NCBI GenBank assembly: GCA_964036195.1
Contig: OZ038450.1
Location: 21,605,208-21,669,207 of the forward strand
DNA: 64,000 bases
Reading direction: 5' to 3'
Source of the DNA: Sphaerolaimus hirsutus
Taxonomy: Eukaryota; Nematoda; Chromadorea; Monhysterida; Sphaerolaimidae
The position numbers and the translations under genes are program-made. This document shows, in pieces, positions 1-64,000 of this stretch. The notes below the pieces were generated by a model. That model ran no database searches. It was not told the DNA's origin and was given only the letters and a program-made list of their open reading frames with translations. Numbering within the stretch: the first letter of the stretch is position 1; every line of letters begins with the position of its first letter.

Positions 1-8486
<8,486 letters not shown>

Positions 8487-8790
8487 TACCGTATTGCTTC
8501 TAATAGAAGGGCGAGTCTACAATAGAAGGGCGTCTCGAATAGAAGGTACACTTTTTCACTTACCTAATTTGCGCCACAGAATAAATAGAATTGCGCTCTC
8601 CAATACAAGTGTCAAGAACTGCTGGAATTGTGCGTGAAAATAAAAAAATGTGGCCATTTTTCAACCAACTTGAAAAAAGTTGGCTGAAAAATGGCAAATG
8701 AATAAACGGGCGGCTTAAAATAGAACGGCTTCTCCAATAGAAGGGCGGGTGAAAATAAACGGGCGCCTTTCTATTAGAAGAAATACGGTA
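8487..8790. mobile_element. CCGTATT family, TAATAGAAGGGCG subtype, TA-flanked
   Basis: TA-CCGTATTGCTTCTAATAGAA at the left and TTCTATTAGAAGAAATACGG-TA at the right, with internal CAATAGAAGG words on both arms. 304 bp, non-coding. Confidence 0.75.
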
Positions 8791-9305
8791 TCACCGCTGT
8801 GTAATACGGTATCACCGCTCAGGTATGCAATGCGAGGTGTCTTTTGAAAACGCTTTTGAAATGGCTGTGGGAAAAAAATACCAGCTGCGAAATGATGGAT
8901 AGATATTAACGAACGTGGGCCAGATTCATCACTCGTCATTCATCGTAAAATACCTATTGTATTGAGGTTCGATACCAAATTTCTTCCACTACAATGTAAA
9001 AAGTGCACAAGTTCATAAAGGGAAGAACAAAGTGCATTGAACACCGTGTTAATGATTGCGTTATGCAGCAGCTCACCAAAATTACACGGGTACTATTTAC
9101 TTGGACGTTTTTATGCATACCTAGGCACACCATTTAATTGAGTGCATCGAGATTATGAGAGTTTTTGAGCGCATAAAGTTTCTCACAGGTGGGCGCTGTA
9201 TAGGATAGAACAGAGGATATTGTTAATTAAATGGTAAGAATATGATGATAGGAAATTCACCGCATTTCCCATTTTTTCAGTGCATTTATTTTAGGTTTAC
9301 GCGGC
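8791..9305. other. AT-rich intergenic DNA, no feature recognised
   Basis: No splice-compatible coding stretch, no inverted repeat of note and no family match was seen. Confidence 0.4.
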
Positions 9306-9478
9306 GGACATCACACTTAGTATGAAAACCTACCATAACCCATCTGAATAATGAACCGAATCTTTTACATTTTTTCATCATAATATTTCATTTTTACTAT
9401 AAAATAATTAATTGCGAAATTTTTCACAAAATTTGATACATAAAATTATGGTAAGTTTTCATACTAGGTGTGCTGTCC
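9306..9478. mobile_element. GGACATCACACTTAGTATG inverted-repeat element, copy 1
   Basis: Left end GGACATCACACTTAGTATGA and right end complementary to GGACAGCACACCTAGTATGA; 173 bp. Related copies are at 9633-9793 and 39441-39602. Confidence 0.65.
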
Positions 9479-9632
9479 TAAATTATTTATAACTAAATTT
9501 TGACCAGAAGTTTCTTACCATTTTTATATTTCATTTTATATTTCCATAGCTGATCAGCATGTTTGTGATTATTGTGACATTGGCATAAAAACTCAGGTGA
9601 CATTAACAAGTCAGATTCTAGATATACTCAGC

Positions 9633-9793
9633 GGACATCACACTTAGTATGGAAACCTACCATAACCCATCTGAATAATGAACCAAAAATCATACAGTTT
9701 TCTCATCATAATATTTCGTTATTACCATGCTTTTAAGTAGTAAAAAAATTATCACAAGCTTTTATTCATTAATTTATAGTAGGATTCAGCACA
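9633..9793. mobile_element. GGACATCACACTTAGTATG element, copy 2, truncated
   Basis: Left end matches copy 1 (GGACATCACACTTAGTATGG); the right end is lost where the next element begins at 9794. Confidence 0.55.
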
Positions 9794-10250
9794 TACCGTA
9801 TTTCCTCGAAATACCCCCCCCCTCGAAATACCCCCCCCCCTCGAAATACCCCCCCTCAAAATGGACACTATGAACTTATAAACCCCCCCCCCCCTCGAAA
9901 TACCCCCCCCCCAAATTTAGTGTATAGAGAACGTAAATGACAAAGGCTGTGGTTTGTCATCCCGACAATGCAGAATACACGTTAAAAACGATGACTCTGT
10001 TATGTGAGAACAGTGTTTGTACGTCTACACACTTATAAATGTCTTTAGAGTCTTATAAATGGCGATTTTTGTTGCATTTTTCGACGTCTGCGTACGTTTC
10101 AGACTACATTTTAGTACTGGGATTTCAAAAAATTTCTGGCGAAATAATAAACCCCCCCCTCGAAATACCCCCCCCCCTCGTTTAACCCCCCCTCAAAATT
10201 CTCACTCTGAAACAATAAACCCCCCGGGGGTATTTCGAGGAAATACGGTA
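9794..10250. mobile_element. CCGTATT family element, TA-flanked
   Basis: TA-CCGTATTTCCTCGAAATA and TATTTCGAGGAAATACGG-TA enclose 457 bp. The middle shares CAGAATACACGTTAAAAACG-like words with the copies at 23016 and 51939, so these belong to one subfamily. Confidence 0.8.
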
Positions 10251-10630
10251 GGTAGTTTGCGGTCCACTAAGTACACCTTGTATTTAGCCAAAAGAGTTCA
10301 AAACGAAGAATTAAATGTCGCTGTGCAGTGTTGTGGTTGCACCACATTGTATTTACATGTTTTACCCCCATGCACAATTTGAATTTTGGCATTGGAAGAA
10401 ACAATACGTATGCATCTCTCCAGCACCCCCTCACTTCTTATGGGCATCTTAAAAAATCTAGTGTGCTCTTTTGCTCAGTTCAGTTCCTATGTTTAACCAG
10501 TTATCATTCATTTACTACTAAATGAAATGGTGCTAACTACCTGAGGAACATGTCACACGGTTACAATGCCAGAATTACTATTCCACACAACCACAGTCCA
10601 AATGCCTCATATCTTCACCCTCATCGGCAC

Positions 10631-11064
10631 CTGGGGGCAGTCAAATGTAAAGTCAAATACAAAGTCAAATGTCAATTGTCAAGCAAAGTGTCAAATGTAA
10701 AGTCAAATGTCAATCATCATGCAAAGTGCCAGATGTAAAGTTAAGTGTCAATCATGTATCTAAATCTTATTTTTTGTATCCGAATCTTATGTTTTGTATC
10801 CAAATCTTATTTTTGACATAAGATTTGGGTACAACAACATAAGATTTGGTTATGAAAAAAAACAAGATTTGGATACACAATTGACACTTTACTTTACATT
10901 TGACACTTTGCATGACAATTGACACTTGACTTTGCATTTGACTTTACATTTGCCACTTGACTTTATATTTGACACATTGCATGGCAATTGACATTTGACT
11001 TTGCATTTGACTTTACATTTTTCACTTTACTTTACACTTTATTTGGGCTTGGCACTGCCACCTG
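10631..11064. mobile_element. C(A/T)GG(T/G)G.CAGT foldback element, long copy
   Basis: Left CTGGGGGCAGTCAAATGTAA, right complementary to CAGGTGGCAGTGCCAAGCCC. The arms are tandem TCAAATGTAAAG-type words; the core repeats AATCTTAT words between TGTATCC motifs. The same core occurs in the copy at 21475-21962. Confidence 0.65.
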
Positions 11065-11254
11065 ATGAGCTCAGTCCTGTTTCGCTGAGGCTCACCACAG
11101 GTTCAATTGGCACCATGGCTACAGACTGTTATTGCTCTGAGCCATTGGTATGCAACAGCAGCCCATTCGATAACTCGCATCACATGTTTGGTTCAAATTT
11201 AGGAATTTTCTTTTAAACTTATCCCTTGGCATGTTGGAGAACTCATTTTTAACT

Positions 11255-11460
11255 ACTTCACGGCTCACGATAATCTCTTGCAACTTGTGCAACAAATCCC
11301 CACAAAAAATAATGTAAAATACAATTTTCCACAATTTGTCAATTTAACCTAGCGTAGCTACGCTAAGTTAAATTGACAAATTGTGGAAAATTGTATTTTA
11401 CATTATTTTTTGTGGGGATTTGTTGCACAAGTTGCAAGAGATTCTCGTGAGCCGTGAAGT
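11255..11460. repeat. 206-bp near-perfect palindrome
   Basis: ACTTCACGGCTCACGA at the left and TCGTGAGCCGTGAAGT at the right; arms of roughly 100 bp are almost identical, centred at about 11357 (TAGCGTAGCTACGCTA). It would form a long hairpin as RNA. Confidence 0.8.
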
Positions 11461-12090
11461 ACACTAGAAAAGAGTGGGCTTCGGAGGATTGCTTCTTACA
11501 TGTGACAAATAAATGCACATAAACAAAGACACACCTTCCTTTTACCATGTTTTTTATAATAGCCATTTTTGAAACTTTCCTTGACTATCAATGATATACT
11601 GTTTTCCTTCTAATATAAGGGTATTGTTCCATTTTTTTGTCAACTTTTTACCTGTCATTCTATGGGAGGCTGTTGTTATATTTTTCATCAATTTTTTCAC
11701 ACATTCTTCACTTGAACAGTTTCTTAAATTTATTTATTTACCGGAGCATTAATTTGAAATTTCATATTTTTTAAATGCTTTGAACATTATCGCCATCCAT
11801 TTTTTATATTTTCGTGTTTTGGCACCATTCCAAAATAATTTCTACCTGCCGTTGTATCTGGAGATTGCCGTTCAATTGGAGGCTGCCGTTCAATTGTTTT
11901 TTTTTGTGAACACAAAAATGTGCTAAACATGCCGTTCTATTTATTGAGGTACCCTTCTATAGGTGGTATGCCGTTCTATTAAAATAAATATGGTAAAAAT
12001 CAGACATAACAGAAAGCGACATTTTATACGAGCACTCGCGATTACAACACGCAATATGCAAATTTTCGACAAGATAAACAAAAATAAAAC
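11461..12090. other. Intergenic DNA with a decayed CCGTATT-family remnant
   Basis: About 11600-11996 has TTCTAATATAAGG, CCGTTCTATT and a final AATATGGTA, resembling a worn TAATAGAAGG-subtype copy. No gene seen. Confidence 0.4.
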
Positions 12091-12145
12091 TGATCAGCTT
12101 TTGTACAAATATTTCAGCGTTTCCCCACCCTCAGCAGTATTCGTG
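12091..12145 (+). promoter_or_regulatory. Upstream block shared by the two Cys-rich peptide genes, copy 1
   Basis: TGATCAGCTTTTGTACAAAT and the following ATTTCAGCGTTTCCCC recur almost unchanged at 23771-23830 upstream of the paralogue. The matching distance (about 0.15-0.2 kb) from each ATG suggests conserved promoter sequence, or simply remaining duplicate homology. Confidence 0.5.
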
Positions 12146-12274
12146 CCTAGCACCTCAAGATGACGCCGCAGTGATAAATACTATTTTATACATATTCTTA
12201 TAGCGCAATCTAAATATCTACCTACCTTAAAATCTACATCAAAAACCCACCACAAATTAAACCCACCCCCAAAA

Positions 12275-12440
12275 ATGGCGTCAAAATCGTGGCCCTTAAA
12301 CCTAGCCCTCACAATCACCATACTTCTAACCATATACCACAGCTGCTCAGCGGACTACGCGTGCCCCTGCAACGGGTGCGGCATGAGCATCTTCCCGCAG
12401 CAGTGCGCCCGCTGCTGCACGGGCATGGTCAAAAGGGCAG
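12275..12440 (+). CDS. Cys-rich protein 1, exon 1 (signal peptide and first Cys motif)
   Basis: ATG at 12275 shares its first ten codons with the paralogue ATG at 23963, which fixes the start. Donor GTGGGC at 12441, phase 1. Confidence 0.78.
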
Positions 12441-13851
12441 GTGGGCATGCGCATGCTTTTGGGTGAGTTTGAGGACGATAGGTTTTGAGGGAAATTACCT
12501 AGAAGGGGGGTGTAGGGGGTTTTGTGGATGATCTAGAATGTGGGGAAGGGATATCTGTCCATTCTCGCTTTTAGACGCTTTACATTTTCGATAGCTGAGC
12601 GATAGTTGGGCGCAGATGACAGATATGTACTGCAGAGTTGTTAAAAGTATGGAACATTTTCAAAATTAACGTTAATGTAAAGTATTTTATTTTTGCTCAC
12701 CCCTGCGTACAGAAAACGTAAAGTATAATATTTTACTTTTACGCTGCGTAAAAAGTGAGTAAACATAAATACCGCTATTTTTACTCAGGTAAAACGTTGG
12801 CGCCAAGCTAAATACACGTAATGTTACGTAATGATTTACGGCATACAGGATCTTGTCGCAGACATATCTGCCACCTTTCCATATAATACGTTATTCAACC
12901 ATGAATAGGTAGATGTAGTCGAAGTTGTAGTTTGTTACTGTGGTTTTTTCTCATTTTACATGCATTTTCAACCAAAGATGTTGATAAATTGAAAAATTGT
13001 GCTTTTCTCGTGGTGAAATGAAATTAAGAAAACTGAAAAAAATCGTTACACAGAAGGTGTAAAAGCAAAGGAACCCCCTCGCTCTCACCCAGCGTCCGGC
13101 GCCGAGCTCCCGGACCCCGGACAATGGACCCCCGTGCACTTTTCTTAGCACAAAGACGGCAACAGCCTAAAATACTCGCCGTTCTACTTGATGACGAGCA
13201 ACAAAACAACGGTTTAGCGCCAATGTTAGCGCAAAGTGTCCAACTTGAAGATCCACGTGAAATTGTTGGAGAAAGGTTAGCAGTTTTGTAAAGCGCAACT
13301 ACTATAATGGTATTCTTTACTTTATGGTTGGCTCGGTGCCAACTGAGTAAAAATGTACCTAGGTAAAATACTGTTAAGGGCATTGCCGTCGCAGTAAATC
13401 AGCCCCTTATTGAAGATTATAGTTAACGGCTGAGAAATGTCCTTTAAGTGAAAAAAACTACTATGAAAAGTTGAAAATTAGGGCTGGTTTTAAGTGGTGA
13501 CTAGAGGCCAGCCTGAGTCTAGTGGTTAGGACGCTCGAGCTCAATACGAGAGCCACGGGTTCGATTCCCACCCGTTGCAAGAGCAATTTTGCACTCTTTC
13601 ACGCCTAACCACGCAGCCAACCCCTAGCGACTCGAGCATTGGACCTATGCGGCTGCAACATTGGCTGCAACTTCAACACGGCGGGCAGCTGTGCCAGGTG
13701 CTGCTCGCAGATCATGCTCAGGCAGGATGATCCCATTGGAATTGATGGAGAGCTCGAAGTGCTCGACGTCGGTGAGGAACAAGCTAAACAGCAACTAGAT
13801 CACTTTCACGAACTTGCTCGGATCGTGAAATTTTTCGGGGGTGGTGTTTAG
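12275..13851 (+). CDS. Small secreted cysteine-rich protein 1 (two exons, 126 aa)
   Basis: I do not recognise the family. Exon 1 (12275-12440) begins MASKSWPLNLALTITILLTI, a signal peptide ending near SCSA, followed by a motif of six cysteines, CPCNGCGMSIFPQQCARCC, and then MVKR. Donor GTGGGC and acceptor GAG at 13636 join in phase 1. Exon 2 (13637-13851) supplies a second six-cysteine motif, CGCNIGCNFNTAGSCARCC, and an acidic tail ending FFGGGV. The two motifs share the spacing C-x-C-x2/3-C-x7/8-C-x2-C-C. The KR after the first could be a processing site, so two peptides from one precursor is possible. A paralogue with one motif lies at 23963-24580. A secreted peptide or disulfide-rich protein is the safest call; hormone, defence or toxin roles are not supported. 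Confidence 0.75.
13507..13579 (+). repeat. tRNA-like sequence, probably a SINE head
   Basis: An A-box-like GAGTCTAGTGGTTAGGAC, an anticodon-arm-like CTCG...CGAG stem and a B box GGTTCGATTCC are in tRNA order and spacing. The T stem has mismatches and the acceptor stem does not close. It lies in intron 1 of Cys-rich gene 1, just before the acceptor. Confidence 0.5.
13637..13851 (+). CDS. Cys-rich protein 1, exon 2 (second Cys motif, stop)
   Basis: Reads ALDLCGCNIGCNFNTAGSCA then RCCSQIMLRQDDPIG, ending TAG at 13851. Strongly similar to exon 2 of the paralogue (24393-24580). Confidence 0.75.
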
Positions 13852-14279
13852 CGTGCAAATGATGTGATAAGTGTCTGTACTTCAGTGACATGACACTCTG
13901 CACGCGCAGTTACTTATGTCTCACATTGGAAGCATGCCAATAATTAAAGTAGGTGTATCATGAAAAGTAATTTGTTGTTAATTTGTTGTAATGAATATGT
14001 TAGAGTAAAATGTTATAACAGCAATGCTTTTTTAATGAAAATTTCATTCATTTAATATCATAAGGAGTAGTTACGGAGTCACTGGAGTGTAGACGATTTT
14101 TGGTTATTTTTCACATTCACTCGATCTGATTGTTTCCTGGTCATTACCGATGACGTTTTTCTATTATGTATTTACGATGCGATGATCATATTTAAATTAC
14201 CATCAATGGGCATTGATTATCTGTTTTAATGAAAATTAAATAAAACGTATCACCCGAGCTTACAGATACATATGGCAAC
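13852..14279. other. 3' flank of Cys-rich gene 1, AT-rich
   Basis: No exon or repeat boundary seen. No clear AATAAA close to the stop; AATTAAAG near 13942 is the nearest variant. Confidence 0.3.
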
Positions 14280-14654
14280 TAGTGATGGAACGGCGCCATG
14301 GCGCTGGCGCCCTTTAATGGCGCCATAGGGCGCCAGCGCCATGGCGCCATTGGAGCTTGGCGCCCTTTTCTGTGGCGCCATCTGGCGCCCGGCGCCATTA
14401 TTTCGAATGGCGCCATGGCGCCCTTGGCGCTTGGCGCCATTTTCGCTGGCGCCAATTTCGCGCCCGGCGCCATTGTTTTGGATGGCGCCGGAAATGGCGC
14501 CAAGATGCCGGGATCAACGGTTATATTTCGCCATATTTAACTGCCTTTTCTGCTTTATCATGTCATTTACGTGATGACACATTCACCTTTGTAATTTTTG
14601 CCAGCATTGCAAGTTTGGGTTTACATTGATTGTTTATGCCACAGAAACTGCAAA

Positions 14655-15097
14655 TACCGTATTACCTCGAAATACCCCCATGGGGGTTTATTATTTCGCC
14701 AGCAAAATTTGAGGGGGGGGGGTTAATTCGAGGGGGGGGGGGTTTATTCGAGGGGGGGTTTTATTATTTCGTCAGAAATTTTCGTAAGGATCGTAGTAAA
14801 TAGTAGGCATTTGCGTACCCAAAATAGGTAATAAATGTGTCCAAACAGGATATATTTGGACATAAAAACGTAGATAGCTACACAAACTACTCTATGTGTA
14901 GCTGCAATGCAAATTAACAGTAATATACATCATGTACATTGCGTACATGACGTATTTATTATGTACATGACGTACATCATTCCGAAGGGGGGGGGTATTT
15001 CGAGGGGGGGTTTATTATTTCCCCAGCCCATTTTGAGGGGGGGTTAATTCGAGGGGGGGGTTAATTCAAGGGGGGGATAATTCGAGGTAATACGGTA
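14655..15097. mobile_element. CCGTATT family element nested in the 14280 element
   Basis: TA-CCGTATTACCTCGAAATA and TAATTCGAGGTAATACGG-TA, 443 bp. The purine-rich strand here is the plus strand, opposite to most copies. Confidence 0.78.
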
Positions 15098-15307
15098 TTC
15101 GTATATAACAATTGGAAAAATGCTAATCTAAAATGATTTTTAACAGCCCTTACATAATTGATCACCTATTTACAATGCACTGTATTTGCATGAAATACCC
15201 TCGCGGGTGTTATTATTTCCCCAGCTTGCTCAAACCTGGGGGTATTTTTAGGGGGTTTATCTGACCTTTTCCGGGTTTATCTCTACAGACCTTAAGCGAT
15301 AAATAGA

Positions 15308-15466
15308 TACCGTATTTCCCAGAAAAACCCCCTGGGGTTTATTTTTTCATAGTGCAAATGTTGCGGGGGTTAATTGATGGAGGGGGTATTTCAGGGTTGG
15401 GTAATTATTTCGACAGAAATTTTCATAGTGCCGATCCGGAGGAGGGTATTTCGGGGAAATACGGTA
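15308..15466. mobile_element. Short CCGTATT family element nested in the 14280 element
   Basis: TA-CCGTATTTCCCAGAAAAA and ATTTCGGGGAAATACGG-TA, 159 bp. A related half copy follows at about 15480-15600. Confidence 0.65.
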
Positions 15467-15926
15467 ATTCAATTTCATAAAAGTTCTGGTAAAATGATAA
15501 ACCCCCTCGAATAAGCCCCTTAGATTAATCCCTTCAAAATTTGCTGATGAAGTAATAAACCCGGGTATTAGCGGATATTTCCAGGAAGTATGGTATATAA
15601 TATTCACGATAAGATGAGTTTTGTGGCTTGTGTAACCATCAGAAAAATGGTACAGCATTTTGCTCTTCTATAAATGCTTCCATGATGATGTACAGGCTGA
15701 AATTATGAACTGTTTTGTTGGCGCCATTTTGGCGCCTGGCGCCATTGTTTCTGGCGCCCTACGGCGCCCGGCGCCATTTTTTCCGATGGCGCCATGGCGC
15801 CATTTGCGCCTGGCGCCATTTTCTGTGGCGCCCTCTGGCGCCCGGCGTCATATTTTTTAATGGCGCCATGGCGCCATTGGCGCCTGGCGCCATTTTTCCT
15901 GGCGCTTTTCCATCACTAATGGCAAC

Positions 15927-16603
15927 CACGGAAACTTTTTTACGTGGACGTAGAAATGTAGAAACAACTTCGTGTTGCATGCGTCGTGATTCGTCATGCG
16001 GTTATTTTATAGAAGAGAGGCGGAAGTTTGAAGTGCTACAATGTTTCATTGGAACAAGATATCCAGCTAATTCTTTCGGTATTGTGTTTCTATCGTTTAA
16101 GTGTATAAGCGGGCATTTAGAACAATTTTTTCGCATTTCACGTACTGAAATTGGGTCAAATCATATACGGACACTGGCAATTATCATTTCGAGAAGATAA
16201 ATAAAAAACATCACAAGGTTGTTCATAATACATAAAATTATGTGTACAATGGTTGACAAAAAAAGTCTGCAATTGCGCCAGAGGTGTTCGAAGGGGTGTA
16301 CAGCCATTTTTCGAGAAAAATTATCAACCAATTCCATTGACTCGACGACACGTTTTCTTTATAAATCACGTTGAGTAATGTAAAAAGCGCCAGCACTTTT
16401 AGAGGCGCCAAGCGTCACAGGCGCCGTGGTGGTTTTACGTCACTAGTAAAGTTACGTCACAAATATAGTCCCATATAATGAATAGGCTTTTTCTAAAACA
16501 TATTCTGCTTTATAAAACTTTACTTTCTACCAGCATCCGAGGGGAAGTAAAAATTCTGCTGTTCACAGGGAAATGAAGTGTTCTTAAAAAATGATATTTC
16601 ATC
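15927..16603. other. Intergenic DNA with a small GGCGCC relic
   Basis: About 16384-16443 carries AAAAAGCGCCAGCAC and GGCGCCGTGG ending TTTTACGTCACTA, a tiny relative of the TAGTGATGG family. No gene seen. Confidence 0.4.
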
Positions 16604-16832
16604 CTGGTGCCAGTCCCAAGCCCTGTAAAGTGTAAAGTAAAGTGTCAAATGTAAAGTCAAATGCAAAGTAAAGTGTCAAATGTAAAGTCAAATGCAAAGT
16701 AAACTGTCAATTGTCATGCAAAGTTCAGTAATAAAATCTTTTCTCTTTTGTTTTTATTGACACTTTACTTTGCATTTGACTTTACATTTGACACTTTACT
16801 TTACACTTTACAGGGCTTGGGACTGCCCCCTG
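16604..16832. mobile_element. C(A/T)GG(T/G)G.CAGT foldback element
   Basis: Left CTGGTGCCAGTCCCAAGCCC, right complementary to CAGGGGGCAGTCCCAAGCCC. The arms are made of GTAAAGTCAAATG-type words around a short core. Confidence 0.7.
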
Positions 16833-16985
16833 AAATCTATGAGTTCACTTTTTATTTATTTTTATTTTTCAGAACCCGAGTTACACATCTGTCATACTTC
16901 ACGCCGAACAGAGTCACGGACATATTTTTAAAATAATGATGATTGTCAATGCAAAGCAATCATGCACACAAAGATAACAGATCAG

Positions 16986-16993
16986 TATAAATA
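16986..16993 (+). promoter_or_regulatory. TATA box of the Gly/Pro/Tyr-rich gene
   Basis: TATAAATA lies about 120 bp before the ATG at 17114, leaving room for a short 5' leader. Confidence 0.6.
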
Positions 16994-17113
16994 TGGCGCC
17001 CAGTTACTCACAAATCTATAAAATCAAAAAGCTTCGCTTTTATCCACCACCGTCCAATAAACCGTCAAAACAGTTTGATACATAGTATAGTGATTTAATA
17101 AAATATACTCACA

Positions 17114-17144
17114 ATGCTGCTTTTGGCAGCGATCCTCCTTGGCG
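17114..17144 (+). CDS. Gly/Pro/Tyr-rich protein, exon 1 (signal peptide)
   Basis: Ten codons plus one base, MLLLAAILLG, before a GTTTGT donor at 17145. The split Gly codon is completed by exon 2. Confidence 0.7.
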
Positions 17145-20100
17145 GTTTGTTCATTTTTATCTACATTTAAGCATTTTTATTTTACACTTATTGAAAACTT
17201 TCCTCATCTTAAACCATATATTTACACAGAGCACACAAAAGATTGTGATGAGGCGAACTCTATTGTTATTTTTCACATCTACATAACATGGAATGCACAA
17301 AATTCTCGTATTACTTGCAAAACTTAAGTATTTCCTTCCAAATAATATAAATACATTCACTTTATTGCCTGAATACAAAATTTCTGACGAATAATAAAAC
17401 TCCCTCGAATTGACCCCCACCCCCTCAAAATTTGCCGGCAACAGAATAGACCCACTGGGGATATTTCAAGGAAATATTTACGTTAGCTACTTTCCAGAAG
17501 TTTTACTGAAATATTCTTACCAAAATGTGAATACCCGCTGTAAACATTAGGGCCTAATTTTGTTGACTGCGAGTAGCAGTTTCTGTTAGTTCAAAAAAGG
17601 AACGTTTTGTGACAGTCACCGCACAGGCAGCAAGGACACTTTTCTTTCTAAAATCTTATATTCTACCTGTTAAGTTGATGTCTCAGAGTGGCAATAAATA
17701 CTCATATCAAGATACTCCAACATTCTTTTCTAGAGACAGTACCAAATAGATGTCCAAACAACTGAACTGACACACTCAAAAAAATTTCTAAAAATCCTTC
17801 TGTCTGTCAAAATTTCATAATTTCAAAAAAAAAAAAATCTCAACACCCAACAAAAAACCGTGTATGCTCTGATTTCACAGGAAGCCTAGCACCAGGTCTG
17901 AGCCAGGAATACCCTGGTGCCGGCGGTGGCGGGGGTGGCAACGGAGCCCCAGGCGCGCAACCCCCCACATCTGGGGGTAACTACGGGGGAGGGGGTGGCG
18001 CTGGTGGGGGTGGAGGAGGAGGGGGTGGTGGAGGGGGAGGGGCTGGCGGGGGAGGTGCAGGAGGGGGAGCAGGCTACAATGGAGGGGGCGGCGGCGGTGG
18101 GGGAGGTGATGGACAATTTGCAGGGGAATTCAAGGATGATCGTCCATTGGTCGACCTCAACGATCCTAGCATCATTGCCGTTCGTTTCATTTGTTCTCAG
18201 TGTATGACTTACCCGGTTCTCTGTCTCAGTGTATGACTCAGTTCTTACCGTATTTCTTCTAATATAAGGCCAGGTGTCCAATACAAGGTACACTTTTTGA
18301 GTTTATATGGGCCGTGAAATAAATAGAATGGCGGTCTCCAATAGAAGGTTCAAAACTGCCGGAATTGTGCAAAAAATTATAAAATGACAGTGGAAACTTT
18401 GGTCAATTGATTTGGTGCTATTTTAAGAAAAACGTTGAATGAACTCTATGAATCCTTATTCTATGAATCATCTGTGAAAAACACTTTGAAAAACTTAGTA
18501 GAACTTCAAAAAATTGGCTTAAAAATGGCAAAAGATTAGAAGGGCAGCTTCCAATAGAAGGGTGTCTCCAATAGAAGGGTGGGTAAAAAAGTTAACGCAT
18601 TAAGTAGAAAAGATCAGTAGAAATAGGGTATTTTGCATGTATTGATTCAGTTATGTGCTAGATGGTCCATTTATTCAATGGCAGTTCAGGCCTGCTTTCT
18701 TTAATGCAGAATGGTATCGGCAGAGGCGGCCTGCCGTGTTGTTGTCAAGACGGCGACAGCTGGGTGACTTGCGAGCTGAAAATGATTATGAATGGCAATG
18801 GAGGAGGTGGTGCATTGGGAGGAGGGAATGGGTTGGGAGGTGACAGATTACTGGATTTCATTTATTTAACTGGCACAAATTCACATTTTGATTTAGCATT
18901 GATTGGCATTAGCCATCTGTGTCTACCAACAATCAAAGGCTTAGTACACTTCACATACATTTCAACCATAGCTTATGGCCTACCAAAAACTGAACATCAC
19001 TCTGCATCTCAGGTGGAGCCGGTGGTGCTGGGGGCGGGGCCTACCCACAGCCAGGGGGAAATGGCAATGGTGGTAATGGAGCAGGTAAGTACCCACAGCC
19101 TGGTGGAAATGGGAATGGTGCCAAGCCAGCTGTCAGTGTACCCAATGGTGGTGGAGGAGGGGGCTATAAGAGCAGAGTAAAGAGGTGTTAGTGTAAAATT
19201 TTATATTATGTATCGAACTGTAATTTCAATCGGATTTTTACACAAAATGCACATCATTCCTATTCAGCACGGTACTATAAGTATCACAGCTATTACCCAA
19301 GGAGCCACTACTACCCAAGACGGCAGTACTACCACCCCAAGCCAAAGCCGGAACCGAAGCCGAGATATCAGCCTGCACCCACATACCCACCACCGGCACC
19401 CACATACCCACCACCGGCACCCACATACCCACCACCGGCACCCACATACCCACCACCTGCACCCACGTACCCACCACCTGCACCCACGTACCAACCCGAA
19501 CCACAACCGCGTCCGTACAAAAACAGGTGGCAGAGAAGTGCTGTTAGTGAATATTTGTTTCGCGGGTTCTCCAATTAATTGACTGTGTTCCAAAAAAACC
19601 CGCGCTGAAAATATTGCAATTTTGTAAAAAGTGTGGCACCATCTTCTTTGACTCGACAGATTTTTTAAAATTATGTTTATATCAAACAATTGAGGCAAAC
19701 TGCTTAGTGGGGCACTCTAAATGATGTTGGTACTATAAATAATTGTGCTAACAAGCGTCACTTCACAGGGTACACTCGAATTTTGCATTTTTCTAGGAAA
19801 AAAATCGATCTTTTGAGTGGTTTTATAGTCGCGAAATTAATATTCGAAAACTTTAAAAAAATTGAAATGGCTAAAACGTTTTCGAAATTTTGTTTACTAT
19901 CGTTACTACACTAGGTAGTGCGCCCCTTTTTACAAGATAAAGTACATGTTGTGTCTGCCAAAATCTGCCAGAAATTGCTGCTGCAATAAATTTTGTGACT
20001 ACTGCACATTGTCTCTGCTCTGCACATTGTCTCTGCTCTGCACATTACAAAACAATATTGTTTTCACCACAGTACCATTGTGACCCGCACTTAGAATTGT

Positions 20101-20390
20101 TAGCCCTAGAGAAATTTTGCATTCTGCTGACCTCATTTTTGCACAATCCTGTATCTAGCATAAATGTATTTAACCACATGTGTGAATAAAAAATAGCGAT
20201 GTCTGAGCGCATGCAGTCAACCTCTAATGTCGTTTGTTCACACAAACCCCCTAACCGCGTTCAACCAATGTTTCAGCACCACTACTACAAACCGCCTACA
20301 ACGACTAAGGCGCCCAGCTACCATCCCCCGCCAAAGACCCATTACAAGCCACGATACCAACATTATAGGTACTACCCGCATCACGGTTGA
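17114..20390 (+). CDS. Secreted Gly-rich, Pro/Tyr-rich structural protein (six exons)
   Basis: Family not recognised. Exons: 17114-17144, 17881-18230, 18710-18839, 19013-19084, 19268-19542 and 20277-20390; phases 1,0,1,1,0 agree throughout. Exon 1 gives the hydrophobic signal peptide MLLLAAILLG. Exon 2 is a long poly-Gly run with scattered Ala, Asn and Tyr, ending near RFICSQC. Exon 3 holds LPCCCQDGDSWVTC. Exon 4 repeats YPQPGGNGNG. Exon 5 has Tyr/His/Arg/Lys-rich sequence and five APTYPPP heptads. Exon 6 ends YKPPTTTKAPSYHPPP and RYYPHHG. Such composition suits an extracellular structural protein such as cuticle, silk or adhesive; that is inference. The exon 2/3 junction has an alternative (18201 to 18690), and reading through the exon 4 donor gives a variant ending VKRC. 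Confidence 0.75.
17145..17880. other. Intron 1 of the Gly/Pro/Tyr-rich gene
   Basis: 17340-17480 contains a worn half copy of the CCGTATT family (CTCCCTCGAATTGACCCCC, ATATTTCAAGGAAATAT). Nothing coding in the rest. Confidence 0.4.
17881..18230 (+). CDS. Gly/Pro/Tyr-rich protein, exon 2 (poly-Gly)
   Basis: Acceptor CACAG at 17880. It reads SLAPGLSQEYPGAGG, then mostly Gly, then DDRPLVDLNDPSIIAVRF and ICSQCMTYPVLCLS. Donor GTATGA at 18231 (phase 0); an equally formed GTATGA at 18202 (phase 1) is possible. Confidence 0.7.
18246..18632. mobile_element. CCGTATT family, TAATAGAAGG subtype, degenerate right end
   Basis: TA-CCGTATTTCTTCTAATAT at the left, CAATAGAAGG words on both arms, and a worn right end near 18620. 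It lies in intron 2. Confidence 0.6.
18710..18839 (+). CDS. Gly/Pro/Tyr-rich protein, exon 3 (CCC motif)
   Basis: Acceptor ATGCAG at 18709 after a T-rich tract. It reads NGIGRGGLPCCCQDGDSWVT then CELKMIMNGNGGGG. Donor GTGACA at 18840, phase 1. Confidence 0.65.
19013..19084 (+). CDS. Gly/Pro/Tyr-rich protein, exon 4
   Basis: Acceptor CTCAG at 19012. It reads GAGGAGGGAYPQPGGNGNGG and ends at the GTAAGT donor at 19085. Sequence past the donor stays open and continues the same repeat to a stop at 19192, so intron retention would give an alternative C-terminus. Confidence 0.68.
19268..19542 (+). CDS. Gly/Pro/Tyr-rich protein, exon 5 (APTYPPP heptads)
   Basis: Acceptor TTCAG at 19267. It reads RYYKYHSYYPRSHYYPRRQ, KPKPEPKPRYQP and five tandem APTYPPP units (21-bp repeats, 19376-19480), then QPEPQPRPYKNRW. 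Donor GTTAGT at 19543. Confidence 0.72.
19376..19492 (+). repeat. 21-bp coding tandem repeat
   Basis: Five units of GCACCCACATACCCACCACCG plus a partial sixth. Synonymous differences (ACA/ACG, CCG/CCT) separate early from late units, so the last two units form a subgroup. Confidence 0.85.
20277..20390 (+). CDS. Gly/Pro/Tyr-rich protein, exon 6 (C-terminus)
   Basis: Acceptor TTTCAG at 20276. It reads HHYYKPPTTTKAPSYHPPPK and ends RYQHYRYYPHHG at TGA 20388-20390. Confidence 0.7.
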   Translation, partial: HHYYKPPTTTKAPSYHPPPKTHYKPRYQHYRYYPHHG

Positions 20391-20664
20391 AGCCTGGTTT
20401 ATCATTTGATTCATTCGTTTTGTGGACCATTTTATTATCTTGCATTTTATTAGGTGTTTTTATTTTTATTTTGCTGGTGATTGTTTCACAATTTATTACT
20501 CGCCATTACATTATGCAATACGTGTAAATATGAATGAAGTATGAATGTATAAATGCACTTTGAAAAAATGTATAAATGAACTGAAATGAAAATATTATCT
20601 AAATATTTGATGGACCTACAGATTTTGTGTCCAGCTTTTCGTTTGAACAAACTTGAATTTGATA
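20391..20664. other. 3' flank of the Gly/Pro/Tyr-rich gene
   Basis: AT-rich DNA. No canonical AATAAA was seen close to the stop. Confidence 0.3.
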
Positions 20665-20804
20665 TACCGTATTACCTCGAATTAACCCCCCCCCCTTGAA
20701 TTAACCCCCCCCCCTCGAATAAACCCCCCCCTCGAATTATCCCCCCCTCAAATTTTGCTGGCGAAATAATAAACCCCCTGGGGGTATTTCGAGGTAATAC
20801 GGTA
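20665..20804. mobile_element. CCGTATT family element, TA-flanked, 140 bp
   Basis: TA-CCGTATTACCTCGAATTA and GTATTTCGAGGTAATACGG-TA. Four tandem CCCCC-TCGAATTA-like units fill the left arm. Confidence 0.75.
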
Positions 20805-21474
20805 AACTGAAATTTACCAAGGTAAAATGCATACTAATAATAGAGGTACATTTTATCTCATCAAATTTGACAAATACTCATGTGCTCAGCGTGACTCAAT
20901 TTTGTGTACCAAATTTCCTCGAAATACCCACCGAGGATGATTTTGAAAAGCGTGAAAGTTTTGAGGGGGTCAAACTAGGGAGGGGGTATTTCAGGGAGGG
21001 AGGTTATTATTTCATCAGAAATTTTCATTAAATTAGTAGTAAAGAATATGCTGTAAGTACACAAAACCGGTAATAGATGTGTCCAAATATTTATGATCTA
21101 TTTGGACATATCAATGTACATACATTGATAAACAAACTAGTAAATATATTTATGTGTAAAATGCGATGCGAGGTCGTAGCAGTTGCCATCCTTAGTGGAA
21201 AAGGCTGTGTTATTTCCTTCCTCCATCTGTCATTTTTGGTGAACTAGGTATGCTGGTGAAACAGATCGAATAACTCGCGCGCCACATTACGGGAGAAATA
21301 TCGCAATCATTGTATGATTGCCACAACAATGCCGAGTCAAATTGTTCACATGCATGTTGATTATAGTAAATCATGTGCTTTTATAATTACATGACAACTG
21401 GATGACGCGAGTACAATCTCTTTGCAAACAGTGTCGGCAATTTGCAACAACGTCTTTTTTAATAACAGTAACAC
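20805..21474. other. Intergenic DNA with a partial CCGTATT-family copy
   Basis: 20910-21150 shares GTGTCCAAATATTTATGATC-like internal sequence and G-run motifs with the copies at 60-675 and 14655-15097. No gene seen. Confidence 0.4.
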
Positions 21475-21962
21475 CAGGGGCCAGTTCCGCAGGTGGACAA
21501 GTTAAGAGTTAAAAGTTAAGAGTTGAGTAAAATGACAAATGACAAGTTAAGGGTAAAGTTAAATGCTAAATGATGAGTTAAGAGACAAGAGTAAATTTAA
21601 GAGTAAAGTTAAATGACAAATGATTAGTTAAGAGATAAAAGTAAAGTTAAGAGTCAAGCAAGTGTATCCAAATTTTATTTTTTTGTATCCAGATCTTATG
21701 TTTTTGAATCCAAATCTTATTTTTCGACATAAGATTTGGATACAAAAAATAAGATTTGGATATGTAAAAATAAGATTTGGATAAACTTGCTTGACTCTTA
21801 ACTTTACTATTATCTCTTAACTAATCATTTGTCATTTAACTTTTCTCTTGTCTCTTAACTCATCATTTATCATTTTTACTTTACTCTTAACTTGCCATTT
21901 GTCATTTTACTCAACTCATATCTTTTAACTCTTAACTTGTCCACTTGCGGAACCGGCACCAG
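21475..21962. mobile_element. C(A/T)GG(T/G)G.CAGT foldback element, long copy
   Basis: Left CAGGGGCCAGTTCCGCAGGT, right complementary to CTGGTGCCGGTTCCGCAAGT. The arms are GTTAAGAGTAAAG-type words. The core (TGTATCC plus AATCTTAT words, 21660-21785) matches the core of the 10631-11064 copy although the arms differ. Confidence 0.68.
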
Positions 21963-22513
21963 GTGAGAACTTTGCTGATATTTCGCGATCAAATCATTGG
22001 TGAACCTTATCATCAGTTGAATGGGACACTGGTGTCGGGTAGGATGTAAAAATTTTTAAATAGAAAATGGAAAGAAATTTTTTTGCACTTGCCAGAGAAC
22101 AGAAATATAACAAATTTGCATTGCCGGAGGATGGCAAAATAAAGCAAAATTGGCGCGGAAACAAACAAAAAAAAGAAATTATTTTTGCTGGAAATGGAAA
22201 AAATTTGCTGATATTTTTGCGGAAATGGTAAAATTTGCAGAAATTATGCCAGAAATGGATAAAATTTGCATTAGATTTTTTAGCGCTTAGCGTCATGCCC
22301 ATGAAAAGCGCCATGGCGTTTTTGGCGCTTGGCGCTATTTTTGACAGACGCCAGGAACAAAATGCCTGGCGCAGGCGCTTGGCTCTAGCTCCCAAGCGAA
22401 AAGCGCCATGACGCTTCTGGCGCTTGGCGCCATTTTGCTCTAGCGCCATTGGCGCTTGGCGCTGGGGGTCGGAAAAGCGCCATGGCGCTTTTGGCTTTTT
22501 CCACATCACTAGT
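21963..22513. repeat. GGCGCC block with a TAGTGATG-type right end
   Basis: 22276-22500 is dense GCGCCATGGCGC sequence ending CTTTTTCCACATCACTA. The left terminus is not recognisable. ORFs on either strand are repeat readings. Confidence 0.5.
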
Positions 22514-23015
22514 AATCATCATGTCTTCGGAAGATTGGTTCACATAAATATATCGCGAATAAATATTTGTGAAAGGCACACACTGGCATATTTATTTAAT
22601 AATAAAATAATATTGTGAAACAGTCCCTGGCTAAATAAATATCAATATGTCAATAATATAAATATTTATCATGCATGACAACGTGAAACTTTACACATGC
22701 ATTAGCGATTAAAACACGCAACTTATGGTATTTATTGTAATAGAAAAACACACTTCCAATAGAAGGGCATCTTCAATAGAACGGCAGGTTTCGGTGTGTT
22801 TTTTTTCACACACGAAAACAATAGAAAGGCACCCTCAAATTGAACGCCAGTCTCCAATAGAACGGCAGGTCGAAATTGGGTTGGAAGGCAACCAAAGCAA
22901 AAAATAATAATAAATAGATGGCGAGAACATAAATACGAATCATTATATAGACATATTAAGCATCAAATTTATGCTTTGGTATTAAAATATTGCTCAAGCC
23001 TCATAAAAATAAAAC
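22514..23015. other. Intergenic DNA with an AATAGAAGGGC remnant
   Basis: 22730-22880 has repeated CAATAGAAGGGC/CAATAGAACGGC words of the CCGTATT subtype without termini. No gene seen. Confidence 0.4.
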
Positions 23016-23447
23016 TACCGTATTTCCTCGAAATACCCCCCTCGTTTGACCCCTCCCTCTCGAGACCACTATGAAACAATCACCCCCCCTCGAAATACCC
23101 CCCCCCCCAGATTGAGTGTAGAGAGAACGTACATGACAAATACTGCAGTTTGTGTTCTGCGTAGTGCAGAACACACGTTAAACCAATGTCGGAATCACGT
23201 TAGAACAGTGTTTATACCATCTACGTACTAATATTAGTCTACAGGAGTATATATTTACATGTCAGTTATTGATGCATTTTTCTACCCCAGCGCACATCAC
23301 AAACAACGATTTTGTACTATGATTTCAAAAAATCTTTTGCGAAATAATAACCCCCCCCTCGAAATACCCCCCCCCTCGTTTAACCCCCCCCCTCTCGGGA
23401 GCACTATGAAACAATCACCCCCGGGGGGTATTTCGAGGAAATACGGT
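23016..23447. mobile_element. CCGTATT family element, subfamily shared with 9794 and 51939
   Basis: TA-CCGTATTTCCTCGAAATA at the left and TATTTCGAGGAAATACGG at the right, followed by TG instead of TA. The middle (ACATGACAAATACTGCAGTT) is nearly identical to that of the 51939-52344 copy. Confidence 0.8.
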
Positions 23448-23453
23448 GGGTAC

Positions 23454-23641
23454 ACTCCAGTGACATCACACCTTACAATGAAATCTACCATATCGCATCT
23501 GAATAAAAGAACAAACATAAAAATATTTTCATTATATTTATCAAAGCAATCTGATAAATATAATGAAAAAAATTATGTGTTTGTTCTTTTATTCAGATGG
23601 GATATGGTAGATGTCGTTGTAAGGTGTAATGTCACCGGAGT
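23454..23641. mobile_element. ACTCC(A/G)GTGACAT inverted-repeat element
   Basis: ACTCCAGTGACATCACACCT and its near-complement at 23622-23641 bracket 188 bp. The arms match for about 80 bp around a TAAATATAATGAAA centre. Confidence 0.7.
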
Positions 23642-23770
23642 ATATATTCAAATGAAAAATGTGTGAAAAGATAGAACGACAGTCTCGAATAGATCGGCAG
23701 GTAATAACGTTGAAAAAACGCAGAATACTGCTCTTCTTTTAGAAGAAATACGGTATGTGTGGGTAATCGT

Positions 23771-23830
23771 TGATCAGCCTTTGTACAAATATTTCAACGT
23801 TTCCCCCACCCATAGCAAAATTCGCCAAAG
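23771..23830 (+). promoter_or_regulatory. Upstream block shared by the two Cys-rich peptide genes, copy 2
   Basis: TGATCAGCCTTTGTACAAAT and ATTTCAACGTTTCCCCC match 12091-12135 with few changes. A TATTTATA word follows at about 23855, about 110 bp before the ATG. Confidence 0.5.
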
Positions 23831-23962
23831 CCCACGCAGTGTCACTATCACTAGTATTTATAACCAGACATACCAATCTAGGTGACAATTTTATCTAATA
23901 TCATACTGCATCAACAAATAGAAAATCTATCCATCCAGCAAATAGAAATTTACACATAAAAA

Positions 23963-24580
23963 ATGGCATCAAAATCGTGGCCCCTAAACCTGGCGCTAAC
24001 AGTCATCGTTGTTTTAACCGCGTATCGTGAGTGCACTGCGCTCACTAGCGAAAACACGGAAAAGGGGTGGGTTGTGTTTGGGCTAATACTTTTGTCAATA
24101 TTTATGCTTGTTCAAAAAATTAAACACTTTTAAATAAAACAGATCAGAACAACTAAGCATCAAAAATAATTCATGCAGCCACATCAGGGGGGCACTCCCA
24201 GACCCTGTAAAAAGCCCTGTAAAGTGTCAAATGTCATGCAAAGTGTCAAGAGTCATGGAAAATGCCCTGCAAAATGGCAAACGTACGTACCATTTTGCAG
24301 GGCATTTTCCATGACTTTTGACACTTTGCATGACATTTTACATTTTACAGGGCTTTTTACGGGGTCTGAGAGTCGCATCAGAGCGACCCGAGCATCGGAC
24401 GATTGCGGCTGCAACATCGGCTGCAACTTCAACACGCCGGGCAGCTGTGCCAGGTGCTGCACGCAGATTATGCGGTCTGGGAAGACACACCTGATTGGGA
24501 GTGACGAACGGCTTGAAGTGCCCGATGCCGGTGGGGAACAAGTTGAACAGGAGATAGATTTACGAGAAGTCCTCTTCTAG
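23963..24580 (+). CDS. Small secreted cysteine-rich protein 2 (two exons, about 83 aa)
   Basis: Paralogue of the gene at 12275-13851; family not recognised. Exon 1 (23963-24026) begins MASKSWPLNLALTVIVVLTA and ends in phase 1 at a GTGAGT donor. Exon 2 (24393-24580) reads SDDCGCNIGCNFNTPGSCAR then CCTQIMRSGKTHLIG and ends EIDLREVLF. It keeps only the second of the two Cys motifs found in copy 1; the first motif, which copy 1 encodes at the end of exon 1, is absent here, so exon 1 is shorter. A foldback element (24185-24381) fills most of the intron. AATAAA at 24816-24821 may be the polyadenylation signal. Confidence 0.7.
24185..24381. mobile_element. C(A/T)GG(T/G)G.CAGT foldback element
   Basis: Left CAGGGGGGCACTCCCAGACC, right complementary to CTGATGCGACTCTCAGACCC. 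The arms (GCCCTGTAAAGTGTCAAATG and so on) are nearly complementary around AACGTACGTAC. Confidence 0.7.
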
Positions 24581-24815
24581 CTGTTGGTGAATTTGTGTTC
24601 TTTTATGTTCATCGTCCTGTAAGGTTTTAAAACATGATTACCATTTTAAAAAATGTAGCATGTACCTAGCTGGGTTATCGAGAATGCATAATGTGAAGTG
24701 TTTTCTACAGTTACTATCTAGTGTTTCAGGTGATTATTTTGCAGCTGACCAAGCGTAATTGTAATATTTTTATACATGTTATTCATTTGAGCATACATAA
24801 AGTGTGTGATGTGTG

Positions 24816-24821
24816 AATAAA
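24816..24821 (+). promoter_or_regulatory. Possible polyadenylation signal
   Basis: AAT AAA about 235 bp after the stop of Cys-rich gene 2. Confidence 0.35.
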
Positions 24822-24885
24822 TAAATGATCTAGGTTGCATAAAAGCAGCTATTTACTGAACCAGTAGAAGAAAGAAACAAAGCCT

Positions 24886-25068
24886 AACGGTAGTGATGGA
24901 AAAGCGCCGTGGCACTTTTGGCGCTATTTTTCCGTGGCGCCAGGAACAAAATGCCGGGCGCTAGCGCCAAAGCAAAAAGCGCAGTGGCGCTTCCGGCGCT
25001 TGGCGCCATTTTGCTCTAGCGCCATTCGCGACAAAATCCTGGCGCTTTTTCCATCGCTGCCTACGGCG
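24886..25068. mobile_element. TAGTGATGGAAAAGCGCC element, small
   Basis: TAGTGATGGAAAAGCGCC at 24893 and CTTTTTCCATCGCTG at the right. CCTAACGG before and CCTACGG after may be a worn 8-bp duplication. Confidence 0.55.
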
Positions 25069-25695
25069 CTCAGAAGAAATTGCTGAACTTATCGTCAAGT
25101 TTTGACCACCAGCGGATACAGCCGTGGACTTAAACGCGAATACAGCCAGGGCTGTAGAACTGCACCGTTCTATTGTTTTGATGTATTTACTATTCTGTGA
25201 AATAAGTTTGAATAAATTTGGTGCCAGGCTATAGTCTTTGGTTGGAAACTTGAAAGCGAGTAACAGGAAAAGCTTGATTGAACCAAGCGTCGAGTTTTTT
25301 TGAAGGATCCGTCAAGAGTTTCTGCACGCATCCTGCAGTAAATATTAAAACTTGTAATACAATAAGATTGTGTTACGACACGCGGATATAACTTTCGCAA
25401 CATGAACCCTGTTGCCCAAGGAAAAATGATCAGATTTCGAAAAATGCAAAAAGTAATCAGTCGTACTTTGAAGTGACAACTGTGACATCATTCTGTCGCA
25501 ATCAGTTGTCATGGTTCGGAAAGGTCTATCAAGTGAAAAATGGCGTAGAAATGCCGCAAAAATTTCTTTGGATGTATTTTTATCCTATAATCACCTTCAC
25601 ATAGCCGTTTCTTTTATCATGGCATTCGAAAAACAAAGTGTCTCTTACGGTAGCTAATCCGCCGGACAACCGGCGCTTTTACTTTCATTGCCGCC
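25069..25695. other. 5' flank of MRPL37
   Basis: No repeat termini or other gene recognised. It should contain the MRPL37 promoter; no TATA box stands out. Confidence 0.35.
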
Positions 25696-25839
25696 ATGCC
25701 GCTTTACAAGTACCGCCCGATAAAACAATGGGGCCGCTACAATACCAAAATGTTCGCTCGCATAGATCACTATCAACGGCGGCGGTCACTGCCGCCGTTC
25801 AGAATTCCCGACTCATTAAAGGTTCGACCATTTTATCAC
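25696..25839 (+). CDS. MRPL37: MRPL37 exon 1
   Basis: 48 codons, start in a GCCGCC context, basic. It ends PFYH at GTTGGC; the 50-nt intron is required because the open frame meets TGA at 25901. Confidence 0.75.
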
Positions 25840-28800
25840 GTTGGCACTGAGCCAAACCTCCCCCAAATCGAATCCTCGCTTCATTACAGCACGTGCTTTT
25901 GAGCGAACCCCCTGGCCGTGAACAACGCGCTCAACAGAGCAGCGTGGCTGCGCACTCGGCACTTGGGGGTCCACCAATTACAGAAAACCCGGATTACCAT
26001 GAGAAACCTTGTTTGTTGTATGATGGGACTGAGCCGCTTAGTGAGGCTATGCAGCAGGTGTGCGAGTGTTGGCGGGTTTGTTGGTAGGAAACTGAGACTA
26101 CAGAATTACGTCAAAAGAGTGGTTGGCTGGTTTTATGGCTCTGGACCTTTCTTCACTCCTTCTGATGCAACGGCAAAAATATGTAAAATGAATAATTTCA
26201 CGCAAAATGGCAAGAGTCGCGAAAAATGTCGAACGTCCAGTAAAAGTTGAAATAAAATTTGACATGTTTCAGAGAATTTTACATGACTTTGATACTTTAC
26301 AAAGTCAAGAATTGTCCACTGGACCCACCCATAATTGGATTTCTCACTGCAATTATAATCAAAAGCATCCGTTCAGGACACTTGACCACACAGTCCCCTC
26401 TCACAGGCGCAACAACTATGCCGCGCCATAGTTCTCTCGCATCTCCCACCCACCCTGACCTCCCTAGCGAGCCGCGTAAAGTTGGAACAGAGCCAACTCG
26501 AAAACCAGCTAGCAGAGTCTTGCATGCGCGCCTACACTTGGGACGGTACTGTTGAGCGACTGCCGCGGAGACACGACCCGGAATTGTTTTGGTTCACGCA
26601 TAAGAGGGTTTATGGCATACCGCAGCACAGGAAGAAGTCGGTTTGAATCAGGGTTCAAACGGGATTGACTTTTCGGGATCGGGATTTGTGTTTTGAGTTT
26701 TCCAGATGGGGATCGGGGTGTCGCGATTGTTTTTATTATTTTTTTGGGTATTGTCCAAACTCACGACAATGTTCTGGTATTGAAGGTTTTTCTCTAAAAT
26801 TTTCACATAAAAGTCTAACAACACACTCAGATGTCTGTTTTTTGAGATCACGTGGTCAGGACTGGGGTTTCGTGATTGGGATCGGAACTGAAAAATCCCG
26901 GAATTTTTCTTGATTCGTGATCCCGTTTTAACCCAAGTTTGAAATCTAGTTTTTTATTATGTCCATTTGATAGCAAAGATGTTGATTCATTTCCAGCTGG
27001 CTCCTGCTGACAGATTTATACAATCGCTGTGTGGCTTTATTAGCTGCCCACAAGGACCTCCGTTTGGACGCGCACGTTCTAACTCAGAGACTAGTGCATG
27101 ATTCGTTATATAGCGCGTGCTTGCCACCCGCCGCCCATGGTGATGGATTGGGTGCGGATTTTGTTATACGGTTGGTTTAGGGTGTATTGGGGGGGGGGTT
27201 AAGAAATATTGCTCCAATTTTCATCCAAAATCACAAATTTATCATTTTGCCCATTTCACGAAACCACTATTTCATGTGTTTCACCTGTTTTTAGCTATTT
27301 TTCTCCCTTTTCTCCCATCTACACCTTGAAAAGCCTATATTTCGAACTGCTAACCCGCCCTCTAAACCCCACCAAACCCCCAGAAAGTTTTCCAGCAAAG
27401 TGGTTCAAATCTACATAAATACAAGATCAATTGTAGTTCGAGCTTTTCGAGTCAATGTTACCCCTCTGATTGAGTTGCAATAACCTAGAAAGCCCGCACG
27501 CAGCCACACATGTCCACTGAGCATCGTGTGTTCGCGGCCGCTGGCGCCAGTCGCCGACGAAAGACAAGTGCGTGAAACTGATGGAATCGCGTTACCCGAT
27601 ATTGATCCGGTGCATAGAAGTATCGATTTGAAACGGGAGCATGTTTATAGTGAGAATGGAGAGTATCGTGAGTTTGGATTATTTGTGTGGGATCGTTGAA
27701 TGTGTGTTAGGATTCATATGGGATCGACTTCTCGGGATCGGGTTTGTTTGTTTGTTTTTGAAGTTTCGGGACTAGGATTGGGATAGTTTTTATTTATTTT
27801 GCGGCATCGGTATTAGGATTAAGGTCACAGGATCGTTATTTTGGATCTAAGGATTAGGATCGTTATTTTGGACGAAGTTCTAGTGTTTGGGGGTTTTCAC
27901 TAATTTTTTTTACGAATAATGCCAAAAACAGACTTGGGTGCAAAGGAAGTGGCGTAAAATAAACACTGGAGGTTTCTGTTAACATTTCTCAGTGTAAAAG
28001 TCATTTGACAAATTTGTCAAAATTTTCCAGGATCGAGATTACGGAAATCTGGATTGGGATTTGAAACTACGGGATTGGGATGGGGGATTAGCTTTTCAAA
28101 CTTTCTGGATCGGGACTGAAAATTTGTTTTACATTTATCTGTGTCCGATTATTCAACTACACCCCCCCCCCCAGCACTAAGCTGCACACTATCAAGCCCT
28201 CTGCGCGAAGTGGCCACCGAGCGTCTTTACTCGCACACGGCGCTCAGTTCGTTCGACAGCTCGGTGCCGCTGGTGCAGAAGTACCCCTGGGCGGTGCAGC
28301 AGCTGCAGGCCGACGCGCTGCTCAAGGCTTATGGGGCTTGTGCTGCTATGGCGCATAGGCTGAGACCGGTTTGTTAATAGGCACTGTTAGGGTTGGCCGA
28401 TGTTTTTTTTTAAACGTTTTTTTTAAAAAAAAAACGTTTTTTTTTAAAAAAAAACATGACGTCCGAAATGTTTTTTTTTAAAAAAAAACATCGGCCGAAA
28501 TTTTTAGTACTAAGCACTAGGTATTTTGCAAAATTTTTGCGCGCTTGCGCGCAAAAAGTTTGCAAAATACCTAGTGCTTAGTACTAAAAATTTCGGTCGA
28601 TGTTTTTAAAAAAACAAACATTTCGGACGTTTTAATAAAAAACGTTTAAAAAAAACATCGGCCAACCCTAGGCACTGTGATTGAGTACTATTCGCTGAAC
28701 CCGCTGCCCCGAGTCGGCCAGCTATCTTTCTATTTAGAGCGAGTTTCGAGCGAGAAATTTTGCCCCTATTTTTGCTCATAATCGCTAATTTGTAGTACTT

Positions 28801-29646
28801 TTCGCCCATGTTCACCTCAAAATCACAGGTAGTTCATGTTCTTTATTGCCTATTTTCGGCTATTTTGTCTATATATTTATGTGCCTATTTCAAAGCTATT
28901 TTCACCCATTTTGCCCTTTTCTTACGTCTACACTCTAAACGGTCTAAACATATATTGAACGCCCACGAACAACCCCACATATCCTCGAAAATTGTTTACA
29001 CACTTTATCCAGCAGTCAAACACAACAATCTAATTAGTTTAAGATCCTCAGAGCGACGAGCGCCTGGGCGACTTGCAGCGGCCGATTGTGACGCAGCACG
29101 TGCAGTTGCGCGACGGCCACCTGAACCTGGTCGTGTTCCAGCTGAACACGCTCAGGACAGACTTGGGCGACCAGGGCGTGAAGAATATAGCTTGGATAAA
29201 GTCGGGTTGGTGGATTGGGTTGAGGTTGGGGTGGATTACGGTCGCGTATACTGTACATCACCGAAATTTGGGAAACTCGTAAATCTGTTTTGAACACATT
29301 TGAGTTCACCAGGATGAATTTTTTTAATCGGCAGTTGACAGGCTCATTCTGATAATCACAAATGTGTTCAAAACAAATTTATGAGTTTGCCAAATTCGCG
29401 GCGCCATTATGCCACCGTTAATTTGAAACCAAATGTTTTTCGGATGGGTATTAATTCAAATGACATTCAAGTTTCATATTTTGTTTGAATTCCAATTCGA
29501 ATTATCTCGTCTGTTTCTCTGCAGCGCGTCTGTTCTCGCCGCCGCCATATTGGGAACCGATGGAAGAAGTGCGAGACTTGGATTTGGAAGCGTTCCAAGC
29601 CTTCCTTGCACTCGTCGTCAACGGATGTGATGTCGATTTGGATTGA
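25696..29646 (+). CDS. MRPL37: Mitochondrial large-subunit ribosomal protein mL37 (MRPL37), eight exons
   Basis: A metazoan-specific protein of the mitochondrial large ribosomal subunit. Exons: 25696-25839, 25890-26057, 26407-26636, 26997-27170, 27504-27667, 28175-28368, 29052-29205, 29525-29646; phases are consistent and give about 417 residues, near the roughly 420 of known homologues. Diagnostic matches to vertebrate MRPL37: ENPDYHEKPCLLYDG in exon 2, RPLAPVADERQVRETDG in exon 5, NLVVFQLNTL and GVKNIAWIKSG in exon 7, and LEAFQAFLALVVNG at the C-terminus. The start has an excellent context (GCCGCC-ATG), and the basic N-terminus MPLYKYRPIKQWGRYN suits mitochondrial import. Intron 1 is only 50 nt. 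Donors are mostly GTTGGT/GTTTGT-like. GCN1 follows 0.7 kb downstream in the same orientation. Confidence 0.88.
25890..26057 (+). CDS. MRPL37: MRPL37 exon 2
   Basis: Acceptor TTACAG at 25889. It reads HVLLSEPPGREQRAQQSS and ITENPDYHEKPCLLYDGTEP, ending AMQQ at GTGTGC. Phase 0 on both sides. Confidence 0.88.
26407..26636 (+). CDS. MRPL37: MRPL37 exon 3
   Basis: Acceptor CTCACAG. It reads AQQLCRAIVLSHLPPTLTSL and RRHDPELFWFTHKRVYGIPQ. The donor GTCGGT at 26637 fits the phase of exon 4. A transposon begins 12 bp further on. Confidence 0.85.
26649..26936. mobile_element. hAT-like element with CAGGGTTCAAACGGGAT terminus
   Basis: CAGGGTTCAAACGGGATTGA at the left, and a right end complementary to TTGGGTTAAAACGGGATCAC. 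GTTTGAAT (26641-26648) and GTTTGAAA (26937-26944) form a 7/8 target duplication. Interior rich in GGGATCGGGATT words, which recur at 27712-28130, 34992-35360 and 36088-36130. Confidence 0.68.
26997..27170 (+). CDS. MRPL37: MRPL37 exon 4
   Basis: Acceptor TTCCAG. It reads WLLLTDLYNRCVALLAAHKD and DGLGADFVI; donor GTTGGT at 27171, phase 2. Confidence 0.85.
27171..27503. other. MRPL37 intron 4, repeat-derived
   Basis: 27200-27400 resembles the CAGGGGTCTCC family interior (CTCCCATCTACACCTTGAAAAGCCTATATTT). No termini can be fixed. Confidence 0.4.
27504..27667 (+). CDS. MRPL37: MRPL37 exon 5
   Basis: Acceptor CACGCAG. It reads CPLSIVCSRPLAPVADERQV and IDPVHRSIDLKREHVYSENG; donor GTGAGT at 27668, phase 1. 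Confidence 0.85.
27668..28174. other. MRPL37 intron 5 with GGGATCGGG-type repeat pieces
   Basis: 27712-27850 and 28030-28130 carry GGGATCG words of the family at 26649. No termini fixed. A C-run precedes the acceptor. Confidence 0.4.
28175..28368 (+). CDS. MRPL37: MRPL37 exon 6
   Basis: Acceptor CCCCCAG. It reads EVATERLYSHTALSSFDSSV and LLKAYGACAAMAHRLRP; donor GTTTGT at 28369, phase 0. Confidence 0.88.
28388..28670. mobile_element. hAT-like MITE, TAGGGTTGGCCGATG termini, 8-bp duplication
   Basis: TAGGGTTGGCCGATGTTTTT and its complement bound 283 bp. GGCACTGT is duplicated exactly (28380-28387, 28671-28678). The inner part is a hairpin, with GTACTAAGCACTAGGTATTT and its complement. Confidence 0.88.
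29052..29205 (+). CDS. MRPL37: MRPL37 exon 7
   Basis: Acceptor CCTCAG. It reads RPIVTQHVQLRDGHLNLVVF and GDQGVKNIAWIKSG; donor GTTGGT at 29206, phase 1. Confidence 0.9.
29268..29392. repeat. Small inverted repeat in MRPL37 intron 7
   Basis: GGGAAACTCGTAAATCTGTT and AACAAATTTATGAGTTTGCC are nearly complementary, with TTGAACACATTTGAG / CAAATGTGTTCAA inside. Confidence 0.6.
29525..29646 (+). CDS. MRPL37: MRPL37 exon 8 (C-terminus)
   Basis: Acceptor CTGCAG. It reads ARLFSPPPYWEPMEEVRDLD and EAFQAFLALVVNGCDVDLD, then TGA at 29644-29646. Confidence 0.88.
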
Positions 29647-29705
29647 TCTGTGTTGAATATTTATTTGCGGTTTTCATATTTAAATGCAACATTTGCTCAG
29701 TGGAT

Positions 29706-29711
29706 AATAAA
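29706..29711 (+). promoter_or_regulatory. Probable MRPL37 polyadenylation signal
   Basis: AATAAA 60 bp after the stop codon. Confidence 0.6.
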
Positions 29712-29980
29712 AGTAAAAAGGTGAATTCGGTCTGATTCGAAAATATGCTGGTGTCGTTACACCAAAATACACCGGGGTCGATGGCGCTACACGCACTAGG
29801 TGTCAACTGGTTTCCATGTCAACTCAAGTTTTGATTGACGGGCGCAGGACAATTTTCAAGTGCACTCAGCAAAATCTAGTTAGATTAATTAATAAGACTA
29901 GACTAGATTAATAAATATCTGCATTCGAACATCGTTCCGCGACCCATCAGCTAAAACCAGAATCCAAATTCAGTCCCAAC

Positions 29981-30211
29981 GGCCCACCGCACACTGCAAA
30001 GTGGCACGGGCGGTTCGGACGTTTTTAATTTCCGCCCGGGCGGAATTGTAAAGTCGGTTCGGACGATTTTATTTACGACAAATCTAAAAAACTACTGAAA
30101 TTTGGGTCGGTTCGGACGATTTTTCATTCCACCCCTCTTTTTAATTCCGCCTTTGAATTCCGACAATGCAAAAAACGTCCGAACCGCCCGTGCCACTTTA
30201 TGCGGTGGGCC
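29981..30211. mobile_element. GGCCCACCGCA inverted-repeat element
   Basis: GGCCCACCGCA...AAAGTGGCACGGGCGGTTCG at the left is mirrored at the right, 231 bp. AAC on both sides may be a 3-bp duplication. It lies between MRPL37 and GCN1, about 120 bp before the GCN1 start, so it may overlap the GCN1 promoter. Confidence 0.68.
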
Positions 30212-30329
30212 AACTAGTTTGTATAGTGCCAACGCCACTACTTTCTCAATCAATACATTCGAGCAGAAAAACCAAACAAAAGCCAATCCCTAGCCTAGCC
30301 TAGCCCAAAACACCACACACGGCCGCCAA

Positions 30330-30522
30330 ATGGCCGTATCAAAAACAGCCGGCGCTGAAGCGCACCCGCAGTCGGACGCGGGCGGCGGCGCCGCGCAGCA
30401 GAACGGCCTCGCCAAGCCCGACGCCAAGGCGGTGATAAGGGAGTTCGCGAATTCTGCCGGCGACGAGAAGCTGGCCAGTTCGCGGATTTATGTGGAGTTG
30501 GAGGAGGTTGTGGCCGCTCCGG
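30330..30522 (+). CDS. GCN1: GCN1 exon 1 (residues 1-64)
   Basis: Start [19 protein letters not shown] in a strong context; ends VVAAP at GTGGGT, phase 1. The low-complexity N-terminus is lineage-specific. Confidence 0.8.
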
Positions 30523-33500
30523 GTGGGTTTTCGTGGGGGGTTGGTGTCGGGTGTATAAATGGGCAAGGTCTTATACGCACATCTGCCCGTTACGCACATT
30601 TGCCCGTCATGCACAAAGTTGTGCCCGGTACGCACATCTGCTTTGTACGCACATGGCTGATGCTCTATCGAGAAGTCAAGTGATTTGGAAAATTGAATCA
30701 TGAAAGTGCTCGAAAATGGCGTCTCGTTATGCTGCGGAGGGGGTAATGTTGTGAGGTATCTGACGCTCGGTACGCACATCTGCCCGGTAGGCACATCTGC
30801 CTGATACGCACATCTGCCCGGTACGCACAGAGCATCAGCCATGTGCGTACCGGGAAGATGTGCGTACCAGGCACAACTTTGTGCATAACGGGTTGTGGTA
30901 GGAACCATATTTTGCGGGATTAATAGATGGCCCATTTGGGTCTGGGAAATATAGTCGAAGCGTCACACCCCCAATTCCCTTACAACCGTTGACGAAACCC
31001 CTGCCATCGATCAACACAAACCAATCTCCCCAACCCCCCCCTCAGAATTCCCCCCCGCCGCTGTGCGCGCCCTGTGCAAGTTGGCCACCCTCACGGCGGT
31101 GCAGCGGTACACGCAGCGCAGTTGGCGGTCGCGCGCGTCACATTTGATTACGGGCGCGTGTGCGCGGCGTGACGCGCGCGCCGCGCTTGCTGGCGTTTGT
31201 GACGCGCTGGGTGCAGTGTGTAGGAACTTTGGCTGTTCTAATATTGGGTCGGTTTAGTGGGGGGGGGGGGTCATTTTTTGTTATATAAAAAACAGTTTAA
31301 AAAAATCAAGTGCCAATCCTAGTAGCGACTTTTGGATACTTTTTGCATGTGTTTTCAAAAAACGGGTCGTTCGAAGGGCGGGGAGGGCTTAAAAAAGGGA
31401 GATGATAAATTAATAGAAAAAGTGAACATTTGTTAAATAGGTATCGAAAGGAAATAGCTGATAATATGGAAACGGTGTGAAAGATCGGCACGAAAGCACT
31501 GAAAACAGGGGCAAACTAACTGAGAATTCCTTCCACGTATATAAATAGGTATTGATCTGGGCAATTTTTTAGGGGTATGGTAACGGACATTAACTCATAT
31601 TTATATCCAAATCGTTAAGTAGCTGCAATTTAAATGTTTTGCTTTTCTGTTTGGTCCTGCTAAAAAATGCTTTCAATTTTTGCAGAAATAGCTGGAAGAA
31701 GTCACTAGTTTTTGGCACGAAATTGTTACTGGCGGTTGGCGGAAAAGTTTCTGAAAAAGATATCTCCCAGGATGATGTGATCAAAGTTTTCGTTTGTTTA
31801 TATTCACATATATTTTTGACACTATATTGTAACTTGCATCAAATAATAGAAAATTTTCCGTCGCAGACTGAGAACCTAGCTGTTATTGTGCTTTTGTCTG
31901 GATGTGCAATGGATGCGCAAAGTAAAGTTCTCAAAATGATTAGAGCTTTTTACGCGAAGGTAAATGGTCAAAATATTTGTAAAATGTTAAAACTTAGTAA
32001 AATGTTAAAACTTAGTAAATTGTGAAAGCAATCTGCCCATTTTTCAGCATCCACAATACATTACTGGTTACCATAACTTACTGAAAACGGAATCAGAAAA
32101 TACACCGACCAATTCCACTCTTTCTGGGTACTCCATGTTTGCGTTGGTAATTGACAAAGATGAATTCAAAGCTAACTGGTTGAAATCTGCAGTTGACTGC
32201 TATGTGAAAGTGATTTTGCAGTCCAAAGTGCAGCCAGACCTCGATGTAGCGGTAGGTATCACTTTTGCTTTTTTTCTCAGTGAAGACTTCGCTCAGAGTT
32301 TATGTACTCTTAAAAGTGAACATGACTAGGGTTGGCCGATGTTTTTTTAAAAACGTTTTTTATTAAAAAAACACGTTTTTTTAATAAAAAAACATGACGT
32401 CCGAAATGTTTTTTTTTTTAAAACAACATCGACCGAAATTTTTAGTACTAAGCACTAGGTATTTTGCAAAATTTTTGCGCGCAAGCGCGCAATTTCACAC
32501 ACAAATTGACATTGGTGGTTGTTTTCATTGGTTTTGTGTAGGGTGTCAAATTTCCGTTTCCGTTTTCCGTTTCCGCCTTTCCGCAGTAAAAATTTTTACC
32601 TTTCCGTTTTCCGTTTTCCGGCAGCCGAAAATTTTTTACCTTTCCGTTTTCCGTTTTCCGGCAGCCGAAAAAATTTTACCTTTCCATTTTCCGTTTTCCG
32701 GCAGCTGAAAAATTTTTACCTTTCCGTTTCCGTTTTTCCGGCCCATTTTTCCGTTTTCCGGCTGAAAAATTTTTACCTTTCCGTTGCCGTTTTACCAGGC
32801 CATTTTTCCATTTTCTGGCTCGATTTTCAGTTTTCTGGCATTTTTCAATTGTTTTTCCAATCTGTATTTATCTTCAATTGGCTCATCCCAGTGTGTTGTT
32901 TTTGTCTCTTGGAGCAGCATTGACAACTGGGATGTCAGGGTTAGTGAAACAGGTGCTGTGAACCCAATATGCTGACACCAATAATTTATTCAAGTTTCGT
33001 CTGGTTGGTGTTGTGATGCTGTCAATTTGCAATTTTGGTGTTGATATTGCCAGCATGTCCATTCAGTGATTTTATTTCATGCCCATTACTGCGACAATTT
33101 TATTCACCTTTGGACTCCTGTTGTTTTCTGCTATTTCATTCATGACTGATCTGGAGTTTGACAGCCATTCCCTCATGTTCATACAACATTGGTTAAAAAA
33201 AGCTTTGACTTTGTAATATAGTTCTAAAGCTTCAACTTCATTCGTGACACTCATGATGAAGTTATCAACGTAAATGTTGTTTATTATCATCACCAACTGG
33301 TTTCGTTCCCCTTCATTTTCTTCATATTCATTCATGTTGTTTATTGTCACATTTAAATGGTATTTTATGACTGCTCCCAAAATTGCTGGGCTGCAGACAA
33401 GTCCAAACAGTACATGTTTAAAACAAAGTACTATTAAGTTATTTTCAGTTACTGGTTTTGAGGCATCTTTCAGCCAGAAAAATTGTGTGTAGTCTCTAGC

Positions 33501-36500
33501 TTGGTCATGCAATCCTATTTGCAAAAATGTCTTTTCAATATCGGCAATTAATGCTAGATTGCCTGCCCTGAACCTCAGGAGTAAGCCCAGTGCTAATGGT
33601 GTTGTAATTGGTCCTCTAAAAAGGCACTCGTTGAAACTGGGCTTACCTGCCGACCCATCATACATGATTCTGCATGATGTCGATTTGCCCGGCGTGATTA
33701 CTGGCTGGTGTGGCAGGTAATGAATCCCCTTGTTGTCTGTTTTGTCGTCACAGATCTCAATTATTCCCTTTTCTAGTTGTTCGTCCAAAACTTTCCGGTA
33801 TTGTTCGAATAAGTTTGGATCTTTGTTGAATCTTCTTATCAGTGATTTAAACTGCACCAAGGCTTCTGCTTTTCCCGTGGGCAGGTCACTGATACTCTAT
33901 TTATACAGCCAGTCAATATAGTATTGTTTGTTGTTGTCGTTGAATTTTATGCTATTTATTATCATCTCCTCTGCAATGTTGTCATCAATTGCATAGGGGT
34001 CATCAGTGATTCCCACTGCTTCTAGACTGTGAAATTGTCATAGTGTTTCCTTTCCTATGGCCACTATGGCTACTTTTTGATGATTTTTTGTTGGTTCAGT
34101 TAAGCTTGAACTACAAGTGAAGTTACAGGCATGATCCATAGTTGCAGAATGTACAGCTACCACAATCAAAGCCAAACAGGCAAACCTGCATGCAGGTTTT
34201 CCTTCTGCAAATTTGTCTATTACCATGCTAATTTCACTTTATTTTTTTCCGTTTCCGTGAAAATTTTGCTTTCTGTTTTCCGTTTTCCGGCATTTCATTT
34301 TTCCGTTTTCCGTTTTCCGGCCGACAATTTTTTTTTACCTTTCCGTTTTCCGTTTTCCGCTGAGTGAAATTTTTTTACCTTTCCGTTTTCCGTTTTCCGG
34401 CAGAAATTTTTTTTTACCTTTCCGTTTTCCGTTTTCCGTAAAGTGAAAATATTTTACCTTTCCGTTTTCCGTTTTCTGTAAAAAATTTTTTTTGACACCC
34501 TAGTTTTGTGGCATTTATAGTATCAAAGTATCCATTTATATATGCTACCATGGGTTAATAAGCCGTCATATGTTGCTGTAGTATATAATATTGAGGTAAT
34601 GTACTTCCATGTACCTCCACAGTGTGTAAATTCACTCCCAAAGTAACAACCTCGTTTAATAACCTTGTTTGATCACTATTCCGTGCCAAACTTTACCTGA
34701 AGTCACGAACATTCGACTATAAGGCGATATACGAACGATATGTTGACGAAAAATGGATATTTTTGACACAAATCACCACTTATAATGCTATCCCATGGCT
34801 CCACAGACATACTATGGTCATATATAACATCACAGAGTATTGCCACTGTCTGATATACCTATATATGTTGACACAAGGTTATATCTGGGAGCTTTTTAAA
34901 AAAAAACGTTTTTTATTAAAAAAAACGTTTTTTTTTATATAAAAAACATCGTGTTAAAAAAAACGTTTTTTTCCAACCCTAAACATGACGCCTCTGTCTG
35001 GGTTCAAACGGGATCCTGATTCCGAAAATCTGAAATGCCAATCCCGATCACAAACTTTGAAAATCCCGATAAAATTGCACCAAACCCGAACGGGAAATTG
35101 AAATGTGAATGAAAACTACAAGTGCGCTGTTTATGCCGTAAATATCTCTGGCATCCAAGTGTAGTTAGACGTTTTTCGTGATAAATTAGAAAAGACACAC
35201 TGGAAACCATAACTTTGTCCAAAATCCCGATACCTTAATCCCGGTCCGAAATAAATATAAAAAACGAATCCCGATTCGGAGACCCCGATCCCGAAAATTA
35301 ATAAACTAGTCCCGATCCCGAAAATCAAAAAAAATACCCGATCCCTAAAACTTGATTACCCCCCCCCCCCAGCGCACGTGCTCCGCCTTCCTGCGCCTGT
35401 GCTCTGCGGACGCGTTCAAGTCGGTGCTGTTGCCCACGGCGGACAAGTGCATGCGGCGCAGCGCCGAGCTGGTGGCGCCCAGCGTGGCGCTCATGCTCGC
35501 CGCGCTGCGATGCGATTCTACTGAGTTCATTGGCGACGCGCTCACGCTAGTGGCGCGTGAGTGGGGGTTGAATGATAATTCAATGTGCCTTTACACGCAC
35601 TACGTAGTTTACTGTTGAAATTTCAAATGTTTCGTACACTTACGCATCTGAGTTGACCAGAATGTGGTGCCCGTCAACTAAAGTTTACGGAGATAAAATC
35701 ACTCATTCCGGTCACCTAACTCAAATGCGTTCAAAGCTGAATAATAAGTTTTCGATCTTTAGAATTTCGGTAGTAAATCATTATATATATTGGAGTCTAG
35801 ACAACATTTTTTGTTTGCTGCAGCTTCCCTTACATCGACCCAAACGAGCAGTGAAGTGCGCGAGTACTGCCTGCAGGCAATTTCGTCCGTGGCGCTTCAG
35901 TGCACTGATCGACATTCTGTGGAGAAAGCCGTGCAGGTTTTGGTTAAGTGCTGGACCCGTGAGTGAAAGCTGCATTCTTTTTTGGTCGTAAATGCATTGA
36001 CTACAGGGGTATCTTGAATTTAGACCCATCGGGGGGTTGGATAGATAGAAAATCGCTCCTCCGGATGGATATCTTGAACTTTGAGGAGTAGGGCTCAAAC
36101 GAGATTGACTTTTAGGGATCGGGATTGGTTTAGGGTTGGGACCCCAGGGGGGGGGTGCGAGGGCCGATTAGATATTTGGCTTGGGGTGGGAGGGGGGGGG
36201 GGTTCAGGGGTTAGTAGCCAAAAAAATTGCTTCTGTAATAGATAGATAGCTGAACGATTTGGGGGGTTGTGTAACCCCCATTCGAGACCCCTGAATGACT
36301 ACAATGTAATTTTCGCCTCTCTAGTACCCGGCGCATATGGAAAATTGCCGGTGGGCAGTCGCATTGCCGTGGCGCAAGCGTTCGGTGCCCTGGCGTCACA
36401 TGCAGCGGGAAAGACTGCAGGTGTTCAAGCTGTCCATGTGCTTTCCGGATTGATCGATGCCGAGTGTTGGTTCACTTTCTCGTGTCTTCCATGACAAAAG

Positions 36501-39500
36501 TGTGGTCATGGATTTGTTTTATTGTTTATGTTTATGTTTTTCAGCCAGTGACTCTGTGCTACCGGCGCTTTTCGATGCGTGCACTCTGTGGGCAAAGAAG
36601 TTCCAATCTGCTGAGGATGTAGAGAAAGCTATTGTACCTGTTTTCAAGGTTTGTGGACGATTTTGATTTTCATTGCTTGCTGAAAACGGTTTCTGGCAGC
36701 GTGCCAAGTCAATGTGTTTGCGCAGACTGGCTTGTCGACAAAGCGCCCGTCATCATCTACCCGATGCCTTTTTCTGCAGGCTTTCAATTCTGTTGCCGCC
36801 ACTTCAGGTTCCCTATTTATATCCCAAATTAGGGATGGACAACTTTATTTTCAACTGTTTTTAAAAAAGTCGCTTTTTTTAAAAATCGCGAGGGCCCAGC
36901 AAAAAAGCGCTGGCAAAAAATTTGGCTTTTTCCAGAATTTTTCAAGATTTTGTTACGTTTAGTTTGTTGTGTGTGAACAAAAAAACGCTTTTTAAAAAAG
37001 GGGGCAGTTGAAAAAACCCGCTTTTTCCATCCCTACCCCAAATGTGCTATAAAATTTTATGACAATACATCAATTAACTTGTCCAGTTACCTGCTGCACA
37101 ACATTGGAGAAAATGTCAGTCACGTTGTCGGAAATAGTGAAAAAAGCTGTAGATCAGCCCACTCAGTTTTCACTGGTGCAGGAAGCACTTTTTGCCAGTG
37201 TTGCTTTGCTGAAATTTTACAGGCTGAGACAGGATAGCGGTGGTTTGTTTTTTATTTTGCTGCATTTATTTATGGCAACGTTACACGTTCTTTTTGAGTT
37301 TCACCAAATTTTCAGGTGTTGGCAGCGAGTCAAAAGTATCATGGTCGCAGCTAGTTGACTCCGCCCTCTTTACGAAAGAACAATTTTTGATCACACTTAA
37401 CGCCGACGGTTTGTTGTCACTTTTACGCTAATAAATTTAGGAAACATTTATTTAAACCTTTTGTTGCAGCAATGAAACATTGCGTTGAATTTGTGGAGCG
37501 AGTTATTTTGGACCGCCCAGTGGACTTCGACGTTGGCCATTATCCAAAACACATGCTGCTCGCTTTCGACGCGGCTTTGCTGCACGCTGATTACGCGTGC
37601 GTTTTTTATTAACTAATTACTTAATTAATTATTCGCTAATCGTTTGATTTAACACGTTGCAGTGTGCGCCAGCGGGCGGTCGGCGCCGCAAAGAAAATCG
37701 CCGTCACTGATGGGGTGCAGTTTGCAGCTGCGGCGCTCCAGTCGCTTTATGAGCAGGCGGGGTTCCTCACAAAAGTTGGTTCCTTTAATGCACGTGTGTA
37801 TGTTTTATGGTCCACTGACTGCAGAATTTTAAATGAAATCTACCATATACCATCTGAGAAGTTTATTTATTGGATAGATCTCTAGTGAAATCCATCTGCT
37901 GCCTTCAAAGAAACCGCGTGACATTTTCCTTTTTCAAATTCCAGTACCACGACGACGTGCACGAGCGTCGCGCGGTCGAAAACGCCCAAGGCGACAACAC
38001 ATCGACGGAAAATCGCAGCGGCGACTGTTTGCCCCAACGCCGCGCCAAATTGTACGCCGACGCGGCCAAGCTGTTGTGCATGGGCATGTTCGGCGAGCAG
38101 TTCGACAAGACCGAGCTGAGTAGATTGCTGGTGCATCTGCTGCCTGTGGCTTCGCTGCAGCTTTTCGGTCAGTTTTTTTCGTCTTGTGATTTTGAGGAGC
38201 CAATTATGTAGGTTTTGAAGCAACTAGAAAGTGTTAAGTGTAACAATAGCAATGTGCTAGGTGGGTGACAAATAAACCTATCAGTGTCAATGTCAAGTTG
38301 TGGGTACTCGTTACTTAGCTTACTTTTCATTCATCTAACCACTTTTCTATTGAGTTTTAAATTTCCTTGCCAAATTAACAACTTGCGGAACTGGCACTAT
38401 GGTTCCAAAAATGGGTGATTTTCAGACGATATAATAAAATATAATCTCAGAAAATCGCTAAAAATGAAACATTACTAAATCTATCAGAAAGACGCAGAGA
38501 AAATACAAATAAATTGAAAATAAATAAAAATGTGATTTTTTTATATTTTCTTATAATTAATAAAATTAGAATAAAATTTCTACGGAGAAGCTGGGAAAAA
38601 ATAAAAATATATAAGACTTTTGTTATATTTTCTTATATTTAAAAAATATAAATCGCCCCGGTTTTTAAAACGCTAATTGGCACCAGATCTGATGTGTTCT
38701 ATTCAACTGTTGCATATTATTGCCATTTCCAGCTGTGGGCACTGAGGGTAATCGTTTGTGGTCCTACTGTGTGTCTTCTTTGAGTCGCGCGGGTGACTTC
38801 GTTTCCATTGGGCAGTCACTCATCCAATGGGCACTCGATTGTAATGATTACGAAATTGCCGCAAATGCGTTCGCCATTTTAGTCACTTGCGATGGCAGCA
38901 TGCTGGTGAGTTTTGATTTTTCAGTTTGACAATTTTATAAAAAATCACTTTTTCATTTTTAATATTTTTTTTTGCACCACGCAGGCGGCCGCAGAGGCGG
39001 CTTCCAAACAGCTAAGTTTATTACAAGTGGGCGATTTGTGTGACGTCACTGTTGAAGAAGTGCACATTTGGAAGCACGAAGAGGGTCAATTGTATGATCA
39101 GAGTGTCATCTCCGAGTGAGTTCAATTTTTGAAGATTTGCCACTTAACTTGAACATGAAACTGCATAAACACGTTGTAAAATTCAGGAAAGAGCAGCCAC
39201 GAGGCAACATTGAACGGGAATCCAAGTTGTACACCTACAAACAACAAATGGCGGATATGAAACTGCGCTTAGAGTTGGAAGAAAAGTGGAAGCGAGAGGG
39301 CAGGGTGGTTCAGAAAAAGCTCACGCCCAAACAGGAAGAAGCGAAACGAGCTCAGATCAAAAAGGAAAGTCAAATCAGGAAGCAAGTTGACATGGTCGGT
39401 GGAAATGGGTCTATTTTTCTCTCGATTTTCTGTACTCGATGGACATCACACTTGTTATGGAAACCCACCATAACCCATCTGAATAATGAACAACAAATTA

Positions 39501-42500
39501 TTCTGTTTTACATCATAATGAATATTCCGATTTTTACTATGGAATAATTGATTACGAAATTTATCACACGATTTTATTCATTAACTTATGGTAGGATCCT
39601 GCGCAAAGTATGCGCTCTCCCCGGTATACACTTCTCCATTTTACAATGAATTCACCCTTCCAGCTTTTCACCTCCGCTCGCCGCCATCTGACCATATTCA
39701 CGTCAACACTTTCACATCTGCGCTCACTACCTCCATCACGAGTCCGACCAGGTGCCAGTAACAGACCCTGTAAAATGCCCCGTAAAATGCCAAATGTCAT
39801 GCAAAGTGTCATAAGTCATGGAAAATGCCCTGCAAAATGGCAACTCAGTTGCCATTTTGCAGAGCATTTTTCTATGACTTTTGACACTTTGCATGACATT
39901 TGACATTTTACAGGGCTTTTTACAGGTTCTGGGACTCCCCCCAGAGCTCAAGGCACCCGCTTCCACAGCTCTTTTGAGCGGTGCGCTCACTGGAGGGCAC
40001 CTTTTTGGTGCTATGCGGTCCCCTCTTGTCGCTGAATTGACACTAGAAGCGTGGAGTCAGACTGTGTGGTTGGCACTCAGCCAATTTTCCAGGGAGCCAG
40101 AGTATTGGACTACTGGTGCCAGGGGTTAGTGTTAAAGCCGATCACATCCCTTGCCAGGGTCCAGACGATATATCGCATCGAATATCAGATATAGACTATT
40201 TTTTCATATCGAATCTCTATATCGATGGTTCGTATCGTATCTAGGGATGGCAAGCGCTTTTTTTCAAGCGCTTTTTTTTTAAAAACGCCGCTTTAAAAAA
40301 AAGCGCTGGCAAAAATTTTAGTACTCATGCACTAGGTATTTTGCAAAAAATTTTGCGCGCAAGCGCATAATTTCACATGCAAATTGCCATTGGTGGTTGT
40401 TTTCATTGGTATTGTAGCATTTTAGTGGCATTGCTTCTATTCCTGCATGGTATCATGTAATAATAAGTTGAGGAGATATGTCAGTGTAGTAAATAATATC
40501 CAGCCAATGTGCTTCCACTTTTCTACAGTGTGAAACATCACTGTCATGTATTAGCCATCTTTTATAGCCAAATTTATGCCTAACTTCACTTGCAGTCACG
40601 AAACATTCAAAAACAGCGATATACACAATAAGTCGACATAAAATTGGAGACGGGGCCGTTAAAAAAAGCGCTTTTTCCATCCCTAATCGTATCCATATCG
40701 AATATCGAGTTTCAGAGAATAATATCGAATATCCATATCGAAAAGTCATGTCGCCCTCACCCTATGCCTTGCTTTGTTCACTTTTTAAAACCGAGGCTCT
40801 AATGTTGTATTTTGCACCCAGGGGAGCAGTTGGTGTACGGCAGTGCGCGTGCGCTGGGCGTCGCTCGTGAACTAGAAAGTTGGGCCACTGAATCGCCAGC
40901 CAGCCAGGCTAATAGATTGGTGCGGATGCTGAACCGTGCGTTTTTTTGTCGTTGACATCTTTTTTGTAAGATTGTTTACATGTTGTTACCGTATTTCTTC
41001 TAATAGAAGGGCGGGTCTCTAATAGAAGGGCGTCTCCAATAGAAGCTACACTTTTTCGACTTTATTTGGGCAACAAAATCAATAGGAGGGGGGTCTCCAA
41101 TAGAAGGTACAGATAGTGCTGGAATTGTGCCAAATGCATAAAGAATGAAAAAATATCAGTGGACGCTGCGATTGTGTGGCTTTGGTCCATTGATCTGGTG
41201 CTATTTTAAGATAAGATGTTCAATTAACTCCACGAATCGTCGTTCTGATCAAATGTCTGTGACGTAACACATTGAAAAAACTTGGGAGAAAGTGAAAAAA
41301 TGACGAAACAAATAGAAGGGCGGTCTCCAATAGAAGGGCGTCTCCAATAGAAGGGCGGGTAAAAAAGCTGACGAAAAAATAGAAGGGTGCCCTTCTATTA
41401 GAAGAAATACGGTATATATTTATAAATGCGACACTTGAGTTCCGAACAATGTGATATTTTTACATTTTACAGTGAAGATCAATGGCGTCTCGTGCAAAGC
41501 TCCCAACGCCGATGACAATGAGCCGGATGAAAACGATGAAAATAATGAAGATATTGAGTACAATCTCATGCATCCGTTGGAATTCGGTTAGCTTTCAATC
41601 GATGATGAATATATTTTTCTTTAAAAAGACCATTTTGTCAATTTCTTCCTCTAATCGGATCCACACCTACAGCCGTGTGCATGCCGCTGGTGCAGTCGAT
41701 TCTAGACGAGGCGCACAGCGACGCAGCCGCCGGCCGCCGTACCGCCGTGATTGAAATGTGTCTGGAATTGATCGACGCTCACCTGGAGGGGGCACTGGAG
41801 CAGGTAGAGCGGCACGATATTATTCCATTGCATTCGTGCAATTCGGTGCCAGTTCCGCAAAGTGAGAAGTGAAATGGCAAAGGCGAAGTGAAATGGCAAG
41901 TGAATTGAGAAGGAAATTGGCAAAAGCGACGGGAAATTACTTTATATTTTTCATTATTTTATTATTTTTACTTAGCTTTTGCCAATTCACTTGCCATTTC
42001 ACTTCGCCTTTGCGCTTTTACTTCGCCTTTGCCATTTCACTTCTCACTTCTCATTTCGCGGAACTGGCACCTGGTGCTACACATAGACCCTGTAAAAACG
42101 CCAGTAATGCTAGATGCTAAATGCTAGATGCAAGATGTCCTGCGAAGTGCCAAAGGTCATGTAAATGCCCTGTAAAATGGCAAAATTGTTGACCATTTTA
42201 CGGGGCATTTTACATGACTTTTGACACTTTGCATGACATTTGACATTTTACAGGGTCTGGCAGTTCCCCCTGGTTGTCAACCCCCAAAATACTCACCCTC
42301 CCACCCCAGCCAAACTTCATCCGCGCATTGGACACAGTGTCCATCTGCGGTCGATGTTTCGATTTGCTCGCACTGCCAGGCGTCAGCTCTCTAGCCCAAT
42401 GGGCGAACGACTGCAATCTGGCCGCGGCGGCGCTGCTCGACTTGGCGCCGAGCCAAACGCAGAGGGCCACCGTGGTGCGCATGTTGGCCGAGAGGGTGAC

Positions 42501-45500
42501 CAGTGACTTGGTGCCTGTTAGAGAGTGTGCATTGAAGGTGGTTTGGTTGTGGGGTTGGGGGTTTTCTATAGGTTTTATACGCGAGTAGTGCGAGTGAGTA
42601 AACCCTAGGCGCCTACAAATCTACTTAATGTGTTTGAAAACACTGAAATTGTACAAATTGTTTTTGGATCTCGATCCATAATTTTGAAAAATAATCCGAC
42701 AGGTATTTATTGTGTTTTTTTGACAGAAAGAAATTCGCAATGTTATAAAAAAATTATTTTTGCAAAAATAGAAATCCATGTAGTAGTGGGAGTAGGTTTG
42801 GGAGTGGAGTGGGTCATGTATTGCTCAAATGTGGTTTTATAGACATGTTTAGATTTAGTGTAGGGCATTACTTTAAGACATTTTGGCATCAATTTGTATT
42901 GAAGACATTTTGTCCACCCAATATTTTTTGAAAATATCTAAATTTGTAAGTATGCATCACATCCGCGTGTATTCGCAGATGTTACACGCGCTAAAATGTG
43001 GCTTGACCGATGGCCCAGTGGAAACTGTGACCAGGCGACTATTTGTTTCCTGTTTTGACCCGGATGAAAACTGCAAACAAGTGGGAGAGAATTTGTGGGC
43101 GGAGTTGGGGTGGGAAGCTGGATCTGACATGGTCGATGGACTACTGCAGGATTTGACTAGGCTAGTTGATATTTTGATATACCGTATATCCTCGAATAAG
43201 CCCCCTTGGATAACTCTCCCTCAAATGACTACCCCTTGAATCCCCCCCCAAACCCCCCCTCCCCAAACAAAACTCCCCTGTGGTCTTCTTCGTGCATTTA
43301 CAGTATGGGTGTATATTTTTCGTGCCATCGTTTCTTCGTACTTTTACAGCCGGTCTACCTGCGTGCGGTTGTCCTCTGCCAAGGCGCTGAAATCAGTCCT
43401 AGAACGAGTACCAGATTCAGAAATTGATGCTTTATTGTCATCGGTCTTGCAAAAACTCAATGGCATTTACGCGGAGCACAATAAGAAGCCCGAACCAATT
43501 GTGGATGATGTTGGCAGAATTGTGAGGGAGGCTGAAGATCTGTGGCATGTTGGTTTATGAAATCAGTTCACCACAGATTTTCGATTGACTCTACCCTTGT
43601 ATAGCTCGCCTTCCTGGTGCGATTCCAGGGGTCTCCTAGGGGGGGGGCTGCCCCCCCAAATCCGCCAGCTATCTATCTATCCCGGAGGCCGTTCAGCTAT
43701 CTATCTATCCCGGAGGCAAATTTTTTGGCTACTAACCCCAAAGACCCCCCCCCCCCAAATCGCTCAGCTATCTATCTATCTGGAGTGGTTTTTGAGAAAT
43801 TTTGTCCCAATTTTCGCACCTTTTTATAGTTTTTCACCTTCAAAATTGTGCTCTCCGGCTATATGCATGGTTATATGCCTGTTTTTAGCTATTTTAAACC
43901 TACTTTTGACCACTTGAAACCGATTATTAGCGATTTTTTCCCCTTTCGGCCTTCTATGTAGGGTGTCAACTTTCCGTTTTCCGTTTCCGTTTTCCGGCTG
44001 CTAAATTTTTTTTCCATTTCCGTTTCCGTTTTTCCGGCTCATTTTCCGTTTTCCGGCTAAAATTTCAGTTTTTCCGCCTTTTTTCCGTTTTCCGGCTCAA
44101 TTGTCTGTTTTTCCAACTTTTTTCATTTTCTGGCTCAATTCTCTGTTTTCTGTTTCAGCCAAACTGGTAAACATGCATGCAGGTTCTCAATTATGTGAAT
44201 TGTTTCTATTTCTAGCAAGATTTCTGCAAATTTTTTTGATTTCTGGATAAATTTCTGCATTTTTTTCTGTTTCCGGCAAAATTTCAGCAATTTTTTTCCG
44301 TTTCCGGCATAATTTCAGCAAATTTTTCCGTTTCCGTTTCCGTTTTCCGGCCTTTCATTTTTCCGTTTTCCGGCAGGTGCAAATTTTTTTCCGTTTCCGT
44401 TTCCGTTTTCCGGCAAGTGCAAATTTTTTTCCGTTTCCGTTTCCGTTTTCCGCCAAAAAGTTTTTGTTGACACCCTACTTCTATGCACTGAAAAAGCCTA
44501 TATATTTTGCCCCCCAAGCCCCCCCCCAGAAAATTTTTTCAGCTATCTATCCCTCGGGAGGAGCGATTTGCTATCTATCCAGCCCCCGCGAACGCCAAAA
44601 TCTTGGAGACCCCTGTGCGATTCTCAGACTTTGTAAAATGTGAAATGTCATGTGGAGGGTAAAAGTCATGTAAATTGTCAAATCTTTATTTACTCCTGTC
44701 GTTTGTCATTTGTCATGACATTTTACGTCACCTTTGATACATTGCATGATATTTTACACTTTACAGAACATTTTACTGGGTCTGGGAGTGGTCCCTGAAG
44801 CACAGCCATAGTCATAAATAGTCCCTGATACAGTCTTCTTTGTTATGATATTATGGTAAAAAATGTCGAAAAATGTCGCAGGCGCGCTGGGGCGTGTGCA
44901 CAGCCCTGGCACAACTATCGACTGTGATATCCAGGTGCGGCGCCGTCACCCAGAATGAACTGCTTGTCAAGTACCTGGCGTGTTTGGTGCCCGACGCTGT
45001 CAACGACAGGCGGGGTGATGTACGCCAGGTTGCTTTAGCCGCTGCCACTGATGTCGTGAAGAGTTACGGAGAGACCCATTTGAATCAACTGTTGGAGTTG
45101 TTTGAGCGTACGTTTATATTTCTTTTTTTTTTGTTTTTGGTGCATCTAGCGCTTTAAAAAATCTCGGGAAACTACTATATTTTTCAAATACAAGAAAATA
45201 TACAAAAATATTGTTTTTATTTTCTCCAGGTTTATCCAGAGAGATATCATTATATTTAATTTTATAAGAAGATAATGTAAAACATTTCTCATTCATATTT
45301 TTTTTTCTCTGACTTTTTCAGAGAGATTTAATTTAATTAAATTTTTGAGAGATTCTCAGAGATAATATTTATCTTTATATGTAAACACCTTCCCGGTCAC
45401 GTCCGGCAGCCATTTTTTGATTTTACTTCTTATATCCTATCCCCAGTTCTAGGGCGCCCCCGAGGCTGAAACTTGGGGGAGTTAATTGTCCCAACCCCCC

Positions 45501-48500
45501 TCTACTTCGCATGAATTGGGGGGGGGGTCGCCGCGACCCCCCCCAATTCATGCGAAGTAGAGGGGGGTTGCGACAATATCTCCCCCAAGTTTCAGCCTCG
45601 GGGGCGCCCTAGAACTGGGGATAGGATATAAGAAGTAAAATCAAAAAATGGCTGCCGGACGTGACCGGGAAGGTGTTTATATTGTTTTCCTGAAAAACGC
45701 CCATTTTTTGGAACGCTAGTTGCGTCAACGGGATCTTGTGTGTTGAAAAATTGTGTTGAAAACATGAAAACTACAGGAGAGCTGGACTCTTGTCCGGACG
45801 GGGCTGAAACGGACGGACTTCGACAAGCGCTGGTCATTTTGTTGGGCACCCTGGCTAAGCATATGCAGCAGGACGACTCCAAAGTCACTGCGATTGTGGC
45901 CAAATTGATTGAAACATTGAGCACACCCAGCGAGCAGGTTGGTGAATTGTAACTATGTAAATAGGATTGAAAAAGCTTGGTAGATTTATATATTTACCTA
46001 TTTTTATATCCGGAAATATCCAAAAACTTAGATTTAAATATATTTAATTGGTTAGAAGAAAATATTTAAAAAAATGTATTATTTGTTCTGCATTTTTTCA
46101 TAGTGATTTAATTACCTATATTTTCTTTTTGCGATTTTATCTGAGATAGTATTGAATCATATTTTCTCAAAATCAGACACGGTAGCATTTTCTGAAACTT
46201 CAGTTTTAAGTTAAAACTTTTAACTAGCACAATTCATGTGACACCCTCTCATGATGCCCCCCCCCAGGTACAACGCTCAGTAGCCGAGTGCCTCCCCCCT
46301 TTGGTGCCGTCGATCCGCGCGCAGGCGGGCGAGCTATCTGCCAAGCTGCTCTACCTTCTGCTCGAGGCGGACAATTACGGCGAGCGGCGAGGGGCTGCCC
46401 ATGGTCTGGCAGGACTGGTCAAGGGGCTTGGTATAAGTACACTGAGACAGTTGGATCTTATGGCTACTTTGCAGGTGATGGGTGGTTGGGTTGTGTAGAT
46501 AATTTTTAAAGCTACCGTATTTGATTGGATAATCCCCGCTCGAATAATTTCCCCCTGTGAGACGAGTTGGAAAAAAGTATGCCACCGTGAATAATTCTCC
46601 CCTTAAGGCATATGATCAATGTGTTGTGTCAAATTTGAACAAAAATGAAATGTTCTTGTGTCAATAAAGCATATTTCGCGGAATGAGTGCTTGAAACATG
46701 CTCAAAAATTTTGATGAAACAATAATCCCTCCTTTGAATAATTACCACCGTGAATAGCCCACCCCCCTCAATTAAGTCTGACGAAAAAATAATTCCTCGG
46801 GGGAATCATTCTAGCAACCATGTCTATCAAGGCCGTATCCAGGGGGGGGCGGGGGGGGCTGCAGCCCCCCCCCTTCCCGGGGCGAGACCAGAAAGTGACC
46901 GGAAAATGCGACTTTTTCAACGTCAGCGTAAAAATTTTTTTCACGCATTTGTCGCGCATTTTTCACCACACATAAGGTATTATCATCAGATGTGGCCTAA
47001 AATCGTTATAAATACACTCAATGGTGTGCTTTTTTGCTGTCTTTGTGTGTATATTTACATACATATACAGCGTTCCATGGCGCTGGTGCCAACGCCGATT
47101 CGGCCATGGCGTGGCGCCTACTAATGGCGCCAGCGCCCTAACCCCATTCCGCCATTCTGGGGGTAAAATTTCAGGGGGGGGGGCTGAGCCCCCCCCCCGC
47201 TCGCCGGCCTCCGTAAAAAAGCAGCCACCCCCCGCTCAAAAATCCTGGATACGTCCCTGACGTCTATCATAGTTGATTGACCTGACAACCCCTATTTGCA
47301 GTCAGCGTTGAGCGACCGCAAAGTGCCCAAGCGTCGCGAGGGCGCCCTACTGGCGATTGAGGCGTTGGCGTCGATGCTGGGGCGCCTGTTTGAGCCCTAC
47401 GTGGTGCAGGTGCTGCCCGCGCTGCTCGCCGCTCAAGCAGACTCTGATGCGCATGTGAGACAGGTGAGTGACAGGCGCTGAACTTGTATTCATACCATTC
47501 CACTTTTTTATGGGATGGGAAGTAATGTAGCTACCGTATATACACTAATAATTCCCCCGCCTTGAATAATTCTTCACCTTGAATAATTCCCCCTCTTAGA
47601 CGAGTGAGGAAAAAATAATTCCCCCCTCCAATAATCCCACTCTTTAGGCATATGATAAAGTTTTTGCATCCAATTTGAACAAAAATTACATGTTATTCAG
47701 TAAATCAAGCATATTTCTTTAAATCAGTTCATAGAAACATGCTTAAATTTTTTGACGATATAACAATCCCCCCCCCCCCCTTGAATGATTCCCCCCTCGA
47801 ATAGTTCCCCTTCAAAAAAGTCTGACGAAAAAATAATTCCCCGGGGGGATTATTCGAGTATATACGGTAGGTCACCTCACAGGATAGTTCACCTCGTAGG
47901 GATACTGAACCTTACGGTCAACTGAAATTTACAACCTTTTTTGTTGACGCTTTGTCTCTGTCAACTGGTCAGGTCAGAAACAATCTGTAAACTGTAACTT
48001 GTTAAAAATTGCTGTTACAGTATACGAGAAGTGTGCATATTGCCAAACGTCATGTATGCAGATCAATGTATGTAATTTTAATCCCATTTCCACCCCAGGC
48101 GGCTGAGTGGTGTTCTCGCACGGTCATGTCGCAACTGTCGGCGCCCGGCGTCAAGTTGGTCCTGCCCGCCCTGCTGGCCGGCCTGGCCGAGGACCAATGG
48201 CGCACCAAAGCGGCCAGCGTCGAGTTACTGGGCGCCATGGCTTTTTGCGCGCCGAAACAATTGAGTCAGTGCCTGCCGCAGATCGTGCCAAGGCTGATTG
48301 AAGTGCTGTCTGATTCTCATGACAAGGTGCAGCAGGCGGGCAGGACGGCCTTGCGCAGGGTGGCCCAGGTTATAAGAAACCCGGAGATTCAGGGTTGGTT
48401 TTGGTAGTTTTTTGGGGGGGAGGGGTTGTGGTATGAACGGGGTGTATCGTGATTAGCAGTGAAATAATTTTAGCAAAATTTTTATTTAATGGTATTTATC

Positions 48501-51500
48501 AGAAGGTAAAATTCATAAAAATTTATACTTTTATTTTTCTTTACTGTTACCAGAGAAGTTTGATTATAAATTTTCAGGGAGATTTTCTGAGATATTTGTC
48601 AAAATATAAGAAAATATAAAAATGTCTGATTAACATTAATATATTTTTCCATGCCTAGTTATCGAGATTTAAATTTATTTTATTTGAGAGATTTTCTGAA
48701 ATTTTATTAAACTATATTTTCTCAAAAGCATTGATTTTTCAATGCTAATCGTCATCAGGGTTGACGGACCTTTAAACTTATGTAAATAAAGCTTTACTAA
48801 AAGTAAAAATTAAATTTTACTATTTTTTATTTAAAAACTATTTTATTAGAATGGTTTAGTAAACTACCACTTCCTAAATTCCTATTCACCTGATTAGGTG
48901 CAATGAAACCTGAGCAAAAATATAAACTTTGTCGAAAAATTGGATGGCAGCCAATTCGGTTCAACAACTCAATTTTCGGTACCTGTACCTAATTACCACA
49001 CCCTCAGGTCTCACCAGCCACATTCTATCCGCCCTGGAAGACGGGTCAGCCAACGCTACAAACAAGTGCGTCCGCATGTTGACCAAAACTCGCTTCGAGC
49101 ACTACGTGGACGCGGCGTCGTTGGCGCTGCTCGTGCCCGTGCTGCGGCGCGCTTTTGATGATAGACAGGCGGAGACCAGGAGATTGGCTTGTCATATTCT
49201 CGCTAGCTTGTACGCCCTGGCGCAGCATAAGGTGGGTTGCGGCTAGTAGCACACAGTGTCAACAGTGTGTCTCTCTGCAAATAAACTCGCTCTGCCTGCA
49301 AGTAGTGGCAGTGTGCGAGTAATTGTGACCGCTCTGCAAGTAATTGTTGCCACTCTGCATGTAATTGTTGCCGCTCTGCAAATGCGCTCTCTCTGTAAGT
49401 ATGCACCCCATGCCGCGGCACTAGGCTGGGGTGCATACTTGCAGAGCGAGCGCATTTGCAGAGCGGTCATAGTTACTCTCAAACCGCTACTACTAGCAGA
49501 GCGAGTTTATTTGCAGAGTCTCAGCTAGGGATGGGAAAAATGTTGTCTTTTATTAAAAAAACCGTTGTTTTTAAGATAGGTTTAAAAAAATCACCGGCCA
49601 TCCATAGTCTCAGCAACAATGTAGTGTCTCTTCAACAACTCATTTCAACATTCTCCACAGGACATGGAGCCGTACATGGGCAACGTGGTGCCGGGCGTGC
49701 AGAAGTGTCTCCTCGACCCAGTTCCCGAAATCCGCGCCAGTGCTGCCAAGGCGCTGGGCGCCATGCTGGGACAGGGAGAGGGCGGGGCCGAGGACCAATT
49801 GGGACAGTCGCTGCGCACTACACTTGTGCCGTGGCTCAAGCAGCAGTTGATTTCGGATAGCAGCAGCGTTGATAGAAGTGGCGCTGCTCAGGGTTTGTTA
49901 TTTTAATGGGTTTGTGCCCACCGTATACCCTCGAATAAGACTCCAGAGTTATGTTTTCGTTAGAAGTTTTGCAGGGTTTTTTTTCCGCAGAACTGGACTG
50001 AACTTTAAGCTTGGACGTGATTCATTGTATGAAAGCATTCCTTCAAATCATGTAATCCAGGTTTAACTGTTCAAAAACAACGAAAACAATGTATCCATGC
50101 TAATTGAATTTCTGTTGAATAAAATGGAGTAAAAACAGAAATCGCCATCCAAATAATACAAATACACATTGTGGATACACATCAAATACCCACAGGTGGA
50201 GTTTATCAAGGGGGGGTATTTTTTTGACCTAGCCAACGAGGGATTTATTTAAGGGGAGTCTTATTCAAGTCTATACGGTATTTATATGGTCGTCGCAGAA
50301 ACTTTTCGAATATACTTTCAGGTCTGGCTGAGGTGCTGGGCGCCATGGGGCCCGATCATTTAGCTCGCGTAATGAATGACATCATCGAAACAGCCGAATC
50401 GCAAAATGTTGAACCGTGTGTGAGGGATGGCTACATACAGACGTATATTTACCTACCCGCTGTCTTTGGCGCGGAGTTCATGTCTTATTTGCCCAGGATT
50501 ATACCGGGAATATTGACGGTTTGTGTGGTGATCAACCTTTCGAAAAAATCACTAATTTTCCGAAATTTAAAAAAACCGTGAAATATATCCAGGCGCTGGC
50601 GGACGAATCAGAGTTCGTGCGTGACTCCGCCCTTAAGGCTGGCCGACGTTTGATTAATTCTTACGGCGACAGCGCCGAAGCGAGGGGACTGTTACTGCCG
50701 CAGCTCGAGCGCGGGCTCAGCGACAATAATTGGCGTATCAGATATGCTTCTGTGCAGGTGAGCTAGAATTGAGATAATTTTATTTAATTTATTTTCTATT
50801 AGCGTATATCTCCGAATAAAACCCCCTTGAATAACGCCCCCCCCGAATACCTCTCCCCTGTTTGCCGGGTGATGAGAAAAAACTCCCTCCTTGAACAACT
50901 CCTCCCCTTGAAAAACTCCCCCTTCAAAAACTCTGACGAAAAAAACTCCCCTGGGGTGTTTTTCGAGGATATACGGTAATTAGAACAATGTCTCGCAATA
51001 TTTCTACGCTTTTATCCCCCAATTCACGTCTTTATTGTCAAATTTCCACATCGCAGCTGCTCGGCGATCTCCTGTTCAAGCTGTCGGGCGTCACCGGCAA
51101 GATGAGCACCGAGTCCAAGTCGGAGGACGACACCTTGGGCACGGAATCTGCAAATAAAGCGCTCATTTCGGCGCTGGGTGCGGAAACTAGGGCCAAAGTT
51201 CTCGCTGGACTGTACGTTGCCAGGAGCGACGTGCAGTTGAGTGTGCGCCAGGCGGCTGCGCACGTGTGGAAAATGATCGTGGCTAATAGCGCCCGCACTG
51301 CTAAAGAGGTTTGTTTTGTTCTGATAACTTTGTGTGGTCCAGTGGGTTTTCTGCTTTTTGAAAGACTCTGCCCTACCAAAGTTTAGCCATCTTTTCTCTT
51401 CTGGACAGCTTTCCAGCTATCCCATTTGGCCACCCAGAAATCCAAACTCTTCTGAGCCCCGGTGTACAACTAAGACCACCTTGCTTGAATCATGCACGTC

Positions 51501-54500
51501 ATTACTACACGATGTGGAATCAGTTCGCACTTGACTTGTCTTCTACATTCAAAATCGACCACTTTTACCGCAGATCCTGCCCACGCTATTCACCCTGCTG
51601 CTAACTTGCCTGGCCAGCGAGTCCGGCGGCGACCAGCAGTTAGCGGCCGGCCGTTGTCTCGGCGAACTGGTCAAGAAAATGGGCGAGCGCGTACTAGTTG
51701 ACGTGGTGCCAGTTTTGGAGCGCGTACTAGTTCACGGAGATGTGCATCAGAGGTCGGGCGTGTGCGTCGCGCTCAGGGAAATTCTCGCCAGTACTACGAA
51801 GGAAATGGTCGGTTTTGGAGTGTGGGTATACTTGAGGTAATGGCCCTACACACACTAGTTTTCACCGTGATACTTGTGAAAACTGAAATGGCCACATGGC
51901 GACATCCAGCCTACTCTTATTCTGTGCTATATGTGGTTCACCGTATTCCCTCGAAATACCCCCCCCCCCTCGAAATACCCCCCCCCCTCGTTTGACCCCC
52001 CCCCCCAGATTGAGTGTAAAGAGAACGTACATGACAAATACTGCAGTTTGTGTTCTGCGTAGTGCAGAACACACGTTAAAACAATGTCGGAATCACGTTA
52101 GAACAGTGTTTATACCATCTACGTACTACTATTAGTCTACAGGAGTCTATACAAGTCAGTTATTGATGCATTTTTTTACCCCAGTGTACATCACAAACAA
52201 CGATTTTGTACTAGGATTTGAAAAAATGTCCTGTGAAATATTAACCCCCCCGTCGAAATACCCCCCCTCGTTTAACCCCCCCCCCCCACTCGAGACCACT
52301 ATGAAACAATCACCCCCCGGGGGGTATTTCGAGGAAATACGGTAGTTTTCAAATTTTCACTTTCATTAATTTTAATTCAAATAAAAAGCAATCAAATCAT
52401 TCAACCGTGTTCATTAATTTGCACCTGAAAAAATTCAGTTTTCACCGAAGTCACGGTGAAAACTAGTGAGGTACAATGAGATCGTCTGTGAGTTATCGAA
52501 TCAACGTGATGTGCGAATACACCGAATCAAAAAGTATTTTTGTGTGTTTCTTATATTTTTAGCACTCATCAAAATTCGCATTGTTGAAATTTCGCTTTTT
52601 TATATAAAAACAGAAATGACCGTTATTTTGCACCCTCATTCACGCACAGGCGCAACTGTACGCGGACTCGCTCACACCAACAGTTTTGCACGCGTGCACG
52701 GATGGGAGCGCTCGTGTGCGCGTGGGCGGAGCCCAAACTTGGGCCGCCTTGTACGAAGCCATTGGGCACAAGGCGCTCGACGATGTGCTCGTGCCCATGC
52801 TTGATGCGTTGGAGAATGAGGTTTGGGTTCATTGACCCTACACCCACTAGTTGACATCGACGTCAAATGTCAACTGGTTCGCATCCCAATTCAAAGCTCG
52901 CTGACGAGTAACACTGCATTATTGTATTTATTACCCATGTATACTTTATGTCGGCCTCGTACATAGCACGTACCGCAATATATTTTTTCACACCGCATCT
53001 TCAGTTGCAACATGATTCAACACTTTTGCACTTGAACTTCGTTCGTCAGCTTGCCAGCAAGCTTGGAATTGGATGGTAACCAGTTGACATTTGGTGTCGA
53101 TGTCAACTAGTGTGTTTGGTGCCATTTTGCAAATGTGATGTTGAGTTCGCTTCTCACAATAAATGTGATGCTGATTTCAGACGTTTGGCGACGATGGGGA
53201 GCCGGTTGCACTGGACGGTCTCAAGCAGATTGTTGGCGCCAAGCCAAAAGTTGTCCTTCCGTACATTGTGCCCAAGGTGAGGTATTTTTTTACGCACCTT
53301 TGATGCTTTTCATCATTCGATTTTCGATCATTTTTATTCCCATCATAACTTTAAAAATGATCGCATTTAGTTGGCCACTTCGTGTACAAAAGTGGAAGCG
53401 CTGGCGAAATTGTCCGCCGCTGCAGGGCCGGACGCACTGGGCAAACATTTGGCCAAGATTTTGGACACGTTGCTGGAAGCTTTAGCCAAAAATGTGGACA
53501 CGCCCGAGGAGGAAATGGTATATATAATTTTGCATTTTGTACAGAAGCTATCCGCTATATATAGGACCTGCACTAGCTTAATTGTCAAGATAAAATAAAT
53601 ACACTGTTTGTGAATACCCTAAATCCTCGAATAAACCCCCTTGGATCACCGGTTTTAAAAACTCCCACCCCGTTGGCTGGGTTAGGAAAAATACCCCCTC
53701 GAATATCCCCCCTTGAATAACTCCCCCTCCAAAAACTCAGACGAAAAAAAAACTCCCCTGGGGTTTACGGTTTATATACTTTGATTCCACCACAATCTGC
53801 AGACAACCTCTCTATGCCTGGACGTTTTGCTGACAGCAACTGACGAAGCCAGTGTGGCACTGATTATCAATGCGCTGCTGAACAAGTCGGCCGCACAGGA
53901 TACAGATGAGAAATTGAATTGCGCTGCTGCGAAGATGTTATCCGCTTATTGCCAGGCGGCAAAGGTTTTTTTTTTCTTGCAGAATGTCAATTTCAGCAAA
54001 TTTTTTAGGCCGTAAAAGGTCGTTTACACGTTTTCGTGTGCCGGCAAGAAATTAAGTGGGAAAGTTCCATAATTCCACAATAAAGTTCCACATCTGTAAG
54101 AAAAAGCAGTGAAGTATACTCACTGTCACTAGTTAAATGTACACACGTGCCAATTTGCAGATAATTTGAGCCTGTCGTTCAAGACTTACAGGCATTTGAA
54201 AACGAATTCAAACTTACGGCATCTACAAACCGCAGGTGCCGCTTACTCCCCTTTTGGACACGATTCTCCAGGGTTCGCTCCGCCTTTACACCAATTCTAA
54301 CCCTGCGAGCTGCATGGCCGGTGTCGATCTTCTGCAAGCGTTGGTCCGCCAACTCGATCAGAGAGAACAGATTGACTCGTTGCAGAGTTTGCGACATGCG
54401 CTCAGGATTATGTTCGATTCCTGGGCTAAGGGTTTGGCTAATGGAAGGGAGTTTATACCGGGATTTGAGAGCCCTAAGGGGTTGCAGGTGGTTTTGGTTT

Positions 54501-55348
54501 CATTCTGCCTTTTCTCTTTTCTTTCTACTCATATTTCGACATTGGCGCCACACAAGCTGACGTAGAAAATTCGTATCAACTTAATGTCAACTAAATCACA
54601 CAAAAAAATTGAAACACAACAGAAACAATGAAAATGAAATGTCACGATGTAATAATTAACTATGCTCTTTATGATAGGAAAGCTGAAATCATGTAATTCA
54701 CTAAAATCTAGTTGATACGAATTCAGTTGACATCCAGCGTGAGTGGCGCCATTCGAGATAAATTACTAGCTTTACTTGACTCCCACCATTCATCAAAGCC
54801 CGTGATGTCTGTGCTGCGCGAGTGCATCCTATCCGGTTCGGGCGAACACAAGGAGTTGGCAGCGCGCCAACTTTGTCAAATAGTGGTTCATTCGAGCCAG
54901 GACGCATTGAAGCCACATGTGACCAACGTGACTGGCCCACTGATTCGAGTACTGGGCGATCGGTTCCCGCCGCAAGTCAAAGTTGCCATTCTCGATGCGC
55001 TGGCCACTCTTTTGGAAAAAGTGTGGATGCATTTTGTTTTACACTGAGTTTTCATCTACTTTAACCTCAAACGTGCAGGTGTCCACACTTTTGCGTCCAT
55101 TCCTGCCGCAGCTGGCGAGCACCTTCAACCGCGGACTGCAGGAACCCACCAGCAGACAGGTGTTTTTTCAACCATCCAACCATCCTTCTTTTCAGCCACT
55201 CATCCAGAACTTCAACGATGAATGAAACGCAGGTGCGATTGTCGGCCGGACGCGCCTTGTCTCGCCTTGTGACCATTCATCCAAAGTGCGATATGGTCGT
55301 GGCTGATTGTGCTAAGCAGGTCGCCGCTGCGGATGACCCAGCTATCAG
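30330..55348 (+). CDS. GCN1: GCN1, eIF2alpha-kinase activator (45 exons visible, C-terminus missing)
   Basis: GCN1 is a giant HEAT-repeat protein that binds (collided) ribosomes with GCN20/ABCF and passes the uncharged-tRNA signal to the kinase GCN2, so that eIF2alpha is phosphorylated. 45 exons were traced by alignment to the vertebrate protein from memory, with splice phases as a check; together they give about 2,520 codons. Order: N-terminal HEAT region (exons 1-17), a charged coiled-coil-like linker (exon 18), middle HEATs (19-28), the eEF3-like region (about exons 29-36, with [14 protein letters not shown] and [20 protein letters not shown]), and most of the C-terminal region that in yeast binds the GCN2 RWD domain (exons 37-45, with [13 protein letters not shown]). 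About 300 C-terminal residues of known homologues are not found; a BEL/Pao retroelement starts where they would follow. The start ATG has GCCGCCAAATGG context. Introns are almost all transposon-bearing. Confidence 0.93.
30579..30900. repeat. TACGCACATCTGCCCG repeat with inverted arms, GCN1 intron 1
   Basis: TACGCACATCTGCCCG recurs four or more times, and GTACGCACATGGCTGATGCTCT is mirrored by AGAGCATCAGCCATGTGCGT. Probably a foldback element; no clean target duplication seen. Confidence 0.6.
31046..31251 (+). CDS. GCN1: GCN1 exon 2 (about 65-133)
   Basis: Acceptor [26 protein letters not shown] matches the conserved GAVKGLCKLFCLTLHRYRD region. Donor placed at GTTTAG 31252 for phase 0; an earlier GTGTAG is possible. 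Confidence 0.8.
31252..31685. other. GCN1 intron 2
   Basis: A G-run at 31258-31270 and a stretch at 31300-31480 resembling the CAGGGGTCTCC family interior. No coding signal. Confidence 0.4.
31686..31785 (+). CDS. GCN1: GCN1 exon 3 (about 134-162)
   Basis: [20 protein letters not shown] aligns weakly with the homologue. The 3' donor (GTTTTC, phase 0) is consistent. The 5' boundary is uncertain: TTTTGCAG ends at 31685, but the next few codons fit the phase only if the exon starts at 31699. Confidence 0.6.
31867..31959 (+). CDS. GCN1: GCN1 exon 4 (163-193)
   Basis: Acceptor [26 protein letters not shown] aligns with the homologue; donor GTAAAT, phase 0. Confidence 0.82.
32048..32251 (+). CDS. 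GCN1: GCN1 exon 5 (194-261)
   Basis: Acceptor [20 protein letters not shown] and [20 protein letters not shown] match NPGLVEQYL... and DFYMKNILMSKVKPP. Donor GTAGGT. Confidence 0.88.
32539..34502. mobile_element. hAT-like element, TAGGGTGTCAA termini, TTTTCCG arrays, carries a BEL fragment
   Basis: TAGGGTGTCAAATTTCC at the left, TTTTTTGACACCCTA at the right. GTTTTGTG is duplicated exactly (32531-32538, 34503-34510). Both ends carry TTTCCGTTTTCCGGCAGC-type arrays, pyrimidine-rich on the same strand. The middle (about 33060-34060) is retroelement pol. A short copy without pol is at 43959-44477. Confidence 0.87.
33060..34060 (-). pseudogene. BEL/Pao reverse-transcriptase fragment (broken)
   Basis: On the minus strand the reading from about 34020 to 33072 matches Pao-type pol: a linker resembling that of the 63.4-kb copy, then [31 protein letters not shown] and the active-site region IYVDNFIMS. 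An in-frame stop lies near 33898 and the RT is truncated. No RNase H or integrase follows. It diverges clearly from the BEL copy at 59-64 kb, so it is a separate family member. Confidence 0.82.
34992..35362. repeat. GGGTTCAAACGGGAT-type repeat, GCN1 intron 5
   Basis: Begins CTGGGTTCAAACGGGATCCT and continues with CCCGATC words up to the C-run before exon 6. The same family as 26649-26936; the right end is not clear. Confidence 0.55.
35373..35556 (+). CDS. GCN1: GCN1 exon 6 (262-322)
   Basis: Acceptor [26 protein letters not shown] and [20 protein letters not shown] align with the homologue. Donor GTGAGT, phase 1. Confidence 0.88.
35824..35958 (+). CDS. GCN1: GCN1 exon 7 (323-367)
   Basis: Acceptor [27 protein letters not shown]; donor GTGAGT, phase 1. 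Confidence 0.85.
36004..36293. mobile_element. hAT-like element, CAGGGGT(A/C)TC termini
   Basis: CAGGGGTATCTTGAATTT at the left and ATTCGAGACCCCTG at the right. ATTGACTA (35996-36003) and AATGACTA (36294-36301) form a 7/8 duplication. Interior has GATAGATAG words as in 43626-44615, and a GGGATCGGGATT piece. Confidence 0.75.
36325..36465 (+). CDS. GCN1: GCN1 exon 8 (368-414)
   Basis: Acceptor [26 protein letters not shown] and [12 protein letters not shown]; donor GTTGGT, phase 1. Confidence 0.87.
36545..36648 (+). CDS. GCN1: GCN1 exon 9 (415-449)
   Basis: Acceptor [26 protein letters not shown] matches the AVSVLALWCNRF region. Donor GTTTGT, phase 0. Confidence 0.88.
36700..36807 (+). CDS. 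GCN1: GCN1 exon 10 (450-485)
   Basis: Acceptor [26 protein letters not shown] aligns weakly; donor GTTCCC (poor), phase 0. Confidence 0.7.
36830..37035. mobile_element. hAT-like MITE, TAGGGATGGA termini
   Basis: TAGGGATGGACAACTTTATT at the left and CGCTTTTTCCATCCCTA at the right, 206 bp. TCCCAAAT and CCCCAAAT flank it (7/8 match). Confidence 0.78.
37110..37242 (+). CDS. GCN1: GCN1 exon 11 (486-529)
   Basis: [20 protein letters not shown] then [14 protein letters not shown] matches TVEKAASQSTQVPTITEG. The 5' boundary is uncertain (weak AG at 37109). Donor GTTTGT, phase 1. Confidence 0.78.
37316..37408 (+). CDS. GCN1: GCN1 exon 12 (530-560)
   Basis: Acceptor [26 protein letters not shown] matches LSSFWQLIVDEKKQVFTSEKF. 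Donor GTTTGT, phase 1. Confidence 0.88.
37470..37596 (+). CDS. GCN1: GCN1 exon 13 (561-603)
   Basis: Acceptor [26 protein letters not shown]; donor GTGCGT, phase 2. Confidence 0.88.
37663..37774 (+). CDS. GCN1: GCN1 exon 14 (604-640)
   Basis: Acceptor [26 protein letters not shown]; donor GTTGGT, phase 0. Confidence 0.88.
37945..38167 (+). CDS. GCN1: GCN1 exon 15 (641-714)
   Basis: Acceptor [21 protein letters not shown] and [20 protein letters not shown]; donor GTCAGT, phase 1. Confidence 0.85.
38168..38732. other. GCN1 intron 15, AT-rich
   Basis: 38375-38690 begins with an ACTTGCGGAACTGGCACTAT end typical of the foldback family and ends near ATTGGCACCAGA. The AATATAAAATAT-rich interior may be another foldback copy. 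Confidence 0.4.
38733..38905 (+). CDS. GCN1: GCN1 exon 16 (715-772)
   Basis: Acceptor [26 protein letters not shown] and [14 protein letters not shown]; donor GTGAGT, phase 0. Confidence 0.87.
38985..39115 (+). CDS. GCN1: GCN1 exon 17 (773-816)
   Basis: Acceptor [26 protein letters not shown] matches FAIMQTPAGELYDKSIIQS. Donor GTGAGT, phase 2. Confidence 0.92.
39187..39394 (+). CDS. GCN1: GCN1 exon 18, charged linker (816-885)
   Basis: Acceptor [26 protein letters not shown] and [20 protein letters not shown] match the conserved KRENKAYSFKEQ... LTSKQKEMLQAQLDREAQVR segment, predicted helical. Donor GTCGGT. Confidence 0.94.
39441..39602. mobile_element. GGACATCACACTTGTTATG element, copy 3
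   Basis: Left end and CCATAACCCATCTGAATAAT are near-identical to the copies at 9306 and 9633; the right end is worn. GCN1 intron 18. Confidence 0.6.
39664..39751 (+). CDS. GCN1: GCN1 exon 19 (886-914)
   Basis: Acceptor [26 protein letters not shown] aligns with NPSGLTQYIPVLVDSFLPLL. It ends phase 1 at CAG|GTGCCAG, where the foldback-derived intron begins. Confidence 0.75.
39749..39944. mobile_element. Foldback element that forms GCN1 intron 19
   Basis: CAGGTGCCAGTAACAGACCC at the left and a right end complementary to CTGGGGGGAGTCCCAGAACC. The whole 193-nt intron (39752-39944) is this element: its left terminus supplies the GT donor, its right terminus the CCCCCCAG acceptor. The arms pair almost throughout. 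Confidence 0.75.
39945..40124 (+). CDS. GCN1: GCN1 exon 20 (915-974)
   Basis: Starts directly after the foldback element. [18 protein letters not shown] and [15 protein letters not shown]; donor GTTAGT, phase 1. The split Glu codon joins exon 19 correctly. Confidence 0.82.
40242..40685. mobile_element. hAT-like element, TAGGGATGGCAAGCGC termini, 8-bp duplication
   Basis: TAGGGATGGCAAGCGCTTTT and GCGCTTTTTCCATCCCTA bound 444 bp. ATCGTATC is duplicated exactly (40234-40241, 40686-40693). The interior GGTGGTTGTTTTCATTGG matches that of the 32327 element, so the two are related. Confidence 0.88.
40822..40935 (+). CDS. GCN1: GCN1 exon 21 (975-1012)
   Basis: Acceptor [26 protein letters not shown]; donor GTGCGT, phase 1. 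Confidence 0.83.
40987..41414. mobile_element. CCGTATT family, TAATAGAAGGGCG subtype, TA-flanked
   Basis: TA-CCGTATTTCTTCTAATAGAA and TTCTATTAGAAGAAATACGG-TA, 428 bp: the best-preserved copy of this subtype. CAATAGAAGG units line both arms. Confidence 0.82.
41473..41586 (+). CDS. GCN1: GCN1 exon 22 (1013-1050)
   Basis: Acceptor [26 protein letters not shown] is a low-complexity acidic insert, then [10 protein letters not shown]. Donor GTTAGC, phase 1. Confidence 0.78.
41673..41803 (+). CDS. GCN1: GCN1 exon 23 (1051-1094)
   Basis: Acceptor [26 protein letters not shown] and [18 protein letters not shown]; donor GTAGAG, phase 0. Confidence 0.85.
41845..42072. mobile_element. Foldback element, GGTGCCAGTTCCGC termini
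   Basis: GGTGCCAGTTCCGCAAAGTG at the left, and its near-complement CATTTCGCGGAACTGGCACC at the right. The arms are GAAATGGCAAAGGCG-type words. It abuts a second copy; both lie in GCN1 intron 23. Confidence 0.7.
42070..42272. mobile_element. Foldback element adjacent to the previous one
   Basis: CTGGTGCTACACATAGACCC at the left and a right end complementary to CCAGGGGGAACTGCCAGACC. Arms of GCCCTGTAAAATGGCA-type words. Confidence 0.66.
42310..42537 (+). CDS. GCN1: GCN1 exon 24 (1095-1170)
   Basis: Acceptor [26 protein letters not shown] and [14 protein letters not shown]; donor GTGGTT, phase 0. Confidence 0.88.
42979..43160 (+). CDS. GCN1: GCN1 exon 25 (1171-1231), GC donor inferred
   Basis: Acceptor [26 protein letters not shown] and [20 protein letters not shown] match the homologue. 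Exon 26 demands phase 2; no GT in the right phase is near the end, but AG|GCTAGT at 43161 fits, so a GC-AG intron is likely. Confidence 0.75.
43180..43285. repeat. Left half of a CCGTATT family element
   Basis: TACCGTATATCCTCGAATAA and C-run units; the right terminus is absent. Confidence 0.5.
43350..43548 (+). CDS. GCN1: GCN1 exon 26 (1231-1297)
   Basis: Acceptor [26 protein letters not shown] and [20 protein letters not shown]; donor GTTGGT, phase 0. Confidence 0.9.
43626..44615. mobile_element. hAT-like element, CAGGGGTCTCC termini, 8-bp duplication
   Basis: CAGGGGTCTCCTAGGGGG at the left, CTTGGAGACCCCTG at the right. TGCGATTC is duplicated exactly (43618-43625, 44616-44623). The interior has CAGCTATCTATCTATC repeats and a nested TAGGGTGTCAA element (43959-44477). 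Confidence 0.86.
43959..44477. mobile_element. hAT-like element, TAGGGTGTCAA termini, TTTTCCG arrays (short copy)
   Basis: TAGGGTGTCAACTTTCCG and TTTTTGTTGACACCCTA bound 519 bp. CTTCTATG is duplicated exactly (43951-43958, 44478-44485). The same family as 32539-34502 but without retroelement sequence. Confidence 0.9.
44624..44797. mobile_element. C(A/T)GG(T/G)G.CAGT foldback element, worn left end
   Basis: CAGACTTTGTAAAATGTGAA at the left; right end complementary to CAGGGACCACTCCCAGACCC. It abuts the 43626-44615 element. Confidence 0.58.
44882..45107 (+). CDS. GCN1: GCN1 exon 27 (1298-1372)
   Basis: Acceptor [27 protein letters not shown] and [20 protein letters not shown]; donor GTACGT, phase 1. 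Confidence 0.93.
45382..45679. repeat. 298-bp near-perfect palindrome, GCN1 intron 27
   Basis: TAAACACCTTCCCGGTCACG at the left, its complement at the right; arms of about 145 bp nearly identical, tip at about 45530 (GGGGTCGCCGCGACCCC). No coding content. Confidence 0.88.
45777..45937 (+). CDS. GCN1: GCN1 exon 28 (1373-1426)
   Basis: Acceptor [26 protein letters not shown] and [15 protein letters not shown] match VVVLMGSLAKHLDKSDPKV. Donor GTTGGT. Confidence 0.94.
46268..46474 (+). CDS. GCN1: GCN1 exon 29 (1427-1495)
   Basis: Acceptor [26 protein letters not shown] and [20 protein letters not shown]; donor GTGATG, phase 0. Start of the eEF3-like region. Confidence 0.96.
46513..46815. mobile_element. 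CCGTATT family element, worn
   Basis: TACCGTATTTGATTGGATAA at the left; AATAATTCCTCGGGGGAATC near the right. It shares AGCATATTTC and TTTGAACAAAAATnACATGTT-like middle words with 47532-47869. Confidence 0.55.
46828..47259. mobile_element. hAT-like element, CAGGGACGTATCCAGG termini
   Basis: CAAGGCCGTATCCAGGGGGG at the left and CCTGGATACGTCCCTG at the right, 432 bp. ATGTCTAT (46820-46827) and ACGTCTAT (47260-47267) are a 7/8 duplication. G- and C-runs and GGCGCCATGG words inside. The same family as 59413-59855. Confidence 0.8.
47302..47463 (+). CDS. GCN1: GCN1 exon 30 (1496-1549)
   Basis: Acceptor [26 protein letters not shown] and [20 protein letters not shown]; donor GTGAGT, phase 0. Confidence 0.96.
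47532..47869. mobile_element. CCGTATA subtype element, TA-flanked
   Basis: TA-CCGTATATACACTAATAATT and TTATTCGAGTATATACGG-TA, 338 bp. Confidence 0.72.
48099..48393 (+). CDS. GCN1: GCN1 exon 31 (1550-1647)
   Basis: Acceptor [46 protein letters not shown] and [18 protein letters not shown]; donor GTTGGT, phase 1. The longest exon found. Confidence 0.97.
48394..49007. other. GCN1 intron 31, AT-rich
   Basis: Repeated ATATTTTC/GAGAGATTTTCTGAGAT words also found in introns 27 and 28 (45230-45370, 46000-46180), so probably a dispersed repeat without visible termini. Confidence 0.4.
49008..49231 (+). CDS. GCN1: GCN1 exon 32 (1648-1722)
   Basis: Acceptor [26 protein letters not shown] and [18 protein letters not shown]; donor GTGGGT, phase 0. 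Confidence 0.96.
49258..49515. repeat. Inverted repeat of CTCTGCAAGTAATTGT units
   Basis: CTCTGCAAATAAACTCGCTC near 49272 is mirrored by GAGCGAGTTTATTTGCAGAG at 49499-49517; GTATGCACCCC/GGGGTGCATAC are near the tip. Confidence 0.68.
49526..49606. mobile_element. 81-bp hAT-like MITE with exact 8-bp duplication
   Basis: TAGGGATGGGAAAAATG at the left and CACCGGCCATCCATA at the right. GTCTCAGC is duplicated exactly (49518-49525, 49607-49614). Possibly the smallest member of the TAGGGATGG group here. Confidence 0.82.
49661..49892 (+). CDS. GCN1: GCN1 exon 33 (1723-1799)
   Basis: Acceptor [26 protein letters not shown] and [15 protein letters not shown]; donor GTTTGT, phase 1. Confidence 0.97.
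49919..50280. mobile_element. CCGTATA subtype element
   Basis: CACCGTATACCCTCGAATAA and TTATTCAAGTCTATACGGTA; the middle shares CCAGGTTTAACTGT/GAATGCATTC-type words with 4900-5275. Confidence 0.62.
50322..50518 (+). CDS. GCN1: GCN1 exon 34 (1800-1865)
   Basis: Acceptor [26 protein letters not shown] and [20 protein letters not shown]; donor GTTTGT, phase 0. Confidence 0.96.
50593..50757 (+). CDS. GCN1: GCN1 exon 35 (1866-1920)
   Basis: Acceptor ATCCAG after a 74-nt intron, the shortest in the gene. [20 protein letters not shown] and [18 protein letters not shown]; donor GTGAGC. Confidence 0.96.
50801..50978. mobile_element. CCGTATA subtype element, short
   Basis: GCGTATATCTCCGAATAAAA and TTTTTCGAGGATATACGGTA, 178 bp. 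Confidence 0.62.
51057..51308 (+). CDS. GCN1: GCN1 exon 36 (1921-2004)
   Basis: Acceptor [46 protein letters not shown] and [18 protein letters not shown]; donor GTTTGT. Confidence 0.97.
51574..51807 (+). CDS. GCN1: GCN1 exon 37 (2005-2082)
   Basis: Acceptor [23 protein letters not shown] and [20 protein letters not shown]; donor GTCGGT. A near-duplicate GAGCGCGTACTAGTT occurs twice in the exon. Confidence 0.95.
51939..52344. mobile_element. CCGTATT family element, subfamily with 9794 and 23016
   Basis: CACCGTATTCCCTCGAAATA and TATTTCGAGGAAATACGGTA. The middle (ACATGACAAATACTGCAGTT, AACAATGTCGGAATCACGTT) matches 23016-23447 almost base for base, implying recent activity. Confidence 0.8.
52650..52820 (+). 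CDS. GCN1: GCN1 exon 38 (2083-2139)
   Basis: Acceptor [26 protein letters not shown] and [17 protein letters not shown]; donor GTTTGG. Confidence 0.92.
52841..53121. mobile_element. ACTAGTTGACATCGA inverted-repeat element, GCN1 intron 38
   Basis: CACTAGTTGACATCGACGTC and GACACCAAATGTCAACTGG-type ends are mirrored for about 45 bp. Related end pieces are near 5640 and 29780. Confidence 0.66.
53181..53276 (+). CDS. GCN1: GCN1 exon 39 (2140-2171)
   Basis: Acceptor [26 protein letters not shown] and PYIVPK; donor GTGAGG. Confidence 0.95.
53371..53517 (+). CDS. GCN1: GCN1 exon 40 (2172-2220)
   Basis: Acceptor [26 protein letters not shown] and [14 protein letters not shown]; donor GTATAT. Confidence 0.92.
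53617..53772. repeat. Worn CCGTATT family copy
   Basis: CTAAATCCTCGAATAAACCC at the left and CTCCCCTGGGGTTTACGG at the right. Confidence 0.5.
53803..53964 (+). CDS. GCN1: GCN1 exon 41 (2221-2274)
   Basis: Acceptor [26 protein letters not shown] and [18 protein letters not shown]; donor GTTTTT. Confidence 0.9.
54236..54487 (+). CDS. GCN1: GCN1 exon 42 (2275-2358)
   Basis: Acceptor [46 protein letters not shown] and [13 protein letters not shown]; donor GTGGTT. Confidence 0.92.
54727..55020 (+). CDS. GCN1: GCN1 exon 43 (2359-2456)
   Basis: Acceptor [26 protein letters not shown] and [20 protein letters not shown], within the part known in yeast to bind the GCN2 RWD domain. Donor GTGTGG. The first 20 or so residues have no counterpart in the vertebrate protein. 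Confidence 0.92.
55079..55159 (+). CDS. GCN1: GCN1 exon 44 (2457-2483)
   Basis: Acceptor [26 protein letters not shown] matches KPFLPQLQTTFTKAL; donor GTGTTT. Confidence 0.93.
55233..55348 (+). CDS. GCN1: GCN1 exon 45 (2484-2521), last visible
   Basis: Acceptor [25 protein letters not shown] and [10 protein letters not shown] match VRLKAADALGKLISIH... EDPGVR. Donor GTTGAT, phase 2; no following exon found before 64000. Confidence 0.92.
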
Positions 55349-56883
55349 GTTGATTATTGGGGTCGATTTTGTTCGGTAATTTTTTCGGTTGGCATGTCTT
55401 TAGGGGTAAAAATTCTTCAAAAATATTTTTCCAATAATTTCACTATCACAATAATTTCACATAGGGCACATAGGGCATGGGCACATCACATAGGGCATGT
55501 CTTTCACTATAATTCCAATATCACAGATACATCGTGTTTTGCAAAAGTCTCTAATAATTACCTTGTGCCTAAAGTGTGATGAAGCCACCGAAGTCAGCGT
55601 CTTCTACCACCGAATCCGGCTGCTTCAAGACCGTAGTGAGAAACGGCCTTTAAAGTGGTTGATTTTCCGTTGTTGCCAAACGTCCAATTGTCGGCAGCCA
55701 AGTTGAGTTTATTTCGTAGTTGCGTGTTGAAAAGGGGGTTCGAATTGTTTCAGGTACTTTATTTCGATCAGATACAGCGTGTTACAAAAGCGCAAAGCCT
55801 AGCGAGCTTCCTAGTCGAAGTTTCTATCGCTAGCTTATTTTCGTTCACTTGGGGTAGGTCCGCAGACTGAAGTAAAAACTTCCAAAGTAGCTAAGACACT
55901 GAAATCATGTATAGAAAAACAGCTACAGTAATTTCCTAAATTCAAATGCACAAATAAGACATAAATGCAATAATAAGACACATTTAGTTGAAACAGTTGG
56001 CTTAATTTTCTCGTGCATACATTCAAATAATTATGGTAAAGAAATACCAAGTACAAATTGGGCTAATAGAAAAACTATTAATCTTGAGAGGCGCGAAGTC
56101 GGCAAACTCGGCCGATTTACTAATTTGGTTCAATTTGTCAGAAAACATTGACGCACATTGGAACTAATATAATAGGGTTAGGAAATTGTAATTAGTGGTG
56201 CAAATGTTCCTAATGACGTAAATAGAACATGGTATATTCAACACAACAATAATCACTTCCTGAAAACGTATATTTCATAATTAACAAATTGGGACTTATT
56301 TGGAGTAAATGGGTATTGTAATTGAGCAGGGTTTATAATATTCAGCTTGAACAGGGTATTATAATTAATATCAAAGTAAAGATAATATAACTTATGAGCA
56401 GGGTTATAACAATTATGCCTACGCGAAGGGCTTCGTAAATACGTACAGTAAATGCTAGTTGCGCACAGGGCATTATTTCTCTATTAGGACGCTGGCCTAA
56501 GTAAATAGGTAGCACATAAATATTTACAACTTTTGACTTTCCCAAATTGCAAGTAAACTATGTAAATGTATATATAATAATGATCAGAAAATTACGGCGA
56601 GTTGAATGAGTCTAATTTCATATTAATACACCTAATAATAACTTATTTGACCTTTTAACCTAAACTTTCCAAATAAACCTATCAATAATTTATAGAACAC
56701 TTTCCTAATTGAATATTCTCCATGGGTAAATAATATAGTGCAGGAAATATAATTTGGTGCAAATGAGTAAATGCGCAAATATGAACCTAATTATCAATTT
56801 TCTGTATTTCTTTATCCATCCATTTTGCTACGGTCAGCACACTCCGGGCGGAAGAGTTGCTGCACTCCGTTGTTGCAGCAACG
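55349..56883. other. GCN1 intron or 3' region; may contain the BEL 3' LTR
   Basis: AT-rich, no exon matching the GCN1 C-terminus on either strand. The 3' LTR of the minus-strand BEL element should lie here, left of 56884, but without its 5' partner in the window I could not set the ends. Confidence 0.4.
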
Positions 56884-59409
56884 TCACATGCTGGTGGTGG
56901 TGGGCGCCAAAGTGATGAGTGGCGTTTCCACAGTCGCCTCGGTGGTGAACGTGGTCGTGCGCGAAGTCGTGGGCGTGCGTGAAGTCACAGGTCCGGTTGC
57001 TGGTGATGCCAACGCCGACCTAGCCTGATGATGAAGCAGGTAGTTGCCCGTGTCGCTTCCTGCGCGTTCGCGTGAGGTGAATTTGCGGATATCAGGCATG
57101 TGAACACTGTCTCTGTTCCTGGCTCTGACTTGTCCTTCATCAGCTGAACTTTCATCTGGTTGAACGTATGCTGATAGTGACTTTGCCATTCTGTCCTCTG
57201 TTTCTGCTCTCCTGGCAAATCTGACGGACTGTGTTGAGTTGGACCTGGCTCTCCTCTTGATTGCTGGTCTCAATTCTGTCTTGCGTACTTTTCTTTGTGG
57301 ATAATTGGTCTCTTTCTGAGTTGATTTCTTGATAGTATATTTGATGGCTCTGAAGCATAGCCATATGCATTTGAACGGACACACTATGCATTTCCATATG
57401 CATGTGTATACACATGGTGGAATCACTGGCTTTCCTGTGGCAATTCTCCAATTGTACCACAGGTATCCTGCAGCTACGATTCCGGCTATCAGGATTGTGA
57501 TCCCAAGCAGCATTGCGATTGTGTTGATGATCACTTGAAACGGTCCTTTTAGCATTCCTCCCATAAAGTTGGTGTACCCTTTTGACACTCCAGATATATA
57601 GTGACCATATGCTTTGCCGATTCCTGCTGCCGTCTGTCCAATTCCAGCTCCTATGCCTTCTATTGAATTTCTGATCACTCTGGGATCTAATGACATATCT
57701 GCTGTGTAATCGATCAACTGGTTCTGCACATGCTCCAAATTCTGTAGTCTCTGAATCTGGCCTCTGACATCCATGAAATTGGTCGCTCTGTTGACAATGT
57801 TGGTGAACAGGTGAGGCGCATCAAACGTGAAGGCCTGCCACTGTCCTTTCCATGTCATTTCAATTGGCGTCTCTGTGACATGCACCATTCCATGTGCGGA
57901 CTTCCACTGTCCATGTTCATTTCTGTACAGGTGCGGTGTGGTGTGGCTGCAGTCCTCTTCCGGTGATTTCTCAACCAAGTCTCTGCTGCCTGGGCTCTTG
58001 AACCACAAGGGCCCGTCTTTGTCCAATCTCATTGGTGTGTATTTGTAGCATGTCTCTCCCACTCTTCCCGTCTGATAAACTATGTATGGCTGTACTTCCT
58101 TGCATTCCCAAAACATAATTGCTTCTCCAGCCCATTCTGCATGAACATCCTGTCTTCCCAGCATGGCTCGAATCCCTAATGTTGGATCGATGCGGAAAAG
58201 CTGAGTCAACATGTCCAGCTGGTTCTTGCGAAGTTGACATAGCTGATGCCATACAATCGCAAATTGTGCCTGAGTCATCTCTCTGACCACATGTTGCAGG
58301 AACTGAAACTTGGAGTTTCTGTCGTCCAATCTGGCATACAATGTTCCACTGATTGTCGACTCTCTTGCCTCCACTATCTTTCCTGGCATTGCCCATTCCA
58401 CAGGCACATCTTCTCTTCTGTCAAATTGGATGAATACACCTCCTTGATCGGTGTAGTATGTGTCTCTCGGAACACATTCTGAGCCAATTGGCCTCTTTGT
58501 CTTGTTACTGTGGGAATATGCTGCTTGCAACTTTGACACAATAATTGTCTGGCCAGATATTTCTGATTTGAATCTGCCAATTCTTTCATATGCACATTGA
58601 TGCCTGAAGTTCTCTGTATCCCACACTGTAATTCCATAATTGTGATCTCTACAATGTCCCATCATGGCTCTGCACTGGCTGAAATCTTGCAAGTCGCTGA
58701 TTACAGTCTTTCCATCGAGTGAAGCCACGGTCCCTTCTTCCATGTAGAAGTTACTGACGACATTCTCTTTGTCATGGCAACACCATGAATATTCCACATT
58801 CAAGGTTTGATTGGTCGTCCACACTCTGGGCTCCATTTCCACCAAAGGTGTTCCTCTGAACATCTTGTGAATTCTTGCATAATTACAGGCTACCACGCCA
58901 ACTTGCTGGTATTTCTCAAAATTGCCTGTAATGCCTTTTGCTCCCCAGAAACTGGTGTGTGTGATGATCTCTTTGATTCTGATGTAGCATCTGTATGCTT
59001 TCTCTTTCTGTGGAATCTGTCTCTGTGCGTAAAGTGTAACTTTCATTGCCTTGACAAAATTCCTTGGTGGGATATGGCACTGCACTTCTTCAGGAACTGT
59101 AAGCGCATGTCCATGCCTTCCACTGGTGCAAATCTGATACTTCTGGCTTTGTGAGCTGATCACCTGTTCCACAGGATGATCTTTGATTGCATCCTTGAAT
59201 CTCTCATAAGTCTGCATTTCTCTGACAGATTTTGGTGGCCATTCTGAAGGCAAAGGCGGCAATCCATGATGCGCTGCCAATGATGGTGGCCTTACTGTCG
59301 AGGTTTCTAGAACGTATGTTCTGGAAAATACTTCGCTGTAAGCCTTGCCGGCTTCTCTCAGCGTTGCTGACTCTGACACGCTTGTCAGCATCAACACCAT
59401 GCACAACAT
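56884..59409 (-). CDS. Env-like glycoprotein of the BEL/Pao element (841 aa)
   Basis: An intact ORF. It starts with a hydrophobic signal-like stretch, followed by a roughly 600-residue Cys-containing ectodomain with several N-x-S/T sites, a single strong membrane segment around residues 625-655 (INTIAMLLGITILIAGIVAA), a Cys/Trp-rich juxtamembrane part (CVYTCIWKCIVC) and a basic, then Ser/Thr-rich cytoplasmic tail. This layout is that of a viral class-III- or mononegavirus-like fusion glycoprotein. Env genes derived from chuvirus-like glycoproteins are known in insect BEL/Pao elements; the part around CYKYTPM reminds me of them, but I cannot confirm the family. Whether it is expressed or makes particles is unknown. 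Confidence 0.75.
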   Translation of the reverse strand: MLCMVLMLTSVSESATLREAGKAYSEVFSRTYVLETSTVRPPSLAAHHGLPPLPSEWPPKSVREMQTYERFKDAIKDHPVEQVISSQSQKYQICTSGRHGHALTVPEEVQCHIPPRNFVKAMKVTLYAQRQIPQKEKAYRCYIRIKEIITHTSFWGAKGITGNFEKYQQVGVVACNYARIHKMFRGTPLVEMEPRVWTTNQTLNVEYSWCCHDKENVVSNFYMEEGTVASLDGKTVISDLQDFSQCRAMMGHCRDHNYGITVWDTENFRHQCAYERIGRFKSEISGQTIIVSKLQAAYSHSNKTKRPIGSECVPRDTYYTDQGGVFIQFDRREDVPVEWAMPGKIVEARESTISGTLYARLDDRNSKFQFLQHVVREMTQAQFAIVWHQLCQLRKNQLDMLTQLFRIDPTLGIRAMLGRQDVHAEWAGEAIMFWECKEVQPYIVYQTGRVGETCYKYTPMRLDKDGPLWFKSPGSRDLVEKSPEEDCSHTTPHLYRNEHGQWKSAHGMVHVTETPIEMTWKGQWQAFTFDAPHLFTNIVNRATNFMDVRGQIQRLQNLEHVQNQLIDYTADMSLDPRVIRNSIEGIGAGIGQTAAGIGKAYGHYISGVSKGYTNFMGGMLKGPFQVIINTIAMLLGITILIAGIVAAGYLWYNWRIATGKPVIPPCVYTCIWKCIVCPFKCIWLCFRAIKYTIKKSTQKETNYPQRKVRKTELRPAIKRRARSNSTQSVRFARRAETEDRMAKSLSAYVQPDESSADEGQVRARNRDSVHMPDIRKFTSRERAGSDTGNYLLHHQARSALASPATGPVTSRTPTTSRTTTFTTEATVETPLITLAPTTTSM

Positions 59410-59412
59410 TCC

Positions 59413-59855
59413 CAGGGACGTAGCCAGGATTTTTGAGCGGGGGGGGCGGATTGTATACGGAGCCCGGCGAACGGGGGGGGCGGCGCCCCCCCCCTAAAAT
59501 TTTACCCCTGTTGTATGGGAATGGCGCCGTGGCGCTGGCGCCATTCGTAGGCGCCACGCCATGGCGCCACTGGCGTTGGCATTGGAGCTAAAACAGCAGT
59601 ATACGTCTGTATTTTACAGGCATATACAGCGACATGGACAGAAATTGAGTCCATTTTCACTGGTTTTTAGGCCGCGGCGACTGGTCAGCAAAAAAAATAT
59701 GTTGTGAAGGGTGAATGCGCGCTTGCGCGCAAAATTTTTTCAAACTGTCGACAAAATCGTCGTCTGAAAGTGCCATTTCTGGCACATTTTTTGGTCCGGC
59801 CCGGGAAGGGGGGGGGGCGGCCGCCCCCCCCGCCCCCCCCCTGGCTACGTCCTTG
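59413..59855. mobile_element. hAT-like MITE inside the BEL element, 8-bp duplication
   Basis: CAGGGACGTAGCCAGGATTT at the left, CCTGGCTACGTCCTTG at the right. AACATTCC is duplicated exactly (59405-59412, 59856-59863). Long G- and C-runs and GGCGCC words inside. The same family as 46828-47259. The last part of the pol ORF as read (after the MGMF segment) is MITE sequence, not retroelement. Confidence 0.9.
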
Positions 59856-62548
59856 AACATTCCCATCACCAGACTGCTGGTAGTTGCTGTGACTTTCCCT
59901 GTTGCACTTCTCAGGACTCTATCTGATGCTGAGTTCCTCTGAGCAGGGTTTGGTACAGAGTCTCTGTTCGAGCTCTGATTTCTGACATGTTTCTGGACAA
60001 TTGCTGGGTCCAGTAAATCCACTTTGACTGTCACTGCTGTCTCTGGGATATCCATTGTCTTTGAATTGATTTCCAGCGGATACAATTGATTGAGTGGTCT
60101 GCTAACCACATTTCTGTTGGCAGTTCTGACTTTTGCTGAGCGAATCTGTCCATCTTTGCTGGGCTCTAACTGCTCGATGCGACCCATCCTCCATGCACCT
60201 CTGGGCATGTTCTCTTCATAAATCAGCACAACTTCATTCACTTTGGGTTCTTGAGTCGCTGTCAATCTGCCATGTTTGTGCGTTACCTGAGTCCTTTCCC
60301 TCAAGCTCGGGATATACTCTTGATGCCACAAGTCCCAGAACTTATCCAAAGTCTGCTGGGTTGTTTCCCAATATTTCTGCAATTTCACTGCGTTATCCAT
60401 TTTGGGCACAAATTCTTCATCTTTATCTGCGTCAAACTGTGGTGCTCCAATCTGACCTTCCCCTATCAGGAAGTCTTTTGGCGTTAGCACCCTGAGGCTC
60501 TTCACGTCACCATAGATGTAAGAGATTGGCCTGCTGTTGATCACTGCCTCGACTTCTGGCAGAAGTGTCAACAATTCTTGCAGAGTTAACATTCTGTGCC
60601 CCACAGCTGCCTTGAAATGTTTCTTGGTGATGCCCACCATTCTCTCATAGACTCCTCCCTGCCATGGTGCCATAGGAGTAGTCATGTTCCACTGGATTTG
60701 TTGCTGTGAGCAGTAAGTCTGTACCGCTCCACTTTTGACCATTTCTGACCATTCCTTTCCAGTATTGATGGCCTTGTCAGTGCTTGTGCTGAGCACTTTC
60801 TCTGTCAATTTGAATTGCGTTGCATTGTCTGAAATCACTGCTTCAGGCTTTCCACGCCTGGCGACGAATCTCCTGACTGCGTTCAGGAACTCCTGTGCTG
60901 TCATGTCCAGCACACTTTCCAGGTGAACTGCACGTGTCACCATACATGTGAACAAACAGATCCACATTTTCCTGTGATCTTTGTCCACTTTGTACCAAAC
61001 TGGTCCCAAATAATCCAAGCCCGTGTACTGGAACGGTCTGGCTCTCTGAACTCTGGTCTCTGGTAAATCCGGCATTGGTGGAAGCTGGTACGGCTTTGCT
61101 CCCAATTTCTTACAGGTTGGGCAGGTTCTAGTCACATTGTAGATCACCCGTCTGCCCTGTGTAATCCAGTACTTTTGTCTGATCGCTGCCAATGTGTGTT
61201 GCACTCCTGCGTGCATTAACTTCTCATGCTGGTCTCTGACGATCAGCTGAGTCACTGTAGCCGTTGCTGGCAACAGTATGAGTGGCACTGTGACCTCCTG
61301 TGGGTCTGTATGCTCCATTCTGCCGTGGCACTTCAGGATTCCATCCTGATGCATTTGCACATTGAGCCATTTGATCAACTGTTGGTCTGCAGCTGTTTTC
61401 TTGCCTATCTGGCTGCCTTTGCTATAGCCTGTTGCCAGAATCTCTGCCACTCCTTTGTAATGATTTTGTTGCGTCACTTTGATCCAATATCTTAACGCAA
61501 TCTCTCTCTCTTCAATACTGATAATTCCCTGTGGTTTTATTGTTCCACAGATACTTTCCATGATTTCTGACAATCCATTCTGACTGTCATTTTTGCTACG
61601 CTTTTTGTGCATCTGTCGCACAAATCTCATCACGTATACCGTCGCATCCAGTAACTTTGTCAGTGATGAGAATCTCTGAATCTCAATTCCCAATGGATTG
61701 CTTTGCTTGCTTTCATCAGCTTGCACATTGCTGGCATCTGGGTCACTGACCACTTGCTGTGTGGCGCCCAGGTAAATTGGACTGGCTTTTGGGAACTTGA
61801 GCTCTTCTTTCTTGATTTCTGCCATTACTTCTGGCGTAACTGGCTCCACTTTCGGCTCTGGCCACTCTCCAGTCATTAGCCATTCTGGCCCCTTCCACCA
61901 CAGGTTACTGCCCTCCAACTCTGACATATTCATGCCTCTTGTGGCCATGTCAGCTGGGTTTTCCAGTCCTGCGATGTGTCTGATGTGCATGTTCTCTGTC
62001 TCACTCTGAATTTTCTTGATTTCATCCAATCTGTTCTTGACAAAACATGCCAGTGGCTTCGCTGTTGTTAGCCACTTCAGACAACAGGTTGAATCTGACC
62101 ATACAACTGTTTGGCTGAATTTGACGTCCTTGAGCTCTTTGTGAATAAATTTCGACATTCTACTGCCGATCAACATTGCTAACAATTCCAGCCGTGGAAT
62201 TGTCACTTCTGGTTTCTTTGGAGCTAGTCTCAATCTGGAGTACAGCAGGCTTGACATGCCGCTGTCATTTTCTGTTTTCTGGCATATGTATGCCGCTGCG
62301 CTGTATGCCATTGCTGAGGCATCAACGAAAATGTGCAGTTGTGCATCTGCACCACTCTGATAATTCAAATTTCTGTTGAACTTGATCTGTCCAACCTTGA
62401 GCAATTCTGTCTCCAATTGCTGCCAAATTGCTGTCTGTTCCTCAGACGGGAGTATCCCACTCTTTGGCACTTGGTCCTGAATGCCATAACGTTTGCAAAA
62501 ATCTCTTTGCTGGCAGTAGGACAGGACTGACAAGTCCCATTGGATCAA
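59657..62548 (-). CDS. BEL/Pao pol, RNase H and integrase part
   Basis: Domains on the 963-aa ORF: RNase H with the catalytic-type LHIFVDASAMAYSAAAYICQ and WSDSTCCLKWL; integrase zinc-binding head (H...H...CPTCKKLG); integrase core with TGLDYLGPVWY, VISDNATQFK and GGVYERMVGITKKHF giving the D, D and E; then a C-terminal DUF5641-like segment with EENMPRGAWRMGRIEQL. The first roughly 30 residues overlap the RT ORF in another frame, marking a frameshift. The last roughly 70 residues come from the inserted MITE. Confidence 0.88.
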   Translation of the reverse strand: MIQWDLSVLSYCQQRDFCKRYGIQDQVPKSGILPSEEQTAIWQQLETELLKVGQIKFNRNLNYQSGADAQLHIFVDASAMAYSAAAYICQKTENDSGMSSLLYSRLRLAPKKPEVTIPRLELLAMLIGSRMSKFIHKELKDVKFSQTVVWSDSTCCLKWLTTAKPLACFVKNRLDEIKKIQSETENMHIRHIAGLENPADMATRGMNMSELEGSNLWWKGPEWLMTGEWPEPKVEPVTPEVMAEIKKEELKFPKASPIYLGATQQVVSDPDASNVQADESKQSNPLGIEIQRFSSLTKLLDATVYVMRFVRQMHKKRSKNDSQNGLSEIMESICGTIKPQGIISIEEREIALRYWIKVTQQNHYKGVAEILATGYSKGSQIGKKTAADQQLIKWLNVQMHQDGILKCHGRMEHTDPQEVTVPLILLPATATVTQLIVRDQHEKLMHAGVQHTLAAIRQKYWITQGRRVIYNVTRTCPTCKKLGAKPYQLPPMPDLPETRVQRARPFQYTGLDYLGPVWYKVDKDHRKMWICLFTCMVTRAVHLESVLDMTAQEFLNAVRRFVARRGKPEAVISDNATQFKLTEKVLSTSTDKAINTGKEWSEMVKSGAVQTYCSQQQIQWNMTTPMAPWQGGVYERMVGITKKHFKAAVGHRMLTLQELLTLLPEVEAVINSRPISYIYGDVKSLRVLTPKDFLIGEGQIGAPQFDADKDEEFVPKMDNAVKLQKYWETTQQTLDKFWDLWHQEYIPSLRERTQVTHKHGRLTATQEPKVNEVVLIYEENMPRGAWRMGRIEQLEPSKDGQIRSAKVRTANRNVVSRPLNQLYPLEINSKTMDIPETAVTVKVDLLDPAIVQKHVRNQSSNRDSVPNPAQRNSASDRVLRSATGKVTATTSSLVMGMFKDVARGGAGGAAAPPPSRAGPKNVPEMALSDDDFVDSLKKFCAQARIHPSQHIFFADQSPRPKNQ

Positions 62549-63365
62549 AACATCCCGCAGTTACCTTTGCAACTGTTCTTTTCGTGGGAAGTTTGATTTT
62601 CTGGTCAGTTTCTGATAATTGTGATTGCTGAACTGTCTTTGGCGTTTTTAGCCACATCTGGTCGCTTTCTATGTCCCATTTCATTCCTAGGACTGTTGTG
62701 ACAATTTCCTTGGCCACATCTAACTCTGCCAATTGCCAAGTAAAGCTCTTATTGTTGCTGTTCCATTCTCTCAAATTCATCTGTGCCTCTGTGAACAGCA
62801 CTTTGGATTCCTGGTACAATTCGATTGCTTTCTGCTCTGTGTCCACACTGAGGATCAAATTATCCACATACAGATTTTCATCGATCAATTTTGCATTTTC
62901 TGTGCCAGCTTGATTCAGGTGGTATCTGACTGTCAGCGCCAGCAGCGCTGGGCTGCAGATTATACCAAATGGCACTCTGGCAAATCTGTAAATCTGAATG
63001 TTGTCCTCCATGGATGGTTTTGTGGGATCCTTGTACCACAGAAATCTTGTCACATCTCTATCACTGTCCTGCAGACTAATCTGCAGAAACGCTTTCTCTA
63101 TGTCTGCGACCAGGGCGATTCCATGCAACCGGAATCGCATCAGCATCCCTACCAGCTGTGGTAGTATCACTGGACCGCGGTACATGCACTCATTCAAGCT
63201 TGGCATGCCTGGCGGTTTCGCTGAGGCATCATATACCTCTCTGACCTTTGTGGTAGTTTTCTCTGGCGTTATCACTGGTTGATGAGGCAATATATGGAAC
63301 TTTCTACCATCCATAATATCCTCTTGAACCTTTTCAATCACTCCTTGCTCCTCTTGTGCTTTCAT
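62442..63365 (-). CDS. BEL/Pao pol, reverse transcriptase part
   Basis: 307-aa reading with [58 protein letters not shown] and the active-site motif YVDNLILS, where the second aspartate position of the usual YVDD is Asn. It continues to FDPMGLVSPVLLPAKRFLQT before the frame is lost. Upstream it joins the 63362-64000 reading by another frameshift. Confidence 0.88.
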   Translation of the reverse strand: MKAQEEQGVIEKVQEDIMDGRKFHILPHQPVITPEKTTTKVREVYDASAKPPGMPSLNECMYRGPVILPQLVGMLMRFRLHGIALVADIEKAFLQISLQDSDRDVTRFLWYKDPTKPSMEDNIQIYRFARVPFGIICSPALLALTVRYHLNQAGTENAKLIDENLYVDNLILSVDTEQKAIELYQESKVLFTEAQMNLREWNSNNKSFTWQLAELDVAKEIVTTVLGMKWDIESDQMWLKTPKTVQQSQLSETDQKIKLPTKRTVAKVTAGCFDPMGLVSPVLLPAKRFLQTLWHSGPSAKEWDTPV

Positions 63366-64000
63366 GATTGCCTGAATTTTCTCCAGTAATTCTGGGTCTC
63401 TCTTGAGCCTATTGGTGAGGTACCTGAACCTCTTGAATGCATTGCTTTGTTATCTGGGAGTTCATGTAAATTCGGTTTGTACATGAACTTTACAGAGTAC
63501 CGTCCATCTGGGTTTCTCTGTACATTCTCATTGAATTGCTTAATGGCCTCATCGTCCTCGACGAGGTCTGGCTGGTCCATTATGCCAATGGTATCCAGTC
63601 TGTCCATGTCTTTGACGTTTGGTACAGGAGCAATTGACAACGGTGCTTCCTCGTACCACTTTTCTCTCTGAATTTGATGCACAATTGTGTTGACCACCAC
63701 CGGATATACACCATCCGTGGTCCATTGATTTCTATTGCTTGTCAGCTGCCCACCTCCCATCAGTAATCCCAATTCTGATGGAATGACATACAATCCTGAC
63801 GGAAGTCTGGTGGTGCTGGTGTTTCTGGACATCAAGTCCCAGAAATAATTCAAGCCCACTATAATGTCTGGCTTGAACTTGCATTCTGTCTCCTTTTCTT
63901 TGGGAATTCTGTCTGCAAAATAACTCTCATCCGGGAAGTACTTCTGCAGGTACTTTTCGTCCTGTTCTGACACAGGCACTTTGACTTGTTCTGTGGTCAA
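63362..64000 (-). CDS. BEL/Pao pol, protease end and linker (partial)
   Basis: Open at the right edge. KPDIIVGLNYFWDLMS corresponds to the conserved tail of the Pao aspartic-peptidase region, followed by LPSGLYVIPSELGLLMGGG and YSVKFMYKPNLHELPDNKA. After DNKA the frame drifts into unrelated sequence, so the functional reading shifts near 63440. Confidence 0.82.
   Translation of the reverse strand: MTTEQVKVPVSEQDEKYLQKYFPDESYFADRIPKEKETECKFKPDIIVGLNYFWDLMSRNTSTTRLPSGLYVIPSELGLLMGGGQLTSNRNQWTTDGVYPVVVNTIVHQIQREKWYEEAPLSIAPVPNVKDMDRLDTIGIMDQPDLVEDDEAIKQFNENVQRNPDGRYSVKFMYKPNLHELPDNKAMHSRGSGTSPIGSRETQNYWRKFRQS

Follow-up and report, generated by a model that had tools for sequence, protein, structure and literature searches.

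A CAG-flanked foldback transposon in GCN1 as a candidate end-to-end spliceosomal intron

In a stretch of 64,000 nucleotides (hereafter the window), a 190-bp foldback element lies within the gene GCN1, at 39752..39941 on the + strand. We propose, tentatively and with somewhat less than even confidence, that a miniature transposon resembling NuwaI (PHIS superfamily) inserted here at a CAG in a nematode-like animal and functions at present as a spliceosomal intron. The parts of this reading differ in strength. That the element is a transposon flanked by a target duplication is very probable. That it forms an intron from end to end is a possibility suggested by models of spliced alignment, which we hold a little short of even, and an introner-like insertion is plausible as a single case.

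The left end of the element reads GTGCCAGT and its right end CCCCC, and it is too short to encode a transposase. It has two inverted arms (39757-39825 and 39868-39936) with 88% complementarity, and the RNA fold is predicted at -123.8 kcal/mol, compared with a mean of -48.7 for shuffled sequences (z = -18.5; equally stable shuffles: 0 of 200). The original prediction had placed a foldback element at the coordinates of what it called intron 19, and both the arms and the fold bear this out. Since the complementarity is only 88%, the element need not be very young. It is flanked by two copies of CAG: the left one (39749..39751) is the 3' end of the proposed upstream exon, and the right one (39942..39944) forms the proposed 3' splice site. 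The donor CAG|GTGCCAG and the acceptor CTCCCCCCAG| do lie exactly at the element ends, as had been predicted. Rfam gave no matches, and exact pattern scans of viral and genome contigs, whose scope possibly leaves out the genome records of the window itself, gave none either.

The element belongs to a family with eight delimited copies in the window. The others are at 10634..11061 (- strand; CTG duplication on the + strand), 16607..16829 (+; CTG), 21478..21959 (-; CAG on the + strand, GG end at left), 24188..24378 (-; CAG on the + strand, apparently just within a coding exon), 41846..42070 (strand not assigned), 42074..42269 (+; CTG) and 44616..44794 (-; CTG on the + strand), the last being degenerate and situated between GCN1 exons. 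Partial relatives at 4494-4608 and 26182-26301 and isolated motifs resembling ends near 5419 and 5505 were left uncounted because no two ends could be set. The elements are 179-482 bp long, and the arms exceed 61 bp in several copies (e.g., 69 nt in the GCN1 element at 39752). An exact 3-bp direct repeat, always CWG (CAG or CTG), flanks seven of the eight; the identity of the flanks ends at 3 bp in six of these exact copies, the seventh, at 42074, having been read separately. The exception is the copy at 41846, which has GTG at both ends and lies between TCG and CTG, with no exact duplication. Five copies (those at 10634, 16607, 21478, 39752 and 42074) pair a GTG end with a GG end; those at 24188 and 44616 each combine a GG end with an altered one. 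The copies at 41846 and 42074 adjoin (41846-42272), one having been placed at a CTG beside the end of the other, upstream of a GCN1 acceptor ending at 42309; a comparable abutment-like junction is seen at 10623-10641.

These flanks revise the description of the family in two respects. It had been described as bounded by a single terminal repeat C(A/T)GG(T/G)G, and this does not hold: an inverted terminal repeat would give CAG opposite CTG, and what we see are direct repeats, CAG with CAG and CTG with CTG. The C(A/T)G is therefore the 3-bp target duplication, exact in seven of eight copies, and the motif is made up of the CWG duplication followed by a terminal repeat starting with GTG or GG. 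The other copies had also been credited with splice-like ends. When each of the eight elements is considered on both strands, only two of 16 combinations have both GT and AG, namely the element at 39752 on the + strand, which is the sense strand of GCN1, and the copy at 10634 on the - strand, which reads CAG|GTG...CCCCCAG. We recognise no gene in the - strand flanks of the latter. Three signals proposed for other copies are rejected: the GTGAG at 21960 is host DNA beyond the duplication; the copy at 16607, whose end at 16830 had been cited, has CTG as its target and therefore no AG; and TCG^GTGCCAG at 41845, considered as a second element-derived donor, scores only -4.3.

The family is likely NuwaI-like, judging from its termini and targets. 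NuwaI, a member of the PHIS superfamily, makes CWG duplications and has terminal repeats of 12-61 bp that usually start with GGG; its autonomous members encode a DDE transposase and a Myb/SANT protein (PMC4482050). It is reported from 16 animal genomes with no nematode listed, and it is described by transposase homology in fish, beetle, crustacean, mollusc and anthozoan (PMC4482050). The elements of the window share with it the 5'-CWG-3' target duplication (in seven of eight copies) and an animal host, and their G-rich ends resemble its termini in part. They differ from the NuwaI described in that one end is usually GTG rather than GGG and the host group is another one; at 179-482 bp, the family here is known from short elements alone.

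The window is animal DNA, and the host gene is GCN1. When joined, its + strand exons hit proteins named GCN1 from many animals among the 120 of 2368 protein matches listed, the highest identity among these (60%) being with Plectus sambesii; a spliced alignment guided by the Plectus protein agrees, so that the earlier naming of the gene stands. By our reading, none of the 19 proteins from a second search is nearer than Plectus, and a third protein search returned no matches. A PDB search with one exon has as its top match a chain of 2898 residues labelled “Ribosomal protein L19,” a label at odds with that length, followed by elongation factor 3. In a tree of 31 rows, the GCN1 of the window groups with the nematode rows Plectus, Ascaris, Onchocerca and one more (support 100/100); its branch is long and was flagged as unsure by the program, and we therefore speak of a nematode-like animal. 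The aligned exons span approximately 31006..55348 on the + strand, the first exons being uncertain. The exons that matter here are the preceding exon (39187..39394, from spliced alignments), the proposed upstream exon of 88 nt (39664..39751) and the downstream exon (39945..40124, ending at 40115 or 40124 depending on the alignment). Two other GCN1 acceptors, at 35361-35372 and 46256-46267, have long runs of C ahead of the AG and resemble the 3' end of the element. An intron of approximately 3.1 kb in GCN1 contains a - strand open frame (33072-33896) that we take, by resemblance, to be reverse-transcriptase-like. Elsewhere in the window, large open frames on the - strand at 56887-64000 resemble a BEL/Pao-type retrotransposon with an envelope-like frame alongside, and three - strand open frames at 681-3672 match tubulin in Pfam and probably constitute a tubulin gene.

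Can the element be spliced from end to end? With GTG at one end, CCCC at the other and CAG as the target, the sequence reads CAG|GTG...CCCCCCAG|, and GCN1 stays in frame once the element and one CAG are removed. The proposed intron (39752..39944, 193 nt, phase 1) would split a Glu codon, across which, as originally predicted, the frame runs on both in the sequence and in the final spliced alignment. It had further been claimed that the flanking exons align continuously with GCN1. This holds for the right flank (RSPLV...W against SPLV...W in Plectus, by eye) and for the first part of the left exon, but the last 16 or so codons before the element align with nothing. Among all AGs of the 30-56 kb region, the acceptor CTCCCCCCAG scores at the 98th percentile; the donor CAG^GTGCCAG is at the 82nd percentile of GTs in the same region and has no G at +5, which is common in GCN1 donors.

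We compared alternative exon models by spliced protein-to-DNA alignment. In its final version, both the weights of splice sites and the codon log-odds come from 23 exons of GCN1 itself, a training set that leaves out the exon 39187-39394. The guides are the Plectus protein and a profile of animal GCN1 (134 proteins fetched, 64 picked, 60 aligned, and 59 with residues in the stretch concerned); the profile consists of these 59 rows, with Plectus, P0003 and Ascaris up-weighted and P0001, which is all gap, dropped. Scores are in half-bits, at intron penalties of our own choosing (16, 24 and 32). The model with both splice sites at the element ends (exons to 39394, 39664-39751 and from 39945) scores 513.9 with the profile and 441.8 with Plectus, and it ranks first among six models at all three penalties. 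A model with the acceptor at 39969 scores 509.2 and 441.0, only 4.7 and 0.8 behind. Without the element-end donor, the best models reach 496.7 and 418.2. Left unconstrained, the alignment places a 12-nt micro-exon within the element (516.1 and 445.1); although this solution has the top score, we find it implausible and consider it an artefact. Three simpler alignments, guided by human GCN1, by Plectus and by the 59-row profile, picked other boundaries that depended on the guide: the profile alone left out the upstream exon, and Plectus alone ended it at 39701.

These last results are consistent with a rival reading that we hold almost as probable as the end-to-end intron: that the element sits within an older and larger intron, the true splice sites being outside it, or just one of them at an element end, and 39703-39751 being intronic. 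Examples are 39394 joined to 39926 or 39947 without the 39664 exon, or the donor at 39752 combined with the acceptor at 39969. The 16 codons just upstream of the element (39703-39750) argue for it, with a codon log-odds of -8.4, a value as low as in none of 1022 overlapping exon windows and equalled or exceeded by 56% of 2936 stop-free intron windows. In contrast, the first 13 codons of the upstream exon look coding (5.6% of intron windows score as high) and resemble Plectus, and the acceptor of this exon is strong (16.8). Past the element, 10 codons (39947-39976) likewise look coding (3.6% of intron windows as high). At 10.0, the downstream exon as a whole (59 codons) is low for an exon: 3.2% of 188 exon windows score as low, and 9.5% of 357 intron windows attain this value.

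Alignment scores weigh against the older intron to a varying degree. At penalty 16, its versions fall below the element-end model by 4.7-31.3 half-bits with the profile and 0.8-46.7 with Plectus. At penalties 16, 24 and 32, the element-end model surpasses the best one that lacks the upstream exon by 17.2, 9.2 and 1.2 with the profile and by 25.0, 17.0 and 9.0 with Plectus. When 39410-39748 is shuffled, with eight downstream acceptors permitted, the gain from the upstream exon is reached in none of 150 shuffles with Plectus and in 12 of 150 with the profile. The length of the encoded protein bears on both readings. The spacing from the KES to the SPL motif is exactly 50 residues in 55 of 59 GCN1 homologues (range 48-56), whereas the element-end model gives 65, i.e., 15 more; by hand count, the alternatives give approximately 57 (39969), 48 (39996), 42 (39926), 37 (39701/39979) and 35 (39947), so no model of an older intron yields 50 residues either. 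With 65 residues in one case and no main alternative at 50, either the loop is longer in this fast-evolving protein or the exons truly end elsewhere. Three further copies (at 41846, 42074 and 44616) sit between GCN1 exons, probably in introns, as the older-intron reading would have it for the element at 39752. For the first of them, the alignments set a donor at 41861, 16 bases inside the copy, and thereby take 16 of its bases into an exon, which shows that weakly conserved stretches of GCN1 are hard to model; by eye, the donor CAG^GTAGAG at 41803 (score 3.3) reads on better against Plectus. The end-to-end intron at 39752 thus has in its favor the anatomy, the frame and the best score of any model without the micro-exon, and against it the upstream codon usage and the 15 additional residues.

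A much less probable reading, with about one chance in ten, is that the insertion hit precisely the CAG of an existing 3' splice site, so that the right CAG replaced the old acceptor while the old donor remained upstream. A CAG target does equal an acceptor, and in a second gene, described below, the left CAG of a copy lies 6 bases past a likely acceptor. In GCN1, however, the GTs within 39664-39749 (at 39702 and 39742) are in the wrong phase by our reading, and the upstream phase-1 donor at 39399 is weak (-4.3); the model that uses it is lower by 29.3 (profile) and 42.4 (Plectus) half-bits at penalty 16, and by 13.3 and 26.4 at penalty 32. Least probable of all is a disrupting insertion, in which the copy is not cleanly spliced and the allele is damaged, or the assembly holds a haplotype-specific insertion: the duplication is intact, but the 1436 codons of sampled GCN1 exons (chosen by alignment) contain no stop codon and the imperfect arms do not call for a very young element.

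Here we give an example where another copy appears to interrupt the coding sequence of a second gene, which would encode a small secreted Cys-rich protein. The copy at 24188 lies between a signal-peptide-like start exon at 23963 and the Cys-rich body, and the coding frame is kept past the right CAG once the element and one CAG are omitted. Related coding pieces with the motif C-x-C-N...CARCC occur on the + strand at 12275-12440 (start and body), 13617-13830 (body) and 23963-24579 (the gene with the element); Pfam has no match for the two pieces scanned. The paralogous body at 13.6 kb is identical at 53 of 60 positions from the base following the right CAG. To the left of the element, nine of 10 bases (CA-GCAGCCA) recur in register, but the six bases closest to the insertion differ from those of the paralogue, which lacks a CWG at this point, and just 12 of the 25 bases on this side match. 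BLAST joins both flanks to the paralogue (E-value 1e-17), the left side amounting to 16 bases. We regard 13610-13685 as a putative, partial empty site. In this orientation the element offers no GT donor, and its duplicated right CAG is an in-frame but weak acceptor (score 3.8, compared with 13.1 for the likely original at 24178). Consequently, a shift of the 3' splice site may have allowed the gene to absorb the element, or the gene may be broken.

Returning to the proposed end-to-end intron of GCN1, we infer a mechanism in which insertion into an exon leads directly to intron gain. The transposase would cut at CWG and duplicate it. Where the target is CAG on the sense strand, the left CAG would become the exon end and the GTG of the element the 5' splice site, while its C-rich end would act as the pyrimidine tract of a 3' splice site formed by the right CAG. 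Once the element and one CAG are spliced out, the mRNA would be identical to the sequence before insertion. The hairpin, which pairs the internal CTGTAAAA with TTTTACAG, may mask cryptic splice sites inside the element. By the splice logic of the element ends, only CAG insertions in one orientation can work. The suggestion that the family as a whole supplies ready-made introns is accordingly narrowed: the anatomy of the element at 39752 allows it, but this is a single case and the other copies cited are unfit.

Such an arrangement has precedents. Introners, as described, are non-autonomous DNA elements that give rise to introns on insertion. Many have inverted repeats and duplicate a short target, and the two splice sites can come one from the element and one from the duplication; in most families the mRNA keeps its length (PMC9860276). 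The element at 39752 is likewise bounded by transposon termini and a target duplication, but introners are called from families of similar introns, and here there is one candidate among eight copies in 64 kb. The main text of that work mentions neither nematodes nor Harbinger (PMC9860276). In the open-access literature searched, no paper joins introner, Harbinger and target site or combines introner, CAG and target site duplication, and among the matches listed for introner and nematode none is titled on such a case. Huff et al. (2016) reportedly found intron-generating DNA transposons in Micromonas and Aureococcus that are MITE-like and carry one splice site, taking the other from the duplication; those are said to have longer duplications and many demonstrated introns, and their hosts are algae. 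Henriet et al. are said to have found MITE-derived introns in an animal, Fritillaria borealis, with mostly non-canonical splice sites, in contrast to the canonical GT-AG here.

How new introns originate has long been debated. For 168 new introns of Caenorhabditis, no source sequence was found (PMC9169325). It is tempting to speculate, although we consider it rather unlikely as a general statement, that in a nematode-like animal a MITE family of the PHIS/NuwaI type turned into introners, its CWG target coinciding with the CAG at the ends of exons and introns and a change of one terminus from GGG to GTG creating the donor. If this were true, a quarter of genic insertions (CAG in sense, GT end first) would become clean introns with the mRNA unchanged, and other insertions near an exon start would be absorbed as the acceptor moves to the duplicated CAG. 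A target duplication doubling as the splice-site triplet would make a simple and predictive mechanism, in which only copies with CAG in sense and the GT end first should be spliced flush.
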